A stretch of DNA of 46,002 nt from a virus, in the IMG/VR virus record IMGVR_UViG_3300035698_003457, positions 1 to 46,002 of that record. One strand, 5' to 3'. Shown one piece after another: positions 1-46,002 of this stretch. The position numbers were made by a program, and so were the translations under genes. Numbering within the stretch: position 1 is the first letter of the stretch; each line of letters opens with the position of its first letter. The notes under the pieces were generated by a model. That model was not told where the DNA came from and did no database searches. It saw nothing but the letters and a program-made list of their open reading frames with translations.

Positions 1-110
1 AACGGAACTGTATCGGTGTATGGTATCTTAAGGCCGTTCACTATGAACTGAGCCTGAAACTCCCATAAGCCATTATCTCTTTTTATTTGTGATAGTATTT
101 CTAATGTCAT
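1..110 (-). CDS. partial copy (N-terminal part) of the 82-residue small protein gene
   Basis: This is the N-terminal portion of the gene found complete at 45737-45985, present here because of the 127-bp terminal repeat. The start codon is at 110-108 and the frame runs off the window edge. It is not a second gene. Confidence 0.85.
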   Translation of the reverse strand, partial: MTLEILSQIKRDNGLWEFQAQFIVNGLKIPYTDTVP

Positions 111-127
111 CAGTTCTGACCTTATGT
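1..127. repeat. left copy of 127-bp terminal direct repeat
   Basis: Positions 1-127 are identical to 45876-46002. The repeat carries the start of the 82-residue gene (minus strand) and the last bases of the 257-residue gene, and the leftward operon reads straight across the join. 127 is a common maximum assembly k-mer, so this is most simply the overlap of a circular assembly graph, meaning a circularly permuted or otherwise complete genome. A genuine short terminal repeat is possible but less likely because the repeat lies in coding sequence. Confidence 0.95.
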
Positions 128-895
128 ATAGAATGGTGCGTTCTTGTCTTTTGTTGATGTATTAGTTGATTGATAATGTATATCGACATAGTGAATAAAC
201 GGATCGGTTACTGCAACTGAGTCTGTTAGGTTATTAGCATCCATCTCCATCGTTACAAGAATTACTCCATCAATTTCAATATCGTCCGAATCAAACTGCT
301 CTCCAGCCACAGGTGTTGTCGCTGTCAACTGGACTTCTGTTATATGGTGCTGGTACTGTGCTGTTCCGGCGTCACCGCTAGTAAACGTCTTAGTAATCGG
401 CGTGCTTGTGAATGCGTCAGTGTCATATCCACTAGCGTAAGCAGCCGTGTATTTAAAATCAAGTGTCCCGCCAGTGTTAGTCGTGCTTATTTGACTCCAA
501 TGAACATGAATAAATAAGTCTGTTGCTGGAACGTAATCATGTGGAATATGGAAGTCGTAATATTCTAAATCTCCATTGCCAAATCTAAACTGGAAAATTG
601 CACCGTTATATGCCTCAAAGGACGGCTTTGTCGCACCCGTATTCCTTGTTGACACCTCTCCAAGCAAGTCCCTAAACCCGAATGTTGGAACGTCAAGGTC
701 TACTTTTATACCCTTACCGGATGTCTTAGGAAGAACAAGGTTGCATCTAACTAAAGTATCTAGCGTGCCTACATCCACAAACAAGCCCTGATACAACCGC
801 CACAAGTCCCTGTAATGGTCGCGCAACTGTTCCTCTACGGCTCGGTTGTCTTTAAGCTCATGTAGAACTTCACGACTGATTAGGCTATCTGTCAT
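122..895 (-). CDS. virion protein, probable tail fibre or tail accessory protein
   Basis: 257 residues. The first 45 residues are helical and charged; the rest is rich in beta-strand, Thr, Gly and Asp, as in phage fibre and appendage proteins. It is the last gene of the tail block, overlapping the start of the nozzle gene's stop region by 11 bp (885-895), and is followed after 11 bp by the small gene that spans the contig join. No enzymatic motif is visible. The assignment as a structural protein rests on composition and position, not on a recognised domain. Confidence 0.6.
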   Translation of the reverse strand: MTDSLISREVLHELKDNRAVEEQLRDHYRDLWRLYQGLFVDVGTLDTLVRCNLVLPKTSGKGIKVDLDVPTFGFRDLLGEVSTRNTGATKPSFEAYNGAIFQFRFGNGDLEYYDFHIPHDYVPATDLFIHVHWSQISTTNTGGTLDFKYTAAYASGYDTDAFTSTPITKTFTSGDAGTAQYQHHITEVQLTATTPVAGEQFDSDDIEIDGVILVTMEMDANNLTDSVAVTDPFIHYVDIHYQSTNTSTKDKNAPFYT

Positions 896-3746
896 CTTGT
901 ACCTGTGGCTCTAGTATCTTGTATTCGCTTATCTGGAAATTACTTCCATTAATATTGTCAAACTCGTATTGGATTCTCTTTGAGGATATGTTGTGGTAGG
1001 ATGTGTATTCTTTCCATTGAGATGTTAGGTCAAATGCGGCCCCTACTAGCCATCCGTCATCAGGCGCAGCGTTGCTTTCTGTTCCATAACCAAGATTATA
1101 AATTGTCGCTTTTTCAATATTAGACAGTAATTCATTGTAAGCTCTGGCGTCATCTATCTGTCCGTCAAATGTAGCAACTCCGCTAGCAGCATTACCTATT
1201 ATGAGGCTAGACCCAGAATCAGACGTAGATGTTCCGGTAGGTGTAGTGAATGCCGTAACAACAACAGTAGCTCCATTTACACATACTACTGGGATATTAG
1301 ATGCCAAATCGCTGTCGTATGATATAATAATACTATTGTACTGACCGGCAGGAACGGAAAAAGTCCACAATCCGTTTGTACCTGAAAATATTTTAGAGAA
1401 TCTCATGCTGGCGGTAGTGCCACTCATAGATGTGTGCCAATTTGTTTTATCCAAGACTCTGCCAAAGTTAGTTTCACCTGCTGTTGCAGCGTTACACCAA
1501 AAAGCTACGCTACCACCCCCGTCAAATATATCATCTAATTCAATAGCAGAACCTACGTCTATCTTTGAATCAGCACCATCGAAGTCACCAGCTAGGTTTA
1601 GCTTACCAGAGGTATACGTCATTGATGTATCAGAGCCATCATTGCCATTCCCTGAGTTATCTATAGACGAACCATTCATTTTCCAATGCCCTACAATGCT
1701 CGTAATTGGACCTGTCGAAGTGGCGTCAAAGTTGTCAATCCTTGGCCTTACTTTTACAATACCACTGGTAGGGTCGTCTGGATTAGCCCTTGCTACTATA
1801 GCGATTCCAACCCATCTCTTAAATAAGTCTGGTTCGTCCCAATCTTCTATACTAGTCGGATGGCGTGATATAATATCAGACCCGCCATAATCCGTATTGG
1901 TTGCATCAAATTCATACACAAACCCCGAATTATCGCCTATCATCAACCTTGCCTGCTTAAGGACTTCGTTGATCTCCTCTCTATAAGTCTGGCCAGACGG
2001 GTCAAACAAAGTGCCTGTAGTGTCACTGCCTGCGGCATTCAACTCTTCTACCGTAGTCCCTGAATTTACTGCGGCAGAGTAGGTTGACCCGTCTCTTGGC
2101 TCTAAGTGGACAGTAATAGACCAATCACCAGCGTTGTTCACGGAACAAACGTCAGACAATGAATAATAGTGTGTGCCATGTGGCATACCTACTGTATCAG
2201 AACTTTCGTCAATTCTTAGAATCTTATCTGAGAATGTAGACCAATCGGGGTATACTGAAGTAGAACCAGCAAGGAGCAATGTGTTATCTGAGGTAGAAGA
2301 ATAATCAAACTTAAGTCCTGCCGCTGCCTTACTGAAATCAAAGTCAGTAAAGTCAAGGTCGTCGCCTGCATCGGCTATCACAGAGAAGTCTATCTTATTG
2401 GTTGTTAAATCACCCTCTAAGACATCACCGTACCGTATGGTAGTATCACCAGGGTCGCCGTCTGATATATCCGATGTATATTTGCTTAGGGTGTTTAGTT
2501 CTGCATTATATGAATCTCCAGTAACGAATGACTGAGAACCTACTAACGACAATGCACTAATCCCAGTAGTCCCAGAATATTTATCTTTGAAGTCTCTGAC
2601 CTGCCATGCGCCTGTTCGTATATCAAGTCCATAAGCCATCGTGGAGTAATCTTCTCCGTCAAGAACAATATAAATCCATAGCCGTCTATTGTTCTCGTCA
2701 AAACTCATCCACGACCGCACAGAGAACTCCGAGCTTAACTGCTCTTGAAGGAGTGGGTGAATCTTATCTCCGAGCCGTTCCTTTACAGTACCACCGAAAT
2801 AGGCATAGACATTAAAATCAGAACCTACAAAGTAATGCACGTTGTTCTTAACGTACAGGAGATGTGGGGCAAGTAATCCCAAATCAGGTACCATCGGGCG
2901 TGGGTCGAATACCGTAGTTCCACCGACGTAGTTTAAGTCCCATATCCCTCTTGACTGGTAGATAGCATGAGTTCCTGCAATCGGAGAAGCCCACATATTA
3001 GCACCACCAGTGTCGATCAATGTCACCGAGCCAGAACCAGTCCCTTCAAATGTTTGTGGTCTATTTGGCCTTGCCCATCTAATCTGCTGATTATTCTGAG
3101 TCCATAGATTTGTAGACGAAGAGAAGTTTTGAGGACTTAATAGGAGGATTCTTGATCTGAAATCAGATACATGATGCGCTCTGTGTGTTGTTCCGTCATG
3201 GTAATCGTCACCGCCAAGTAAATCTGCATAGTCAGTTTCAAACCTACCTGCCCATCTCTGTATATTATTAAGTCCACCATTACACACTATTGAGTGAAAG
3301 TATGCCTGTGCCTGTGAGGTATTGTCATTAAGATGAATCCTATCTGCATCTGACGCTCCATACCCGTTTGCTGTCTCTGTGAAACTTACAGGGTTTGGGT
3401 ACTGAGAAGACATTGTAAGGCCAGTTTGGGTTATGTCATTCCAATCCGCATTCACACGATCATGTTCAAATATCTTCTTTCCGGTAACTGCGAGCATGTG
3501 ATTATAGCCGTCAAGTTCTCTGAACGGGGAAATGCCTAGCACACTAGTATTAACCGACTCACTACCAAACTCTACATCAAGCCCAGTATCTATATCTACA
3601 GCCACAAAACCCTCTGGGGTTGTCATAAGGCCGTTTTCGTATAGGATATTCTGCGTACGCCGACTAGCCTCATTTTGAGTTATGAGCGTATCTGGCAGAT
3701 TCGCATTTATTCCTTGCGTTGGACTTTGTATTAGTTTTGATGGCAT
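885..3746 (-). CDS. tail nozzle/tubular-type protein with inserted LamG domain
   Basis: 953 residues, the largest gene in the window. The N-terminal portion (polar start with asparagine- and threonine-rich strands, then a beta-propeller-like body) resembles podoviral tail nozzle (T7 gp12/P22 gp10-like) proteins. Residues about 686-889 look like a LamG/concanavalin-A-like jelly roll: an N-terminal HWKMNGSS strand, a DNSGNGNDG turn, and a C-terminal FDGQIDDARAYN strand. After it the nozzle-like sequence resumes (WLVGAAFDLTSQWKEY) for about 64 residues. The layout suggests a glycan-binding domain inserted near the C-terminus. It follows the fibre gene after 1 bp and overlaps the next gene. Confidence 0.6.
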   Translation of the reverse strand: MPSKLIQSPTQGINANLPDTLITQNEASRRTQNILYENGLMTTPEGFVAVDIDTGLDVEFGSESVNTSVLGISPFRELDGYNHMLAVTGKKIFEHDRVNADWNDITQTGLTMSSQYPNPVSFTETANGYGASDADRIHLNDNTSQAQAYFHSIVCNGGLNNIQRWAGRFETDYADLLGGDDYHDGTTHRAHHVSDFRSRILLLSPQNFSSSTNLWTQNNQQIRWARPNRPQTFEGTGSGSVTLIDTGGANMWASPIAGTHAIYQSRGIWDLNYVGGTTVFDPRPMVPDLGLLAPHLLYVKNNVHYFVGSDFNVYAYFGGTVKERLGDKIHPLLQEQLSSEFSVRSWMSFDENNRRLWIYIVLDGEDYSTMAYGLDIRTGAWQVRDFKDKYSGTTGISALSLVGSQSFVTGDSYNAELNTLSKYTSDISDGDPGDTTIRYGDVLEGDLTTNKIDFSVIADAGDDLDFTDFDFSKAAAGLKFDYSSTSDNTLLLAGSTSVYPDWSTFSDKILRIDESSDTVGMPHGTHYYSLSDVCSVNNAGDWSITVHLEPRDGSTYSAAVNSGTTVEELNAAGSDTTGTLFDPSGQTYREEINEVLKQARLMIGDNSGFVYEFDATNTDYGGSDIISRHPTSIEDWDEPDLFKRWVGIAIVARANPDDPTSGIVKVRPRIDNFDATSTGPITSIVGHWKMNGSSIDNSGNGNDGSDTSMTYTSGKLNLAGDFDGADSKIDVGSAIELDDIFDGGGSVAFWCNAATAGETNFGRVLDKTNWHTSMSGTTASMRFSKIFSGTNGLWTFSVPAGQYNSIIISYDSDLASNIPVVCVNGATVVVTAFTTPTGTSTSDSGSSLIIGNAASGVATFDGQIDDARAYNELLSNIEKATIYNLGYGTESNAAPDDGWLVGAAFDLTSQWKEYTSYHNISSKRIQYEFDNINGSNFQISEYKILEPQVQDDR

Positions 3747-3747
3747 A

Positions 3748-4695
3748 TTATCTTCCTATTGCTACCCAGTTGTAGCCTTCCCAAGTTCCCGCTGCGCTGT
3801 CTGGAGTAAATCCTGTCTTCGAGCTAGTTATATCTCCAACCGAATCTCCCGCTGCGTCGTCAGCCTTAAATCCAGTCAGACTCAAGGTGACTAAATCGTT
3901 TGGAAATGCAACAGTAAATACTATCGGAGTCTTATCTGATGGATCGTCAGTCGATTTGCCCATCTTCATTATAAAGCCATTGCCAAGCGTAGTTGATTGA
4001 GTATCTGCCGCTGCTGTATAACTTGTAGGATCATAAAACAAGCCTATTCCTTCAGTCCCGCCCCATGCCGAGGCGGTTCCATCAACCTTTAACACTCCTG
4101 TTATAGTGACATCTCCTACAAATCCTGCATCGGAGAAGTCTGCGCTTTGCTCTACGAATAAAACAGAACAGTCTAATGCTCCTGATATATCAGCCGAGCC
4201 ATCTACGACAAGAACAGAACAGTCTATCGCTCCATCAATTGAAAGCTGGCCAGTCATATCTACGGAAGCATCAAACTCATGCGCCCCAGCCCATGTAACG
4301 TCACCGCCTGCCCATTGCTTGTCTGGGTGCATTAGCAATAATGTAAAATCGGTTGCCGCTGTTGATTCTGCATCAGCAGTAGAACACCATAGCCTCGCGT
4401 CCTGTGAGCCATCATAACCCCATACCATACCTCTGCCTTGGAACGTGCCATCAGATATGATTGGCGCAGTAATGTCGCCACCTGCGTCCGTTATCTCCAT
4501 GCCGAGTATCCCCGCACCTCCAGGCATGTGAATCCCACCTACTGTATTGTCGGCAAATGTGGTATGTCCACTATTAAGCCTCTTTCTTACTCCTATCTTA
4601 AAGTCGTTAAATTCCTGATAATCAAGGCCGTGAGGCTGGTCAACATCTAATGTTTCGTTCCAGCTTGCGCCGTCTCCACTGCTATGTGCTGTCAT
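3748..4695 (-). CDS. tail fibre-like protein
   Basis: 315 residues. Near residues 140-210 there are repeated short beta segments with the pattern D-G-S-A-D-I/F-S, typical of trimeric fibre shafts. The C-terminus (LSLTGFKADD ... EGYNWVAIGR) resembles the gp53-like C-terminal domain of phage tail fibres, which ends in a W-x-A-I-G motif. It overlaps the cytidylyltransferase stop by 4 bp (4692-4695), so the sugar cassette is directly coupled to this fibre gene. It is likely a receptor-binding or appendage protein and a candidate target or partner of the sugar made by the cassette (inference). Confidence 0.65.
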   Translation of the reverse strand: MTAHSSGDGASWNETLDVDQPHGLDYQEFNDFKIGVRKRLNSGHTTFADNTVGGIHMPGGAGILGMEITDAGGDITAPIISDGTFQGRGMVWGYDGSQDARLWCSTADAESTAATDFTLLLMHPDKQWAGGDVTWAGAHEFDASVDMTGQLSIDGAIDCSVLVVDGSADISGALDCSVLFVEQSADFSDAGFVGDVTITGVLKVDGTASAWGGTEGIGLFYDPTSYTAAADTQSTTLGNGFIMKMGKSTDDPSDKTPIVFTVAFPNDLVTLSLTGFKADDAAGDSVGDITSSKTGFTPDSAAGTWEGYNWVAIGR

Positions 4696-5240
4696 TTTAG
4701 TATCTCACAAACATCTAAGTAATCCTGTAATGTGTCAATTGACTTCCCTTCTTCTTCGGGAGAAGGAATCTTTAATTTATCTGCATTCTTTCGCATATTA
4801 CCTGTAACATGTTCCTTGTCTTTACCGTACCGAATAAGGGTTTCTAAGCTAAAAACCTCAACGTCAAACCCATCGCCACCGTCTTCATCTGAATTATACA
4901 CAAACTCTTTACCGGATATTCTATACTGATATATTGCCTCGTCAATAATATGAGGCTTTATCAACGGACAATCTGACGTTATACGAACTATTACATTAAC
5001 ATTGAACTTCTTAGCCGCATTCACATACCTCTGATAAACATCGTCTTCTGAGCCAATATACGTGTATCCATGCTTTAAATCCTTATCTGGAGTAGCAACA
5101 ATAACTTTTTGTGCCAGCTTGCTATGCTCACAGTTATGAATCACTTCATCAAGCACGCATCTTCCGGTAGGCAACATCAACATTACCTTAGCCGGAAGTC
5201 TTGTACTGCCCAATCTAGCTTGTATTATTATACCTACGAT
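4692..5240 (-). CDS. SpsF/NeuA-type cytidylyltransferase (CMP-sugar activation)
   Basis: A nucleotidyltransferase of the acylneuraminate cytidylyltransferase / SpsF type, which in this pathway would join CMP to the nonulosonic acid. The signature Q-A-R-x-G-S-T-R-L-P (residues 7-16 of the form used here) is followed by the RITSDCPLI segment (family: R-x-T-x-D-x-P-L) near residue 90. The first ATG/GTG/TTG in frame is a TTG at 5213, which would cut off IIIQAR, part of the conserved N-terminal strand. The open frame extends to ATC at 5240, seven bases after a GAGGG sequence, giving a normal N-terminus. I therefore prefer a non-AUG start there; a -1 shift from the upstream gene is the alternative. 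About 182 residues, shorter than the usual 230-250. Confidence 0.75.
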   Translation of the reverse strand: MVGIIIQARLGSTRLPAKVMLMLPTGRCVLDEVIHNCEHSKLAQKVIVATPDKDLKHGYTYIGSEDDVYQRYVNAAKKFNVNVIVRITSDCPLIKPHIIDEAIYQYRISGKEFVYNSDEDGGDGFDVEVFSLETLIRYGKDKEHVTGNMRKNADKLKIPSPEEEGKSIDTLQDYLDVCEILK

Positions 5241-6514
5241 CTAAACACCCTCGCACCGCAGTGTGGACATTGTAGATGTTCTGGTAATTCTACTGGTTTG
5301 TCTATGAACATCTTCTTAACCTTATCGAAATACGACTGATTTAATATAAAGAACCTTTCCTTACATATCCCACACAGCGTCGGTGTAAACAAATTCTTTA
5401 GGTCTTTTACTATATATGGCAACGAGTAGTCTCTGTGTGCCTTTGGCCAACATAGCTTAAACTCGCCTGCAACCTTCTCTATCTCGTCTGCGGCTCTTTG
5501 GGTAGCTTTGCCGTCCATCGCCCCATATCGGCCATCCTCAAGCTCTTTAAGCACCTCTACGCTTGCGTTTGAGCCTTCTCGTATTGCAGACAGTATCTGG
5601 TTTGTATCATTCAGGTACGGAGATACTTTTGATAATGGTGAGCTTGGTGTCTGGAACCAATTTGTCGTAAACTTCCTATTAACGTCACCATACTGAAAAG
5701 CTGGGATATTGAGCAAATGAGCCTCAATAGCCATTGTCGAACCTGAATGGATAAGAGCGTCACAGTTGCATAATAGTTCTGTTGCTGTAGTCTCTATGTC
5801 TATTGGAACGCCTAAAGCCTTGTAATCTGTAATATCAATGCCTGGATGCGGCCTTAAGATGATATTAAACTCGTTTTCCTGCTTAAGAACATTGATTAGC
5901 TTGATATACTCTTGCTTGCCAGTATCTTCCTGTGAATAGGACTTAATCTCTTCTATTTGCAGGTCTGGTGCGCTATCAGCAAATCCCCATGATGAACCTA
6001 TTAGCAAGTTTGGTTTGTCAGGATTGAGTTTGTACTTCTCATTGAACGCTTCCCGCTTCTTAAGCCCTGCAAGGTCGGTATGGTAAATGTCCACCGCAAA
6101 CGACCCGCATGGAACTGATGGGAATCCACATCCTCTGCGGTTAAGTATCTCGGCCTCATCTTTACCCCAAACAAGCTCTACATCGACTAAATATGGGTAT
6201 AAGCCTATGATATTCCTTTGCTTATCTATCTGATCCATAGCGTTAAAGTCCTGCCATGAACATGATGCTTCGGTATGGCGAGTCACTACTCCAATACCCC
6301 AACCCTTGCAAGTCTCTACGAAGTCTCTTGAATATGGGTTTCTTACGGGTGGTACTATTACCACGTTAGGCTGTACCTTTAGGACTGTATCACGTCCGTT
6401 TCTGAGACAAGGCTCTATAAACACCTCATGCCCTCGCTTACGGAGTTCGTCGCCTAACTGCTGGTCTACGAGTTTATCACGCTGTGGTGATGCTGTTAAG
6501 ATTACTATTTTCAT
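5234..6514 (-). CDS. surface-carbohydrate biosynthesis protein, GT-B-like, with C-terminal zinc ribbon
   Basis: 426 residues. N-terminal Rossmann-like domain (MKIVILTASPQRD, then a GHEVFIEP strand); second domain with ILRPHPGID and HSGSTMAIEAHLLNIPAF, typical of GT-B folds such as CDP-glycerol transferases and surface polysaccharide proteins. The last ~45 residues add a two-knuckle zinc ribbon (C-G-I-C and C-P-H-C). It could transfer the nonulosonic acid or act as a UDP-sugar hydrolase in place of PseG, which is otherwise missing from the cassette. Overlaps the acyltransferase gene by 4 bp. Confidence 0.65.
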   Translation of the reverse strand: MKIVILTASPQRDKLVDQQLGDELRKRGHEVFIEPCLRNGRDTVLKVQPNVVIVPPVRNPYSRDFVETCKGWGIGVVTRHTEASCSWQDFNAMDQIDKQRNIIGLYPYLVDVELVWGKDEAEILNRRGCGFPSVPCGSFAVDIYHTDLAGLKKREAFNEKYKLNPDKPNLLIGSSWGFADSAPDLQIEEIKSYSQEDTGKQEYIKLINVLKQENEFNIILRPHPGIDITDYKALGVPIDIETTATELLCNCDALIHSGSTMAIEAHLLNIPAFQYGDVNRKFTTNWFQTPSSPLSKVSPYLNDTNQILSAIREGSNASVEVLKELEDGRYGAMDGKATQRAADEIEKVAGEFKLCWPKAHRDYSLPYIVKDLKNLFTPTLCGICKERFFILNQSYFDKVKKMFIDKPVELPEHLQCPHCGARVFRS

Positions 6515-7008
6515 GTTGGTTTCCTTTGTACTAGTCGTTTCTCTAAGTGACCACCAAAGCCACTCTTGAATTTTGTTATGTTCTTTTCCTTTTCTGTTTC
6601 TTCAAGCTTTTCGCCTAATTCAAACCTTTTTAGTCCTTCTGACTTGCAAAACTCTACAGCACTCCATATCACAGCATGAGAATTAACACCCTTAAAGGAT
6701 GCGGCACAGGCATAATAACAACAATACTCGTTCTTGTAGAAGAGGGCTGCTGAGATCAATGTTCCCTGATTGTAAAGCTCGACAACAAATGCCTCACCGC
6801 AGTCTATCATTTCCTGCTGAATACCCCATGTTCTGTCTGAACGGGTCTTTCTACCTGCAACTTTAAGGTGTAACTCTTGAAGTCCGCAGATAGACGGAGA
6901 GAAGATAATGCCGTCTGTCTTGTTTATCAGACTCTTGTAGGACTTCCTTACGTCCTGCTTGAGATTGAACTTGGTCAGATCAATGACGATAAAAGTCTTA
7001 CCGTCCAT
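6511..7008 (-). CDS. FemAB-like/GNAT-fold acyltransferase
   Basis: 165 residues from the ATG at 7008. The open frame continues to 7146, but that would overlap the preceding GNAT gene by 98 bp and adds an uncharacteristic N-terminus. Visible features are KSYKSLIN, LHLKVAGRKTRSDRTW, a YYACAAS strand, then a lysine/glycine-rich FKSGFGG near the C-terminus. This pattern is seen in small FemAB-related proteins of sialic-acid-like sugar clusters, which probably transfer an acyl or amino-acyl group to the sugar. The acceptor is unknown. Confidence 0.6.
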   Translation of the reverse strand: MDGKTFIVIDLTKFNLKQDVRKSYKSLINKTDGIIFSPSICGLQELHLKVAGRKTRSDRTWGIQQEMIDCGEAFVVELYNQGTLISAALFYKNEYCCYYACAASFKGVNSHAVIWSAVEFCKSEGLKRFELGEKLEETEKEKNITKFKSGFGGHLEKRLVQRKPT

Positions 7009-7048
7009 GCTTAGCCGTTCTTCACCATATTCTTTGCAGTATTCTTTA

Positions 7049-7528
7049 TCAAGCTTTGTATTCAGACACGTCAATCGAGAACCACAAACTATCGTGGTAC
7101 TCCCCGTTCCAGAATTTTCGACTTGGTAGCACTGTTCTGTATCCATTGTATTTCTCTAATATTCTAAACCAGAAGTCTATTCCAGTATTACACTTATAAC
7201 ATTCGCCTGTTACTGTTTTAAGGTTCATCTTCTTGAAAGCTTCGTCAAGTAGCATATCAACGCAGTCAGAGCCTATTCCGTCTTTCCTATTGTCTGGATT
7301 GACTATCAATGATATTTCTGCTGTTCTGTTTTCCCATATCAAATTTGTTAATCCACCAAAAGCGATTAAGTTGCTCTCGTCGTAAAACGAGAAATACTTA
7401 TGATTCCTGTCACGTAAAAAATCAACTGAGTCATTGCTGAATCCGGCAGTTCTAAGCGTTTCTCTAGCTTCGTCTCGCCATGTATTGACTTCTGCTATTA
7501 CATCTGCTCTCGCACCAGTCATTATCAT
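7049..7528 (-). CDS. GNAT N-acetyltransferase (PseH-like position)
   Basis: 159 residues with a GNAT fold: strand EISLIVNPDN followed by the acetyl-CoA pyrophosphate loop R81-x-x-G84-x-G86 and a helix. In nonulosonic acid synthesis such an enzyme N-acetylates the 4-amino sugar made by the aminotransferase, and the gene lies directly after that one with an ATGA overlap (7525-7528). The exact substrate cannot be read from sequence. Confidence 0.75.
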   Translation of the reverse strand: MIMTGARADVIAEVNTWRDEARETLRTAGFSNDSVDFLRDRNHKYFSFYDESNLIAFGGLTNLIWENRTAEISLIVNPDNRKDGIGSDCVDMLLDEAFKKMNLKTVTGECYKCNTGIDFWFRILEKYNGYRTVLPSRKFWNGEYHDSLWFSIDVSEYKA

Positions 7529-8745
7529 TTCTGTAACCTCAGCGTCTCTTTCGCTACGTCGCCTTCCAATAGGTCTTCAAGATTATCTTTATGCTTTCTT
7601 AGCATCCGTATTGCATGTCTGATGGCGTCTATTGCCTCATCTATGTCGTGTATCCCATGAGATGCTGTTATGAACTGTGCATGGCCAAACATTACGCCTT
7701 TCTTAAGGCATTCCTGCCAAAAGACTGACTTCATAAGAGGAGAGGGGAACTTAAAGTAAGTTCGGCATGGATAACCAATACATTCTGCATTAATTCCTTC
7801 GTTTTGAGAGATTGTGTTAAATGCCTGCTTCAATGAAGCTCCCCTGTCCCAGATATGTTTAATCACGCCCCTTTCTTCGATAACCTTTATCGTTGCAAGC
7901 GATGCGGTAATTCCAACCAAATCGCCACCGAAAGATGAAGACACAAAACAATCGCCTTCAAGCACCTTCATAACATCTTTACGGCCACCTACAGCCGCAA
8001 TAGGAAATCCGTTAGCCATCGCCTTGCTTAAACACATAAGGTCTGGCTGGACGTTAAACATGTTTGCCGCACACCACTTTTGAGTCCTGAAACCTGTTAC
8101 TACTTCGTCAAATATCAATAATGCCTTATTCTTCTGGCAGAGCCGTTTTACTTCTACTAAGAAATTATTCTTTGGCTCTTCGTAAACATAAGGTTCCATT
8201 ATTACTGCCGCTACATTCTTATGCTTTTTAAAGCGTTCTTCAAGCGACTTTATATCGTTAAACTCAAATGGATAAACCTTAGATTTTGCACACCCTTCAT
8301 TTTTTGGGGTTGTCTGATTGTACCATTCGTGCCATCCATGATACCCACAACAGAGGATTGTTTCCTTCTTGGTAAAAGCTCGCGCAATCTTAACCGCCGC
8401 ACTTGTCGTCTCACTGCCTGTCTTTAGGAATCTTACCATCTGTACCGGGAACAGTTCTATTAGCTTCTCAGCAAGCTCTGTCTCTAGTTCGTGTGGCATT
8501 GGGAAGTTTATTCCTTTGCCAACTTGTTCCTTGACAGCCCTGTTCACTGTTTCGTCGGCATGACCTAGTATATTAACGCCTAGAGAGCCTGTGAAGTCCG
8601 TGTACTCCTTACCGTCAGCATTTACATGGCAACCATACCCCTCGTCGATATATGTGGGATATACTCCGTCTACATACTTACTTGGCATCTTAGATAAGGT
8701 CTGTACGCCGTCTGGTATTACTTTTTTTGTTCTTGATAAATTCAT
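7525..8745 (-). CDS. class III (glutamate-1-semialdehyde type) PLP aminotransferase
   Basis: 406 residues, full family length. PLP-binding features: KTGSETTSAAVKIAR around 108-122, GYHGW 134-138, FDEVVTGFR 212-220, and the Schiff-base lysine K241 in LSKAMANG. Related to HemL, but a haem role is unlikely here: similar GSA-type aminotransferases occur next to NeuB- and SpsF-type genes in surface-sugar clusters, where they probably aminate a keto-sugar. It stands in for the DegT-family PseC of the classic pathway. Overlaps the Cys-rich gene upstream and the GNAT downstream by 4 bp each. Confidence 0.85.
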   Translation of the reverse strand: MNLSRTKKVIPDGVQTLSKMPSKYVDGVYPTYIDEGYGCHVNADGKEYTDFTGSLGVNILGHADETVNRAVKEQVGKGINFPMPHELETELAEKLIELFPVQMVRFLKTGSETTSAAVKIARAFTKKETILCCGYHGWHEWYNQTTPKNEGCAKSKVYPFEFNDIKSLEERFKKHKNVAAVIMEPYVYEEPKNNFLVEVKRLCQKNKALLIFDEVVTGFRTQKWCAANMFNVQPDLMCLSKAMANGFPIAAVGGRKDVMKVLEGDCFVSSSFGGDLVGITASLATIKVIEERGVIKHIWDRGASLKQAFNTISQNEGINAECIGYPCRTYFKFPSPLMKSVFWQECLKKGVMFGHAQFITASHGIHDIDEAIDAIRHAIRMLRKHKDNLEDLLEGDVAKETLRLQK

Positions 8746-8927
8746 TTTAGTTTCCTTTCTTCAAATAGTACGCATCCAAATTCTGGACCAAAACATAATA
8801 TAGAATCTGAACCGCATCCTTCGTCGCCAAACATATCGTCGCTTCTCCCATTTAGAGCCTTGCAATAACCTCTCTTGTCTGCTATGTAATAATCGCAATC
8901 CCAATGTTCACAGTCTTTACATTTCAT
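8742..8927 (-). CDS. small Cys-rich protein
   Basis: 61 residues starting C-K-D-C-E-H-W-D-C with further cysteines at the middle and end, probably a zinc-binding mini-protein like those in the early region. Its ribosome-binding leader is one of two identical 23-bp copies (see repeat at 8923). Overlaps the aminotransferase start by 4 bp. Function unknown. Confidence 0.6.
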   Translation of the reverse strand: MKCKDCEHWDCDYYIADKRGYCKALNGRSDDMFGDEGCGSDSILCFGPEFGCVLFEERKLK

Positions 8928-8945
8928 AAGTCTTTCCTTTCAAAT
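8923..8945. repeat. 23-bp direct repeat, copy 1
   Basis: Identical to 9211-9233. In the minus orientation it is a Shine-Dalgarno leader ending in ATGAA (GAAAGGAAAGACTT plus start). The two copies flank the 88-residue coiled-coil gene, so that gene looks like a duplication-bounded insert. Confidence 0.9.
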
Positions 8946-8948
8946 AGT

Positions 8949-9215
8949 CTATTCTAATCTTCCGGCCATAGCATGTAGCTCTGCGTCACTGAATGTTGGT
9001 AATAGTCCAAATAGATTTAATAACCCAGATTTTGGACGTACTGTGCTAAGATGTTTCATTTTTGAATATTCTTCTCGGTTTTTTCTTTCATTAGCCTCCA
9101 TCTCTTCCTGTTTTAATCTTTCTTTCTTCAGCTCTTTAGCTTTCAATCTTCTTATACTTTTAAGATTTTTAAGCGTAATCATTGCGATTTCGTTCTCGAT
9201 TTCCGATGTCTTCAT
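8949..9215 (-). CDS. small lysine/glutamate-rich coiled-coil protein
   Basis: 88 residues, highly charged helix (residues about 8-55) with heptad-like spacing and a short hydrophobic C-terminal tail (LLNLFGLLPTF). Bounded by the 23-bp direct repeats, it interrupts the sugar cassette between the reductase-like gene and the aminotransferase. No known function; probably a recent insertion. Confidence 0.55.
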   Translation of the reverse strand: MKTSEIENEIAMITLKNLKSIRRLKAKELKKERLKQEEMEANERKNREEYSKMKHLSTVRPKSGLLNLFGLLPTFSDAELHAMAGRLE

Positions 9216-9233
9216 AAGTCTTTCCTTTCAAAT
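9211..9233. repeat. 23-bp direct repeat, copy 2
   Basis: Exact copy of 8923-8945, covering the leader and start of the 88-residue gene. Its spacing from copy 1 (288 bp) matches one gene unit. Confidence 0.9.
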
Positions 9234-9811
9234 TTACGGGTGTCCACTTCTTCGTTGTGAGTGAACTTTTCCATTTTTACCAGGTGAGCAACATTCTCTC
9301 TCAACTGGTCGGCGGAGTCAACGCCTATTATTACTTTGTCTATTCTTGGGTTCATTAGTACAAAATCTATACATTCCTGCGGGCTAAAATACTTTAATGC
9401 CTTGCCTTTGCAGAAAATGGAGCGGGCGATAAATGTATTTGTATTGGAGAATTTAAAGTGCCTATTCATTATGGAATATGGAAACTCTACAACCAATCCC
9501 TCATAAATACACGACTCTGGTATATAGGTAGAAAGCCCATCGTGGAAGTCAACATCAAAATCTACGCTTGTATGCGACAAAAGAATGTCACCGTAGTTAG
9601 TCGGGATATTTTCATTTGATTTCACAATCTTATTAAAATCCCTACTTATATCCTGAGTTCCATAAGCCGTAGCTACGTCCAGCCACTCTATCCCAACCTC
9701 TTTCATGTATTCCATGATGAGCTGTTGTTCTTTGTCAGAGACTTTATGGCCGTTGTACTCTTTGGTCCAGTTGGCAGTCCCAACGACTAACCTGTTCAGT
9801 ATATTTCCCAT
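9212..9811 (-). CDS. shortened aldo/keto-reductase-like protein
   Basis: 199 residues, well below the usual 270-330. It keeps the AKR N-terminus (RLVVGTANW), the D-x-A-x-x-Y-G motif (DVATAYG) with its catalytic-type Asp and Tyr, and an LLSHTS strand with a His in the expected place, and ends with PRIDKVIIGVDS, like the AKR C-terminal strand. The middle of the TIM barrel is shortened. AKR-family proteins accompany SpsF- and NeuB-type genes in bacterial sugar clusters. Whether it still reduces a substrate is uncertain. Confidence 0.65.
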   Translation of the reverse strand: MGNILNRLVVGTANWTKEYNGHKVSDKEQQLIMEYMKEVGIEWLDVATAYGTQDISRDFNKIVKSNENIPTNYGDILLSHTSVDFDVDFHDGLSTYIPESCIYEGLVVEFPYSIMNRHFKFSNTNTFIARSIFCKGKALKYFSPQECIDFVLMNPRIDKVIIGVDSADQLRENVAHLVKMEKFTHNEEVDTRKFERKDL

Positions 9812-10374
9812 TACGCTATTTTCCTTGTTTCTAATTTATCGCTTTTTTGTAAATTATCAGTCGCCCACAATGGCTGTAAGTTTTCAAGTCGCCAACACAT
9901 CTTATACTCTACGTCATCAATAGTATTATATTCAAAGAATGATACTGGAATTTTATGGTCAACATGCCATTCGCCGTAGTTGTCCCATGTCATGCCGTCT
10001 ATAAATAAAGACTCAAGGTGACTCATTAAAGCCTTAGCGGTATAACCTAGCATGTCTTCCCATTTACGGCCTTGCTTACCTTCGCTTAGAAGTCTACTGA
10101 CATGCCTACCGATATTCTGAGAGAGACGATACTTAGGGTTCTGTCGCATTTTTGCCCTTTTTTCTCTTTCATATTTCCTAGCTCTTTCTAGGTCTTTATT
10201 TCTCCATTTAGTATAACTGCCCGTAAACTTATCTTTGTTTTCTTCGTAGTAGTCTTTTCGTTGAGCCTTATATCTCTCACTATTGCTTTCTCGCCACTTC
10301 TTGGCATTTGCCAATCTCTTTTCTTTGTTCCGCCAATAGTAAGCTTTCTGTGCTTCTTTGTTATACATATTCAC
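9811..10374 (-). CDS. HNH homing-type endonuclease
   Basis: 187 residues: a long Lys/Arg/Glu-rich, probably DNA-binding N-terminal half, then WHVDHKIPVS and LENLQPLWATDNLQKSDK, the HNH metal-site pattern found in phage free-standing homing endonucleases. It lies between the dehydratase and reductase-like genes, with a 3-bp gap and a 1-bp overlap, and has no obvious pathway role; a selfish insertion is likely. Confidence 0.85.
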   Translation of the reverse strand: MNMYNKEAQKAYYWRNKEKRLANAKKWRESNSERYKAQRKDYYEENKDKFTGSYTKWRNKDLERARKYEREKRAKMRQNPKYRLSQNIGRHVSRLLSEGKQGRKWEDMLGYTAKALMSHLESLFIDGMTWDNYGEWHVDHKIPVSFFEYNTIDDVEYKMCWRLENLQPLWATDNLQKSDKLETRKIA

Positions 10375-10377
10375 CGC

Positions 10378-11295
10378 CTATAACGAGTCGATTAAGCATT
10401 TCATCTCCTCTCTGGTATATCGAACAGCATTCTCAGATGTTGTTTCGACATTCATAGCCATAGCTTTCATTGTATGAGGATTTTCTTTACTTAAGTCTAC
10501 GTAAATAGCTTCTTGCCCTTTTTGATTTATCGTCTCATGTATTTTCTCTCCCGGCCTTATTCCTGTTATTTTAACTTGGCATTCTGGCCATATAGTAAAT
10601 GCCAATTCTTCCATAGACATAGACTTCATTAGCGGGAGATAAACGCCTTTCCAGTCATACGTAATAGCTTGTAAGACTAACTCTACAGCATCACTCAAGG
10701 TTATCCAGAACCTCGTCATTTTAGGATCAGTGATCGGGAGGGTCGTTGCACCATCATTTTTAAGTTTGAGGAAGTGAGGAATAACGGACCCTCTCGATCC
10801 TATGACGTTCCCATATCTCACTGAAGAGAACTGGGTTATCGCGTATGAATTAGCGGCCTGCCAAAGTTTCTCGGCGGCCATCTTTGTAGCACCATATAGG
10901 TTTATAGGGTTTACAGCCTTATCAGTAGAGATGAATATAGCCTTTTTAACGCCACAGTCTATACATGCCTCGATTACGTTTTGAGTGCCGTAGATATTAG
11001 TCTTGACGGCCTCCGTAGGGTTGTATTCCAGTGTTGGAACTTGCTTGAGTGCTGCTGCGTGGATAACTATATCAACTCCACGCAGAGCGAGCTTCAGGCG
11101 TTCTTTATCCCTTACGTCACCTATAAAGTAACGTATGTTATCGTAATCGTGAGTCTTTTGCATTTCGGACTGCTTATACTCATCCCTACTGAATACTATA
11201 ACCTTATTCGGTATGAACTTTTGAAAGATCGTTTCTACTAACTTCTTACCGAGCGAGCCTGTCGCTCCGGTTATTAACACTGTCTGATTGTTCAT
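10378..11295 (-). CDS. pseB-like: UDP-GlcNAc 4,6-dehydratase, PseB/FlaA1 type
   Basis: 305 residues, an SDR enzyme that converts UDP-GlcNAc into a 4-keto-6-deoxy sugar, first step of pseudaminic-type sugars. NAD-binding GATGSLG at 10-16, the family signature HAAALKQVPxxEYNP (about 79-93), D125-K126 of STDKAVNP, and Y134-x-x-x-K138. This Asp-Lys-Tyr arrangement is that of FlaA1/PseB rather than of epimerases. Its first 50 bp overlap the end of the synthase gene. Slightly shorter than the usual ~330. Confidence 0.9.
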   Translation of the reverse strand: MNNQTVLITGATGSLGKKLVETIFQKFIPNKVIVFSRDEYKQSEMQKTHDYDNIRYFIGDVRDKERLKLALRGVDIVIHAAALKQVPTLEYNPTEAVKTNIYGTQNVIEACIDCGVKKAIFISTDKAVNPINLYGATKMAAEKLWQAANSYAITQFSSVRYGNVIGSRGSVIPHFLKLKNDGATTLPITDPKMTRFWITLSDAVELVLQAITYDWKGVYLPLMKSMSMEELAFTIWPECQVKITGIRPGEKIHETINQKGQEAIYVDLSKENPHTMKAMAMNVETTSENAVRYTREEMKCLIDSL

Positions 11296-12232
11296 CTTTA
11301 TTTCCTTTAATTAAGTCGCCAATATTATAGTCTTTAGTCGCTGTCATTTCTGGTTTCATTGTTCCCGTAATCGTACTTCTTAATGATTTCATCTTCCATT
11401 CAGTACATTCGCCCTTCTTAATCTGCTCCGTAGCAACCATTGAGCGTCTGTAAGCCTTAGTAGTCTCGTACGAAACCTTGCCGATACACTTTTTAGCATT
11501 AGTCACTACTTTAACTATACCACAAAATTCGTCCGGTGTCAAGCTGAAAGCACCATCTATACCATCTTTTTCCAGACAAATATGCTTTTCTATTACATCT
11601 GCACCAAGAGATGTAGCTACAACCGCCGCGAATAGCCCTGAAGTATGATCAGAGAACCCTATCTTGCATCCATACCTAACCTGCATATCAGTGATTGTAG
11701 ATAGATTCAATTCCTCAAATGTAGCAGGATAACTTGATGTGCATTTCAATAGCGTTATATCGTTGTGGTATTTCTCTATCACTGATATTGCATCTCGTAT
11801 CTCTTGCTCGGACGCAGTACCTGTCGATATTATAATTGGCTTTTGAGTCTTTGCAACCGATTCAATAAGGTCTAAGTCGTTAATCTCGAATGAAGCTATC
11901 TTGTACCTTGGCATATTGAGCAATTCAGCCCTTTTAAGCGATTCAGAGTCGAATACTGATGGAAATAACTCTATGCCGAACTGAGAGGCTACTGTTTGGA
12001 GTATTGGTATCCACTCAAAAGGCATGGCTGTTTCTTTATATAGATCGTATAGCTTCCGATTCCACGGACTACCTGCCTTGAACTGCGGTAAGTCTAAATC
12101 CATCGTCATAGCTTCAGGAGTGAACATCTGGATTTTAACAGCGTCTGCACCGGCATTAGCGGCATATACCACCAATTCCTTAGCAATGTCAAGACTACCG
12201 TTATGATTTCCAGATATCTCGGCTATAATCAT
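11246..12232 (-). CDS. NeuB/PseI-family nonulosonic acid synthase
   Basis: 328 residues. Condenses phosphoenolpyruvate with a six-carbon amino sugar to give a sialic-acid-like nine-carbon sugar. N-terminal EISGNHNGS, AGADAVKIQ, then KIASFEI, PIIISTG, LLKCTSSYP, GFSDHTSG and EKHICLEK (metal and substrate residues of the TIM barrel) are all present. The C-terminal antifreeze-like (SAF) domain appears truncated, ending soon after YNIGDLI. Overlaps the head-tail adaptor gene by 4 bp, so it is co-translated with virion genes. The product could be pseudaminic, legionaminic or another acid; motifs alone do not decide. Confidence 0.9.
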   Translation of the reverse strand: MIIAEISGNHNGSLDIAKELVVYAANAGADAVKIQMFTPEAMTMDLDLPQFKAGSPWNRKLYDLYKETAMPFEWIPILQTVASQFGIELFPSVFDSESLKRAELLNMPRYKIASFEINDLDLIESVAKTQKPIIISTGTASEQEIRDAISVIEKYHNDITLLKCTSSYPATFEELNLSTITDMQVRYGCKIGFSDHTSGLFAAVVATSLGADVIEKHICLEKDGIDGAFSLTPDEFCGIVKVVTNAKKCIGKVSYETTKAYRRSMVATEQIKKGECTEWKMKSLRSTITGTMKPEMTATKDYNIGDLIKGNKDEQSDSVNNRSDRLAR

Positions 12233-12981
12233 CTATAACTCTCTCCATAAGATGCTATATCGTCACTAAACAGATTACCATCCCAAGAATGAAGTTCGTC
12301 TTCGCTCCTGCGGTACTTCTCAACCCATCCAAAGTCCTGCCCTGCCAGCGGGTCTGGGTTACTGAACTTCTTCATTCCCAACTGATATTTAACCTCATCA
12401 CCTATCGCCTGCCATGCTTGCGCTACGGCATATATAATAAGTCCTTTATCGCTCCTGTCAAGCTCACTAACGGACGATGACTCTGTTGTGAAGTCTACAG
12501 GCCATCTATCGCCTAATACCATTAGAGGAATGCCTGTTGTGTCGGATAGTGGGAGTATCTCTATGGTATCACTGCGTCTTGTATATCTAAATGGCTTTCC
12601 TGTTCCATAATCTGAACTGGTAGGGTCTGATAACTTATCCCATTCGTCTATGTGTGTATATCTTAATCTCGCCGAATCAGTACCGTTTTTATAGTGAATG
12701 CCAAATATTCTATTTATTACACTTACAGTAGTGTCCGTCATTGCAACCGCAGTTTCGTCACCTACTGTTAGATCGACTAAATCCCATCTAAGCTGTGCAA
12801 CAGTACACCAACTCTCAATCTTAACATCAAGCGACTTCATGCCGGGAAGTAGGCGAGAAATCTCCCGCTGTCCTTCGTTGAGCCATCGCGCAACCCTAGT
12901 AGCGTCAATGAGTTCCGTATCGTTATTACGTCCTACTAATGACTGAACTTCGTCAGTTAATTGTGCGCCTGTTAGAGCCAT
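12229..12981 (-). CDS. head-tail adaptor/connector protein
   Basis: 250 residues, beginning with the N-terminal pattern L-T-x-E-V-Q-x-L-V-G-R-x-N followed by a helix containing WLNEGQREI, as in podoviral adaptor (gp4/gp11-like) proteins. The body is beta-rich with ALTG...VAMTD strands; a C-terminal segment with WVEKYRRSEDELHSW is helical. It follows the capsid genes and precedes the tail genes, the expected place for an adaptor. Overlaps the nonulosonate synthase start. Confidence 0.65.
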   Translation of the reverse strand: MALTGAQLTDEVQSLVGRNNDTELIDATRVARWLNEGQREISRLLPGMKSLDVKIESWCTVAQLRWDLVDLTVGDETAVAMTDTTVSVINRIFGIHYKNGTDSARLRYTHIDEWDKLSDPTSSDYGTGKPFRYTRRSDTIEILPLSDTTGIPLMVLGDRWPVDFTTESSSVSELDRSDKGLIIYAVAQAWQAIGDEVKYQLGMKKFSNPDPLAGQDFGWVEKYRRSEDELHSWDGNLFSDDIASYGESYR

Positions 12982-12997
12982 ATTTACCTCAAAGTAT

Positions 12998-13019
12998 GGG
13001 GCGCGCCGAAACGCGCCCC
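12998..13019. other. GC-rich hairpin between head and adaptor genes
   Basis: Perfect 8-bp inverted repeat GGGGCGCG/CGCGCCCC around a 6-base loop. On the leftward transcript no T-run follows, so it is not a classical terminator there. It may be a stability or processing element separating highly expressed head genes from tail genes. Confidence 0.7.
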
Positions 13020-13026
13020 TTTAAAG

Positions 13027-13296
13027 TTACCAACCAAAAGCTACATAGGAAATAATTATGCCACTTGTGGTTTCATTGGTTCCGCCAGTTAGATACCCAT
13101 CAGACACCTCAACCAACTCTGTCAGCGAGCAACTTCCGTCGCCGCTTTCAGAAATGAATGAGATCGCATGAGTAAGAGTAGTTGGAATACTAATGTCAGC
13201 TCCTGAACCTTGGGTCCATTCACCTGTTTCCACTCTTAGCCCACCCGGAATCGTACCAGCCCGCTGAAAGACAGTGCTATTATCACCAAAACTCAT
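13027..13296 (-). CDS. small head protein, probable decoration
   Basis: 89 residues, beta-rich, rich in Gly, Ser and Thr. Adjacent to the 231-residue and major capsid genes with good ribosome-binding sequences, so it is probably a decoration or head-stabilising protein (inference from place and size). Confidence 0.45.
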   Translation of the reverse strand: MSFGDNSTVFQRAGTIPGGLRVETGEWTQGSGADISIPTTLTHAISFISESGDGSCSLTELVEVSDGYLTGGTNETTSGIIISYVAFGW

Positions 13297-13310
13297 AATA
13301 TACTCCTTTC

Positions 13311-14006
13311 TTATTCAGCCGACATGTCGCCGAAGCCATGTGCAATGCTTGCAGTTGTATCGGAAATGGCAATTACTGCCCTTGCGGTATCAATAGCAAT
13401 CATCATCGGACCGGGTTCAGTCAGCGTTGCAGTTGTATCAGCACCTAGTTTACTATCAGCAGATCCACGGAACAATGAAACATCATTGACCGGACAAACT
13501 CCGCCAACCCAGAACCAACCAAGACCGTAACCATAACCTCTATCGGCGTTATCGCCAGAAAGAGAACTGTCGCCAGCAATGCTGGTCGAGCAAGGAAGTG
13601 CCATTGGCGCACCCTTCGTCCCATCCCATGCGTCTGATGCAAACGCGCGTGCAAGCATGTAATATGGAGGTGTGCTACCCTCTCCAATTACTACTTCGCG
13701 GGTTGTGTCTGCATGCGCACAGAACGGAGGTCCATCACTATAGTCACCGCTAATATCTACTGCCGAATAGTCATGGTACGCCAGATATGCCATTGTGTAC
13801 ATACCGGGAGCAGCAGACGCATCTGAATAGATAGTTCGCTTTTGACCAAGTGGAATCGGAGGTTGGTCAACGTATTTTGTAATATCAGATGTATTACAGT
13901 TTTCCGTTGTGTTATCCCACCCATCAGTAGGGATACCAAGATTCTGATTTCCTTCGCCTGGGAAACCGTCAGTTAGAACTATGTGTGTTAATTTCAAATT
14001 AGCCAT
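13311..14006 (-). CDS. head/virion protein of unknown class
   Basis: 231 residues, glycine- and aspartate-rich with beta strands; no recognisable enzyme motif. It directly follows the major capsid gene (16 bp gap), with a clear AGGAGG-type site upstream, so it is likely a virion component such as a decoration or vertex protein. Confidence 0.5.
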   Translation of the reverse strand: MANLKLTHIVLTDGFPGEGNQNLGIPTDGWDNTTENCNTSDITKYVDQPPIPLGQKRTIYSDASAAPGMYTMAYLAYHDYSAVDISGDYSDGPPFCAHADTTREVVIGEGSTPPYYMLARAFASDAWDGTKGAPMALPCSTSIAGDSSLSGDNADRGYGYGLGWFWVGGVCPVNDVSLFRGSADSKLGADTTATLTEPGPMMIAIDTARAVIAISDTTASIAHGFGDMSAE

Positions 14007-14022
14007 TTAATGGCCTCCTTTC

Positions 14023-15060
14023 TTAAGATACGTTAGATAGCCAAATAGAACTATTGGGCTTCCAACAAACAAGATTACCCTTCAACAGGATTCTGGCAAG
14101 CCAGAAATCAAACCCGTTACTGTTTTCGCCCTGCCACTTAAAGTCCGTCATCTTAAAGTTACGGGCTATATGGACACGAAGCTCAAAATAGTTCATGTTC
14201 AAAATAGCCAGCCACGTCTTCGTATTAGACGACCTTTGTAGGTATGGGTCACTAACGATTTCGTGTCCGTCAAGTTCCATTTTATTGAAACCCTGCGTCA
14301 CCATATCGCCACTCGGAGCGTTGTAAATCAATTTCGATTCCGTCTCTGCTCTGAGTTTATTAAAGAGAGTAGGACACATAAACGCGGATAAGTCCATTGG
14401 CTTTTCCATGTAATGTGTTACGTCTGTTTCGCTAATCCATTTACGGAAGTTAGCTACTGTTAGATTGTAGGCCGTATCCTGATTCGAGCTTGAGATATTA
14501 ATCGTCAAGTCTGCGGGATCAGCACCCTGCCACCAATCGTTAGTACCTGCACTAATATCTCTCGCAACACCGCCATAGGTGTTGTCGCTGTCAAGAGCCG
14601 ATATGATACTCTGGAATGTTTTTCCGCCATCTGTCGCAGGGGTATCGCTACCCTTGTTCCACATGACTCCATTCAAGTATCGTCTCATATCCTTCTGGCC
14701 CTTCTTAGTGAGGTGTTCTGCCAGATTTAATAGCTGTATTTCGCTATCCGAGGTCAAGATGTTTTCCGTCTGTTCGTCTGCGTCGTACCGTAAAGGCATT
14801 TGTGCATACTTCCAGTCGAACGAAGGCTTCTCAAGAGTAGTCTTCTTCTGGTCGGTCAACGATTCATTAACTGTGTATTCCTGAACGGTATCATCTATCG
14901 TGTCGGTGTCTACAAGCTTCTGAATAGTCAAACCACCATCAAAGGTCACTTGGTTCTGCCTTTGCAGTCGTTCAATGAACGGAATACCATACATGACCTG
15001 ATCAACAAGGGTTCTCTCGAAGAGTTCCCTTGTTGCTTTGGTAAGGTCTGCTGTACTCAT
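14023..15060 (-). CDS. major capsid protein (HK97-fold type)
   Basis: 345 residues. Helical N-terminal region followed by alternating helices and strands, consistent with an HK97 fold; features include a charged E-loop-like segment (about 50-90) and the C-terminal beta/P-domain. Size, position directly after the scaffold gene and before head accessory genes support the call. No experimental signature is visible in sequence. Confidence 0.8.
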   Translation of the reverse strand: MSTADLTKATRELFERTLVDQVMYGIPFIERLQRQNQVTFDGGLTIQKLVDTDTIDDTVQEYTVNESLTDQKKTTLEKPSFDWKYAQMPLRYDADEQTENILTSDSEIQLLNLAEHLTKKGQKDMRRYLNGVMWNKGSDTPATDGGKTFQSIISALDSDNTYGGVARDISAGTNDWWQGADPADLTINISSSNQDTAYNLTVANFRKWISETDVTHYMEKPMDLSAFMCPTLFNKLRAETESKLIYNAPSGDMVTQGFNKMELDGHEIVSDPYLQRSSNTKTWLAILNMNYFELRVHIARNFKMTDFKWQGENSNGFDFWLARILLKGNLVCWKPNSSIWLSNVS

Positions 15061-15764
15061 TATGTTTCTTTCGTTAGTTTAAATGTTTTCTTCATGTCTT
15101 TTAAGACATCTTTAAGGGAACCTTTGTTTTCTCTATTCTTCACTGGTGCCTTGGAACCCTTTCCGTTGTCGGTCACACTAGCGTCTTTCTTCTTATCCGC
15201 TTCGGCAAGTTCAGAATAACATGAGTTAAGTAGTCTGTAGGCGTCAAGTCTGTCTCTGGTGGGTTTTGCTGTACCACTGTCAACTTTTTCTTGTGCCATT
15301 AAGACTGCTTTCGAGCGATACTTGGGATCATACTTCGTATCAAGTTCAATACAAAGTTCATCCTTTACAGCATTGCGCTGGTTTGTCACATCTCTTTCTG
15401 ATTCGTTCTTCTCGTACGCCGATATTTTACCTGCCTGCTCGGACATCTGAGTAGTCAGTCTAGTTATCTGCGCCTGTAGAGTTTCTACATTGCCTCTTAC
15501 AGATTCGTCTACTAAGTCTTTATCCATTGGCTGGTATTGAGACTTGTTCAACTGTTGTGTCTTTAGTGTTTCTAATTGCTGATTGAGCGAATCAAGTTTT
15601 GAATCGCTTTCAGTCTGCTTGGCTACAAGTTCATCGTTACGCTGGCGTTCCTTTCGGAAATTAGCGTCATTCTGAGAGGCATATTGCTTTTGCAGTTCTG
15701 CTTCTTTCTGTATAGCTTCCACGTCAACACTTTCCACTTTTTTTTCTTCTGTTGCTTCCGACAT
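15060..15764 (-). CDS. scaffolding protein
   Basis: About 234 residues, very rich in Gln, Lys, Glu and Asp, with a long coiled coil from about residue 20 to 125, and a basic C-terminal tail (KDVLKDMKKTFKL), the usual capsid-binding element of scaffolds. Lies between portal and major capsid genes. An ATG at 15770 abuts the AAAGGGA site; the second ATG at 15764 has better spacing and is chosen. One base overlap with the capsid start. Confidence 0.8.
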   Translation of the reverse strand: MSEATEEKKVESVDVEAIQKEAELQKQYASQNDANFRKERQRNDELVAKQTESDSKLDSLNQQLETLKTQQLNKSQYQPMDKDLVDESVRGNVETLQAQITRLTTQMSEQAGKISAYEKNESERDVTNQRNAVKDELCIELDTKYDPKYRSKAVLMAQEKVDSGTAKPTRDRLDAYRLLNSCYSELAEADKKKDASVTDNGKGSKAPVKNRENKGSLKDVLKDMKKTFKLTKET

Positions 15765-15834
15765 AATCATTCCCTTTCGTTTGAGCTTTTAGCTCTGTCA
15801 TATATTGCAGTTTGGCCACACGGCCCTTTTGCGT

Positions 15835-17883
15835 TTATCCTGCTTCTCCAGCCTTTTGACCTTGGTTAATCCTTTGTTGGAATCCCTGTTGTTCGGCCCT
15901 AGCGTCAATAGCAGGTAGTACCTCTTGTTCAAATCTCTTGACTAATTGTTTCAAAGCAGTCTCTGGAGCCATCTCGCCTGATTTAGTGGCTTCGATAAGC
16001 TGTAAGAATGCTACAAAATGTTGCCAAGATTCATATTTCTTTAATATCCTTTGCCAACCAGGTATATCAAGCTCTTTCAATAGTATGTCTGTCATCGGCG
16101 AAGCTACTGGCTGGGTAACTAAATCATTTGCCGCCATGTACGATGCCTGACGTCTCTCTTTGTCAAATGGCATTGTAAGAGCTGGCAGAATGTCTACATC
16201 AAACTTAGTATTCTTAAGCCCTTCTGTAATCTCCTTGATGCCAAGTTTATCATCCTCACCGATAATCCGTACCCATCTTCCAGGTTCGTACTTATCTTTT
16301 ACTATCTCGGCTATCAGCCCTGCTGTCTGTTTTATCCACTCATCCTGATATACGCTCTGTAACTGTATTCTGTCATTACTTGAAGTCGCCAGATTAGATG
16401 CTTCTGTAGCTGACATCTTGCCGGGTTGCTTTTCTCCACGCGCGATGCTCTGTAAGCCTTGTATATTCTTAAATTCCTGAGCAAACAGACTGTATAGTTG
16501 AGTCGCGGCAGGAGGTATCTGGGATGGCTCTTGGAACTTTATTCTTTTTAGTCCACCAAGTGCAAGTCGTATAACCGCACCCGCGCCTTTACCTACTCTA
16601 TACTTACTCTTATCCTTGCCCTTTGGTACACGGATAGCACCTTCTTCCATCAGGACTTTTCTATCGCCGTATTCTTTCATGTTATTGAATAAATGCGACG
16701 TTGAAATGTTTATCATGTCCTGTGTAGATTTGTATAACTGAACCGCATCTATACCCTGCCACATGTGAGGTAAGAGGTAGTGAGGAGTTATAACAAACGG
16801 CCATCTTGAGTATTTATAAGGTTCGTCGGATATTACTACGTCGCCAACGTGAAGTATTACTCTGCCTCTTGGGTATTTCGGAATCTTTTCACTGCCTGTT
16901 TCTCTTGTCGGGAAATCTTCCGGCATTATCGGTTGACCCGTTTCAGTGCTAATGAACATTCCATCTTGCTCTACTATCACACCTCTTGCTATCAATTCTT
17001 CTGGAGGAATGCTTTCTTCTGTAATCTGACTCTTTTCAGATTCATCTCTTATGTATGTCTCATTAATCTTTACGAGCTTTATCGACGCCTTTTGTTTTGT
17101 GTCGTCGTTTGGTTTATTAAGTTTGTCTGACCTTAGAATAAGATTCAGTAGTACACCAGACCCAACCCTCTTAGTTCCTGTGTCTGTCCCACCCTTGCCC
17201 TCTGATGGATAAGTACCTGCTGAACCAAGTTGACCCCTTATGCTTACAAACGAACTCATGCTTGGGCTATCATCGAATCTGTTTGCCTCTTCGGTTAATT
17301 CTGACTTAAGATCTGGGAATAACTTAATAGCCTCGTCAAGTTCCATAACTCTTTCAGTCCCACAGTCACCATCGTCTATCTTCTCATCGTCGGTAGCCCA
17401 GAACTCGGCAGGATGCCAAAGCTTTGTTTTTACATCTCCCTGCCATCCGTCGTCAGTCCATTCGGTCTTGTCTTGCCAGAACGCCTTCGTAACAGAATAT
17501 CCGAACAACTGTTGGTCGAGGATAGTCTGCATCTGCTCTATACGCATCCCATGCTTGTTAAGCCCCTTAGTCCACAACCACTGCAAGAGAGACTGCCACG
17601 CTGCTGCTGCATCGGTATCAGAATCTTCCCACGGTTCGGTTACTAGAGTATGTGCGTTTCTGGTTAGCTTGGCTATCTCTGCAATGTGCGCAGGCCAGAT
17701 GTAGTTTAGTATAACCCAGTCCCAGTCCTTATGCTCTTTCATTCCTTCAAGCTGGTCTGAGAAGTAGTATCGAATAGATGTCTGCCACATTGATGCCCAG
17801 TCACTTGTTCTGGTCATACCAGCTTCTTCTATTCTCTTGACGTACTTAAGTACACCTTCTTTAGTTGATAAATCTTTTTCCAT
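15835..17883 (-). CDS. portal protein
   Basis: 682 residues, the size of podoviral (P22-like) portals. N-terminal helical wing with W-rich segments (TSDWASMWQTSIRYYF), a central VISDEPYKYSRWPFV stretch followed by helix-rich stem, and a C-terminal glutamine-rich coil. Position after terminase and before scaffold is canonical. It forms the DNA entry ring and docks the terminase. Confidence 0.8.
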   Translation of the reverse strand: MEKDLSTKEGVLKYVKRIEEAGMTRTSDWASMWQTSIRYYFSDQLEGMKEHKDWDWVILNYIWPAHIAEIAKLTRNAHTLVTEPWEDSDTDAAAAWQSLLQWLWTKGLNKHGMRIEQMQTILDQQLFGYSVTKAFWQDKTEWTDDGWQGDVKTKLWHPAEFWATDDEKIDDGDCGTERVMELDEAIKLFPDLKSELTEEANRFDDSPSMSSFVSIRGQLGSAGTYPSEGKGGTDTGTKRVGSGVLLNLILRSDKLNKPNDDTKQKASIKLVKINETYIRDESEKSQITEESIPPEELIARGVIVEQDGMFISTETGQPIMPEDFPTRETGSEKIPKYPRGRVILHVGDVVISDEPYKYSRWPFVITPHYLLPHMWQGIDAVQLYKSTQDMINISTSHLFNNMKEYGDRKVLMEEGAIRVPKGKDKSKYRVGKGAGAVIRLALGGLKRIKFQEPSQIPPAATQLYSLFAQEFKNIQGLQSIARGEKQPGKMSATEASNLATSSNDRIQLQSVYQDEWIKQTAGLIAEIVKDKYEPGRWVRIIGEDDKLGIKEITEGLKNTKFDVDILPALTMPFDKERRQASYMAANDLVTQPVASPMTDILLKELDIPGWQRILKKYESWQHFVAFLQLIEATKSGEMAPETALKQLVKRFEQEVLPAIDARAEQQGFQQRINQGQKAGEAG

Positions 17884-18434
17884 TAGTAGTATCCAAATTC
17901 ACAAGTTATCGAGCCACCAGAAACAGCCGCTTCGCCTGCACCTGAAATATCGAAAAACTCTCCAACTAAGTCTCTATACCCTATGTCATCAAACTTAAGT
18001 TTTGCTATCCTGTTATTTCCTGAATCTGCAACACTTACAGTTGTTAAATGGATGTCTGATGTAATACCAAGGGTATCTGCCCAGTATCGTGCTGTGTCAA
18101 CATCACCACCAAAAGAAGACCCGTCTTCATATCTGGCAGTTCCAAAAATCCCTGATATTTCACATATCTTCTCTGCTGGACCGTTTACCCTGTATCCCCA
18201 GATGTTAATACCAAAGTCGCTATTCTCTGTTACGTCTTTTCCTTTGAATATCAACTCTATTCCATTGGCCGCAGGGTCTATTTCTGTTGCGATAGATGGC
18301 TTGTCATCGTTCTGATATGTATAACCCAATGACGATCCATCAAGTAATTGGGTCATATCGCCTTGTGAAATCTCACCTGTAATATCACCTGTAAGGACTT
18401 CGTAACTACTCTGAAATGTGTGTAACACTGACAT
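17883..18434 (-). CDS. hypothetical virion-associated protein
   Basis: 183 residues, beta-rich with many Asp and Gly, no visible motif. Sits between terminase and portal in the head module and shares one base with the portal start. Start has a strong AGGAG site inside the end of the preceding tiny gene. Function not recognised. Confidence 0.5.
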   Translation of the reverse strand: MSVLHTFQSSYEVLTGDITGEISQGDMTQLLDGSSLGYTYQNDDKPSIATEIDPAANGIELIFKGKDVTENSDFGINIWGYRVNGPAEKICEISGIFGTARYEDGSSFGGDVDTARYWADTLGITSDIHLTTVSVADSGNNRIAKLKFDDIGYRDLVGEFFDISGAGEAAVSGGSITCEFGYY

Positions 18435-18436
18435 AA

Positions 18437-18604
18437 TTATTCTCCTGTGTTTTCTTGGTCAACCGTATCATAGTTCTCGTACGGCATATTTTCTCTTATT
18501 TTATACGCTAAGTTCATTACAGCTTTCATGCTTTTGAATGTTAGCAGATGCGTAACCAACATTCCAAGTAAAAAAGCACCTATTAAAGCAAGCCCAATTA
18601 TCAT
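18437..18604 (-). CDS. small single-pass membrane protein
   Basis: 55 residues: an N-terminal transmembrane segment (about residues 2-22, IIGLALIGAFLLGMLVTHLL) and a charged cytoplasmic-type tail. It overlaps terminase by 4 bp (ATGA) and its end carries the ribosome site of the next gene, so it is clearly translated. Too short for usual ORF thresholds. Function unknown; one of three tiny membrane peptides around the terminase gene. Confidence 0.7.
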   Translation of the reverse strand: MIIGLALIGAFLLGMLVTHLLTFKSMKAVMNLAYKIRENMPYENYDTVDQENTGE

Positions 18605-20262
18605 TCGTCATCTCCTTTGTCTACTGCGCCTATGTACGCAAGGTCATTAAAGTTTTGGTCTTGTTCTTCTGGTTCACCTGTGCTATCCCACTCATAAGAA
18701 CTTCCAAGCGGACATCTAAGGTGAATTTGGACTGCTATCATTGCCGAAAACAGCACGTCATCATGCTTTCCGGTGTTATGAATTGGTTTTCCGGTCTTAT
18801 CTTTGATGAAAGTGGTCATCTCATCGAATATCCATGGTAGATTTACTTCCATACCGTCACGGATACACTGAATTATCCCATCAACCAACCATTTCCTTGT
18901 AATCATCGTAGTACGCCAGCCAAGGTTGTCTGTGTTTTCTACTGCCATCGTCTCATCGTGTGATTGGCGGTTAAATATGTTAGGATAGCCAAATTCTTTC
19001 AGTTTCTGAAGAACAACCATACCGTTTGGTATCTCTGGGGCAAGGAAGGCCATATTATAATAAATACCAGCGTTAATAAGCTGTTCTGCTACGTCAATCT
19101 GCTCACCACGTCCTTTGTAGGCCGCTACAAACTCTCCTGTTGATCTGTCGAACACACTCATGCCGTGATAGTCTACTGCGGCTCGCTCGTTGGACGGATC
19201 AACGCTTTTGCCTTCCATCGTGTCGCAACCTATGGAATATTGGTGTCCTTCTTCCATTTCCTTGTAGACCTGCCAGCAATTCATTCGCTGGTCAACTTCG
19301 TCAAGATAAACCTCACCTCTACGCTCAAATATGGCATATTTTACCTGCTTAAGTGATTCTTCCTGCTTTTTAAGCATTCCACCTGAGAATACTGGATTCC
19401 CTGACTGCTGGAAAGCCTCTAATGGAGTTGCAGGATATTCCTGCTTAAATAATGACAAATCTCCTTGGCATTTATTCTTTATTGCCCATCTTCGCCATGC
19501 TAGTTGTTCAGTCTTTAGTCCATGTTTTTCAAGGATATGGGTTTCTTCGGCATCAAGCTTGAAGTTTCCTGTTATTGGTCTTTGGTAGTCAGGGAATATA
19601 TACCATGGTAAAAATATCGGTAGATAGTTGTTAAGGTCTTGTGTTTCTTCCCAATCTATTAAAGCCTGCTGGAATATGTCATAAAAAGCGTCACCTACGC
19701 CGTTTGCTGTGCTTTCGATAAGGATTGCTGTATCCTTCGAGTCCGGGACTTCCTGAGCCGCACCGCCGAACTGTTCCTTCGCTCTATCCCAGAACGCAAA
19801 TTCAGTGGCGTGGAAGTAGTGGGTAAGACCACCTCTGCCAAGGACGCCCTTCCCAGAGGTCTGACATAAAAACGACGACCGATGCGGGGCTTCATAGGTT
19901 ATTTCCTTTTTAGAGCTATACTTAGTCTTTCTGACTGAATAGACTGGCATATTCTCCTGGAACATGGTTGCCATCTTAAATACTTTATCAGTGGCGTCAG
20001 AGTCGGCAGAACACACACAGGCATATCTATTTTCAAACCTGTTTATGTCTGCAAAGAATCTTCCTTCTGTGTATGTCGAAACGCCTTCGCGCCGAGCCTT
20101 TAAGACTATGGCGCGTACAGGTAATTCCTTTTCCTGCTGGAGTTGTAGAGTCTTATGTACCATTAACTGCGCAGGATTACACCTCAAGTAAAGAACATCT
20201 CCATACATAGAGATTATCTTTAGATTGTCTGCCATCCAAGTTAGATAGTCAAAATTACTCAA
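18601..20262 (-). CDS. terL: terminase large subunit
   Basis: 553 residues. N-terminal ATPase: Walker A-like KARREGVST (55-63), acidic Walker B-type strand in the THYFHATEFAFW segment (about 147-158), coupling motif LIESTANG. C-terminal nuclease: IGCDTMEGKSVDPS with an RNase-H-type Asp, and GKHDDVLFSAMIA near the end. Drives DNA packaging and cutting. The start is TTG at 20262, coupled to the end of a 20-residue membrane peptide. Confidence 0.92.
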   Translation of the reverse strand: MSNFDYLTWMADNLKIISMYGDVLYLRCNPAQLMVHKTLQLQQEKELPVRAIVLKARREGVSTYTEGRFFADINRFENRYACVCSADSDATDKVFKMATMFQENMPVYSVRKTKYSSKKEITYEAPHRSSFLCQTSGKGVLGRGGLTHYFHATEFAFWDRAKEQFGGAAQEVPDSKDTAILIESTANGVGDAFYDIFQQALIDWEETQDLNNYLPIFLPWYIFPDYQRPITGNFKLDAEETHILEKHGLKTEQLAWRRWAIKNKCQGDLSLFKQEYPATPLEAFQQSGNPVFSGGMLKKQEESLKQVKYAIFERRGEVYLDEVDQRMNCWQVYKEMEEGHQYSIGCDTMEGKSVDPSNERAAVDYHGMSVFDRSTGEFVAAYKGRGEQIDVAEQLINAGIYYNMAFLAPEIPNGMVVLQKLKEFGYPNIFNRQSHDETMAVENTDNLGWRTTMITRKWLVDGIIQCIRDGMEVNLPWIFDEMTTFIKDKTGKPIHNTGKHDDVLFSAMIAVQIHLRCPLGSSYEWDSTGEPEEQDQNFNDLAYIGAVDKGDDE

Positions 20263-20317
20263 TAAAGTATCCTACAATTATTGAAATCATAATTATATTC
20301 CAAATACCGATAATCAT
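20255..20317 (-). CDS. 20-residue hydrophobic peptide
   Basis: MIIGIWNIIMISIIVGYFIE, a single hydrophobic helix. Its stop overlaps the terminase TTG start (ATTGAGTAA), and its ATG overlaps the preceding tiny gene's TGA (ATGA). The coupling chain makes translation likely though no function is known. Confidence 0.5.
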   Translation of the reverse strand: MIIGIWNIIMISIIVGYFIE

Positions 20318-20376
20318 AAGTCAGCCATCCAGCATAGAGAAATCACCAATATTACAGCTAATACAAGACCTATCAT
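20314..20376 (-). CDS. 20-residue hydrophobic peptide
   Basis: MIGLVLAVILVISLCWMADL, a hydrophobic helix of membrane-spanning length. ATG overlaps the stop of the GroES gene, and its TGA overlaps the next peptide's ATG. Together with 20255-20317 it forms a coupled pair of tiny membrane peptides. Confidence 0.5.
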   Translation of the reverse strand: MIGLVLAVILVISLCWMADL

Positions 20377-20642
20377 TCGTACACCGCCAATACATGCTCT
20401 TCAAAGCACATTGTATTCACGCCATCGTCAAACTCGTACTCTGTTCCTTTGAACTGACCTAATATAACCTTATCACCACCCTTGATGTCAATAACGTTAG
20501 GGCCGACACACTTTACTGTACCTGTAGTCGTCTTTTGCTCTTTCGGGAGTATGATGGAGCCTATCCTGTCTACTTTGTCCATTTCTACTACGATCTTTCT
20601 GCCTACTGGTTTAAAGTCGCTTGTTTTACAGTTTACTCTCAT
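20373..20642 (-). CDS. GroES-like co-chaperonin
   Basis: 89 residues matching the Cpn10 fold: KPVGRKIVVEMDKVDRIG, ILPKEQKTTTGTV with the family's G-x-V turn, GDKVILGQFKG and the C-terminal EEHVLAVYE strand. The mobile loop region that contacts GroEL is short. Phages such as T4 (gp31) encode a GroES substitute that lets host GroEL fold the capsid protein; that role is inferred here. Confidence 0.8.
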   Translation of the reverse strand: MRVNCKTSDFKPVGRKIVVEMDKVDRIGSIILPKEQKTTTGTVKCVGPNVIDIKGGDKVILGQFKGTEYEFDDGVNTMCFEEHVLAVYE

Positions 20643-20652
20643 TTTATTTCCT

Positions 20653-22212
20653 TTATACTATATTAGTCGAATATCTTGCTCTTATTTCTGGAGAAACCGT
20701 CTTTGTTGGAATACCGCCCATTGACGTTTTATTCCCACTTGAATCTGGTCTTCCGCCGTTTACTACGTCTGGGTTTGTTGGTTTGTAGTCTGCATCGAGT
20801 TGAGGATCAGCAACAATACTGTTTGCATCATTATCCGGCCTGCCCAAAGCTGTCCACCTTGCCTGTATCTCTGCAAGTGTATCACACTGAACACCACCGA
20901 TAGTTGCTAAGACTGCCCCATTCTGTGCCCAATAACAGTTATAATCAAAAGTATTGGTCGGTGCGGTCGTAGCGTCAAGTACAAACAGAGCCTTTGTACC
21001 GGCCCCATCAGCGACGAAGATATTATTTATTATTTCATTGCTGACCGTATATTGACTTTCCTGATCGTCTAACAACATCGCAGTGCCAGAGCTGGCAACG
21101 CAAGTATTATTGACGATAGAATGACGACCGCCTGAAAATAAGTTAATCGGATGAGCACCTAAACAGATATTGTTCAGTATGTGACTGCCGAGATTCTTAA
21201 CGACGATCTGCCTGTCGCCGTTCTGGACTTTGTTATTCGCTACGGTTACAGAATCAAAACCCCAACCAATAAGAATCGCATGATTGGCTTCTACAGCATC
21301 AAAAGCGATGTCATTACCTGTTACAACAGCATGACCAAGTGTTGGACGAACCCAATATAGTCTCCAATTAGTGCCAGATCCCGGCACTATCGCCCCAACA
21401 CCGCCAGGCCCATTGTCTACCAGACATTGATAAACATCGCCAGCCTCTGCCGCGTATTGACCAACCGTATAATCTACGGCGTTACTCCAGTCCGCTATAG
21501 CCGGAATTGAGCTATTGTATTCATATCCAAGTGTAAGCAATGATGCGGCAGTAATCCCAGACCCGTTAATATCACTGTTCTTAATAATAATATCCGTCAC
21601 GCCCTGGCCGTCCCATGTCCACAAGGTCCTTCCAACGGTTATATTACAGCCAATGATTTCAACACGATCCCTTACGTTAACAAAGCGAAGGAGGTCGTTG
21701 TAAGCAGTCACAGTGCAGTTAATGAATCTTTCTATTCCTGGCGTGTCTGTCCCGGCACAGTAATCAATCTCATTTGTTTTTTCTGCCGGGATATCGCTGA
21801 TTATACAACCAACGAATGACATAATATTAGCACCTTCCTGCTGTAAGAGGCGGTTAGCAGTATTGCATGTTAGCGTCAAGTTAGTGAAAGTTAGCTTTTT
21901 ACCGTCAGGGCCAGATCCAGCTACATATATCGGCAAAGCGTGTGTAGGTGCAAGAGCAATCGTAGCTCCCTCGTTGGCAATCAACTCAACATTTATATTT
22001 ACACCTGAATCGAAGTCTATCTGCCAAGTCGCTCCTTGAGTGGTGTCACTATAGTCACCAGCCACTAGAATAACTTGACCATTATCGTCTACAGCGTTCA
22101 AAGCCGCGTCAATGGTTTTCTTAGCAGATGTGCCACCCGTACCAGCCGTAGGAGTCGTACCGTCGCCTGTATCATTTGTTGATGCTGGGTTCACATATAT
22201 AGGTGTTGCCAT
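20653..22212 (-). CDS. right-handed beta-helix virion protein, carbohydrate-binding insert
   Basis: 519 residues of parallel beta-helix repeats (short Asn/Asp/Val rungs such as VTGNDIAF, VANNKVQNG, ILNNICLG). Between about 220 and 270 an insert (WSNAVDYTVGQYAAEAGDVY) resembles a CBM5/12-type carbohydrate-binding module. Likely a tailspike-like or head appendage with sugar-binding capability; catalytic residues cannot be assigned. Confidence 0.65.
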   Translation of the reverse strand: MATPIYVNPASTNDTGDGTTPTAGTGGTSAKKTIDAALNAVDDNGQVILVAGDYSDTTQGATWQIDFDSGVNINVELIANEGATIALAPTHALPIYVAGSGPDGKKLTFTNLTLTCNTANRLLQQEGANIMSFVGCIISDIPAEKTNEIDYCAGTDTPGIERFINCTVTAYNDLLRFVNVRDRVEIIGCNITVGRTLWTWDGQGVTDIIIKNSDINGSGITAASLLTLGYEYNSSIPAIADWSNAVDYTVGQYAAEAGDVYQCLVDNGPGGVGAIVPGSGTNWRLYWVRPTLGHAVVTGNDIAFDAVEANHAILIGWGFDSVTVANNKVQNGDRQIVVKNLGSHILNNICLGAHPINLFSGGRHSIVNNTCVASSGTAMLLDDQESQYTVSNEIINNIFVADGAGTKALFVLDATTAPTNTFDYNCYWAQNGAVLATIGGVQCDTLAEIQARWTALGRPDNDANSIVADPQLDADYKPTNPDVVNGGRPDSSGNKTSMGGIPTKTVSPEIRARYSTNIV

Positions 22213-22221
22213 AATCTATCC

Positions 22222-22635
22222 TTAATTCAAAGCAGCCCAAGTAGCAGGACTGCCGGTTACTGTACAAACATAAACCTTACTATCAGATTCATTATATACT
22301 AAATCTCTTTCCTCGCCTGACGTAGCCGTCATTGGGCCGGCGTCTGTAACGGATGGTAACTTGAAACTACCCGGAGCAGTAAGACGGCCTGTGCCAAGAA
22401 AGGCATAGTCCGGGTTAACCGCCACACTACCAAAGTCAATCTTCTCGTTACCTGTATCAGTGTCAATATCTAAATACCTAGCCAGTGTAACAAGGTCAGC
22501 AATAACAAAAGAAGACATCACATCAGTAAGTATATGAAAAGCCTTCTCTCCATCAGACATGTCAAGAGTAACGCCTGAACCAAGCCAAGAAAAGTTGCCG
22601 TCTAAAGTATTACCATCATATCTACCACGTGTCAT
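22222..22635 (-). CDS. small virion-like protein
   Basis: 137 residues, beta-rich, with a C-terminal strand VYVCTVTGSPATWAALN reminiscent of short fibre modules. Immediately upstream of the beta-helix gene with a 9-bp gap, so probably a partner of it. No enzyme motif. Confidence 0.45.
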   Translation of the reverse strand: MTRGRYDGNTLDGNFSWLGSGVTLDMSDGEKAFHILTDVMSSFVIADLVTLARYLDIDTDTGNEKIDFGSVAVNPDYAFLGTGRLTAPGSFKLPSVTDAGPMTATSGEERDLVYNESDSKVYVCTVTGSPATWAALN

Positions 22636-22693
22636 ATTATATAGCCTTATCTAACATAAGCTTCTATACCTGCCTTGTCCTGTAATTGAGATA

Positions 22694-22758
22694 TGGGGGC
22701 GCGACTGTGGGGGGGAGGTATAGCACCATAAGGGGGGGGGAGGGGGTAAGGTCCCCCC
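22694..22758. other. G-tract cluster, possible G-quadruplex and hairpin
   Basis: On the plus strand at least four runs of five or more G lie within about 60 bp (near 22695, 22709, 22732 and 22742), followed by a C6 run that can pair with the last G run. It lies in the 187-bp interval between the zinc-ribbon gene and the 137-residue gene, the only such run in the late unit. Confidence 0.75.
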
Positions 22759-22822
22759 ATGCCCAGGCACGTACTCTTCCCGACCTGTCGTGTATTGTCC
22801 TGTGCCTGCCTGTGCGTCTGCC

Positions 22823-23176
22823 TCATGCTACAGCCTCCATTAGGCCCGCTTCTGCCTGCTTTGCCTCTGGTGAGCCTTTGACGTACCACTTGTCACCTAT
22901 GAGCTTGCAGCAGCCCTTGTAATCACTGTCACCTGGTATCGGTACGTGGTTAGCCTTCAGGCCTGCCTTCTCCAGCTGGTGGGCTGTCATCGGTGGGCCG
23001 GTGTTGATTAGATCAGGGTTAGTTCTGGCTGCGCGTGCGCTTGGTGCGTGCGCTTCAATACCGTGCGCTTCGACCGTGCGCTCTGGGTCTTGCGTGCGCC
23101 TTGAAAGCTTAGCCCTGCATGATCCTGAACAGGTCTTGCCTGTACAATCTATTCCGCATACTTCGCATGTATTCAT
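22823..23176 (-). CDS. small zinc-ribbon protein beside terminase small subunit
   Basis: 117 residues. N-terminal C-E-V-C-G-I-D-C ... C-S-G-S-C-R knuckle, then an alanine/histidine-rich middle encoded by five CGTGCGC repeats, and a C-terminal region with KGCCKLIGDKWYVKGSPEAK. Zinc ribbon is likely. Function unknown; the neighbouring terminase small subunit and DNA repeats suggest a packaging-region role. Confidence 0.55.
   Translation of the reverse strand: MNTCEVCGIDCTGKTCSGSCRAKLSRRTQDPERTVEAHGIEAHAPSARAARTNPDLINTGPPMTAHQLEKAGLKANHVPIPGDSDYKGCCKLIGDKWYVKGSPEAKQAEAGLMEAVA
23034..23099. repeat. five CGTGCGC repeats, candidate packaging site
   Basis: Exact CGTGCGC copies start at 23034, 23047, 23062, 23075 and 23093 (spacings 13, 15, 13, 18) inside the zinc-ribbon gene next to terminase small subunit. 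Regularly spaced short repeats near that gene are typical of sites recognised by terminase small subunits (pac/cos), which is an inference here. Confidence 0.7.
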
Positions 23177-23190
23177 AATCTATCCTTATA

Positions 23191-23709
23191 TTAAAACCTA
23201 GTCGCTATTGCTGTCTTTGTGCTATCGTAATCCGCTATAATCCCCTTATGGGTCTCAATACGGGCTATTTCTTCCTTACACCACTGTAACCGCAAAGCAG
23301 GGTCGGAAGGGATGTCGGCGTTGATGTTTATAGCCACTTCTTTGAACATTGCCTTGTATTTGCCCAATAACTCCATTGCCCTGAGCTTGTCACCGTTATT
23401 GACCGTTGCAACGCCTTCTCCTGGGAATGCCATTGTTTTAAAGCCTTCTACTAGTTCAGCTACGGTTATATCTGCCTTTTTAGCTACTATAAGCTCTTTC
23501 TTGCTTATCACTGCTAGCGTCTTTGGTGTGAATATTTGTTTTATGTTGTTATTTGCCCATTGTGCTACATATCCTGCTCCTATTGCTGATAATGTTTGGT
23601 TTTTGTATGTTTGCCTGCTTTTGTCGTTGTCTATGTATATTCCCGGTGTTGTGTAGAGCCTTACCGCTTCTTTTTGCTTTGCTGTTAATGATCCCGGTAC
23701 TCTTGGCAT
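23191..23709 (-). CDS. terS: terminase small subunit
   Basis: 172 residues. SLTAKQKEAVRLY helix near the start, then a helix-turn-helix-like ALSAIGAGYVAQWAN stretch, matching small terminase subunits. First gene of the late unit, following a consensus leftward promoter. Binds the packaging site and loads the large subunit. Confidence 0.75.
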   Translation of the reverse strand: MPRVPGSLTAKQKEAVRLYTTPGIYIDNDKSRQTYKNQTLSAIGAGYVAQWANNNIKQIFTPKTLAVISKKELIVAKKADITVAELVEGFKTMAFPGEGVATVNNGDKLRAMELLGKYKAMFKEVAININADIPSDPALRLQWCKEEIARIETHKGIIADYDSTKTAIATRF

Positions 23710-23746
23710 TGCTATTTTGTCCCTATTTATATACTTATCACCTTTT

Positions 23747-23774
23747 ATTATACTCTCTTTCCTTGTAATTGCAA
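23747..23774 (-). promoter_or_regulatory. leftward late promoter
   Basis: On the minus strand: -35 TTGCAA (23774-23769), 16-bp spacer, -10 TATAAT (23752-23747). The first gene, terminase small subunit, starts at 23709. The -35 lies inside the inverted repeat CCTTG-TAATTG-CAAGG, which suggests an operator. Confidence 0.8.
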
Positions 23775-23783
23775 GGATTTTCT
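23766..23783. promoter_or_regulatory. 18-bp repeated box, copy 1 (putative operator)
   Basis: TAATTGCAAGGATTTTCT here is repeated exactly at 25609-25626. In both places it contains the TTGCAA -35 element of a leftward promoter and lies upstream of a rightward promoter. Likely a regulator-binding site or duplicated promoter cassette. Confidence 0.75.
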
Positions 23784-23833
23784 TTTTATTTTTACAGTTT
23801 ATTCCTTTTTATCAAATTACTTTCATTTTATAT

Positions 23834-23861
23834 TTGCTTTCTGTCGATTAGACCTTATAGT
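23834..23861 (+). promoter_or_regulatory. rightward early promoter
   Basis: TTGCTT (23834-23839), 16-bp spacer, TATAGT (23856-23861). First early gene starts at 23909. Divergent with the late promoter 60 bp away. Confidence 0.65.
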
Positions 23862-23908
23862 ATTAGTGTATTGAATGTTAATTATCTTTTGTTTATTGGA
23901 GTTTTATT

Positions 23909-23989
23909 ATGAAAACTATCGCCGACATGGTTCTGACCCGTATTAAAGCTTTGAATCCCGATTGCAATGTTATTTTGATTCATGGTTAA
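23909..23989 (+). CDS. 26-residue early leader peptide
   Basis: MKTIADMVLTRIKALNPDCN... 26 residues, with GGAG seven bases upstream and the first position after the early promoter. Typical of the tiny first genes of phage early operons. Function unknown. Confidence 0.5.
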   Translation: MKTIADMVLTRIKALNPDCNVILIHG

Positions 23990-24018
23990 TTATTACTTTT
24001 ATTTAAAGGATTATGATT

Positions 24019-24264
24019 ATGAAAATGTCGAAAGAGCTATTTGGTGAAGTATGTGACGCTATTGATTCTGTTTTATCTAATCACAGCTTGAAAGTCATCA
24101 TTGAGCTACGCCAAAACATCAAGTTTGTTAAAAGCCAGTTTATATCTTTTTGTTGGGCTATATTCCACGCAAGCAAGTATGATTGTAAAACCCTTTACGC
24201 CGCTGGATTAGACGATACTCACATTGAAACAGCAATAAAGCGTATCTTGTCTGATTTTGCCTAA
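24019..24264 (+). CDS. small early protein, unknown
   Basis: About 81 residues, alpha-helical, one Cys. An upstream ATG at 24013 lies only two bases after AAAGGA; the second ATG at 24019 is better spaced. No homologue recognised. Confidence 0.5.
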   Translation: MKMSKELFGEVCDAIDSVLSNHSLKVIIELRQNIKFVKSQFISFCWAIFHASKYDCKTLYAAGLDDTHIETAIKRILSDFA

Positions 24265-24272
24265 CCTTCCCC

Positions 24273-24316
24273 CCCTTGCCGCCGATAATGGGCGTATGTT
24301 TCGATGCTGGCAAGGG
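24273..24316 (+). other. intergenic hairpin
   Basis: Stem CCCTTGCC/GGCAAGGG around 28 bases, after a poly-C run and before the next leader (TTAACTTTATTAACTCTTTTT). One of a set of GC-rich intergenic hairpins in this operon. Confidence 0.6.
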
Positions 24317-24352
24317 CTTAACTTTATTAACTCTTTTTAAGGATTGCTGATT

Positions 24353-24544
24353 ATGAATACTATTAAAGATTTACTCAAACAGGGCCTTGTAATGGACTTG
24401 CCCTTTACTACCACCGATAAGGCTGTTAATCGCAAGATCGCTTATTATGGCCCTTGCTGGTATTCGATGGATGCTGATAAGATATACAGAGCGGGTAAAC
24501 AAGCAACCTTCTCACGTATTCGCATTCATAAGGCTTTTATCTAG
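24353..24544 (+). CDS. small early protein, unknown
   Basis: 63 residues, one probable amphipathic helix at the start and basic C-terminus. Starts at the ATG at 24353 after AAGGAT; an upstream TTG frame extension is not used. Function unknown. Confidence 0.5.
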   Translation: MNTIKDLLKQGLVMDLPFTTTDKAVNRKIAYYGPCWYSMDADKIYRAGKQATFSRIRIHKAFI

Positions 24545-24554
24545 CCTCTCCCCC

Positions 24555-24601
24555 CCTTACCCCTTGCGTAATATGGCAAGTGCATCAAATGCAGGGTAAG
24601 G
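24555..24601 (+). other. intergenic hairpin
   Basis: Stem CCTTACCC/GGGTAAGG with an inner CTTGC/GCAAG hairpin, preceded by a poly-C run as in the element at 24273. Confidence 0.6.
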
Positions 24602-24637
24602 ATTAAAGTGATAATGTTGTTTAATGTAAAGGAGTTT

Positions 24638-24811
24638 ATGAAAATGAGAGTTTTAATCACAAACAAGTCAGATGCCGAAAGTCACGTCCAAGAGGTTGCA
24701 AGCTATACGGACGCTAAGCACTGGATTATAAACCACTTAGACACAAGCAAGCACTGGCAAGTACAGGATATTACATCCGCATCGGTTGTACTTAAAGTGC
24801 CTACAGTTTAA
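24638..24811 (+). CDS. small early protein, unknown
   Basis: 57 residues starting at ATG 24638 (AAAGGAG upstream; 24644 is an alternative). Mixed alpha/beta composition, no motif recognised. Confidence 0.45.
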   Translation: MKMRVLITNKSDAESHVQEVASYTDAKHWIINHLDTSKHWQVQDITSASVVLKVPTV

Positions 24812-24824
24812 ATCGAGGTGTATT

Positions 24825-24896
24825 ATGATATTTGCTATAACCTGGCTTTTCTTTTATAGCCTCGTAAGGAATGATAATAAATGTTATTTTAATTAG
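24825..24896 (+). CDS. 23-residue membrane peptide
   Basis: MIFAITWLFFYSLVRNDNKC... with an N-terminal hydrophobic helix. GAGGTG eight bases upstream. Likely translated, function unknown. Confidence 0.45.
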   Translation: MIFAITWLFFYSLVRNDNKCYFN

Positions 24897-24911
24897 AAAG
24901 AAGGTGTTGTT

Positions 24912-25190
24912 ATGAGTTTAGAGATCGAATACAAAAACAGGAATAATGGCGGCGGTCACTTTTTCGACAAGGAAACAATGAGATTTTTCAGGTCTCGCAT
25001 TGGTATTGTCCGTTCAAAAGGTGATAATTACTATTTTGTCACCTCTGAGCAGCCTCCGCACGGCAAGAGACAGTTTAGCGTCCGACACATGAGCCTGGAC
25101 GGCGATATAAAGACCGTAGGCGACTTTTGCAGCCTTACCCGCTATATGGCCGAAAAGACCGTCAAACAGCTTGCAGGGTCGTCTTATTAG
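24912..25190 (+). CDS. small early protein, unknown
   Basis: 92 residues, mixed alpha/beta, basic; ends near a hairpin with T-run. No homologue recognised. Confidence 0.5.
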   Translation: MSLEIEYKNRNNGGGHFFDKETMRFFRSRIGIVRSKGDNYYFVTSEQPPHGKRQFSVRHMSLDGDIKTVGDFCSLTRYMAEKTVKQLAGSSY

Positions 25191-25205
25191 TTAGTGCTTA
25201 ACTCT

Positions 25206-25247
25206 CGGCAGGGTAATAGCTGCCGTTTGTTAATTATTAACTTTTTT
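25206..25247 (+). terminator. probable intrinsic terminator
   Basis: Hairpin CGGCAG/CTGCCG (8-base loop) followed by TTTGTTAATTATTAAC and a seven-T run. Could end or reduce transcription of the first early block. Confidence 0.5.
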
Positions 25248-25261
25248 TAGGAGTATTAACG

Positions 25262-25513
25262 ATGGATAGAGCATTTAGAGAAGCATTCGATAAAATTAAA
25301 CCGGAAACAGACAAGCTTATAGCTGATTACCTTACAAAGCCCGCCGACGACCATAAAGCCCCAAAAGAAGTAAGATCATCCCCGCTCGGTTGTGTAAATT
25401 GCCTTTGGGCGTCTTGCGAGTGTTCTTTTGGCAGTAAGTACATGGCAAGCGACAAGGTGGATTTCGGCCGTAAAAAGGTTGCCACTTGCAAAGGCTATAC
25501 CTATTACGACTGA
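25262..25513 (+). CDS. small Cys-rich protein
   Basis: 83 residues with C44, C47, C52, C54 and C76 (CVNC, CEC pattern) in the second half, probably zinc-binding. Own ribosome site AGGAGTATTAACG. Function unknown. Confidence 0.5.
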   Translation: MDRAFREAFDKIKPETDKLIADYLTKPADDHKAPKEVRSSPLGCVNCLWASCECSFGSKYMASDKVDFGRKKVATCKGYTYYD

Positions 25514-25547
25514 TCTTAACTAACCTATTAACTTTTTCATAATGAGC

Positions 25548-25581
25548 AACCCTGCCTGCCCTGATCCGGTGGGCGGGGGTT
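25548..25581. other. GC-rich hairpin at end of early block
   Basis: Imperfect stem AACCCTGCCTGCCC/GGGCGGGGGTT. No good T-run on either strand. Lies between the Cys-rich gene and two promoters; may be a bidirectional boundary. Confidence 0.45.
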
Positions 25582-25589
25582 ATCTTATT

Positions 25590-25617
25590 ATTATACGCCT
25601 TTACGGGCTAATTGCAA
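25590..25617 (-). promoter_or_regulatory. leftward promoter with the same -35 box as the late promoter
   Basis: On the minus strand, TTGCAA (25617-25612), 16-bp spacer, TATAAT (25595-25590). Identical layout to the late promoter, sharing its 18-bp box. There is no leftward gene downstream: it would give antisense RNA across 24.0-25.6 kb. Confidence 0.65.
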
Positions 25618-25626
25618 GGATTTTCT
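25609..25626. promoter_or_regulatory. 18-bp repeated box, copy 2
   Basis: Exact copy of 23766-23783, overlapping the leftward -35 and lying about 40 bp upstream of the rightward -35 at 25667. Confidence 0.75.
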
Positions 25627-25666
25627 GATTATTTTCATTAAATTGTGATTAGTGTCTCAAACCAGC

Positions 25667-25694
25667 TTGACAAACGGATTATGTGTGTTATAAT
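25667..25694 (+). promoter_or_regulatory. rightward promoter
   Basis: TTGACA (25667-25672), 16-bp spacer, TATAAT (25689-25694), a near-consensus sigma-70 promoter. First downstream start at 25745. Confidence 0.85.
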
Positions 25695-25744
25695 AATAGT
25701 AGTGACAGTGTAAAGGATAATAATGTAGTGAAAGGAAGTGAAAA

Positions 25745-25834
25745 ATGAAACTAACCAAAGCAATATTATTCGCCCTCCTTGCCGGTATCATGGCTCTTGC
25801 GGGCTATGACTGGAGGGAGTTGTTAAATGACTGA
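25745..25834 (+). CDS. 29-residue hydrophobic peptide
   Basis: MKLTKAILFALLAGIMALAG..., resembling a signal peptide or single membrane segment with a short acidic tail. Good ribosome site; its end overlaps the next gene by 8 bp. Function unknown. Confidence 0.5.
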   Translation: MKLTKAILFALLAGIMALAGYDWRELLND

Positions 25835-26171
25835 TTATAATGCAAGCCAAAATGCTATGAAATGGATGGCAAACAACCCTGAAAAGGTAGCAGCTCAAAA
25901 GAAAAAGAGGGCCGACAGAAAGGTGCGATTGCAAAAAGACGCAATAAGGGCGCATAAAAGAACGCCTCACAAGACGCCGTTAAAGGCTATAAAAGCATAT
26001 TGCAACCAATGCCCAAGCGGGCAAAGCCGAGGTGGCTTTACCTACGCCCCTGTAGAGTGTACCCATAAATCATGCCCTTTGTATGCGTACCGTAATTTTA
26101 ACGCACCCTACATAGGTAGGAATGACTTAGTTAAAGCCCGTAGCTGTAGAAAGGGGAATCAAAATGACTAA
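25827..26171 (+). CDS. Cys4 zinc-finger-like protein
   Basis: 114 residues; very basic N-terminal half, then C59-x2-C62 ... C78-x4-C83 followed by PLYAYR. The same arrangement (C-x2-C ... C-x4-C-P-L-F/Y-x-Y-R) occurs in the protein at 35531-35737, so they are paralogues in domain. Probably zinc-binding; function unknown. Confidence 0.65.
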   Translation: MTDYNASQNAMKWMANNPEKVAAQKKKRADRKVRLQKDAIRAHKRTPHKTPLKAIKAYCNQCPSGQSRGGFTYAPVECTHKSCPLYAYRNFNAPYIGRNDLVKARSCRKGNQND

Positions 26172-26274
26172 TAGACAAGCCATCGCCTGGCACGTCCGGC
26201 AGCTAATCCGGTGCAGGAAGATCAACGGAACATTCATCTGGCATTTTAGACGGCTCAAAGAGCTAAGAAAGTAG
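26164..26274 (+). CDS. small basic peptide
   Basis: 36 residues, Arg/His/Lys-rich (MTNRQAIAWHVRQLIRCRK...), overlapping the previous gene by 8 bp. Possibly nucleic-acid binding. Confidence 0.4.
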   Translation: MTNRQAIAWHVRQLIRCRKINGTFIWHFRRLKELRK

Positions 26275-26280
26275 GATGTT

Positions 26281-26556
26281 ATGGAAAAGATAAATAAATG
26301 CCCTATGTGCGGGATACCTCAGCTTATTAAGTATTCAGACGATATTATCCTGCCAATAGAAGAGTGCTTTGATACGCTACATGCCTCCGCTCTCGCCTAT
26401 GACGGGCTTAAGGCTAAGGAGAGTTTGTTCAATGAGCTCACATCTTTCATAGATAAGCAGGCACGAGCAGAGATGAGCAGCTTAGAATTTGAGTATAAAG
26501 TCATAACCGAACTAGCAGCCATCCTAACCAAAGCAAAGAAAATCAACGAAAATTAA
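26281..26556 (+). CDS. small protein with CPMC knuckle
   Basis: 91 residues; N-terminal C-P-M-C-G half-knuckle, then an alpha-helical body. No partner Cys pair, so a partial or dimeric zinc site. Function unknown. Confidence 0.45.
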   Translation: MEKINKCPMCGIPQLIKYSDDIILPIEECFDTLHASALAYDGLKAKESLFNELTSFIDKQARAEMSSLEFEYKVITELAAILTKAKKINEN

Positions 26557-26575
26557 ACTTTTTTCACTAACCTGG

Positions 26576-26604
26576 TTGACAAACCTATTTTAATCGGGTA
26601 TAGT
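26576..26604 (+). promoter_or_regulatory. rightward promoter
   Basis: TTGACA (26576-26581), 17-bp spacer, TATAGT (26599-26604). Gene at 26641 follows after a normal leader. Confidence 0.85.
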
Positions 26605-26640
26605 ATAAGGGTAAGCAAGTTATTATTTTACGAGGATATT

Positions 26641-26835
26641 ATGACCCCAACAGAAAAACGAGACGAGATCAAGACCCGCATGACCAACCTTGACGTAAAC
26701 GCCTGCCAGCTTATACTCGCCTCAAACTACACTGGCTTGCGTTATTACTTACAGGGCGGTGATATTAAGGCAGATAACCTCTATGCCGTTGAGCAGGCGT
26801 TAGACGGAATAGAAGCAAAGCAAACATCAATTTAA
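26641..26835 (+). CDS. small helix-turn-helix-like protein
   Basis: 64 residues, alpha-helical; residues 20-50 resemble a small HTH (CQLILASNYTGLRYYLQGG). It has its own strong promoter, as regulators often do. DNA binding is a tentative inference. Confidence 0.4.
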   Translation: MTPTEKRDEIKTRMTNLDVNACQLILASNYTGLRYYLQGGDIKADNLYAVEQALDGIEAKQTSI

Positions 26836-26846
26836 GGGATAGGATT

Positions 26847-27161
26847 ATGGAATTACAAGCACAGTTAGAACAGGCAAGGCAAGACAAAAAGCTTGCCATA
26901 GGAACCGCAGACAAGGAAATCCAAAGGATTAAGACGCTGATCGCCGACAGTGAGGTTACTTACTCAGTAGGGGATAGGTTTAAGGACGACGAAGGAGAAA
27001 AAACTATCCTTGTGTCAAGCCTTACAATGGAAGTGGTTATGGCCTGCCTGAAAAATGGAAATAGATATGGGGACTCTACTCCTGTAAGTAGTTGGAGAGA
27101 AATCCCTCAAGCAGAGTTTCTTGCAAAGTTCGGCGAACGTAACACCTTCACCCGCTACTGA
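26847..27161 (+). CDS. small coiled-coil protein, unknown
   Basis: 104 residues: N-terminal coiled coil (about 1-32), then a beta-rich C-terminal domain. Last gene before the 525-bp RNA region. Function unknown. Confidence 0.45.
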   Translation: MELQAQLEQARQDKKLAIGTADKEIQRIKTLIADSEVTYSVGDRFKDDEGEKTILVSSLTMEVVMACLKNGNRYGDSTPVSSWREIPQAEFLAKFGERNTFTRY

Positions 27162-27216
27162 GACGCCCGCAAGAAATGCAAGTGCTAAGAAATAACGGCA
27201 AGATATATCAGCTTAC

Positions 27217-27231
27217 GCCCGCTAAGCGGGC
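27217..27231 (+). other. short perfect hairpin
   Basis: GCCCGC-TAA-GCGGGC at the upstream edge of the non-coding region; T-run only 17 bases later. Confidence 0.6.
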
Positions 27232-27332
27232 AGAAACGAAGATGGTTTTTATTATCTAGCCTGAAAGCTGGTACATAATACCACTTGCCGTCGCCCCTTG
27301 CCAATGTGGTGGGGGGCATTTAAAAGTTAATA

Positions 27333-27414
27333 TGGGGCAGTGGCGTGGTAGTCTGATAGGGTAATGCCGACTCGTGGTAGACACGGGGAATATTGCAGTC
27401 CAATGCCTGCCCCA
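27333..27414 (+). ncRNA. structured element A
   Basis: 82 nt closed by TGGGGCA/TGCCCCA, with an inner CTCGTG/CACGGG hairpin and a GGC...GCC pairing. The preceding sequence GCATTTAAAAGTTAATATGGGGCAGTGGC is nearly identical to that before element B. Function unknown; looks like a small folded RNA of tRNA size. Confidence 0.45.
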
Positions 27415-27417
27415 CCC

Positions 27418-27505
27418 GTCCTCGTAGCTCAAGTAGAGCGTGCCCTATGTATTTCTTCGGAATAAACGGGAGGGCAAGACGCTGGTTCGAATCCAGCCGA
27501 GGGCA
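27418..27505 (+). tRNA. tRNA-like element with abnormal anticodon arm
   Basis: Acceptor GTCCTCG/CGAGGGC (7 bp, one wobble), D-stem GCTC/GAGC with only a 5-base loop, T-arm GCTGG-TTCGAAT-CCAGC (canonical) and 4-base variable region. The anticodon arm is extended: TGCCCT/AGGGCA, an internal loop, then TATT/AATA closing a 7-base loop TCTTCGG. That loop holds UUC (Glu) but C33 instead of U33. No encoded CCA. More likely a tRNA-derived element or degraded tRNA than a standard decoder. Confidence 0.45.
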
Positions 27506-27520
27506 TTTAAAAAGTTAATA

Positions 27521-27603
27521 TGGGGCAGTGGCTTTCGCCTTTGGGCGGGAGACTGATAGTAGCCGGTCGATAATATATACTGTTGCTAGGCCAAGCCTGC
27601 CCA
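27521..27603 (+). ncRNA. structured element B
   Basis: 83 nt beginning TGGGGCAGTGGC and ending CTGCCCA, with a GGCTTTCGCC hairpin near its start. Shares leader and ends with element A, and lies just after the tRNA-like element. Function unknown. Confidence 0.45.
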
Positions 27604-27686
27604 CCTATAACCAACGTGCAATAAATGCACATAACTATTTTATAAGGGAAAGTGCTGGGGAGTCCTTATTTAACGAAAGGAAGATT

Positions 27687-28112
27687 ATGAGTGACAAAGA
27701 ATCATTATTGGTAACAAGGATGGCCGAGATACAGGCTAAACAGGAACAGAACAGGGTAGAGCAAGAATCTAATGAGATTAACGGCAAAATACTTGTCCAT
27801 GAACTTGAAGAGCTTCGGGATGAACTTGCAGAGGCGAAGAAGTCGGAGATGGTGGAGTGCCATATATTTATCCATGACTTAGAGGAAAGGCTGGTGTTTA
27901 ACTATGTCAATGGCGTCAATTTCAGCCTAGCAATGGCCCAGGCAATGCCTGACTTCCTCGGTTTTAAATATAAGGACGGGACGGTAATGACAGACGCTCG
28001 AAGATACGTTGGCGTAGATAATGGACTCACGCATGCCCTTATTAAGACCGTAGCTCTAAATAGCATAGAAGTCCTCACCCCCACCCATTGTTTATTCAGG
28101 AGCAAGCCATGA
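27687..28112 (+). CDS. coiled-coil protein, unknown
   Basis: 141 residues; N-terminal half is a glutamate/lysine-rich coiled coil, C-terminal half mixed alpha/beta. Starts at ATG 27687 after AAAGGAAG; the open frame extends upstream without a plausible start. Stop overlaps next start (ATGA). Confidence 0.55.
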   Translation: MSDKESLLVTRMAEIQAKQEQNRVEQESNEINGKILVHELEELRDELAEAKKSEMVECHIFIHDLEERLVFNYVNGVNFSLAMAQAMPDFLGFKYKDGTVMTDARRYVGVDNGLTHALIKTVALNSIEVLTPTHCLFRSKP

Positions 28113-28393
28113 GTGACGCAGAGCAAAGAGCAGAAGACTACAAGAAAGAACTTATAGACTCAGGGCATGAGAAACGAGACGGCTTTATTATAAGGCATCC
28201 TAAGCCTAAGCAGTACTGTGAAGATTGCAAGCATTGCTTAATCCCTGAATCAGGCAATATTATATATGCTAGATGCGGAATTTCTAAAAGACCATCTTAC
28301 CTTACCAAGACAAGCTTAAGCGATGACGACTATTATTTCTGCGTATCTGAACGCACTGCTGGGCGATGTGAGAAATACGAGGCTAAGCCATGA
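28109..28393 (+). CDS. Cys-rich zinc-binding-like protein
   Basis: 94 residues with C-E-D-C-K-H-C and later single cysteines spaced for a second knuckle. ATGA overlap with the gene before and after. Function unknown. Confidence 0.55.
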   Translation: MSDAEQRAEDYKKELIDSGHEKRDGFIIRHPKPKQYCEDCKHCLIPESGNIIYARCGISKRPSYLTKTSLSDDDYYFCVSERTAGRCEKYEAKP

Positions 28394-28629
28394 CTAATTT
28401 ACAGAAACAACTCCTATACGACAGATACATAAGAGGTGAGATCGAGGTTAAAGACATTACCTCCGGCGACCTTAAGGCAATGAAGACGCATTGGTTCGAC
28501 CATAAGTATAAGGAACTGCCTTTGTTTGAAGATACCGTTAAGTTTGATAATGAGCTAAGGCGGCGCGAGGTTGAGGCAGTGAGTAAGCCGAGAAAGGGTT
28601 ATGACAGAAACTTTTTTGAAAGGAAATAA
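28390..28629 (+). CDS. small protein, unknown
   Basis: 79 residues, charged and helical, no Cys. Translationally coupled to its neighbour. No motif. Confidence 0.5.
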   Translation: MTNLQKQLLYDRYIRGEIEVKDITSGDLKAMKTHWFDHKYKELPLFEDTVKFDNELRRREVEAVSKPRKGYDRNFFERK

Positions 28630-28631
28630 GA

Positions 28632-29159
28632 ATGTACAAAGTTGACGACGTTATATATGTTGCAAAGTTTAACCGAAGAAAGTTCCACGTTGATTGCCCT
28701 GTATGCTTCAAGAAAGGGTCTGTTGGCTTGATACTCGGAAACGGAGATATTGTTACCATGCCTTGCAATTTCTGTACTAATGGAGCAGGAACAAACCCCA
28801 ATGGATATATATCAGACTACAGGCTAGAGGCCGGAACGGAAACTATAGTAGTGAATGAGGTACAAATAGAATTAACAAGCCAAGGCCAGAAAGTTAAATA
28901 TGTGTCCGGCTATAGTCTTTATCAGTCTGATGTAGTGTTTGAAACAGCAGATGACGCAATGAAGTATGCCCTCCTTAAAGTTGCCGAGCAAAACAAAGAG
29001 CTTGAAACAAAAGCCGAGCATATCAAAGGAAAACCGAACAAGAACTACTCATGGAACGCTGGGTATCACATGAGAGAGGCAAAGAGTCATGAAAAGAAAA
29101 TAGAATGGCATAAGAAAATGGCTGTTATATGTAAAGCCAAAGCAGGGGCCAAGCCATGA
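28632..29159 (+). CDS. zinc-ribbon protein with coiled-coil tail
   Basis: 175 residues. Zinc knuckles C22-P-V-C25 and C45-N-F-C48, beta-rich middle, C-terminal lysine/glutamate helix (about 115-170). Possibly nucleic-acid binding; no family name assigned. Confidence 0.55.
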   Translation: MYKVDDVIYVAKFNRRKFHVDCPVCFKKGSVGLILGNGDIVTMPCNFCTNGAGTNPNGYISDYRLEAGTETIVVNEVQIELTSQGQKVKYVSGYSLYQSDVVFETADDAMKYALLKVAEQNKELETKAEHIKGKPNKNYSWNAGYHMREAKSHEKKIEWHKKMAVICKAKAGAKP

Positions 29160-29323
29160 GTGTTATGCTATGCGCAGAGTGTGAGAATATGATCGATACG
29201 GACTTTGAAGACTTTGATTTTGAAACAGAAACGTGCGAGAGGTGTAATTATGAACGCGAATCACGACAATACCCCACCCGAATACATCCCCTACCCGAAG
29301 CGGGCGCCGGGAACAACCCATGA
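29156..29323 (+). CDS. small double-knuckle protein
   Basis: 55 residues with C-A-E-C and C-E-R-C knuckles about 20 apart. ATGA overlap with the previous stop. Its second half shares 74 bp with the next gene in another frame. Confidence 0.5.
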   Translation: MSVMLCAECENMIDTDFEDFDFETETCERCNYERESRQYPTRIHPLPEAGAGNNP

Positions 29324-29393
29324 TATAATTGAAATAGACTTAAAGAAAGGTAAGAAACATGAGCATTTTAGCAAAAGAAACAGGAAGTCCTAG
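29250..29393 (+). CDS. small overlapping protein, unknown
   Basis: 47 residues from ATG 29250 with a strong GAGAGG site. Polar, proline-rich, basic end. Overlaps both neighbours in different frames; translation is plausible but unproved. Confidence 0.4.
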   Translation: MNANHDNTPPEYIPYPKRAPGTTHDIIEIDLKKGKKHEHFSKRNRKS

Positions 29394-29973
29394 AGAACTC
29401 CTCCCCACCGGCAATGTCCAAGCGGTCTGCTTCGGCGTTATCGAGCTAGGACACAGAGAAGGTCGTTACGGAATTAAGCATGAAGCCGTTGTGCTGTTTG
29501 AGATTCCGTCTCTGCGATACGAAGATGAGGATAAGGTTGACAGGCCAAAGGGCATCAATAAGTTTTATAACATCTCCCTGCACCCCGATTCCAATATGTG
29601 CAAAGACCTGACCTCCTGGCGGGGCAAAGAGTTTTCCGAGCAGGAAAAGGCGGGATTTGATATAACCAAGCTCATCGGTGCTAATTGCCTGTTGAACATC
29701 GCCCACAAACAAAAGGCCGATAAGAGCATGAAAGACGACATTGCCTCTATCACTCCTTTAATGCAGGGCATGGGAAAGCTGGTTCCAGAGAATACGCTTG
29801 TAAACTTCTCTATCTCTGACAATGGCTTTGACTTTACCGGCGTCCCTGAATGGGCGCAGAGGATGGTTAAGGAATCAGAGGAGTTTAAGGGTAAGGATAA
29901 CGTGAACGCTGACGGCTCCCCTCCCCCAGAAGACATTACGGATTATAGTGACATAGAAGACCCCCCGTTCTAA
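29359..29973 (+). CDS. single-stranded DNA-binding-like protein
   Basis: 204 residues. Beta-rich body compatible with an OB fold, then an unstructured acidic tail ending SDIEDPPF, very like the C-terminal tips of SSB (DDIPF type) and T7 gp2.5-type proteins that recruit partners. Lies upstream of the replication region. The body itself has no diagnostic motif, so the call rests on size, tail and context. Confidence 0.6.
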   Translation: MSILAKETGSPRELLPTGNVQAVCFGVIELGHREGRYGIKHEAVVLFEIPSLRYEDEDKVDRPKGINKFYNISLHPDSNMCKDLTSWRGKEFSEQEKAGFDITKLIGANCLLNIAHKQKADKSMKDDIASITPLMQGMGKLVPENTLVNFSISDNGFDFTGVPEWAQRMVKESEEFKGKDNVNADGSPPPEDITDYSDIEDPPF

Positions 29974-29989
29974 AATAAACACCTTCCTA

Positions 29990-30018
29990 CCCCTCGTCGC
30001 CGGGCTTGGCGGCGGGGG
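29990..30018 (+). other. intergenic hairpin
   Basis: CCCCTCGTCGCC/GGCGGCGGGGG, just before an AAGGAG site. GC-rich member of the hairpin set; no T-run. Confidence 0.6.
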
Positions 30019-30039
30019 AAACTTTTATAAGGAGCAATA

Positions 30040-30198
30040 ATGATGAGAACCCTACCCCAACTCAAAGCCGACTGCGTAGCGGTCAGGAACCTATGCGAGT
30101 ATTGCCCGAGGCAGGAATATGTCAGGGCTTACGAGTTTGTTCAGCGTAAGATAGAGGCTGCGGAAATGGAACTATTCTGTGATGTAAAGGAGAAGTAA
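30040..30198 (+). CDS. small Cys-containing protein
   Basis: 52 residues: C12, C19, C22 and C47, helical. TAATG overlap with the next gene. Function unknown. Confidence 0.5.
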   Translation: MMRTLPQLKADCVAVRNLCEYCPRQEYVRAYEFVQRKIEAAEMELFCDVKEK

Positions 30199-30632
30199 TG
30201 GCAACCTACCAAATCAAATCAGTCAATGGCATGATGACCTTTGAAAAGCCCCTGAAAGAGATTCTGGCCGAGTTGAAGCCGGGTGGGGGGATTAAGATAC
30301 TTGGTCCCATCGACTACATCACGGACAGACAGAGACGCTGGTACAAGGGCGTAGCGTTGCCGTGGCTGGCAAAGCACGACGAGAACCGGGAAAGCACCTA
30401 CTGGTGGGATGATGAGGTTAAACGGCTTTGTAGCGGCCTTGCCTTGCTCAAGCAAGACATATATTTCATGCAGGGCGTGGACGGGCAGAAGATACCTATC
30501 GGCAGGCTAACGACTAGCGGTGTCGGCAAGAAGAATATGACGGCCTTTATTGAAGAAATACTGGCTAAGTCTGTACAAATGAATTGGGGCATTGCCCCTC
30601 CTGATAAAGACTTAAGGAAAGGAATAGAGTAA
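30198..30632 (+). CDS. possible NinB-like recombination protein
   Basis: 144 residues: DYITDRQRRWYKG and WWDDEVKRLC helices, then TTSGVGKKNMTAFIEEIL. Size and C-terminal arrangement recall phage NinB/Orf-type recombination mediators, next to the SSB-like gene. The similarity is by pattern only. Confidence 0.4.
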   Translation: MATYQIKSVNGMMTFEKPLKEILAELKPGGGIKILGPIDYITDRQRRWYKGVALPWLAKHDENRESTYWWDDEVKRLCSGLALLKQDIYFMQGVDGQKIPIGRLTTSGVGKKNMTAFIEEILAKSVQMNWGIAPPDKDLRKGIE

Positions 30633-30961
30633 TGAGTGAATTTACAGAAGAAGAAATTTTATTAACGTACAAAGCAAGGTGTGATTGCGACAAACACGAT
30701 ATGGGAGTTGGTTATCTTGGTAACTTGAGCATTGAAACGCACAGATCGCAAATGTTAGACCCTAAATCGTTGGTTCATATTTTTGGTCCTGGGTGGATTA
30801 AGGATTTCAAGAGACGTAACCTCATAGCCTCGGCTCCCGCCATGTATGAGCTACTTGAAAGGCTTCGTGATTATTTAGACCAAGGCAGTCATATTAAGCC
30901 TCATTCAAAAGCTCAAAAGGATATTATCGAAGCCCTTGCCCTCGCCGAGAAAGGACAATGA
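30632..30961 (+). CDS. small protein, unknown
   Basis: 109 residues; helical, with a HDMGVGYLG segment. Coupled to the previous gene by a TAATG overlap. No motif. Confidence 0.45.
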   Translation: MSEFTEEEILLTYKARCDCDKHDMGVGYLGNLSIETHRSQMLDPKSLVHIFGPGWIKDFKRRNLIASAPAMYELLERLRDYLDQGSHIKPHSKAQKDIIEALALAEKGQ

Positions 30962-30962
30962 C

Positions 30963-31214
30963 ATGAAAGAAACCAAAGAAGAAATTTTAATGGGCTTAGT
31001 TCAGGTTATGGCAAAGCTTGGACTTCAAGAATCTGCTTCGATAAGGGACTTAACAAGCAAAGTAATTAAACTTATTGCTGTATTAAAAGAAGCCGAAAAG
31101 CACCATCAAGGTGCTAAGTCTGAAATAGGAATTAGAATAAGAGAGGCTATATCCAAGGCAGAAAGGGCAGTAAAATGTACTACAACACAAACAAAGAAAC
31201 AGGCAAGACGCTAG
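30963..31214 (+). CDS. small helical protein, unknown
   Basis: 83 residues from ATG 30963 (the frame extends upstream within the previous gene). Lys/Glu-rich helices, basic tail. Overlaps the next gene by 40 bp. Confidence 0.45.
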   Translation: MKETKEEILMGLVQVMAKLGLQESASIRDLTSKVIKLIAVLKEAEKHHQGAKSEIGIRIREAISKAERAVKCTTTQTKKQARR

Positions 31215-31456
31215 AAGATAGCAAGCGGAAGGCCGAGACCCAGGAACAGGCGATACATGACTTCTTCAAGGAACATGTCGTCAGACTAGCAAGCCCCGGC
31301 TGGATAGCGATACGTGTGTTCAACGACAAAATACCCCTTACCTCCGTCCGCCGAGCCATGACCAATCTTACAAATAGGGGCGTGCTTGTAAAGACGGAAT
31401 ATATGGCTGAGGGCAGGTATGGCAAGATGGTGCATACTTGGAGACTGAAAGCATAA
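31175..31456 (+). CDS. winged-helix-like DNA-binding protein
   Basis: 93 residues; PLTSVRRAMTNLTNRGVLV recognition-helix-like segment followed by a beta wing (YMAEGRYGKMVHTWRL). Fits small phage winged-helix regulators. Its target is unknown. Confidence 0.6.
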   Translation: MYYNTNKETGKTLEDSKRKAETQEQAIHDFFKEHVVRLASPGWIAIRVFNDKIPLTSVRRAMTNLTNRGVLVKTEYMAEGRYGKMVHTWRLKA

Positions 31457-31481
31457 CCAATGGGCAAGAAAGGAATCAATT

Positions 31482-31745
31482 ATGAAATGTACTTTTGTTT
31501 ATAAATTAAGTTGTTCAGAACTTAGAATAGAAAGAACTTTTTACAAAGACTCGTCTATACCTTTTGTTCCAAATATAGGAATGAACATGGTTGTGGACGA
31601 TGTACCCACTCACGTTATTTCCCTGTCATGGTGGCAAGAGATGGCAACTCTCACAGTCCACCTCAGGGGATCTAATCACGACACCGAAGACGATCTTATT
31701 ATTGCCGCTGATGCGTGGATTAGTGACGACTGGAGAGAAGACTGA
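31482..31745 (+). CDS. small protein, unknown
   Basis: 87 residues, beta-rich with two tryptophans; ends in a DDW acidic stretch. No motif. Confidence 0.45.
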   Translation: MKCTFVYKLSCSELRIERTFYKDSSIPFVPNIGMNMVVDDVPTHVISLSWWQEMATLTVHLRGSNHDTEDDLIIAADAWISDDWRED

Positions 31746-31796
31746 CATGGGCAAGGGATTTGCTCGATAATTTATTTAATAATTGAAGGAATTTCT

Positions 31797-31825
31797 TTGA
31801 CATATACGCAACAATGGAGTAATAT
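31797..31825 (+). promoter_or_regulatory. rightward promoter of the replication gene
   Basis: TTGACA (31797-31802), 17-bp spacer, TAATAT (31820-31825). Transcription should start near 31832, at or next to the ATG of a 42-residue frame. Confidence 0.75.
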
Positions 31826-31831
31826 AGTGAC

Positions 31832-31960
31832 ATGCTAAGAATAAACTCAAAATTTCCTTTGATTGATATTGGCCGGAGCAGACACTTCCTTTTGGGTTGT
31901 TTTCTTAGCAGACTGCTTCCGGCCTCTTTTTATTGGAACACATCATGCAAGGTTGGATAA
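31832..31960 (+). CDS. possible 42-residue leader peptide
   Basis: MLRINSKFPLIDIGRSRHF... begins at the predicted transcription start (leaderless), runs through the terminator hairpin, and ends 15 bases inside the replication gene. It could be an attenuation leader peptide or a chance frame. Confidence 0.3.
   Translation: MLRINSKFPLIDIGRSRHFLLGCFLSRLLPASFYWNTSCKVG
31871..31930 (+). terminator. terminator/attenuator before the replication gene
   Basis: GGCCGGAGCAG pairs with CTGCTTCCGGCC (one bulge) followed by TCTTTTT. Lies between a strong promoter and the replication gene, so it may attenuate that gene. Confidence 0.75.
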
Positions 31961-32646
31961 AACTACACCGTAAACTTATCGAATGGGAATGGTTCCATCA
32001 ACCGGAAATGTTACTTGTGTTTATATACCTGCTATTGAAAGCTAATCACCAAGACGGCACCTGGCAAGGTATCCCTATAAAAAAGGGGCAACTTGTGACA
32101 GGTAGGAAACGATTAAGCGAGGAAACTGGATTATCTGAACAGAAAATAAGGGGTTGCTTAAAAAGGCTAAAATCAACCAGCGACATAACCATCAAACCAA
32201 CCAACAGGTTTTCTCTTATAACTATATGTAACTACTGCACTTATCAACCTGATGTGATCACAGCTAACCAGCCAGCCAGCCAGCCAGCCAACCAACAGAT
32301 AACCAACAAACAACCAACAGATAACCAACAGATAACCACAAACAATAAAGTAAAGAAGGAAAAGAATGACAAGACTAAAACTAAAAAGCCTTTAGATTTT
32401 AGTTTGACGAAAGAATCTATTGAAAAACTATTCATTGATGAACTATCTCCAGAAACCCAATACGAGATTAACACGCTAAAGAAATTAGCGAGATATTGCT
32501 ACAGTAAAAAAGAGGTAATACCGAGCATGTATATATACCTTATCGAAACAATTGTTGACATAAAAGAGTATTGCAAGGTTAATTCAAAGAACCACGGCGA
32601 TTTAATGCGTATGTTCGTGGCTAAGGTTAAAAAGGAAATGAAATGA
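31945..32646 (+). CDS. replication initiation/replisome organiser protein
   Basis: 233 residues. N-terminal GWIKLHRKLIEWEWFHQPE and the helix-turn-helix-like LSEETGLSEQKIRGCLKRL match DnaD-related/phage initiator N-termini. A linker rich in Gln, Asn and Pro encoded by tandem repeats follows, and a C-terminal helical domain. As in lambda O, iteron-like repeats sit inside the gene, so the origin is probably here. Starts at ATG 31945. Confidence 0.7.
   Translation: MQGWIKLHRKLIEWEWFHQPEMLLVFIYLLLKANHQDGTWQGIPIKKGQLVTGRKRLSEETGLSEQKIRGCLKRLKSTSDITIKPTNRFSLITICNYCTYQPDVITANQPASQPANQQITNKQPTDNQQITTNNKVKKEKNDKTKTKKPLDFSLTKESIEKLFIDELSPETQYEINTLKKLARYCYSKKEVIPSMYIYLIETIVDIKEYCKVNSKNHGDLMRMFVAKVKKEMK
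32266..32340 (+). repeat. iteron-like repeats inside the initiator gene, candidate origin
   Basis: Runs of CCAG repeats and then AACCAACAGAT-type units (two or three imperfect copies). The encoded protein segment is low-complexity Gln/Asn/Thr/Pro, as in lambda-like origins located in the initiator gene. Confidence 0.55.
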
Positions 32647-32837
32647 TGGCAAAGATTAAAAAAGGTACTTATAAAGCAAAGCCAGGAGTTGAAAAGACTG
32701 CCGCTTACCGTAAGATGATATGTAAATTAAGGGCCGATGCCGCCGAAATGAACAAAGAGAGCGACAGAAAAGAAAGGGCTGCTTACTACGCTATCCAAGA
32801 GATAAGGAAACAAAGAGCATTGGAGGGGTTAAAATAA
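32643..32837 (+). CDS. small basic protein, unknown
   Basis: 64 residues, Lys/Arg/Ala-rich helix. ATGA overlap with the initiator. Function unknown. Confidence 0.45.
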   Translation: MMAKIKKGTYKAKPGVEKTAAYRKMICKLRADAAEMNKESDRKERAAYYAIQEIRKQRALEGLK

Positions 32838-33025
32838 TGAAACTATATCCAGTGAAAAATAAAAGAGTGAAGAAATTAGGCAATGATAGAGGGCCATGCG
32901 TAATATGCGGCTCATGGACAACGCACAAAGAACCTTTAAAGCATGAAAAGTGGGGCAATGTATATAGAGCGAGTTTTATTTGCTTTAAATGTTGGGAACC
33001 AATAGAGGAGCAAAGCAATGCATAG
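32837..33025 (+). CDS. Cys-rich zinc-binding-like protein
   Basis: 62 residues with C-V-I-C-G and C-F-K-C-W knuckles. The start MKLYPVKN is shared with the protein at 34248 (MKLTLYPVKN). Confidence 0.55.
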   Translation: MKLYPVKNKRVKKLGNDRGPCVICGSWTTHKEPLKHEKWGNVYRASFICFKCWEPIEEQSNA

Positions 33026-33329
33026 CCAGAGACTATACCAGAAGAAAATAGCCAGACTTATCAAGAGAATTGTCCAGCTAGAAGAAACGGAAACCGATTT
33101 AAGAAGTCACATTGCTGAACTTGAAGCACAACTTAAGGCCACCGAGAGTATGCGTATCGGCGAAAGTGTAGTAAATACTGTACTTCTCGAAAAGATCTCT
33201 GACGAAGACAAGGAATGGATGGATGCTCCTATGGGTCCTTATAAGAAAGTTGACACGGATAAGTTAAAAGCAATGTCCAAAAGATTAACAGATATACTCG
33301 GCCCAGCCTTTGAAGAAAATAACAAATAG
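33018..33329 (+). CDS. coiled-coil protein, unknown
   Basis: 103 residues, long coiled coil (1-50) and acidic C-terminal half. Overlaps the previous gene by 8 bp. Confidence 0.5.
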   Translation: MHSQRLYQKKIARLIKRIVQLEETETDLRSHIAELEAQLKATESMRIGESVVNTVLLEKISDEDKEWMDAPMGPYKKVDTDKLKAMSKRLTDILGPAFEENNK

Positions 33330-33337
33330 CATTATTT

Positions 33338-33382
33338 ATGAGTCGAATGAAAGATGAATTTTCTTATAGGAGTTTGAAATGA
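33338..33382 (+). CDS. 14-residue peptide, remnant-like
   Basis: MSRMKDEFSYRSLK. Its end matches the end of the 34186 peptide (EFDYRSLK); it overlaps the next ATG (ATGA). Possibly only a by-product of the repeated leader cassette. Confidence 0.25.
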   Translation: MSRMKDEFSYRSLK

Positions 33383-33383
33383 G
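33356..33383 (+). repeat. repeated leader/RBS cassette, copy 1
   Basis: GAATTTTCTTATAGGAGTTTGAAATG-type leader, also at 33652 and 34225. Provides a strong AGGAG site in front of three unrelated genes. Confidence 0.8.
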
Positions 33384-33591
33384 CGGAAAGAATTTAATAT
33401 GGGATACCCCGTGTAATTGTAAGGGGAAAGAAAACACTGATAAGTCATCTTGGGATGGTGTTTTTTATGGATGGATTAAGATTGAAGGAAGGAAATGGGC
33501 TATCGTCAAATGGGAAGGTGACGAAGACCCGGATTTATATAAAGCAAACCTTCTTTTAATTGAAGAAAACCGAATGATTCCGCTGGAATAA
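33379..33591 (+). CDS. small protein, unknown
   Basis: 70 residues, beta-rich with C13 and C15; preceded by a copy of the leader cassette. Function unknown. Confidence 0.5.
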   Translation: MSGKNLIWDTPCNCKGKENTDKSSWDGVFYGWIKIEGRKWAIVKWEGDEDPDLYKANLLLIEENRMIPLE

Positions 33592-33595
33592 GCCC

Positions 33596-33673
33596 ATGAC
33601 CCTATCCGCCAAGCAAGCCCTACGCCGCAGCAAGGATACAGATTTTAAGATGAATTTCAGTATAGGAGTTTGA
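33596..33673 (+). pseudogene. N-terminal remnant of the MTLSAKQAL gene
   Basis: 25 residues beginning MTLSAKQALRRSK. The first ~40 bp match the start of the complete gene at 34695 (and 34186), then the sequence continues into a leader cassette and stops. Looks like a truncated duplicate. Confidence 0.55.
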
Positions 33674-33679
33674 AATGAA
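33652..33679 (+). repeat. repeated leader/RBS cassette, copy 2
   Basis: GAATTTCAG then TATAGGAGTTTGAAATG; compare copies at 33356 and 34225. Confidence 0.8.
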
Positions 33680-33944
33680 AAAGATAACAAGCCAGCAGGA
33701 TGGTAGCCCGAACCAGAGAATACCGGAACTAGATAAAATTATTAAACTAGATAGAATGGTTATGAACATAAGGGATGATTTTAGGCAAGGTATTAAGAGA
33801 CCTTGTAGGGTTCCGGTTAAAGTATGGCGGTATATGCTCTTGAATAATCAAGACTTCATAGTTATTGACGGCAAAAGCATGCGCATGAAAGCAGTGAGCC
33901 TCGGCGTTGGTGTATATAGCTTAAGCATAAAGGAGACGACATGA
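33675..33944 (+). CDS. small basic protein, unknown
   Basis: 89 residues, basic with a CRVPVKVW segment. Uses leader cassette copy 2. No motif recognised. Confidence 0.45.
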   Translation: MKKITSQQDGSPNQRIPELDKIIKLDRMVMNIRDDFRQGIKRPCRVPVKVWRYMLLNNQDFIVIDGKSMRMKAVSLGVGVYSLSIKETT

Positions 33945-34189
33945 ACTACGCAACAGAGTTAGCAAGAATATCAGTACAGCCACAGAACTATTCAGACGAG
34001 AACTGGGATGAGGCTATGGCCTTGTGCGATAAAGCTGACGCAGAGATCGCCACTCTTAACGCTGATGTGAAATATACACGCGATATAATGCTTCGATACC
34101 GTGACAAGTATGAAAAGTTACGCGATGCCTACAATGACCAGCTACGTATCATTGAAGAACAGTCAGACCTTATAGGGAAATTCAAATGA
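33941..34189 (+). CDS. coiled-coil protein, unknown
   Basis: 82 residues; mainly acidic coiled coil (25-80). ATGA overlap with the neighbours. Confidence 0.45.
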   Translation: MNYATELARISVQPQNYSDENWDEAMALCDKADAEIATLNADVKYTRDIMLRYRDKYEKLRDAYNDQLRIIEEQSDLIGKFK

Positions 34190-34251
34190 CCCTATCCGAC
34201 AAACAAGCCCTACACAGAAACAAAGAATTTGATTATAGGAGTTTGAAATGA
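34186..34251 (+). pseudogene. second N-terminal remnant of the MTLSAKQAL gene
   Basis: 21 residues, MTLSDKQALHRNK..., again running into the leader cassette. Same origin as the 33596 remnant. Confidence 0.55.
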
Positions 34252-34252
34252 A
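34225..34252 (+). repeat. repeated leader/RBS cassette, copy 3
   Basis: GAATTTGAT then TATAGGAGTTTGAAATG. Third copy of the leader found at 33356 and 33652. Confidence 0.8.
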
Positions 34253-34550
34253 ACTGACGCTCTATCCAGTAAAGAACAACCGCACAGACGGCAAAGTTTA
34301 TGACCCGGTAAATCACAAGTGGGTACACAATCACCCCAAAGTACCAGTAGCACCCAAAAAGATAGAGGCTAAGGTGTTCAGATGGAACAAGGCGACCTAT
34401 TCTGTCCACGTAGAAGTTAGGACTGGTTCTATTGCAACCGGCAACCACAAGACGCCAGAACTAGCCAAGAGGGCTTTTAGATCAATGTGCAAGCGTGTCG
34501 ATATGAGATGCGATCAATTCTATTATGAAAATAAGATATACGGAAGGTGA
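34248..34550 (+). CDS. small basic protein, unknown
   Basis: 100 residues, basic, with an N-terminus like that of the 32837 protein and an AP2/DSRM-like strand pattern (KVFRWNKATYSVHVEVR ... RAFRSMCKRV). DNA- or RNA-binding is possible. Confidence 0.45.
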   Translation: MKLTLYPVKNNRTDGKVYDPVNHKWVHNHPKVPVAPKKIEAKVFRWNKATYSVHVEVRTGSIATGNHKTPELAKRAFRSMCKRVDMRCDQFYYENKIYGR

Positions 34551-34557
34551 ATAATGA

Positions 34558-34698
34558 ATGAAAATATTTCTTAAATGGCTAAGATTGAAGTTCCACAAAT
34601 GCACAACGTACCCCGATGATATATTATGGGGAGGAAACGGGACTCAGTATTGTTCAATTTGTCATAAAATGATACAACAACCAAGGCAAACAAAATGA
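34558..34698 (+). CDS. small Cys-rich protein
   Basis: 46 residues with C15 and C32-x2-C35, plus histidines, probably zinc-binding. ATGA overlap with the next gene. Confidence 0.5.
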   Translation: MKIFLKWLRLKFHKCTTYPDDILWGGNGTQYCSICHKMIQQPRQTK

Positions 34699-35006
34699 CC
34701 CTATCCGCCAAACAAGCCCTACACCGCAGCAAGGTGGCTAACTGGACTGTCGCTAATCTGAAGGCCGACGACGACTTCATGGCCGACTGCCGGGACGATG
34801 ACGACTTTAGGGGCTGGGTACTGGACGAACGGCCTGACATGGCAAAGCCTGAAAGGTTCAAGATGAGATTCAAACGACCAGAAGGGATTGTTCAGGAAGG
34901 CAAGCCTGTTGAGATCGTAGAGCCTGAGCCTGTTGAGACGCTATCGAAGACGGGGCAGATTATTGAGGACTTGAAGGCTTATCGCAAGAAAAAAGGATTT
35001 ATTTAA
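34695..35006 (+). CDS. hypothetical protein, MTLSAKQAL family
   Basis: 103 residues: basic N-terminus, Asp-rich middle (DDDFMADCRDDDDF), Glu/Pro linker, helical C-terminus. Complete parent of the two remnants. Function unknown. Confidence 0.5.
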   Translation: MTLSAKQALHRSKVANWTVANLKADDDFMADCRDDDDFRGWVLDERPDMAKPERFKMRFKRPEGIVQEGKPVEIVEPEPVETLSKTGQIIEDLKAYRKKKGFI

Positions 35007-35020
35007 GAAAGGAAAGAAAG

Positions 35021-35179
35021 ATGAAACGATGTAAGGATTGTAATCACTGTTTTAATTACTATTGCCTATCTGTTTGCCTGTGTAGCAAAGTCGATAAGAA
35101 ATGGTGCTGGCAAGCTAACCCAAACTGGACGTGTACTCATTACACCCGCAAGTGGTGGAAGTTCTGGAGGACAAAATAA
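35021..35179 (+). CDS. small Cys-rich protein
   Basis: 52 residues with nine cysteines, including C-K-D-C-N-H-C, and several tryptophans. Similar start to the protein at 8742. Probably binds zinc. Confidence 0.5.
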   Translation: MKRCKDCNHCFNYYCLSVCLCSKVDKKWCWQANPNWTCTHYTRKWWKFWRTK

Positions 35180-35195
35180 ATAAATCTTGATGGGC

Positions 35196-35223
35196 TTGAC
35201 AACCCCCAAATATAGGGTATAGT
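35196..35223 (+). promoter_or_regulatory. rightward promoter
   Basis: TTGACA (35196-35201), 16-bp spacer, TATAGT (35218-35223). The predicted transcription start is at or next to the ATG at 35230, giving a leaderless or non-coding transcript. Confidence 0.8.
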
Positions 35224-35229
35224 TTAATT

Positions 35230-35511
35230 ATGGCTAGTACTAACAAAATTTTAACCCCGGCAAATCCAACAGGTATCCTCCATACCTGCCTCCTTAATGT
35301 ACTAGCCTACATGGGTTTGCTGGGGTTGTATCATATAAACCAACCCCCCGCCCCCCTATTGACCTGTCTCTGCGATCAGGGGCAGAGGGTAAGGGGTTGT
35401 GATAACCAGGAAAGGTACGCTATTTTTATTATGAAAGGCATGTATTCTCAGTTGGTAGCGTATCAAGCTTTTTTGCAGGACAAAGGGGTGGGCGGGCGAC
35501 CGTCCACCTGA
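35230..35511 (+). CDS. possible leaderless small protein or structured RNA
   Basis: 93 residues, hydrophobic first half, no family recognised. The ATG lies seven bases after the -10. The transcript has strong alternative pairings (see 35322-35399), so a regulatory RNA is an equally good reading. Confidence 0.4.
   Translation: MASTNKILTPANPTGILHTCLLNVLAYMGLLGLYHINQPPAPLLTCLCDQGQRVRGCDNQERYAIFIMKGMYSQLVAYQAFLQDKGVGGRPST
35322..35399 (+). ncRNA. alternative hairpins in the 35230 transcript
   Basis: CAACCCC (35341-35347) can pair with GGGGTTG at 35322-35328 or with GGGGTTG at 35393-35399; the latter encloses a CTCTGC/GCAGAG hairpin. The two folds exclude each other. Confidence 0.5.
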
Positions 35512-35530
35512 CTTAACGAAAGGAATAAGA

Positions 35531-35737
35531 ATGAACTCAGAAGAAAAGATAGCCAAAAGACGAGCCGACATGCCCGAATTATACAGAGGTATTTACGACA
35601 GGGCTATGTCCGGAAAAAGCAAAACAGCCGGAATTAAAGCCCAGTGCTTAGAGTGCATGGGGTGGGCGAGAAACGAAGTTAAGACCTGCACCTCCCCACA
35701 GTGCCCATTATTCCCGTATCGGCCTTATAAATCCTAA
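35531..35737 (+). CDS. Cys4 zinc-finger-like protein
   Basis: 68 residues; C39-x2-C42 ... C53-x4-C58-PLFPYR. Same finger as the 25827 protein. Function unknown. Confidence 0.65.
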   Translation: MNSEEKIAKRRADMPELYRGIYDRAMSGKSKTAGIKAQCLECMGWARNEVKTCTSPQCPLFPYRPYKS

Positions 35738-35787
35738 AGTCCCCTGAAATCGGGGGGTAATGAGCCAGAAAGGAAAGGAATAAGAAG

Positions 35788-36495
35788 ATGAAACCATTAC
35801 TAGCCAATACCCAAGTAGCCCAGAATATCCTTGCTGGTAGGCAGACGCAGGATCGCAGGCCGATTAAGCCACAACCAGTAAAACAGCACGGAAAGATGTT
35901 TATAAATCAATGCGACCGGGACGACTGGGCTTTTGAGTCGGGGATTAACGGTTCAATTAAAACACCTATTGACCATTCAGAGATTATCCCTAAGTTCGCC
36001 AAATACCAAGTCGGCGACATTCTGTATGTGCGGGAAACGATGGTTTGTGAACGCGAACTACCTGAACGCCTTTACTTTGATGTTCTTTACTCTGCCGATA
36101 GAACTCATATTGAGACTCCTGTAGGCAGCGACGACCAGACGGAATGGTTCATGCAATATAAGCAATGGTGGAGCCGAGGCGAAGATAAAGTCGTTATCCC
36201 TTCAATCCACATGCCGAAATGGGCTGCCCGCATCTTCCTTAAGGTTACAGGGGTTCGGGTGGAGAGGGTAAAGGATATAACACAAGCCGATGCAAAATCA
36301 GAAGGGGTTATTTCCTTTACCGACCAAGGCAGAGTATGGCACAGGAATTACCTTACTGGCAAAGACTTCTACGGATATGGAGAATATAGAGACTCGTTTC
36401 AAAGTCTCTGGGAATCCATCTACCCCGGCTCATGGGAACGTAATGACTTTGTGTTTGTTTATGAATTTGAAAAATACGAAAGGCAGGTAAAGTAA
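35788..36495 (+). CDS. ASCH-domain-like phage protein
   Basis: 235 residues matching a common phage family: N-terminal MKPLLANTQVAQNILAGRQT and QDRRPIKPQP, GDILYVRETM, IPSIHMPKWAARIFLKV, VRVERVKDIT and a C-terminal W-E-x-N-D-F-V-F-V-Y-E-F. ASCH proteins are RNA-binding-like; a function in phage is not established. Confidence 0.8.
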   Translation: MKPLLANTQVAQNILAGRQTQDRRPIKPQPVKQHGKMFINQCDRDDWAFESGINGSIKTPIDHSEIIPKFAKYQVGDILYVRETMVCERELPERLYFDVLYSADRTHIETPVGSDDQTEWFMQYKQWWSRGEDKVVIPSIHMPKWAARIFLKVTGVRVERVKDITQADAKSEGVISFTDQGRVWHRNYLTGKDFYGYGEYRDSFQSLWESIYPGSWERNDFVFVYEFEKYERQVK

Positions 36496-36737
36496 TGTTA
36501 GTATTTGTAACGAGAGATAAAAACGATGGTGACGAAATAACGGACTCTGCTATGTCTTTAAGAATAAACAAGCCGACTCCCTCTGAGACTGAGATAGGTA
36601 GATGGATGCTATTGGCAGGCTCAAGCGGGTGCGATTTATTCTTGGCCGCTCCGCATTTCAAGCAACTGTTCGGCTTCACTCCCCGCAAGGGTTCCTGTAA
36701 ACAAATGGAGTTAAGCTTGAAAGAGGTGACAAAATGA
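36495..36737 (+). CDS. small protein, unknown
   Basis: 80 residues. No motif; coupled to neighbours by a one-base overlap and an ATGA overlap. Confidence 0.45.
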   Translation: MLVFVTRDKNDGDEITDSAMSLRINKPTPSETEIGRWMLLAGSSGCDLFLAAPHFKQLFGFTPRKGSCKQMELSLKEVTK

Positions 36738-37144
36738 GTAAATGCTTTACGTGTGGAACACAAATAACAGAAACCGGCCAAGACGCCAGCTATGACTGGA
36801 ACGGCGAAGCGGTCTGTGCTAGCTGTTATGTTGAGTACGCTGACAACAAGATCGCCACCCTGCAAGCCCGCATCACCGAGCTTAAGGCTGCTATGAAAGA
36901 TAACTGCCCTACATCTATGGTAATGTGTGGATGTGGTAAGCATTACAAGAAGCCGTCACAGCCCGTATGCTCTATTTGCTCTATGTTTGACTTGACTAAG
37001 GAGCTTGCCGGGTATAAGTTGATTTTAACAAAGATTAAAAACATATCCAGTGAGTCTAAGTTACATAGACATGAATGCGAGTGTTTGACCTGTCAAGTGC
37101 GTAAACTTACCCTCATTGCCAACTCTGGCAAAGGGGGTGAATGA
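36734..37144 (+). CDS. multi-knuckle zinc protein
   Basis: 136 residues with several C-x2-C pairs (CFTC, CASC, CGCG, CSIC, CECLTC), resembling a LIM-like or double zinc ribbon, with a short coiled coil in the middle. Function unknown. Confidence 0.6.
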   Translation: MSKCFTCGTQITETGQDASYDWNGEAVCASCYVEYADNKIATLQARITELKAAMKDNCPTSMVMCGCGKHYKKPSQPVCSICSMFDLTKELAGYKLILTKIKNISSESKLHRHECECLTCQVRKLTLIANSGKGGE

Positions 37145-37145
37145 T

Positions 37146-37514
37146 ATGCAGTATAAATTTAGAGGCAAAATAAAAGATACAGGTGAATGGGTTTATGGAA
37201 GTTATATTGACTTCGACTTAATTCACCAGATAATACCCATCGGTAAAAGCAAAGCCGTTATCGTCCTCCCATCCTCTGTCGGCATGTGGACGGGGCTTGC
37301 TGACAAAACAACTACCAATATGTACGAGGGCGACATCATAAGGTACACGGAGTATAATAGTTCTGGTGCCGATATTCCTAATTGCGTGTCTGTGATTAAA
37401 TTTGACGAAGGCAGTTTCCTCCCTGTATCAGAGGGGTACTGTATCAATACAGAAATCATAGGCAACACCACCGACAACCCAGAATTATTAGAAACCGAGG
37501 CTCAAAATGAATAA
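37146..37514 (+). CDS. YopX-family protein
   Basis: 122 residues starting at ATG 37146. MQYKFRGKIKDTGEWVYGSY, LADKTTTNMYEGDII and a C-terminal IIGNTTDNPELL are hallmarks of the YopX family of phage/plasmid proteins. Role unknown. Confidence 0.85.
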   Translation: MQYKFRGKIKDTGEWVYGSYIDFDLIHQIIPIGKSKAVIVLPSSVGMWTGLADKTTTNMYEGDIIRYTEYNSSGADIPNCVSVIKFDEGSFLPVSEGYCINTEIIGNTTDNPELLETEAQNE

Positions 37515-37686
37515 ACTTATAGACGCCATTGTAAGGGTTTTGCTTGACGGTACTAAGATTAAGATGTCAGGCGACATGCACGAGCCTTACACCACTTTGA
37601 TCTCAGGCGGTTATGCTAATTTCAAAGACGGTATTGTTTGGAAGAATTGGAAAACATGTTATTGGGAGTTAAGTCAAAATGAATAA
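37507..37686 (+). CDS. small protein, unknown
   Basis: 59 residues, overlaps the YopX-like gene by 8 bp. Aromatic C-terminus. Function unknown. Confidence 0.45.
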   Translation: MNKLIDAIVRVLLDGTKIKMSGDMHEPYTTLISGGYANFKDGIVWKNWKTCYWELSQNE

Positions 37687-37726
37687 AGACCTACTAACCC
37701 TCTGCGTAGAAAAGGAGAAGTCATGA
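37679..37726 (+). CDS. 15-residue coupled peptide
   Basis: MNKDLLTLCVEKEKS, ATGA overlap on both sides (AAGGAG inside it serves the next gene). May only act as a coupling leader. Confidence 0.3.
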   Translation: MNKDLLTLCVEKEKS

Positions 37727-37887
37727 AGAATCCAGGTAAGATAAAAAGCTGGGAAGAAACCGTAGGTAAGAAGTCCGACCTCCACCCCTGTCCTTGCGAC
37801 CCTGCCTGTAACTGTGATATGAAAGAGCCTTGTCTGGGCTGTGAGACTTATGGGGCATGGCTAAATAAGGAGCGGATAAATGGATGA
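37723..37887 (+). CDS. small Cys-rich protein
   Basis: 54 residues with C23, C25, C29, C31, C37 and C40; probably zinc-binding. Confidence 0.5.
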   Translation: MKNPGKIKSWEETVGKKSDLHPCPCDPACNCDMKEPCLGCETYGAWLNKERING

Positions 37888-38050
37888 ATACAAATGCAAG
37901 AAATGTGGCAAAGTAGAACACGCCCTGTCCCAGCCCTATCAGTGGTCAAAGATACACGAAGAGGCGGCAGGCGTGCATGATTCTGAATGCGTAATGTGGG
38001 AGTATGATTACTTCCTGTGTCCTGATTGTAGAATAAAAGGGGATGACTAA
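37880..38050 (+). CDS. double-knuckle zinc protein
   Basis: 56 residues, C-K-K-C at the start and C-P-D-C at the end, a standard zinc ribbon pair with a Cys in between. Coupled by TAATG to the HNH gene. Confidence 0.55.
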   Translation: MDEYKCKKCGKVEHALSQPYQWSKIHEEAAGVHDSECVMWEYDYFLCPDCRIKGDD

Positions 38051-38367
38051 TGGGTAAGAAGCTACCATATACCCCTGCAAGCCGGATAGTGGCTGGAGTA
38101 AGGCGAGTGTGGGGTTTCTCACGGGAACGCCTTAAGGTGCTAAAAAAAGCTAAGTACACCTGCTGTCGGTGCGGAGCCAAGCAGAGCAGGGCTAAGGGCA
38201 AAGAAGTGTACGTTCAAGTTCATCATAAAAAAAGAATCAATTGGGATAAGATCGTAGAGTACATCAGGAAAGAGGTTTTAGATAAACCTCAAGTTTGTAT
38301 GTGCAAGGCTTGCCATCGGGCAGAAACGGATAAACAGAATGAAGAAGCACGTAAGAATATATCTTGA
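38050..38367 (+). CDS. HNH-like nuclease
   Basis: 105 residues: C38/C41 knuckle, H58-H59 and C83/C85/C88-H89 knuckle, the treble-clef HNH arrangement. Small HNH proteins next to terminase can act in packaging; here it lies in the early unit. Overlaps the next HNH gene by 29 bp. Confidence 0.7.
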   Translation: MGKKLPYTPASRIVAGVRRVWGFSRERLKVLKKAKYTCCRCGAKQSRAKGKEVYVQVHHKKRINWDKIVEYIRKEVLDKPQVCMCKACHRAETDKQNEEARKNIS

Positions 38368-38590
38368 CTTCCACGACTACCAGCTACAGTCTGATGTTAT
38401 CTGCGAGATATGCAGTCAGCCAGCCCAAGACATCCACCATATACACGCTAAGGGCATGGGCGGCAATCCCAAAGCGGACTGCATTGAGAATCTAATTGCG
38501 TTATGCAGGAGCGATCACGACAAGGCTCATGCCGGCGAGATAACCGAAGACGAATTATACGAAACAATATCTTATAAGGAGATAACATGA
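38339..38590 (+). CDS. HNH-like nuclease
   Basis: 83 residues: C22-E-I-C25, DIHHIHAKGMGG, N51 in IENLIALC and H60/H64, a clear HNH fold with both zinc and catalytic residues. Probably a recombination or packaging nuclease, possibly selfish. Confidence 0.75.
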   Translation: MKKHVRIYLDFHDYQLQSDVICEICSQPAQDIHHIHAKGMGGNPKADCIENLIALCRSDHDKAHAGEITEDELYETISYKEIT

Positions 38591-39156
38591 AACGAGCAAG
38601 AATCTTATTTTACGTCACCCCCAAGTTTAAGTGGAAGTACCTCGCCAATTGGCTCATCAGTGTATGGACAAGATCGAAGTATAGTCATTGTGAGATACAC
38701 GACCCTCGTAGGGAATGGGTATCAGCAACAAAGCAAAAAGAAATGTTTGAAAGGTACGACAGCCTACTTAAAAAGAATGTCCCCGTAGGTACGATGCACA
38801 CCGCCACCATGCGGGGCGAGGACAATGGCACTGTCTGTCGTCCGGCAAGCGAGGTGCTTACTCACCCGGAGAACTGGCGATATATTGAGATAGAGATAGA
38901 AAACGACACCGCCTTTGCTGCGGGGATGGCCTATATGGATTATCAGGTCAAGATTAACAAGGGTTACAGTCGGTGGGACTTGCTGAAATTCATCTCACCA
39001 ATCCACTTCCCCGACAATAAGCGTAATATATGTAGTGAGTTCTGCCACAACTTCCTGTATTACGTTGGCATATTCAAGAAAAAGGGCATAGTCTCCCCCA
39101 AGAAACTACACAAGAAGCTAACAAAGCTGGGATATAAGGCGTTTAAGCTTCAATAA
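38587..39156 (+). CDS. permuted NlpC/P60 (papain-like) hydrolase-like protein
   Basis: 189 residues. H34 in YSHCEI and C149 in NICSEFC give the permuted His...Cys order of LRAT/YiiX-type NlpC/P60 proteins. Could be a cell-wall hydrolase (lysis) or an amide hydrolase. No signal peptide. Confidence 0.6.
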   Translation: MKRARILFYVTPKFKWKYLANWLISVWTRSKYSHCEIHDPRREWVSATKQKEMFERYDSLLKKNVPVGTMHTATMRGEDNGTVCRPASEVLTHPENWRYIEIEIENDTAFAAGMAYMDYQVKINKGYSRWDLLKFISPIHFPDNKRNICSEFCHNFLYYVGIFKKKGIVSPKKLHKKLTKLGYKAFKLQ

Positions 39157-39198
39157 TCAAGTTGTTAAGTAATCCTTAATAACTGAAAGGAAAGAAAA

Positions 39199-39492
39199 AT
39201 GAAATATCTAGCATTAACCCTCTTACTCCTAGCCGGCTGTAGCCACCACCACGCCCACGAACGGTTCAAAGTAACATACACGCCAGAAGACGCGAGGATA
39301 GTGCTAGAATGGCAATCGTCCGTTTCGCAAGGGTTATTGCTGTATTACACCAAGAGCAAGGCTATCGAACGCACAAGCCCCTTCTCGACCTTATACGTGG
39401 GTGAGATGGAATCAGTACCAGACTCTAACAGCATCGACGCTGTGAGTGATAGTGTTATACCAATGTTATTTAAGATTTTGAAAGGAAAGTAA
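39199..39492 (+). CDS. lipoprotein
   Basis: 97 residues with a signal peptide and lipobox L-L-A-G-C (residues 11-15 region), then a His-rich start. Lies next to the NlpC/P60-like gene. Could be an outer-membrane spanin subunit or a superinfection-exclusion lipoprotein. Confidence 0.7.
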   Translation: MKYLALTLLLLAGCSHHHAHERFKVTYTPEDARIVLEWQSSVSQGLLLYYTKSKAIERTSPFSTLYVGEMESVPDSNSIDAVSDSVIPMLFKILKGK

Positions 39493-39493
39493 G

Positions 39494-39799
39494 ATGAATG
39501 AAATGACATTTGAAGAAGTAATGACAAAGATTAACGAAGACAAGTTTAACTCTCTATGGGATGCCGATGAGTACATGGAGTACGACTTGAAAATTAGACC
39601 ATGCGAGATGGATTTAAATGTAGATAAGCACAGGTGGTACGAAACCTCAATCAATGTTTACCCAATAGGAGATAGGTTCTTGGGTATATGTGGAATAAGC
39701 CAATGCTATTCCGAATCGTCAAGCCCGGAAGACTGTTGTCACGTTTCCAAGGCTTTCGAGATGGAAGAAAAGAAGACAGTAACATATATTAAGAAATAA
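39494..39799 (+). CDS. small protein, unknown
   Basis: 101 residues, acidic, with several Cys in the second half (CGISQC, CC). No motif assigned. Confidence 0.45.
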   Translation: MNEMTFEEVMTKINEDKFNSLWDADEYMEYDLKIRPCEMDLNVDKHRWYETSINVYPIGDRFLGICGISQCYSESSSPEDCCHVSKAFEMEEKKTVTYIKK

Positions 39800-39812
39800 C
39801 CGTTCATGCACT

Positions 39813-39846
39813 CCCCCTGCCCCTTTCCGCGATGGGGGTAGGGGGG
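39813..39846 (+). other. intergenic hairpin
   Basis: CCCCCTGCCCC/GGGGGTAGGGGG with a short loop, ahead of an AAGGAG site. Another member of the GC-rich hairpin set. Confidence 0.6.
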
Positions 39847-39858
39847 AAGGAGAAGATT

Positions 39859-40170
39859 ATGAAAGAATGCAGGAAATGCGGCGAACCTCACCCCATCTCC
39901 CACTATGGCGTTTACATAAGCGGGACGGTCAAGCCCTACTGCAAGGCGTGTGTAGCGTTAAAGCAGAAAGAGTACAGGAATAGAGGGTATGAGAAGAGAC
40001 CGGACTATATGCCTGACTGCTCACAGACAAGGCACCCTCACCCTGAAGCTATGAAGGATATAGCCAAGAGGACGGCAATAAAGTATGTCGATAAGATTGA
40101 AATAGCCGACGCCTGCCCGAAGTGGGTTGAGGCTCATGTGGTTGACAGAGTTATAGCGGAGATGTTATGA
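39859..40170 (+). CDS. zinc-knuckle protein
   Basis: 103 residues from ATG 39859. C-R-K-C-G ... Y-C-K-A-C pair typical of small phage zinc knuckles, then a helical body. ATGA overlap with the next gene. Confidence 0.55.
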   Translation: MKECRKCGEPHPISHYGVYISGTVKPYCKACVALKQKEYRNRGYEKRPDYMPDCSQTRHPHPEAMKDIAKRTAIKYVDKIEIADACPKWVEAHVVDRVIAEML

Positions 40171-40430
40171 AGTTATTAAAAGGAATGAAAATGAAACGAT
40201 GGATACGTAGATTAAAATGTAAACTGGTAGGTCACGATTTTGATGTGGTCGATGTCTCATGCACTGGCGTCAGCGCGAAATTAGGCTGCAAAAGGTGCGG
40301 TGACTACTACGGAATCAACCATAATGTAAGGGCGGTCATTAGGTGGGACCACGAATTGGAAGAATGTTTCACTTTACTAAATAACAGGCACAGTAAGTAT
40401 TGGCCTAAGCAGAGACAGTGGCTTAAATAA
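40167..40430 (+). CDS. small zinc-ribbon protein
   Basis: 87 residues; CKLVGHDFDVVDVSC ... CKRCGDYYG pattern of small phage zinc-ribbon proteins. Last gene of the early unit. ATG at 40191 is an alternative start. Confidence 0.55.
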   Translation: MKLLKGMKMKRWIRRLKCKLVGHDFDVVDVSCTGVSAKLGCKRCGDYYGINHNVRAVIRWDHELEECFTLLNNRHSKYWPKQRQWLK

Positions 40431-40465
40431 CCCCGCCGCCAGCGTTAGCCAGCGACGGGGCCTTT
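40431..40465 (+). terminator. terminator of the rightward unit
   Basis: CCCCG-C-CGC pairs with GCG-A-CGGGG, followed by CCTTT. At the convergent end of the two units. Confidence 0.6.
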
Positions 40466-40481
40466 GAGAGGAGGGAGATGA

Positions 40482-40601
40482 CTATTTCTTTGCTTCTATT
40501 AACATGTCTCTTATGAATTGGCGTAAGTCTTCTACTGCCTTCTTATAGGCATCACGCTCGGCCTTGACTTTATTGGAAGCTTTTGTTTCGTCAGAATCCA
40601 T
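40482..40601 (-). CDS. 39-residue coiled-coil peptide
   Basis: MDSDETKASNKVKAERDAYKK..., charged helix. Last leftward gene. Function unknown. Confidence 0.45.
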   Translation of the reverse strand: MDSDETKASNKVKAERDAYKKAVEDLRQFIRDMLIEAKK

Positions 40602-40607
40602 AGGAAA

Positions 40608-40653
40608 CCCCTTGCCCTTTCAAGGTAGCGACTAGATACCTCTAGGCAAGGGG
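40608..40653. other. perfect 9-bp inverted repeat
   Basis: CCCCTTGCC/GGCAAGGGG around 28 bases, between the basic peptide and the 39-residue gene. On the leftward transcript TTT follows. A weak terminator or mRNA end protector. Confidence 0.55.
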
Positions 40654-40664
40654 CCAAGGAAATC

Positions 40665-40748
40665 TTACTTCTTTGTTGCCTTTGGTCTTGGCTTACGGGT
40701 TGCTTTGGGCCGTGGCCTCATCTTAGCTTTAGGTCTTTTCTTAGCCAT
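40665..40748 (-). CDS. 27-residue protamine-like peptide
   Basis: MAKKRPKAKMRPRPKATRKP... nearly half Lys/Arg, with three R-P-K-A repeats. TAATG coupling to the membrane protein before it. It could condense or package DNA as a small internal virion peptide; this is an inference. Confidence 0.55.
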   Translation of the reverse strand: MAKKRPKAKMRPRPKATRKPRPKATKK

Positions 40749-41035
40749 TATTTACCCTTACCTTCATAATCAAATTTCATTAGGTGTTCAACGAGCTTTT
40801 CAACGTCGCCTTTGATTTCAGATACATCTTCTCTGGTAGACTTTATATCACCTTGCATTGCTATTCGGCCCACCTCTTCTTTGTGGATTAGCTCTTTGTT
40901 CTCCTTACAGGACGTTGTATTAGTCGATACTCTCCCGTCCATACTGCTAACAGATTTGTACGTCATCCCACAGATAAAGATAAGACCTATTACCCAGATG
41001 ATTGATGATTGCCATTCCTTTAGTTTCTCTGCCAT
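40748..41035 (-). CDS. membrane protein with coiled coil (holin or ejection candidate)
   Basis: 95 residues: one membrane segment (about 10-29) then a coiled coil with heptads. Follows the ejection proteins. Could be a holin, an inner-membrane spanin or an ejection accessory. Confidence 0.5.
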   Translation of the reverse strand: MAEKLKEWQSSIIWVIGLIFICGMTYKSVSSMDGRVSTNTTSCKENKELIHKEEVGRIAMQGDIKSTREDVSEIKGDVEKLVEHLMKFDYEGKGK

Positions 41036-41048
41036 GCTGCTTTATCCT

Positions 41049-43019
41049 TTATTCGTCTCTTGCGCCTAGTTCGATTGCCTTTTTACGTAAGCCTTCAATT
41101 CTTTGTTTCTTTGTTCTCTTGGGTGGTGGCTGTAATCTTTTCTGCTCTCGCCTCAATGCTGCACCAAGCTTTATTACCATGCCGGGCATTCGCTTAGAGC
41201 CTTTCGGAATAGTAAGTGCTGCTCTTAACAAAGCACTGCTACCTCTTGAGCTGGCAAGGAGAGCGTAGGCTGCTGGGGCTAAGGCTAATGTTCCGCCTAT
41301 TATTCGGACCCCTGACGGTTCATCACCTGGTATACCACCGGCAGCCGCTAAAGCACCGCCGATCTGTAGCTGTCTAACCATGAACATGAGGCCCGCCGGT
41401 TTATGAGCAGCACCCTTAGCCATCCCTCTCAACAATCTAAGATTACGTGCTTGCTCTGGGCCAAGAATTTCCTTTACTGCTTTAGGTCCAAATTTCTTTA
41501 TGTTTTGTTCTAGCGTAGCAGTTACTAATTGCCCAGACTTATTCGTTGACCTTTCTATTAAGTCCTCAAACCACAGTCTTTGAAGCGAGTTCCAAGTCTT
41601 AACTCCCTCTGGGTTAGTCGTGCCTTTAAGGGTTTTAGTTAATGCGCCTTTTATATTATTTATATTGTCAACGCCTTGATTCGGGAATAGCTTCTCTACC
41701 GCCGCCGACTTCCTAAGCGGGTCATCTAATGCAGCTATAAGCTTGTCTGGGAACGCAGTTGAGAACGCTTCTTTGCCTGATGAGTATGCTTTCTTTAGAT
41801 TCGCATGTAGAAGCCTTGCTTCCTTACCAGCACCCTTGACTGATTTAGGGTCGAGCAATGCCTCATTAGATAGTGTTACAAGTCTCTTTACTACCCCGTC
41901 TGCTGCATCACCACTGATATTAAGGCTCTTAATCTTTTTAGTTAGACCAGCCTTTATAACCCTCATCTGCTCGAATGTTACCTCTGGGCCAAGCTTGTCT
42001 ACTCCATTGACAATGCTTACAAGTTCTGGTGTACCTGCTAACGCTTCAATCCCGCTTATCTTAAATATCTGTTCCTCTGCGAAGTCCTTAAGACCCGCAG
42101 TGCTTACCGTAGCACCTTTAGTAAGTTCGTCAAGCTGCGCCCATGCAGGGCCGAACACTTCATCGAACGTACCATCAGAGCCTTTTATGACATCTAATAA
42201 CGTATTAGCCATAATGTCTGGCTCTAACTTGGCCACGCCGTCAGCTAGGTTATTAGCCATTACCCTTGTAAACCTCTTCAGTGCGTTCTGTCCCGGCTCG
42301 TCTATAAACTGATTTAGTATCTCTTTGCCGCCAATACTATTCCGGGATGCTGACTCTAAGAATTTAAGTATCCCAGCTTCGTTCAATGTAGCGGGCGTGA
42401 ACTTTCCACCGAACTGCCTGAAGGTGTCTGCTAATGCCGAGACTCTTGGGGCTATCCTCTTGATGACAGGAGAGAATGCAAACTTACCTGCCTTGGCAAT
42501 CCCAAGCCCTGCGGCATCAAAAGCAAGGTCTTCTGCCCCAGCTACAGCCACCGACTTAAGGCCGCCTGTCTCTTGGCCTGTAGCCTTCTTGCCTAACTCT
42601 GACAGTCCCTTGCCAATCGCAGAGCCAATTCCGGCTCCCACCGGCCCACCAGCTATACCACCAGCGACGCTTAAGGCACCTCTTGGCCCTTCATTTCCAA
42701 TGAACTTAGCAATCCCACCAAGTCGGTCTACTGTCCTTTGGCTTTTATCCCTTGCGCTCTGGAGTTCTTGGGCTTCGGCTTCTCTTCGTTGTTGGGCCTG
42801 TGGAGTAAGTTGCTGAAAGGCAGGCTGTACCGACGCGATAGCCTGTGCTGCTTTTGCCCGCATTGCTTCAGATGCACCTCCTACCGCCTCTTGCCCAGAC
42901 TGAACAGCGTCTTGGACGGCAGGGGCTCGCTTCCTGTTTATCGCCTCCTGAACCTGCTCTCTAGTTACACCCTTCTTCTTCTGGATAGCGGCTTGGATTT
43001 GCTCTTTAGTTACCGGCAT
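41049..43019 (-). CDS. internal virion/ejection protein
   Basis: 656 residues, mostly helical with a glycine-rich amphipathic region (GGIAGGPVGAGIGSAIGKG) that resembles membrane-penetrating segments of podoviral ejection proteins. N-terminal KEQIQAAIQKKKG/REQVQEAINRK repeat. Overlaps the next gene by 14 bp. Confidence 0.6.
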   Translation of the reverse strand: MPVTKEQIQAAIQKKKGVTREQVQEAINRKRAPAVQDAVQSGQEAVGGASEAMRAKAAQAIASVQPAFQQLTPQAQQRREAEAQELQSARDKSQRTVDRLGGIAKFIGNEGPRGALSVAGGIAGGPVGAGIGSAIGKGLSELGKKATGQETGGLKSVAVAGAEDLAFDAAGLGIAKAGKFAFSPVIKRIAPRVSALADTFRQFGGKFTPATLNEAGILKFLESASRNSIGGKEILNQFIDEPGQNALKRFTRVMANNLADGVAKLEPDIMANTLLDVIKGSDGTFDEVFGPAWAQLDELTKGATVSTAGLKDFAEEQIFKISGIEALAGTPELVSIVNGVDKLGPEVTFEQMRVIKAGLTKKIKSLNISGDAADGVVKRLVTLSNEALLDPKSVKGAGKEARLLHANLKKAYSSGKEAFSTAFPDKLIAALDDPLRKSAAVEKLFPNQGVDNINNIKGALTKTLKGTTNPEGVKTWNSLQRLWFEDLIERSTNKSGQLVTATLEQNIKKFGPKAVKEILGPEQARNLRLLRGMAKGAAHKPAGLMFMVRQLQIGGALAAAGGIPGDEPSGVRIIGGTLALAPAAYALLASSRGSSALLRAALTIPKGSKRMPGMVIKLGAALRREQKRLQPPPKRTKKQRIEGLRKKAIELGARDE

Positions 43020-44361
43020 TGAAGCCCCCTAAGAGTTGCTGTAACTGTTCTGGTGTTAGGTTATCAAGGTCTTCTGGGTTAAGGTTATTGGGGTCAAGTC
43101 CCTTTGGTTGTTCCGCAGGCTTCACGGCAGGCTGACCTTGCTTTAGCGACTCAAGGGTAACGCCTTCAACTGTTTGGGTTGGAATACTGTCCAGACTTAT
43201 CCCGCTTAAGGCACTCTTGATGTTCTCTGGTGTAGGATCAAAACCTGACTGACGTATGGCATTCATCAGGTTCTTTAATCTAATAGCGTTGTCACGTACC
43301 GACTTAAATTTAGCCTGAAATTCAGTCGGAGAATCTTTCTCTGGATCAATCGACGCTTTAGCGATTTCCTTAAACTCTTTTATTCCGCCTGCTACACCAG
43401 TAATGAACTTCCTGAACTTTAAGAATACCCTCTTGGAGTCAGCGAAGAATGCTGATTTATCAGCAAGGAACTTCTTTTGCTTTGCCGATGTAGGAATTTC
43501 TGCTTTCTCAAAGAATGCTGTTAATCCAGCACCTATCTTACCTCTGAACGTAAAGAACCTTTCATCGAATTGTTCCTCTATGGCATTCAACTCTTGAAGG
43601 TTTGAAGTTATATCAATTAAATCCTTCTCTACCTTAGTCTGAGTGCCAGTTGTAATCGGGTCAGGAGCAACGCCTTCTTTGACCTGCTTAGGTGTTGCAA
43701 GTCCAAGTTCCTTAACTACGTTACCAGCTTCGTCAACTAACTGCTGAACAAACCTGTCAGGATCGTTAGGGTCTTGGACTACCTGAATAGTAGTATTCGG
43801 AGGTGCCTCACCAAGTACGCTGACCTCCTTGCCGGTCGTTGGGCTTGAGCCGATAACTACGTTTTTGCCATCTCTAAATACAGTAGTGAAAGCAAGCTTC
43901 TCGGTTGTCGGTTTACCTGCTGCTTGCACGGTTATTCCTTCTGGAGTTGTGCCGGATGCAGCACCACCGGGCGGAGCTGCCGCCCCGATCTGCTGTGCGG
44001 TTGGGGCTTGCTGGAGAAGTTTAGCCCTTGCCTTCTTTGCGAATGGACGTATATCTACAGCAGGTATGTTCATGTCCTTAGTTAGTTTATCGAACGTGAC
44101 CTGTTGTAAGTCGGGATCATCAGAAGACATTGCCGCCTGTTGGATAGCCGATACAACTAGCTTCTGGTCATTAAGTGCTTTATTGACTCGGTTCTGTTCC
44201 CGAGATGCGTCTATGCCAGCCTGTGTTAGTGGACCCGGTTTCTGCAAGAAGTCTACAACTCCGCCAGCCGCACTGCCAACGCCCTTGGCTATCCCACCGA
44301 GTACATCGCCAGTACCCTTAGCTACATCGCCTACAAAATTAAATATTCCGTCTTTTGCCAT
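43006..44361 (-). CDS. internal virion/ejection protein
   Basis: 451 residues; N-terminal amphipathic glycine-rich stretch (GDVAKGTGDVLGGIAKG), Gln-rich C-terminus (NLTPEQLQQLLGGFN). Typical of DNA-ejection proteins. Confidence 0.6.
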   Translation of the reverse strand: MAKDGIFNFVGDVAKGTGDVLGGIAKGVGSAAGGVVDFLQKPGPLTQAGIDASREQNRVNKALNDQKLVVSAIQQAAMSSDDPDLQQVTFDKLTKDMNIPAVDIRPFAKKARAKLLQQAPTAQQIGAAAPPGGAASGTTPEGITVQAAGKPTTEKLAFTTVFRDGKNVVIGSSPTTGKEVSVLGEAPPNTTIQVVQDPNDPDRFVQQLVDEAGNVVKELGLATPKQVKEGVAPDPITTGTQTKVEKDLIDITSNLQELNAIEEQFDERFFTFRGKIGAGLTAFFEKAEIPTSAKQKKFLADKSAFFADSKRVFLKFRKFITGVAGGIKEFKEIAKASIDPEKDSPTEFQAKFKSVRDNAIRLKNLMNAIRQSGFDPTPENIKSALSGISLDSIPTQTVEGVTLESLKQGQPAVKPAEQPKGLDPNNLNPEDLDNLTPEQLQQLLGGFNAGN

Positions 44362-44370
44362 GATTACTCC

Positions 44371-45348
44371 TTATGGTGTTGGTGCTTTTATTAGTCTACC
44401 GCCTAAATTAGTGCCTGCCGCTCCTCCTGCTCCACCTGCGAATGATTGTGAAGCTGTCTGGAATGAGCTTGGGGCAAAGCCTGTACTGGACGAAGTCGAG
44501 AAGTTCAATCCTAAGAATCCCATCAATGCCTGTAAGTCTTCTGGGTCCATGAACCTTTGTGCTTCTTCAAATACTTCTCTTTCTGCCTGAATCTCACGCT
44601 GTGCCTGAGTCTGTTGTGCGCTTGCGAAGTCAAATACCCCAGTCCTGCCCGTTAATCTATTCAGGGCAGTCTGCTCTGGGATACCGCCAGCTTGGAAGCC
44701 TGTTGGTATCGCACTTAATGTCCGATTAGCCTTTGACTCATCTAGTTGTCTGTTTATGTTCTCTACGTCGAATAAGAACCCTGCCCGTTCTGAGGCTATG
44801 TCCTGACCGACTCTCTCGGTAGCCAGTCCGACCTCTCTTGCCCTTGCAGACGAATTGAAGTTGGGGCCAGCGAACTGTTCCTCAATGCCGGGCTTAGTAA
44901 ACCTGTCAAAGTCTCTCAGCCTTGGGTCAACCCTTGTCTGTTGGAATGTACTCAAGGCATTCTCTGGAGAGATTTGCTGTCCACCTGTTTCGCCCGACAG
45001 GATACCGCTTAAGGCATCGCCTGTCTCACCGAAGAATGGTATGTCTCTGTCAGCACTGAAAGTATCAAGGAATCCCTGAAGCTGTGCAGGGCTAAAGGCC
45101 TGCTGTTGTGTTGCATTGAACGGCGCAAGCCTTTCGCCTTGAAAGGATTCTTGACCTGAGCCTATTCTGCCCTGATCCATAAATAAATTAAGTGCAGAAC
45201 TTAATGCCTTTCGCTGGCTACCAGTCTTTGCATTTGTACTTTGCTGAGATGTCTCTTCCTGGCTTTTATCATACCTTGCATTAAACCCACCTAAGCAGGG
45301 TCGTCTTTCTGGAATAAACCAGCCGCCGTATCCTAGTTCCATTATCAT
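44371..45348 (-). CDS. internal virion/ejection-type protein
   Basis: 325 residues, Gln/Ala/Arg-rich helices, glycine-rich C-terminus (FAGGAGGAAGTNLGGR). Same block as the two ejection candidates; probably an ejection-complex member. Confidence 0.55.
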   Translation of the reverse strand: MIMELGYGGWFIPERRPCLGGFNARYDKSQEETSQQSTNAKTGSQRKALSSALNLFMDQGRIGSGQESFQGERLAPFNATQQQAFSPAQLQGFLDTFSADRDIPFFGETGDALSGILSGETGGQQISPENALSTFQQTRVDPRLRDFDRFTKPGIEEQFAGPNFNSSARAREVGLATERVGQDIASERAGFLFDVENINRQLDESKANRTLSAIPTGFQAGGIPEQTALNRLTGRTGVFDFASAQQTQAQREIQAEREVFEEAQRFMDPEDLQALMGFLGLNFSTSSSTGFAPSSFQTASQSFAGGAGGAAGTNLGGRLIKAPTP

Positions 45349-45740
45349 TATATTGCCTTTACTATTTCACCATTGACTTCGTTAAATCCATAAGTCAGTC
45401 TAAACCGTCTGGACGCTCTTTTTTTACTGCAAGCTGCTTTCAATACAGGCTTGCCCTTTTCCTTTGCCCAGTCGCATAAATCGTTAAACATTCTCTGCCC
45501 ATTAAACTTCTTGACCGCTCTCGCCTGCCATATCCAAATATGGTCGTCTGCTTCTTTTGCTATTAAAATAGCTTGACATCTATCCCCTTTAAGTGCTATC
45601 TCGCAGAACACCTTTTCAGGTTCTTCTGAGAGTTGGCTATACAGTTCTGCAAATATCTCCTCTTTAGTCTGGTTTCCCTCTACGAACCAAGGGACTAGAG
45701 GCCATGCTATTGCTGGATGTTGCGCTCTTATATATTTCAT
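45348..45740 (-). CDS. GNAT-like small protein
   Basis: 130 residues, alpha/beta order resembling the acetyltransferase-fold proteins found beside ejection genes in podoviruses (T7 gp13-like place). No clean acetyl-CoA loop visible, so activity is uncertain. Confidence 0.45.
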   Translation of the reverse strand: MKYIRAQHPAIAWPLVPWFVEGNQTKEEIFAELYSQLSEEPEKVFCEIALKGDRCQAILIAKEADDHIWIWQARAVKKFNGQRMFNDLCDWAKEKGKPVLKAACSKKRASRRFRLTYGFNEVNGEIVKAI

Positions 45741-45985
45741 GTAAAGTCTTCCTTAAACAACCCGCCGATAGTCAGGTGGCGGGTTGTAATTGACTTATTT
45801 TCTTTTTGTATTTCGCGCCATCTCTTAAAACACTTATTTAGTATTGCTCTTTTTAACCTGCTCTGAGTTGGCATCAACGGAACTGTATCGGTGTATGGTA
45901 TCTTAAGGCCGTTCACTATGAACTGAGCCTGAAACTCCCATAAGCCATTATCTCTTTTTATTTGTGATAGTATTTCTAATGTCAT
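45737..45985 (-). CDS. small protein spanning the contig join
   Basis: 82 residues, beta-rich N-terminus and basic helix (RLKRAILNKCFKRWREIQK). First gene after the tail block. Its first 110 bp lie in the terminal repeat. Function unknown. Confidence 0.5.
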   Translation of the reverse strand: MTLEILSQIKRDNGLWEFQAQFIVNGLKIPYTDTVPLMPTQSRLKRAILNKCFKRWREIQKENKSITTRHLTIGGLFKEDFT

Positions 45986-46002
45986 CAGTTCTGACCTTAT
46001 GT
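45876..46002. repeat. right copy of 127-bp terminal direct repeat
   Basis: Identical to 1-127; see that entry. Confidence 0.95.

Follow-up and report, generated by a model that had tools for sequence, protein, structure and literature searches.

A putative nonulosonate biosynthesis cassette with its own glycosyltransferase among the virion genes of an uncultured phage lineage

The window (the whole stretch of viral DNA analysed, a 46,002-base IMG/VR record) carries at nt 4692–12232 a cassette of sugar-related genes, all on the minus strand, that is embedded in a run of virion genes. Read downstream, the order is an adaptor-like neck gene, a NeuB/PseI-type synthase, a PseB-type dehydratase, an HNH/endonuclease VII-like gene, an aldo/keto reductase, two small ORFs, a class III aminotransferase, a GNAT acetyltransferase, a FemAB-like protein, a GT-B protein with a zinc ribbon, an SpsF-type cytidylyltransferase, a tail fibre gene and a stopper-like gene. 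Profile searches recovered every family that an earlier note, made from the letters alone, had named for this region, each in its place and strand and none of them replaced by an unrelated family; the aldo/keto reductase and the HNH gene had been missed. The placement of the set between adaptor and tail fibre genes is also borne out. The adaptor gene (nt 12229–12981, minus strand) has no PHROG match and is named from its position after MCP-o13311-o13027, with orthologues in all lineage contigs, while the fibre gene (nt 3748–4695, minus strand) is identified by phrog_1396 and, in an alignment, has a conserved N-terminus and a variable tip. The 4-bp overlaps said to join the genes occur at 6 of the 12 joints from adaptor to fibre, while the remaining ones lie between an overlap of 98 bases and a gap of 21 bases. 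Promoter-like and terminator-like sites were no commoner than in shuffled sequence, so it is gene order that points to late expression. Family profile searches found no flippase, polymerase or oligosaccharyltransferase among the cassette genes; host machinery could stand in for a flippase or for lipid-linked glycosyl transfer.

The synthase (nt 11246–12232; PF03102, 240 bits) has a shortened SAF-like tail and is probably of the PseI type, scoring 327 bits against the PseI model TIGR03586 (cut-off 340) and 224 against the NeuB model, with pseudaminic acid synthase 8h2c as its best PDB match. Residues K33, K111, S194, H196, E215 and H217 are invariant in 14 lineage members, and E5 is replaced by D in some. 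The dehydratase (nt 10378–11295) scores 380 bits against TIGR03589 (cut-off 408), its best PDB match is FlaA1 (2gn4, 289 bits), and T124, D125, K126, Y134 and K138 are invariant in 13 members. The somewhat sub-cut-off score, the match to the FlaA1 structure and the invariant active site together identify it as an inverting UDP-GlcNAc 4,6-dehydratase (PseB/FlaA1 type). Catalytic residues of these two enzymes, and of the aminotransferase and cytidylyltransferase described below, are retained over 13–14 members, and inactivating substitutions do not run through the set.

The HNH/endonuclease VII-like gene (nt 9811–10374; phrog_1035 and phrog_7091) interrupts the aldo/keto reductase gene at its 5' end, where the reductase start is duplicated on both sides, and is missing at the same place in relatives. 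The short reductase-like protein itself (nt 9212–9811; PF00248, 29 bits) is syntenic in most relatives and missing from L007 and L142. The two small ORFs that follow (nt 8949–9215, and a cysteine-rich one at nt 8742–8927) have no family match.

The aminotransferase (nt 7525–8745) is of class III, HemL/GSA type (PF00202, 181 bits; NF004856, 301 bits, cut-off 486), with K241 and D213 invariant across the lineage. No other aminotransferase was found in the run, from which a DegT-type PseC is absent, and this supports the earlier proposal that a GSA-type enzyme stands in the place of PseC. The GNAT N-acetyltransferase (nt 7049–7528; PF00583, 35 bits) reaches 26 bits against the PseH model TIGR03585 (cut-off 93) and is the candidate PseH equivalent. 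Next to it, a FemAB/GNAT-fold-like protein (nt 6511–7146; TIGR04421, 71 bits, cut-off 250) is encoded in all complete lineage cassettes; it may transfer an N-acyl or aminoacyl group to the sugar. Some relatives carry a PIG-L deacetylase and formyltransferase-like proteins as side genes, which suggests variable N-acyl groups.

The shortened SpsF-type CMP-sugar cytidylyltransferase (nt 4692–5240; PF02348, 52 bits) has no ATG. Its frame opens at ATC (nt 5240) directly after a TAG, and this ATC is probably the start, the program-made ORF beginning at TTG (nt 5213). A profile search from the alignment gave cytidylyltransferase 6oew as the best PDB match; R9, R14, K18, D90 and D126 are invariant, and Q7 and D169 vary. 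With 20 bits against the PseF model (cut-off 205.7) the protein does not qualify as a PseF, and presumably the SpsF-type enzyme carries out the same reaction. As the earlier note had it, no clear PseG is present: TIGR03590 has no match in the window and, in 13 further phage records with pathway genes, none that reaches the cut-off, the sole trace in these 14 records being a 34-residue, 10-bit match in the close relative G002, which is not credible.

The GT-B protein (nt 5234–6514) ends in a zinc ribbon (CGIC...CPHC). It matches two families whose names refer to surface carbohydrates, TIGR04396 (89 bits) and NF046086 (88 bits), under the curated cut-offs of 125 and 200 bits, respectively; a distant homologue in record L214 (see below) scores 124.5 bits against the first of these. 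The GT-B-like fold that had been suggested is supported by an AlphaFold model built with 15 sequences (pLDDT 79; a first model gave 68). The nearest solved structures, at a TM of about 0.5, are TagF/TarL and UDP-sugar 2-epimerases, the likeness being about equal for both. TagF/TarL use CDP donors. The HP and S-T motifs are invariant over lineage members. A C-terminal CxxC...CPxC zinc ribbon was seen in each of the 13 complete copies examined from phages and in none of 20 bacterial family members, a distribution consistent with a phage-specific partner; the ribbon could also merely stabilise the protein. PseB or NeuB/PseI genes lie within about 1.5 kb of the transferase gene in 8 of the same 20 bacterial members, and the transferase profile, run without a positive control, found no match in 30 bacterial genomes that hold the aminotransferase. 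A known transferase with comparable traits is GtfS of Tannerella forsythia, which uses CMP-nonulosonate, has an HP motif and acts on a sugar of an O-glycan (PMC6388019). Compared by these traits only, the phage protein is similar in size, HP motif and (proposed) donor, and differs in its proposed acceptor, a virion protein.

The cassette is carried in whole or part by 19 IMG/VR contigs (the window and 18 others) of one uncultured lineage, a total derived from pattern-based, non-exhaustive scans that took the transferase, the aminotransferase or the capsid protein as query, and including some near copies from paired samples, so that not all are independent. Twelve of the 19 are complete from NeuB to fibre and show a single order and slot, the remainder being cut by contig ends. 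In G002 (terminase 87% identical) the set occupies the same slot without the reductase and HNH genes. The scan with the capsid protein, which does not select for the set, found NeuB past the adaptor gene in 9 of the 9 contigs that extend beyond it and have a capsid at least 57% identical (in one, L004, only the first NeuB codons are visible). Between the window and G002, dN/dS is 0.08–0.20 for cassette genes and 0.03–0.19 for virion genes, with similar, partly saturated dS, which argues that the set has been inherited together with the virion genes. An assembly chimera is ruled out by the recurrence of the gene order in many contigs and by purifying selection, and the main enzymes are not pseudogenes, given the dN/dS values and invariant catalytic residues. 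A collection of 50,697 phage records gave no match for the transferase or for the capsid protein, and a distant NeuB in only 3 of its records. Single-sequence NeuB scans of viral and genome contigs matched nothing, and alignment-based queries were needed.

More distant relatives differ in how much of the set they carry. In L214 (49.8 kb; capsid 44% identical) a transferase homologue of about 33% identity, with the zinc ribbon kept, lies directly before the adaptor gene. In this possibly incomplete record neither a synthase nor a cytidylyltransferase was matched (profile search without a positive control in the same run). L213 shows the start of the same transferase gene and ends inside it. In L215 (capsid 31%) adaptor, fibre and stopper follow each other with nothing between; both L214 and L215 span the neck-fibre junction itself. 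The transferase-only state, known from a single long record (L214) and a single truncated contig (L213), indicates that a transferase can be of use to a phage that lacks the pathway. The transferase may thus predate the pathway, which would have been added later. A tentative extension, to which we give slightly less than an even chance, is that a phage-specific zinc-ribbon transferase, which began as a component of the neck gene module, adds a pseudaminate-like sugar to virion proteins in the cytoplasm, and that one lineage later gained the entire sugar pathway beside the fibre gene. The charged sugar coat of the particle would then be independent of the host sugar supply.

The bacterial kin of the aminotransferase are also found in nonulosonate loci. 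Among its best bacterial matches, SpsF and NeuB are both present in 32 of 37 loci with full flanks, and PseB as well in 6 of these; none of the bacterial aminotransferases is more than 45% identical to the phage enzyme. SpsF-aminotransferase fusions occur in several of the bacterial loci (L008, L022). In a tree, the window, G002, L092, L089 and L096 form one clade (100/99) apart from 80 bacterial sequences, which are chosen best matches and not a full sample. In L022 (Myxococcota) the class III aminotransferase, PseB, PseG and PseI adjoin flagellin, and the flagellin-adjacent glycosyltransferase carries an NF046086 domain; L023, a Chloroflexota locus, likewise has the class III enzyme with PseB, PseG and PseI. 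No PseC was seen in either locus on reading through the genes, unlike L008, which has a DegT-type aminotransferase as well as the class III enzyme.

The bacterial CMP-pseudaminic acid pathway (PseB-PseC-PseH-PseG-PseI-PseF) serves flagellin glycosylation. The phage set resembles it in having a PseB/FlaA1-type dehydratase, a PseI-type synthase, a GNAT and a cytidylyltransferase with intact catalytic residues, and differs in having a class III rather than a DegT-type aminotransferase, an SpsF-type rather than a PseF-type cytidylyltransferase and no PseG, and in being encoded in a virion operon. It shares the unusual aminotransferase branch, PseB and PseI with L022 and L023, which, unlike the phage, possess PseG. 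Since the bacterial class III enzyme occurs there with PseB, PseG and PseI and no PseC was seen, the class III aminotransferase may simply substitute for PseC and give an ordinary pseudaminate skeleton. The earlier suggestion of a non-standard sugar is therefore not established.

On balance, we think it somewhat probable that the phage encodes a CMP-pseudaminic-acid-like nonulosonate pathway together with its own transferase, the sugar most likely being put on a virion protein. PseB would convert UDP-GlcNAc to a 4-keto-6-deoxy sugar, the class III aminotransferase would add an amino group at C4, and the GNAT would acetylate the amino sugar; a host enzyme or some other activity would take over the removal of UDP from the missing PseG. 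The PseI-type synthase would then condense the sugar with phosphoenolpyruvate and SpsF would form the CMP sugar, the side groups perhaps being trimmed by the FemAB-like protein and the aldo/keto reductase (in relatives also by the PIG-L and formyltransferase-like proteins). Expressed together with the virion genes, the pathway would supply the zinc-ribbon GT-B protein, which would place the sugar on a fibre, neck or capsid protein in the cytoplasm, before or during assembly. Several observations count against this explanation: PseG is missing, the scores of PseB, PseI, PseH and the transferase families lie under curated cut-offs, and the transferase model aligns to solved structures only at a TM of about 0.5.

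The earlier note had left open whether the virion is glycosylated or host surface sugars are remodelled late in infection. The second option, in which the nonulosonate is added to a lipid-linked O-antigen or capsule precursor and blocks re-adsorption of sister phages to the dying cell or its debris, is the chief rival, though we consider it unlikely. Surface polysaccharides are what many bacterial nonulosonate clusters are for, the names of TIGR04396 and NF046086 refer to surface carbohydrates, the model is similar in fold to TagF/TarL and to capsule polymerases, the cassette adjoins a fibre gene with a variable tip, and a cytoplasmic transferase could equally use a lipid-linked host glycan. 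However, the genes lie in the virion run and not in an early region, no envelope-export family was matched among them, and the zinc ribbon is phage-specific. Virion glycosylation, though still a proposal, is better supported because L214 keeps the transferase among virion genes with no pathway found, and because the bacterial aminotransferase branch, in the closest form seen with PseB, PseG and PseI, occurs in a flagellin locus.

PseG is itself of the GT-B type. It is conceivable, if improbable, that the GT-B protein replaces it as UDP-sugar hydrolase and that a host transferase uses the phage CMP-nonulosonate, as PseG is missing here and the model is about equally close to UDP-sugar 2-epimerases and to TagF/TarL. 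A pathway hydrolase would be useless in L214, however, where the GT-B protein is kept with no synthase or cytidylyltransferase found, and no credible PseG profile match was found in the 14 records. The idea of a moron, a passenger cassette from a bacterium that is now decaying and has no role in infection, draws on the G+C content (0.409 against 0.435 for the remainder of the window), the HNH insertion, the shortened reductase, SpsF and SAF domain and the lack of an ATG in SpsF, and is very improbable, being already strongly contradicted by dN/dS values of 0.08–0.20, by catalytic residues invariant over deeply diverged members and by the same slot being kept in all informative contigs with a capsid at least 57% identical.

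Phage-encoded sugar genes are usually taken for accessory genes acquired by chance. In this case, throughout a deep lineage, the virion operon contains a nonulosonate pathway as a constant component. No description of a phage-encoded nonulosonate pathway was found in the open-access literature, which is weak evidence of novelty. Mycobacteriophage capsid and tail proteins have been demonstrated to carry glycans (Freeman et al. 2023, as cited in PMC12619734 and PMC11256854). As far as these accounts go, the likeness lies in a phage-encoded glycosyltransferase thought to act on virion proteins; the difference is that the cassette phage also encodes a whole sugar pathway, its virion glycosylation being a proposal drawn from the genes. 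Should the particle carry the sugar, phages would be building charged sugar coats much as bacteria add sugars to flagellin, which would matter for adsorption, for clearance from serum and for evading recognition by the host. The function of phage-encoded surface-sugar genes, long hard to state, becomes testable.

At least one further lineage has a comparable set among its structural genes. This unrelated group of phages (L089, L153, L178) carries SpsF, PseB and the aminotransferase immediately upstream of genes for neck, stopper and fibre-like proteins, although part of this naming comes from reading translations. L094 has PseB, a PseC-like fragment, NeuB, WbuX, WbuZ and SpsF close to replication genes, and in L102 an SpsF-aminotransferase-NeuB set is located between terminase and portal.

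In the stretch nt 9811–10420 of the window, the aldo/keto reductase gene of the cassette, a gene that the close relative G002 lacks, is interrupted at its 5' end by an HNH/endonuclease VII gene. This is indicated by a duplicated reductase start: a remnant, MLNRLVIGG, persists where the PseB gene ends, and beyond the HNH gene the start recurs in recoded form as MGNILNRLVVG. Different HNH genes lie within or adjoining the cassettes of two relatives, L092 and L141.

The start of the cytidylyltransferase gene, SpsF, is unusual (nt 5204–5270). There is no ATG start in the window; the frame opens with ATC at nt 5240 and is preceded by TAG. The corresponding triplet in G002 is CAG, a difference that is silent in the frame of the GT-B zinc-ribbon transferase, and because of this replacement G002 has an in-frame ATG for SpsF within the transferase gene.

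In some relatives (L096, nt 13872–14970; L141, nt 11902–12970; L142) and in a second phage lineage (L153, nt 3201–4351), formyltransferase-like and PIG-L deacetylase-like genes are added to the set, a gene content that hints at N-formyl or other N-acyl variants of the sugar. Another phage type, L094, carries PseB, a PseC-like fragment, NeuB, the N-acetyl sugar amidotransferase WbuX, WbuZ and SpsF (nt 8156–14871), and judging from these genes its product is likely to be an acetamidino-modified nonulosonate. A similar PseB-NeuB-SpsF layout occurs in L095, L097, L101, L103 and L104.

Small cysteine-rich proteins border or lie within the cassettes of relatives (L096, nt 9350–9965; L141, nt 6142–6594; L092, nt 17159–17578). 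The stopper-like protein of the window (nt 885–3746) has 953 aa, compared with 709 in G002, and carries a concanavalin A-like lectin domain (Laminin_G_3) at residues 742–875.
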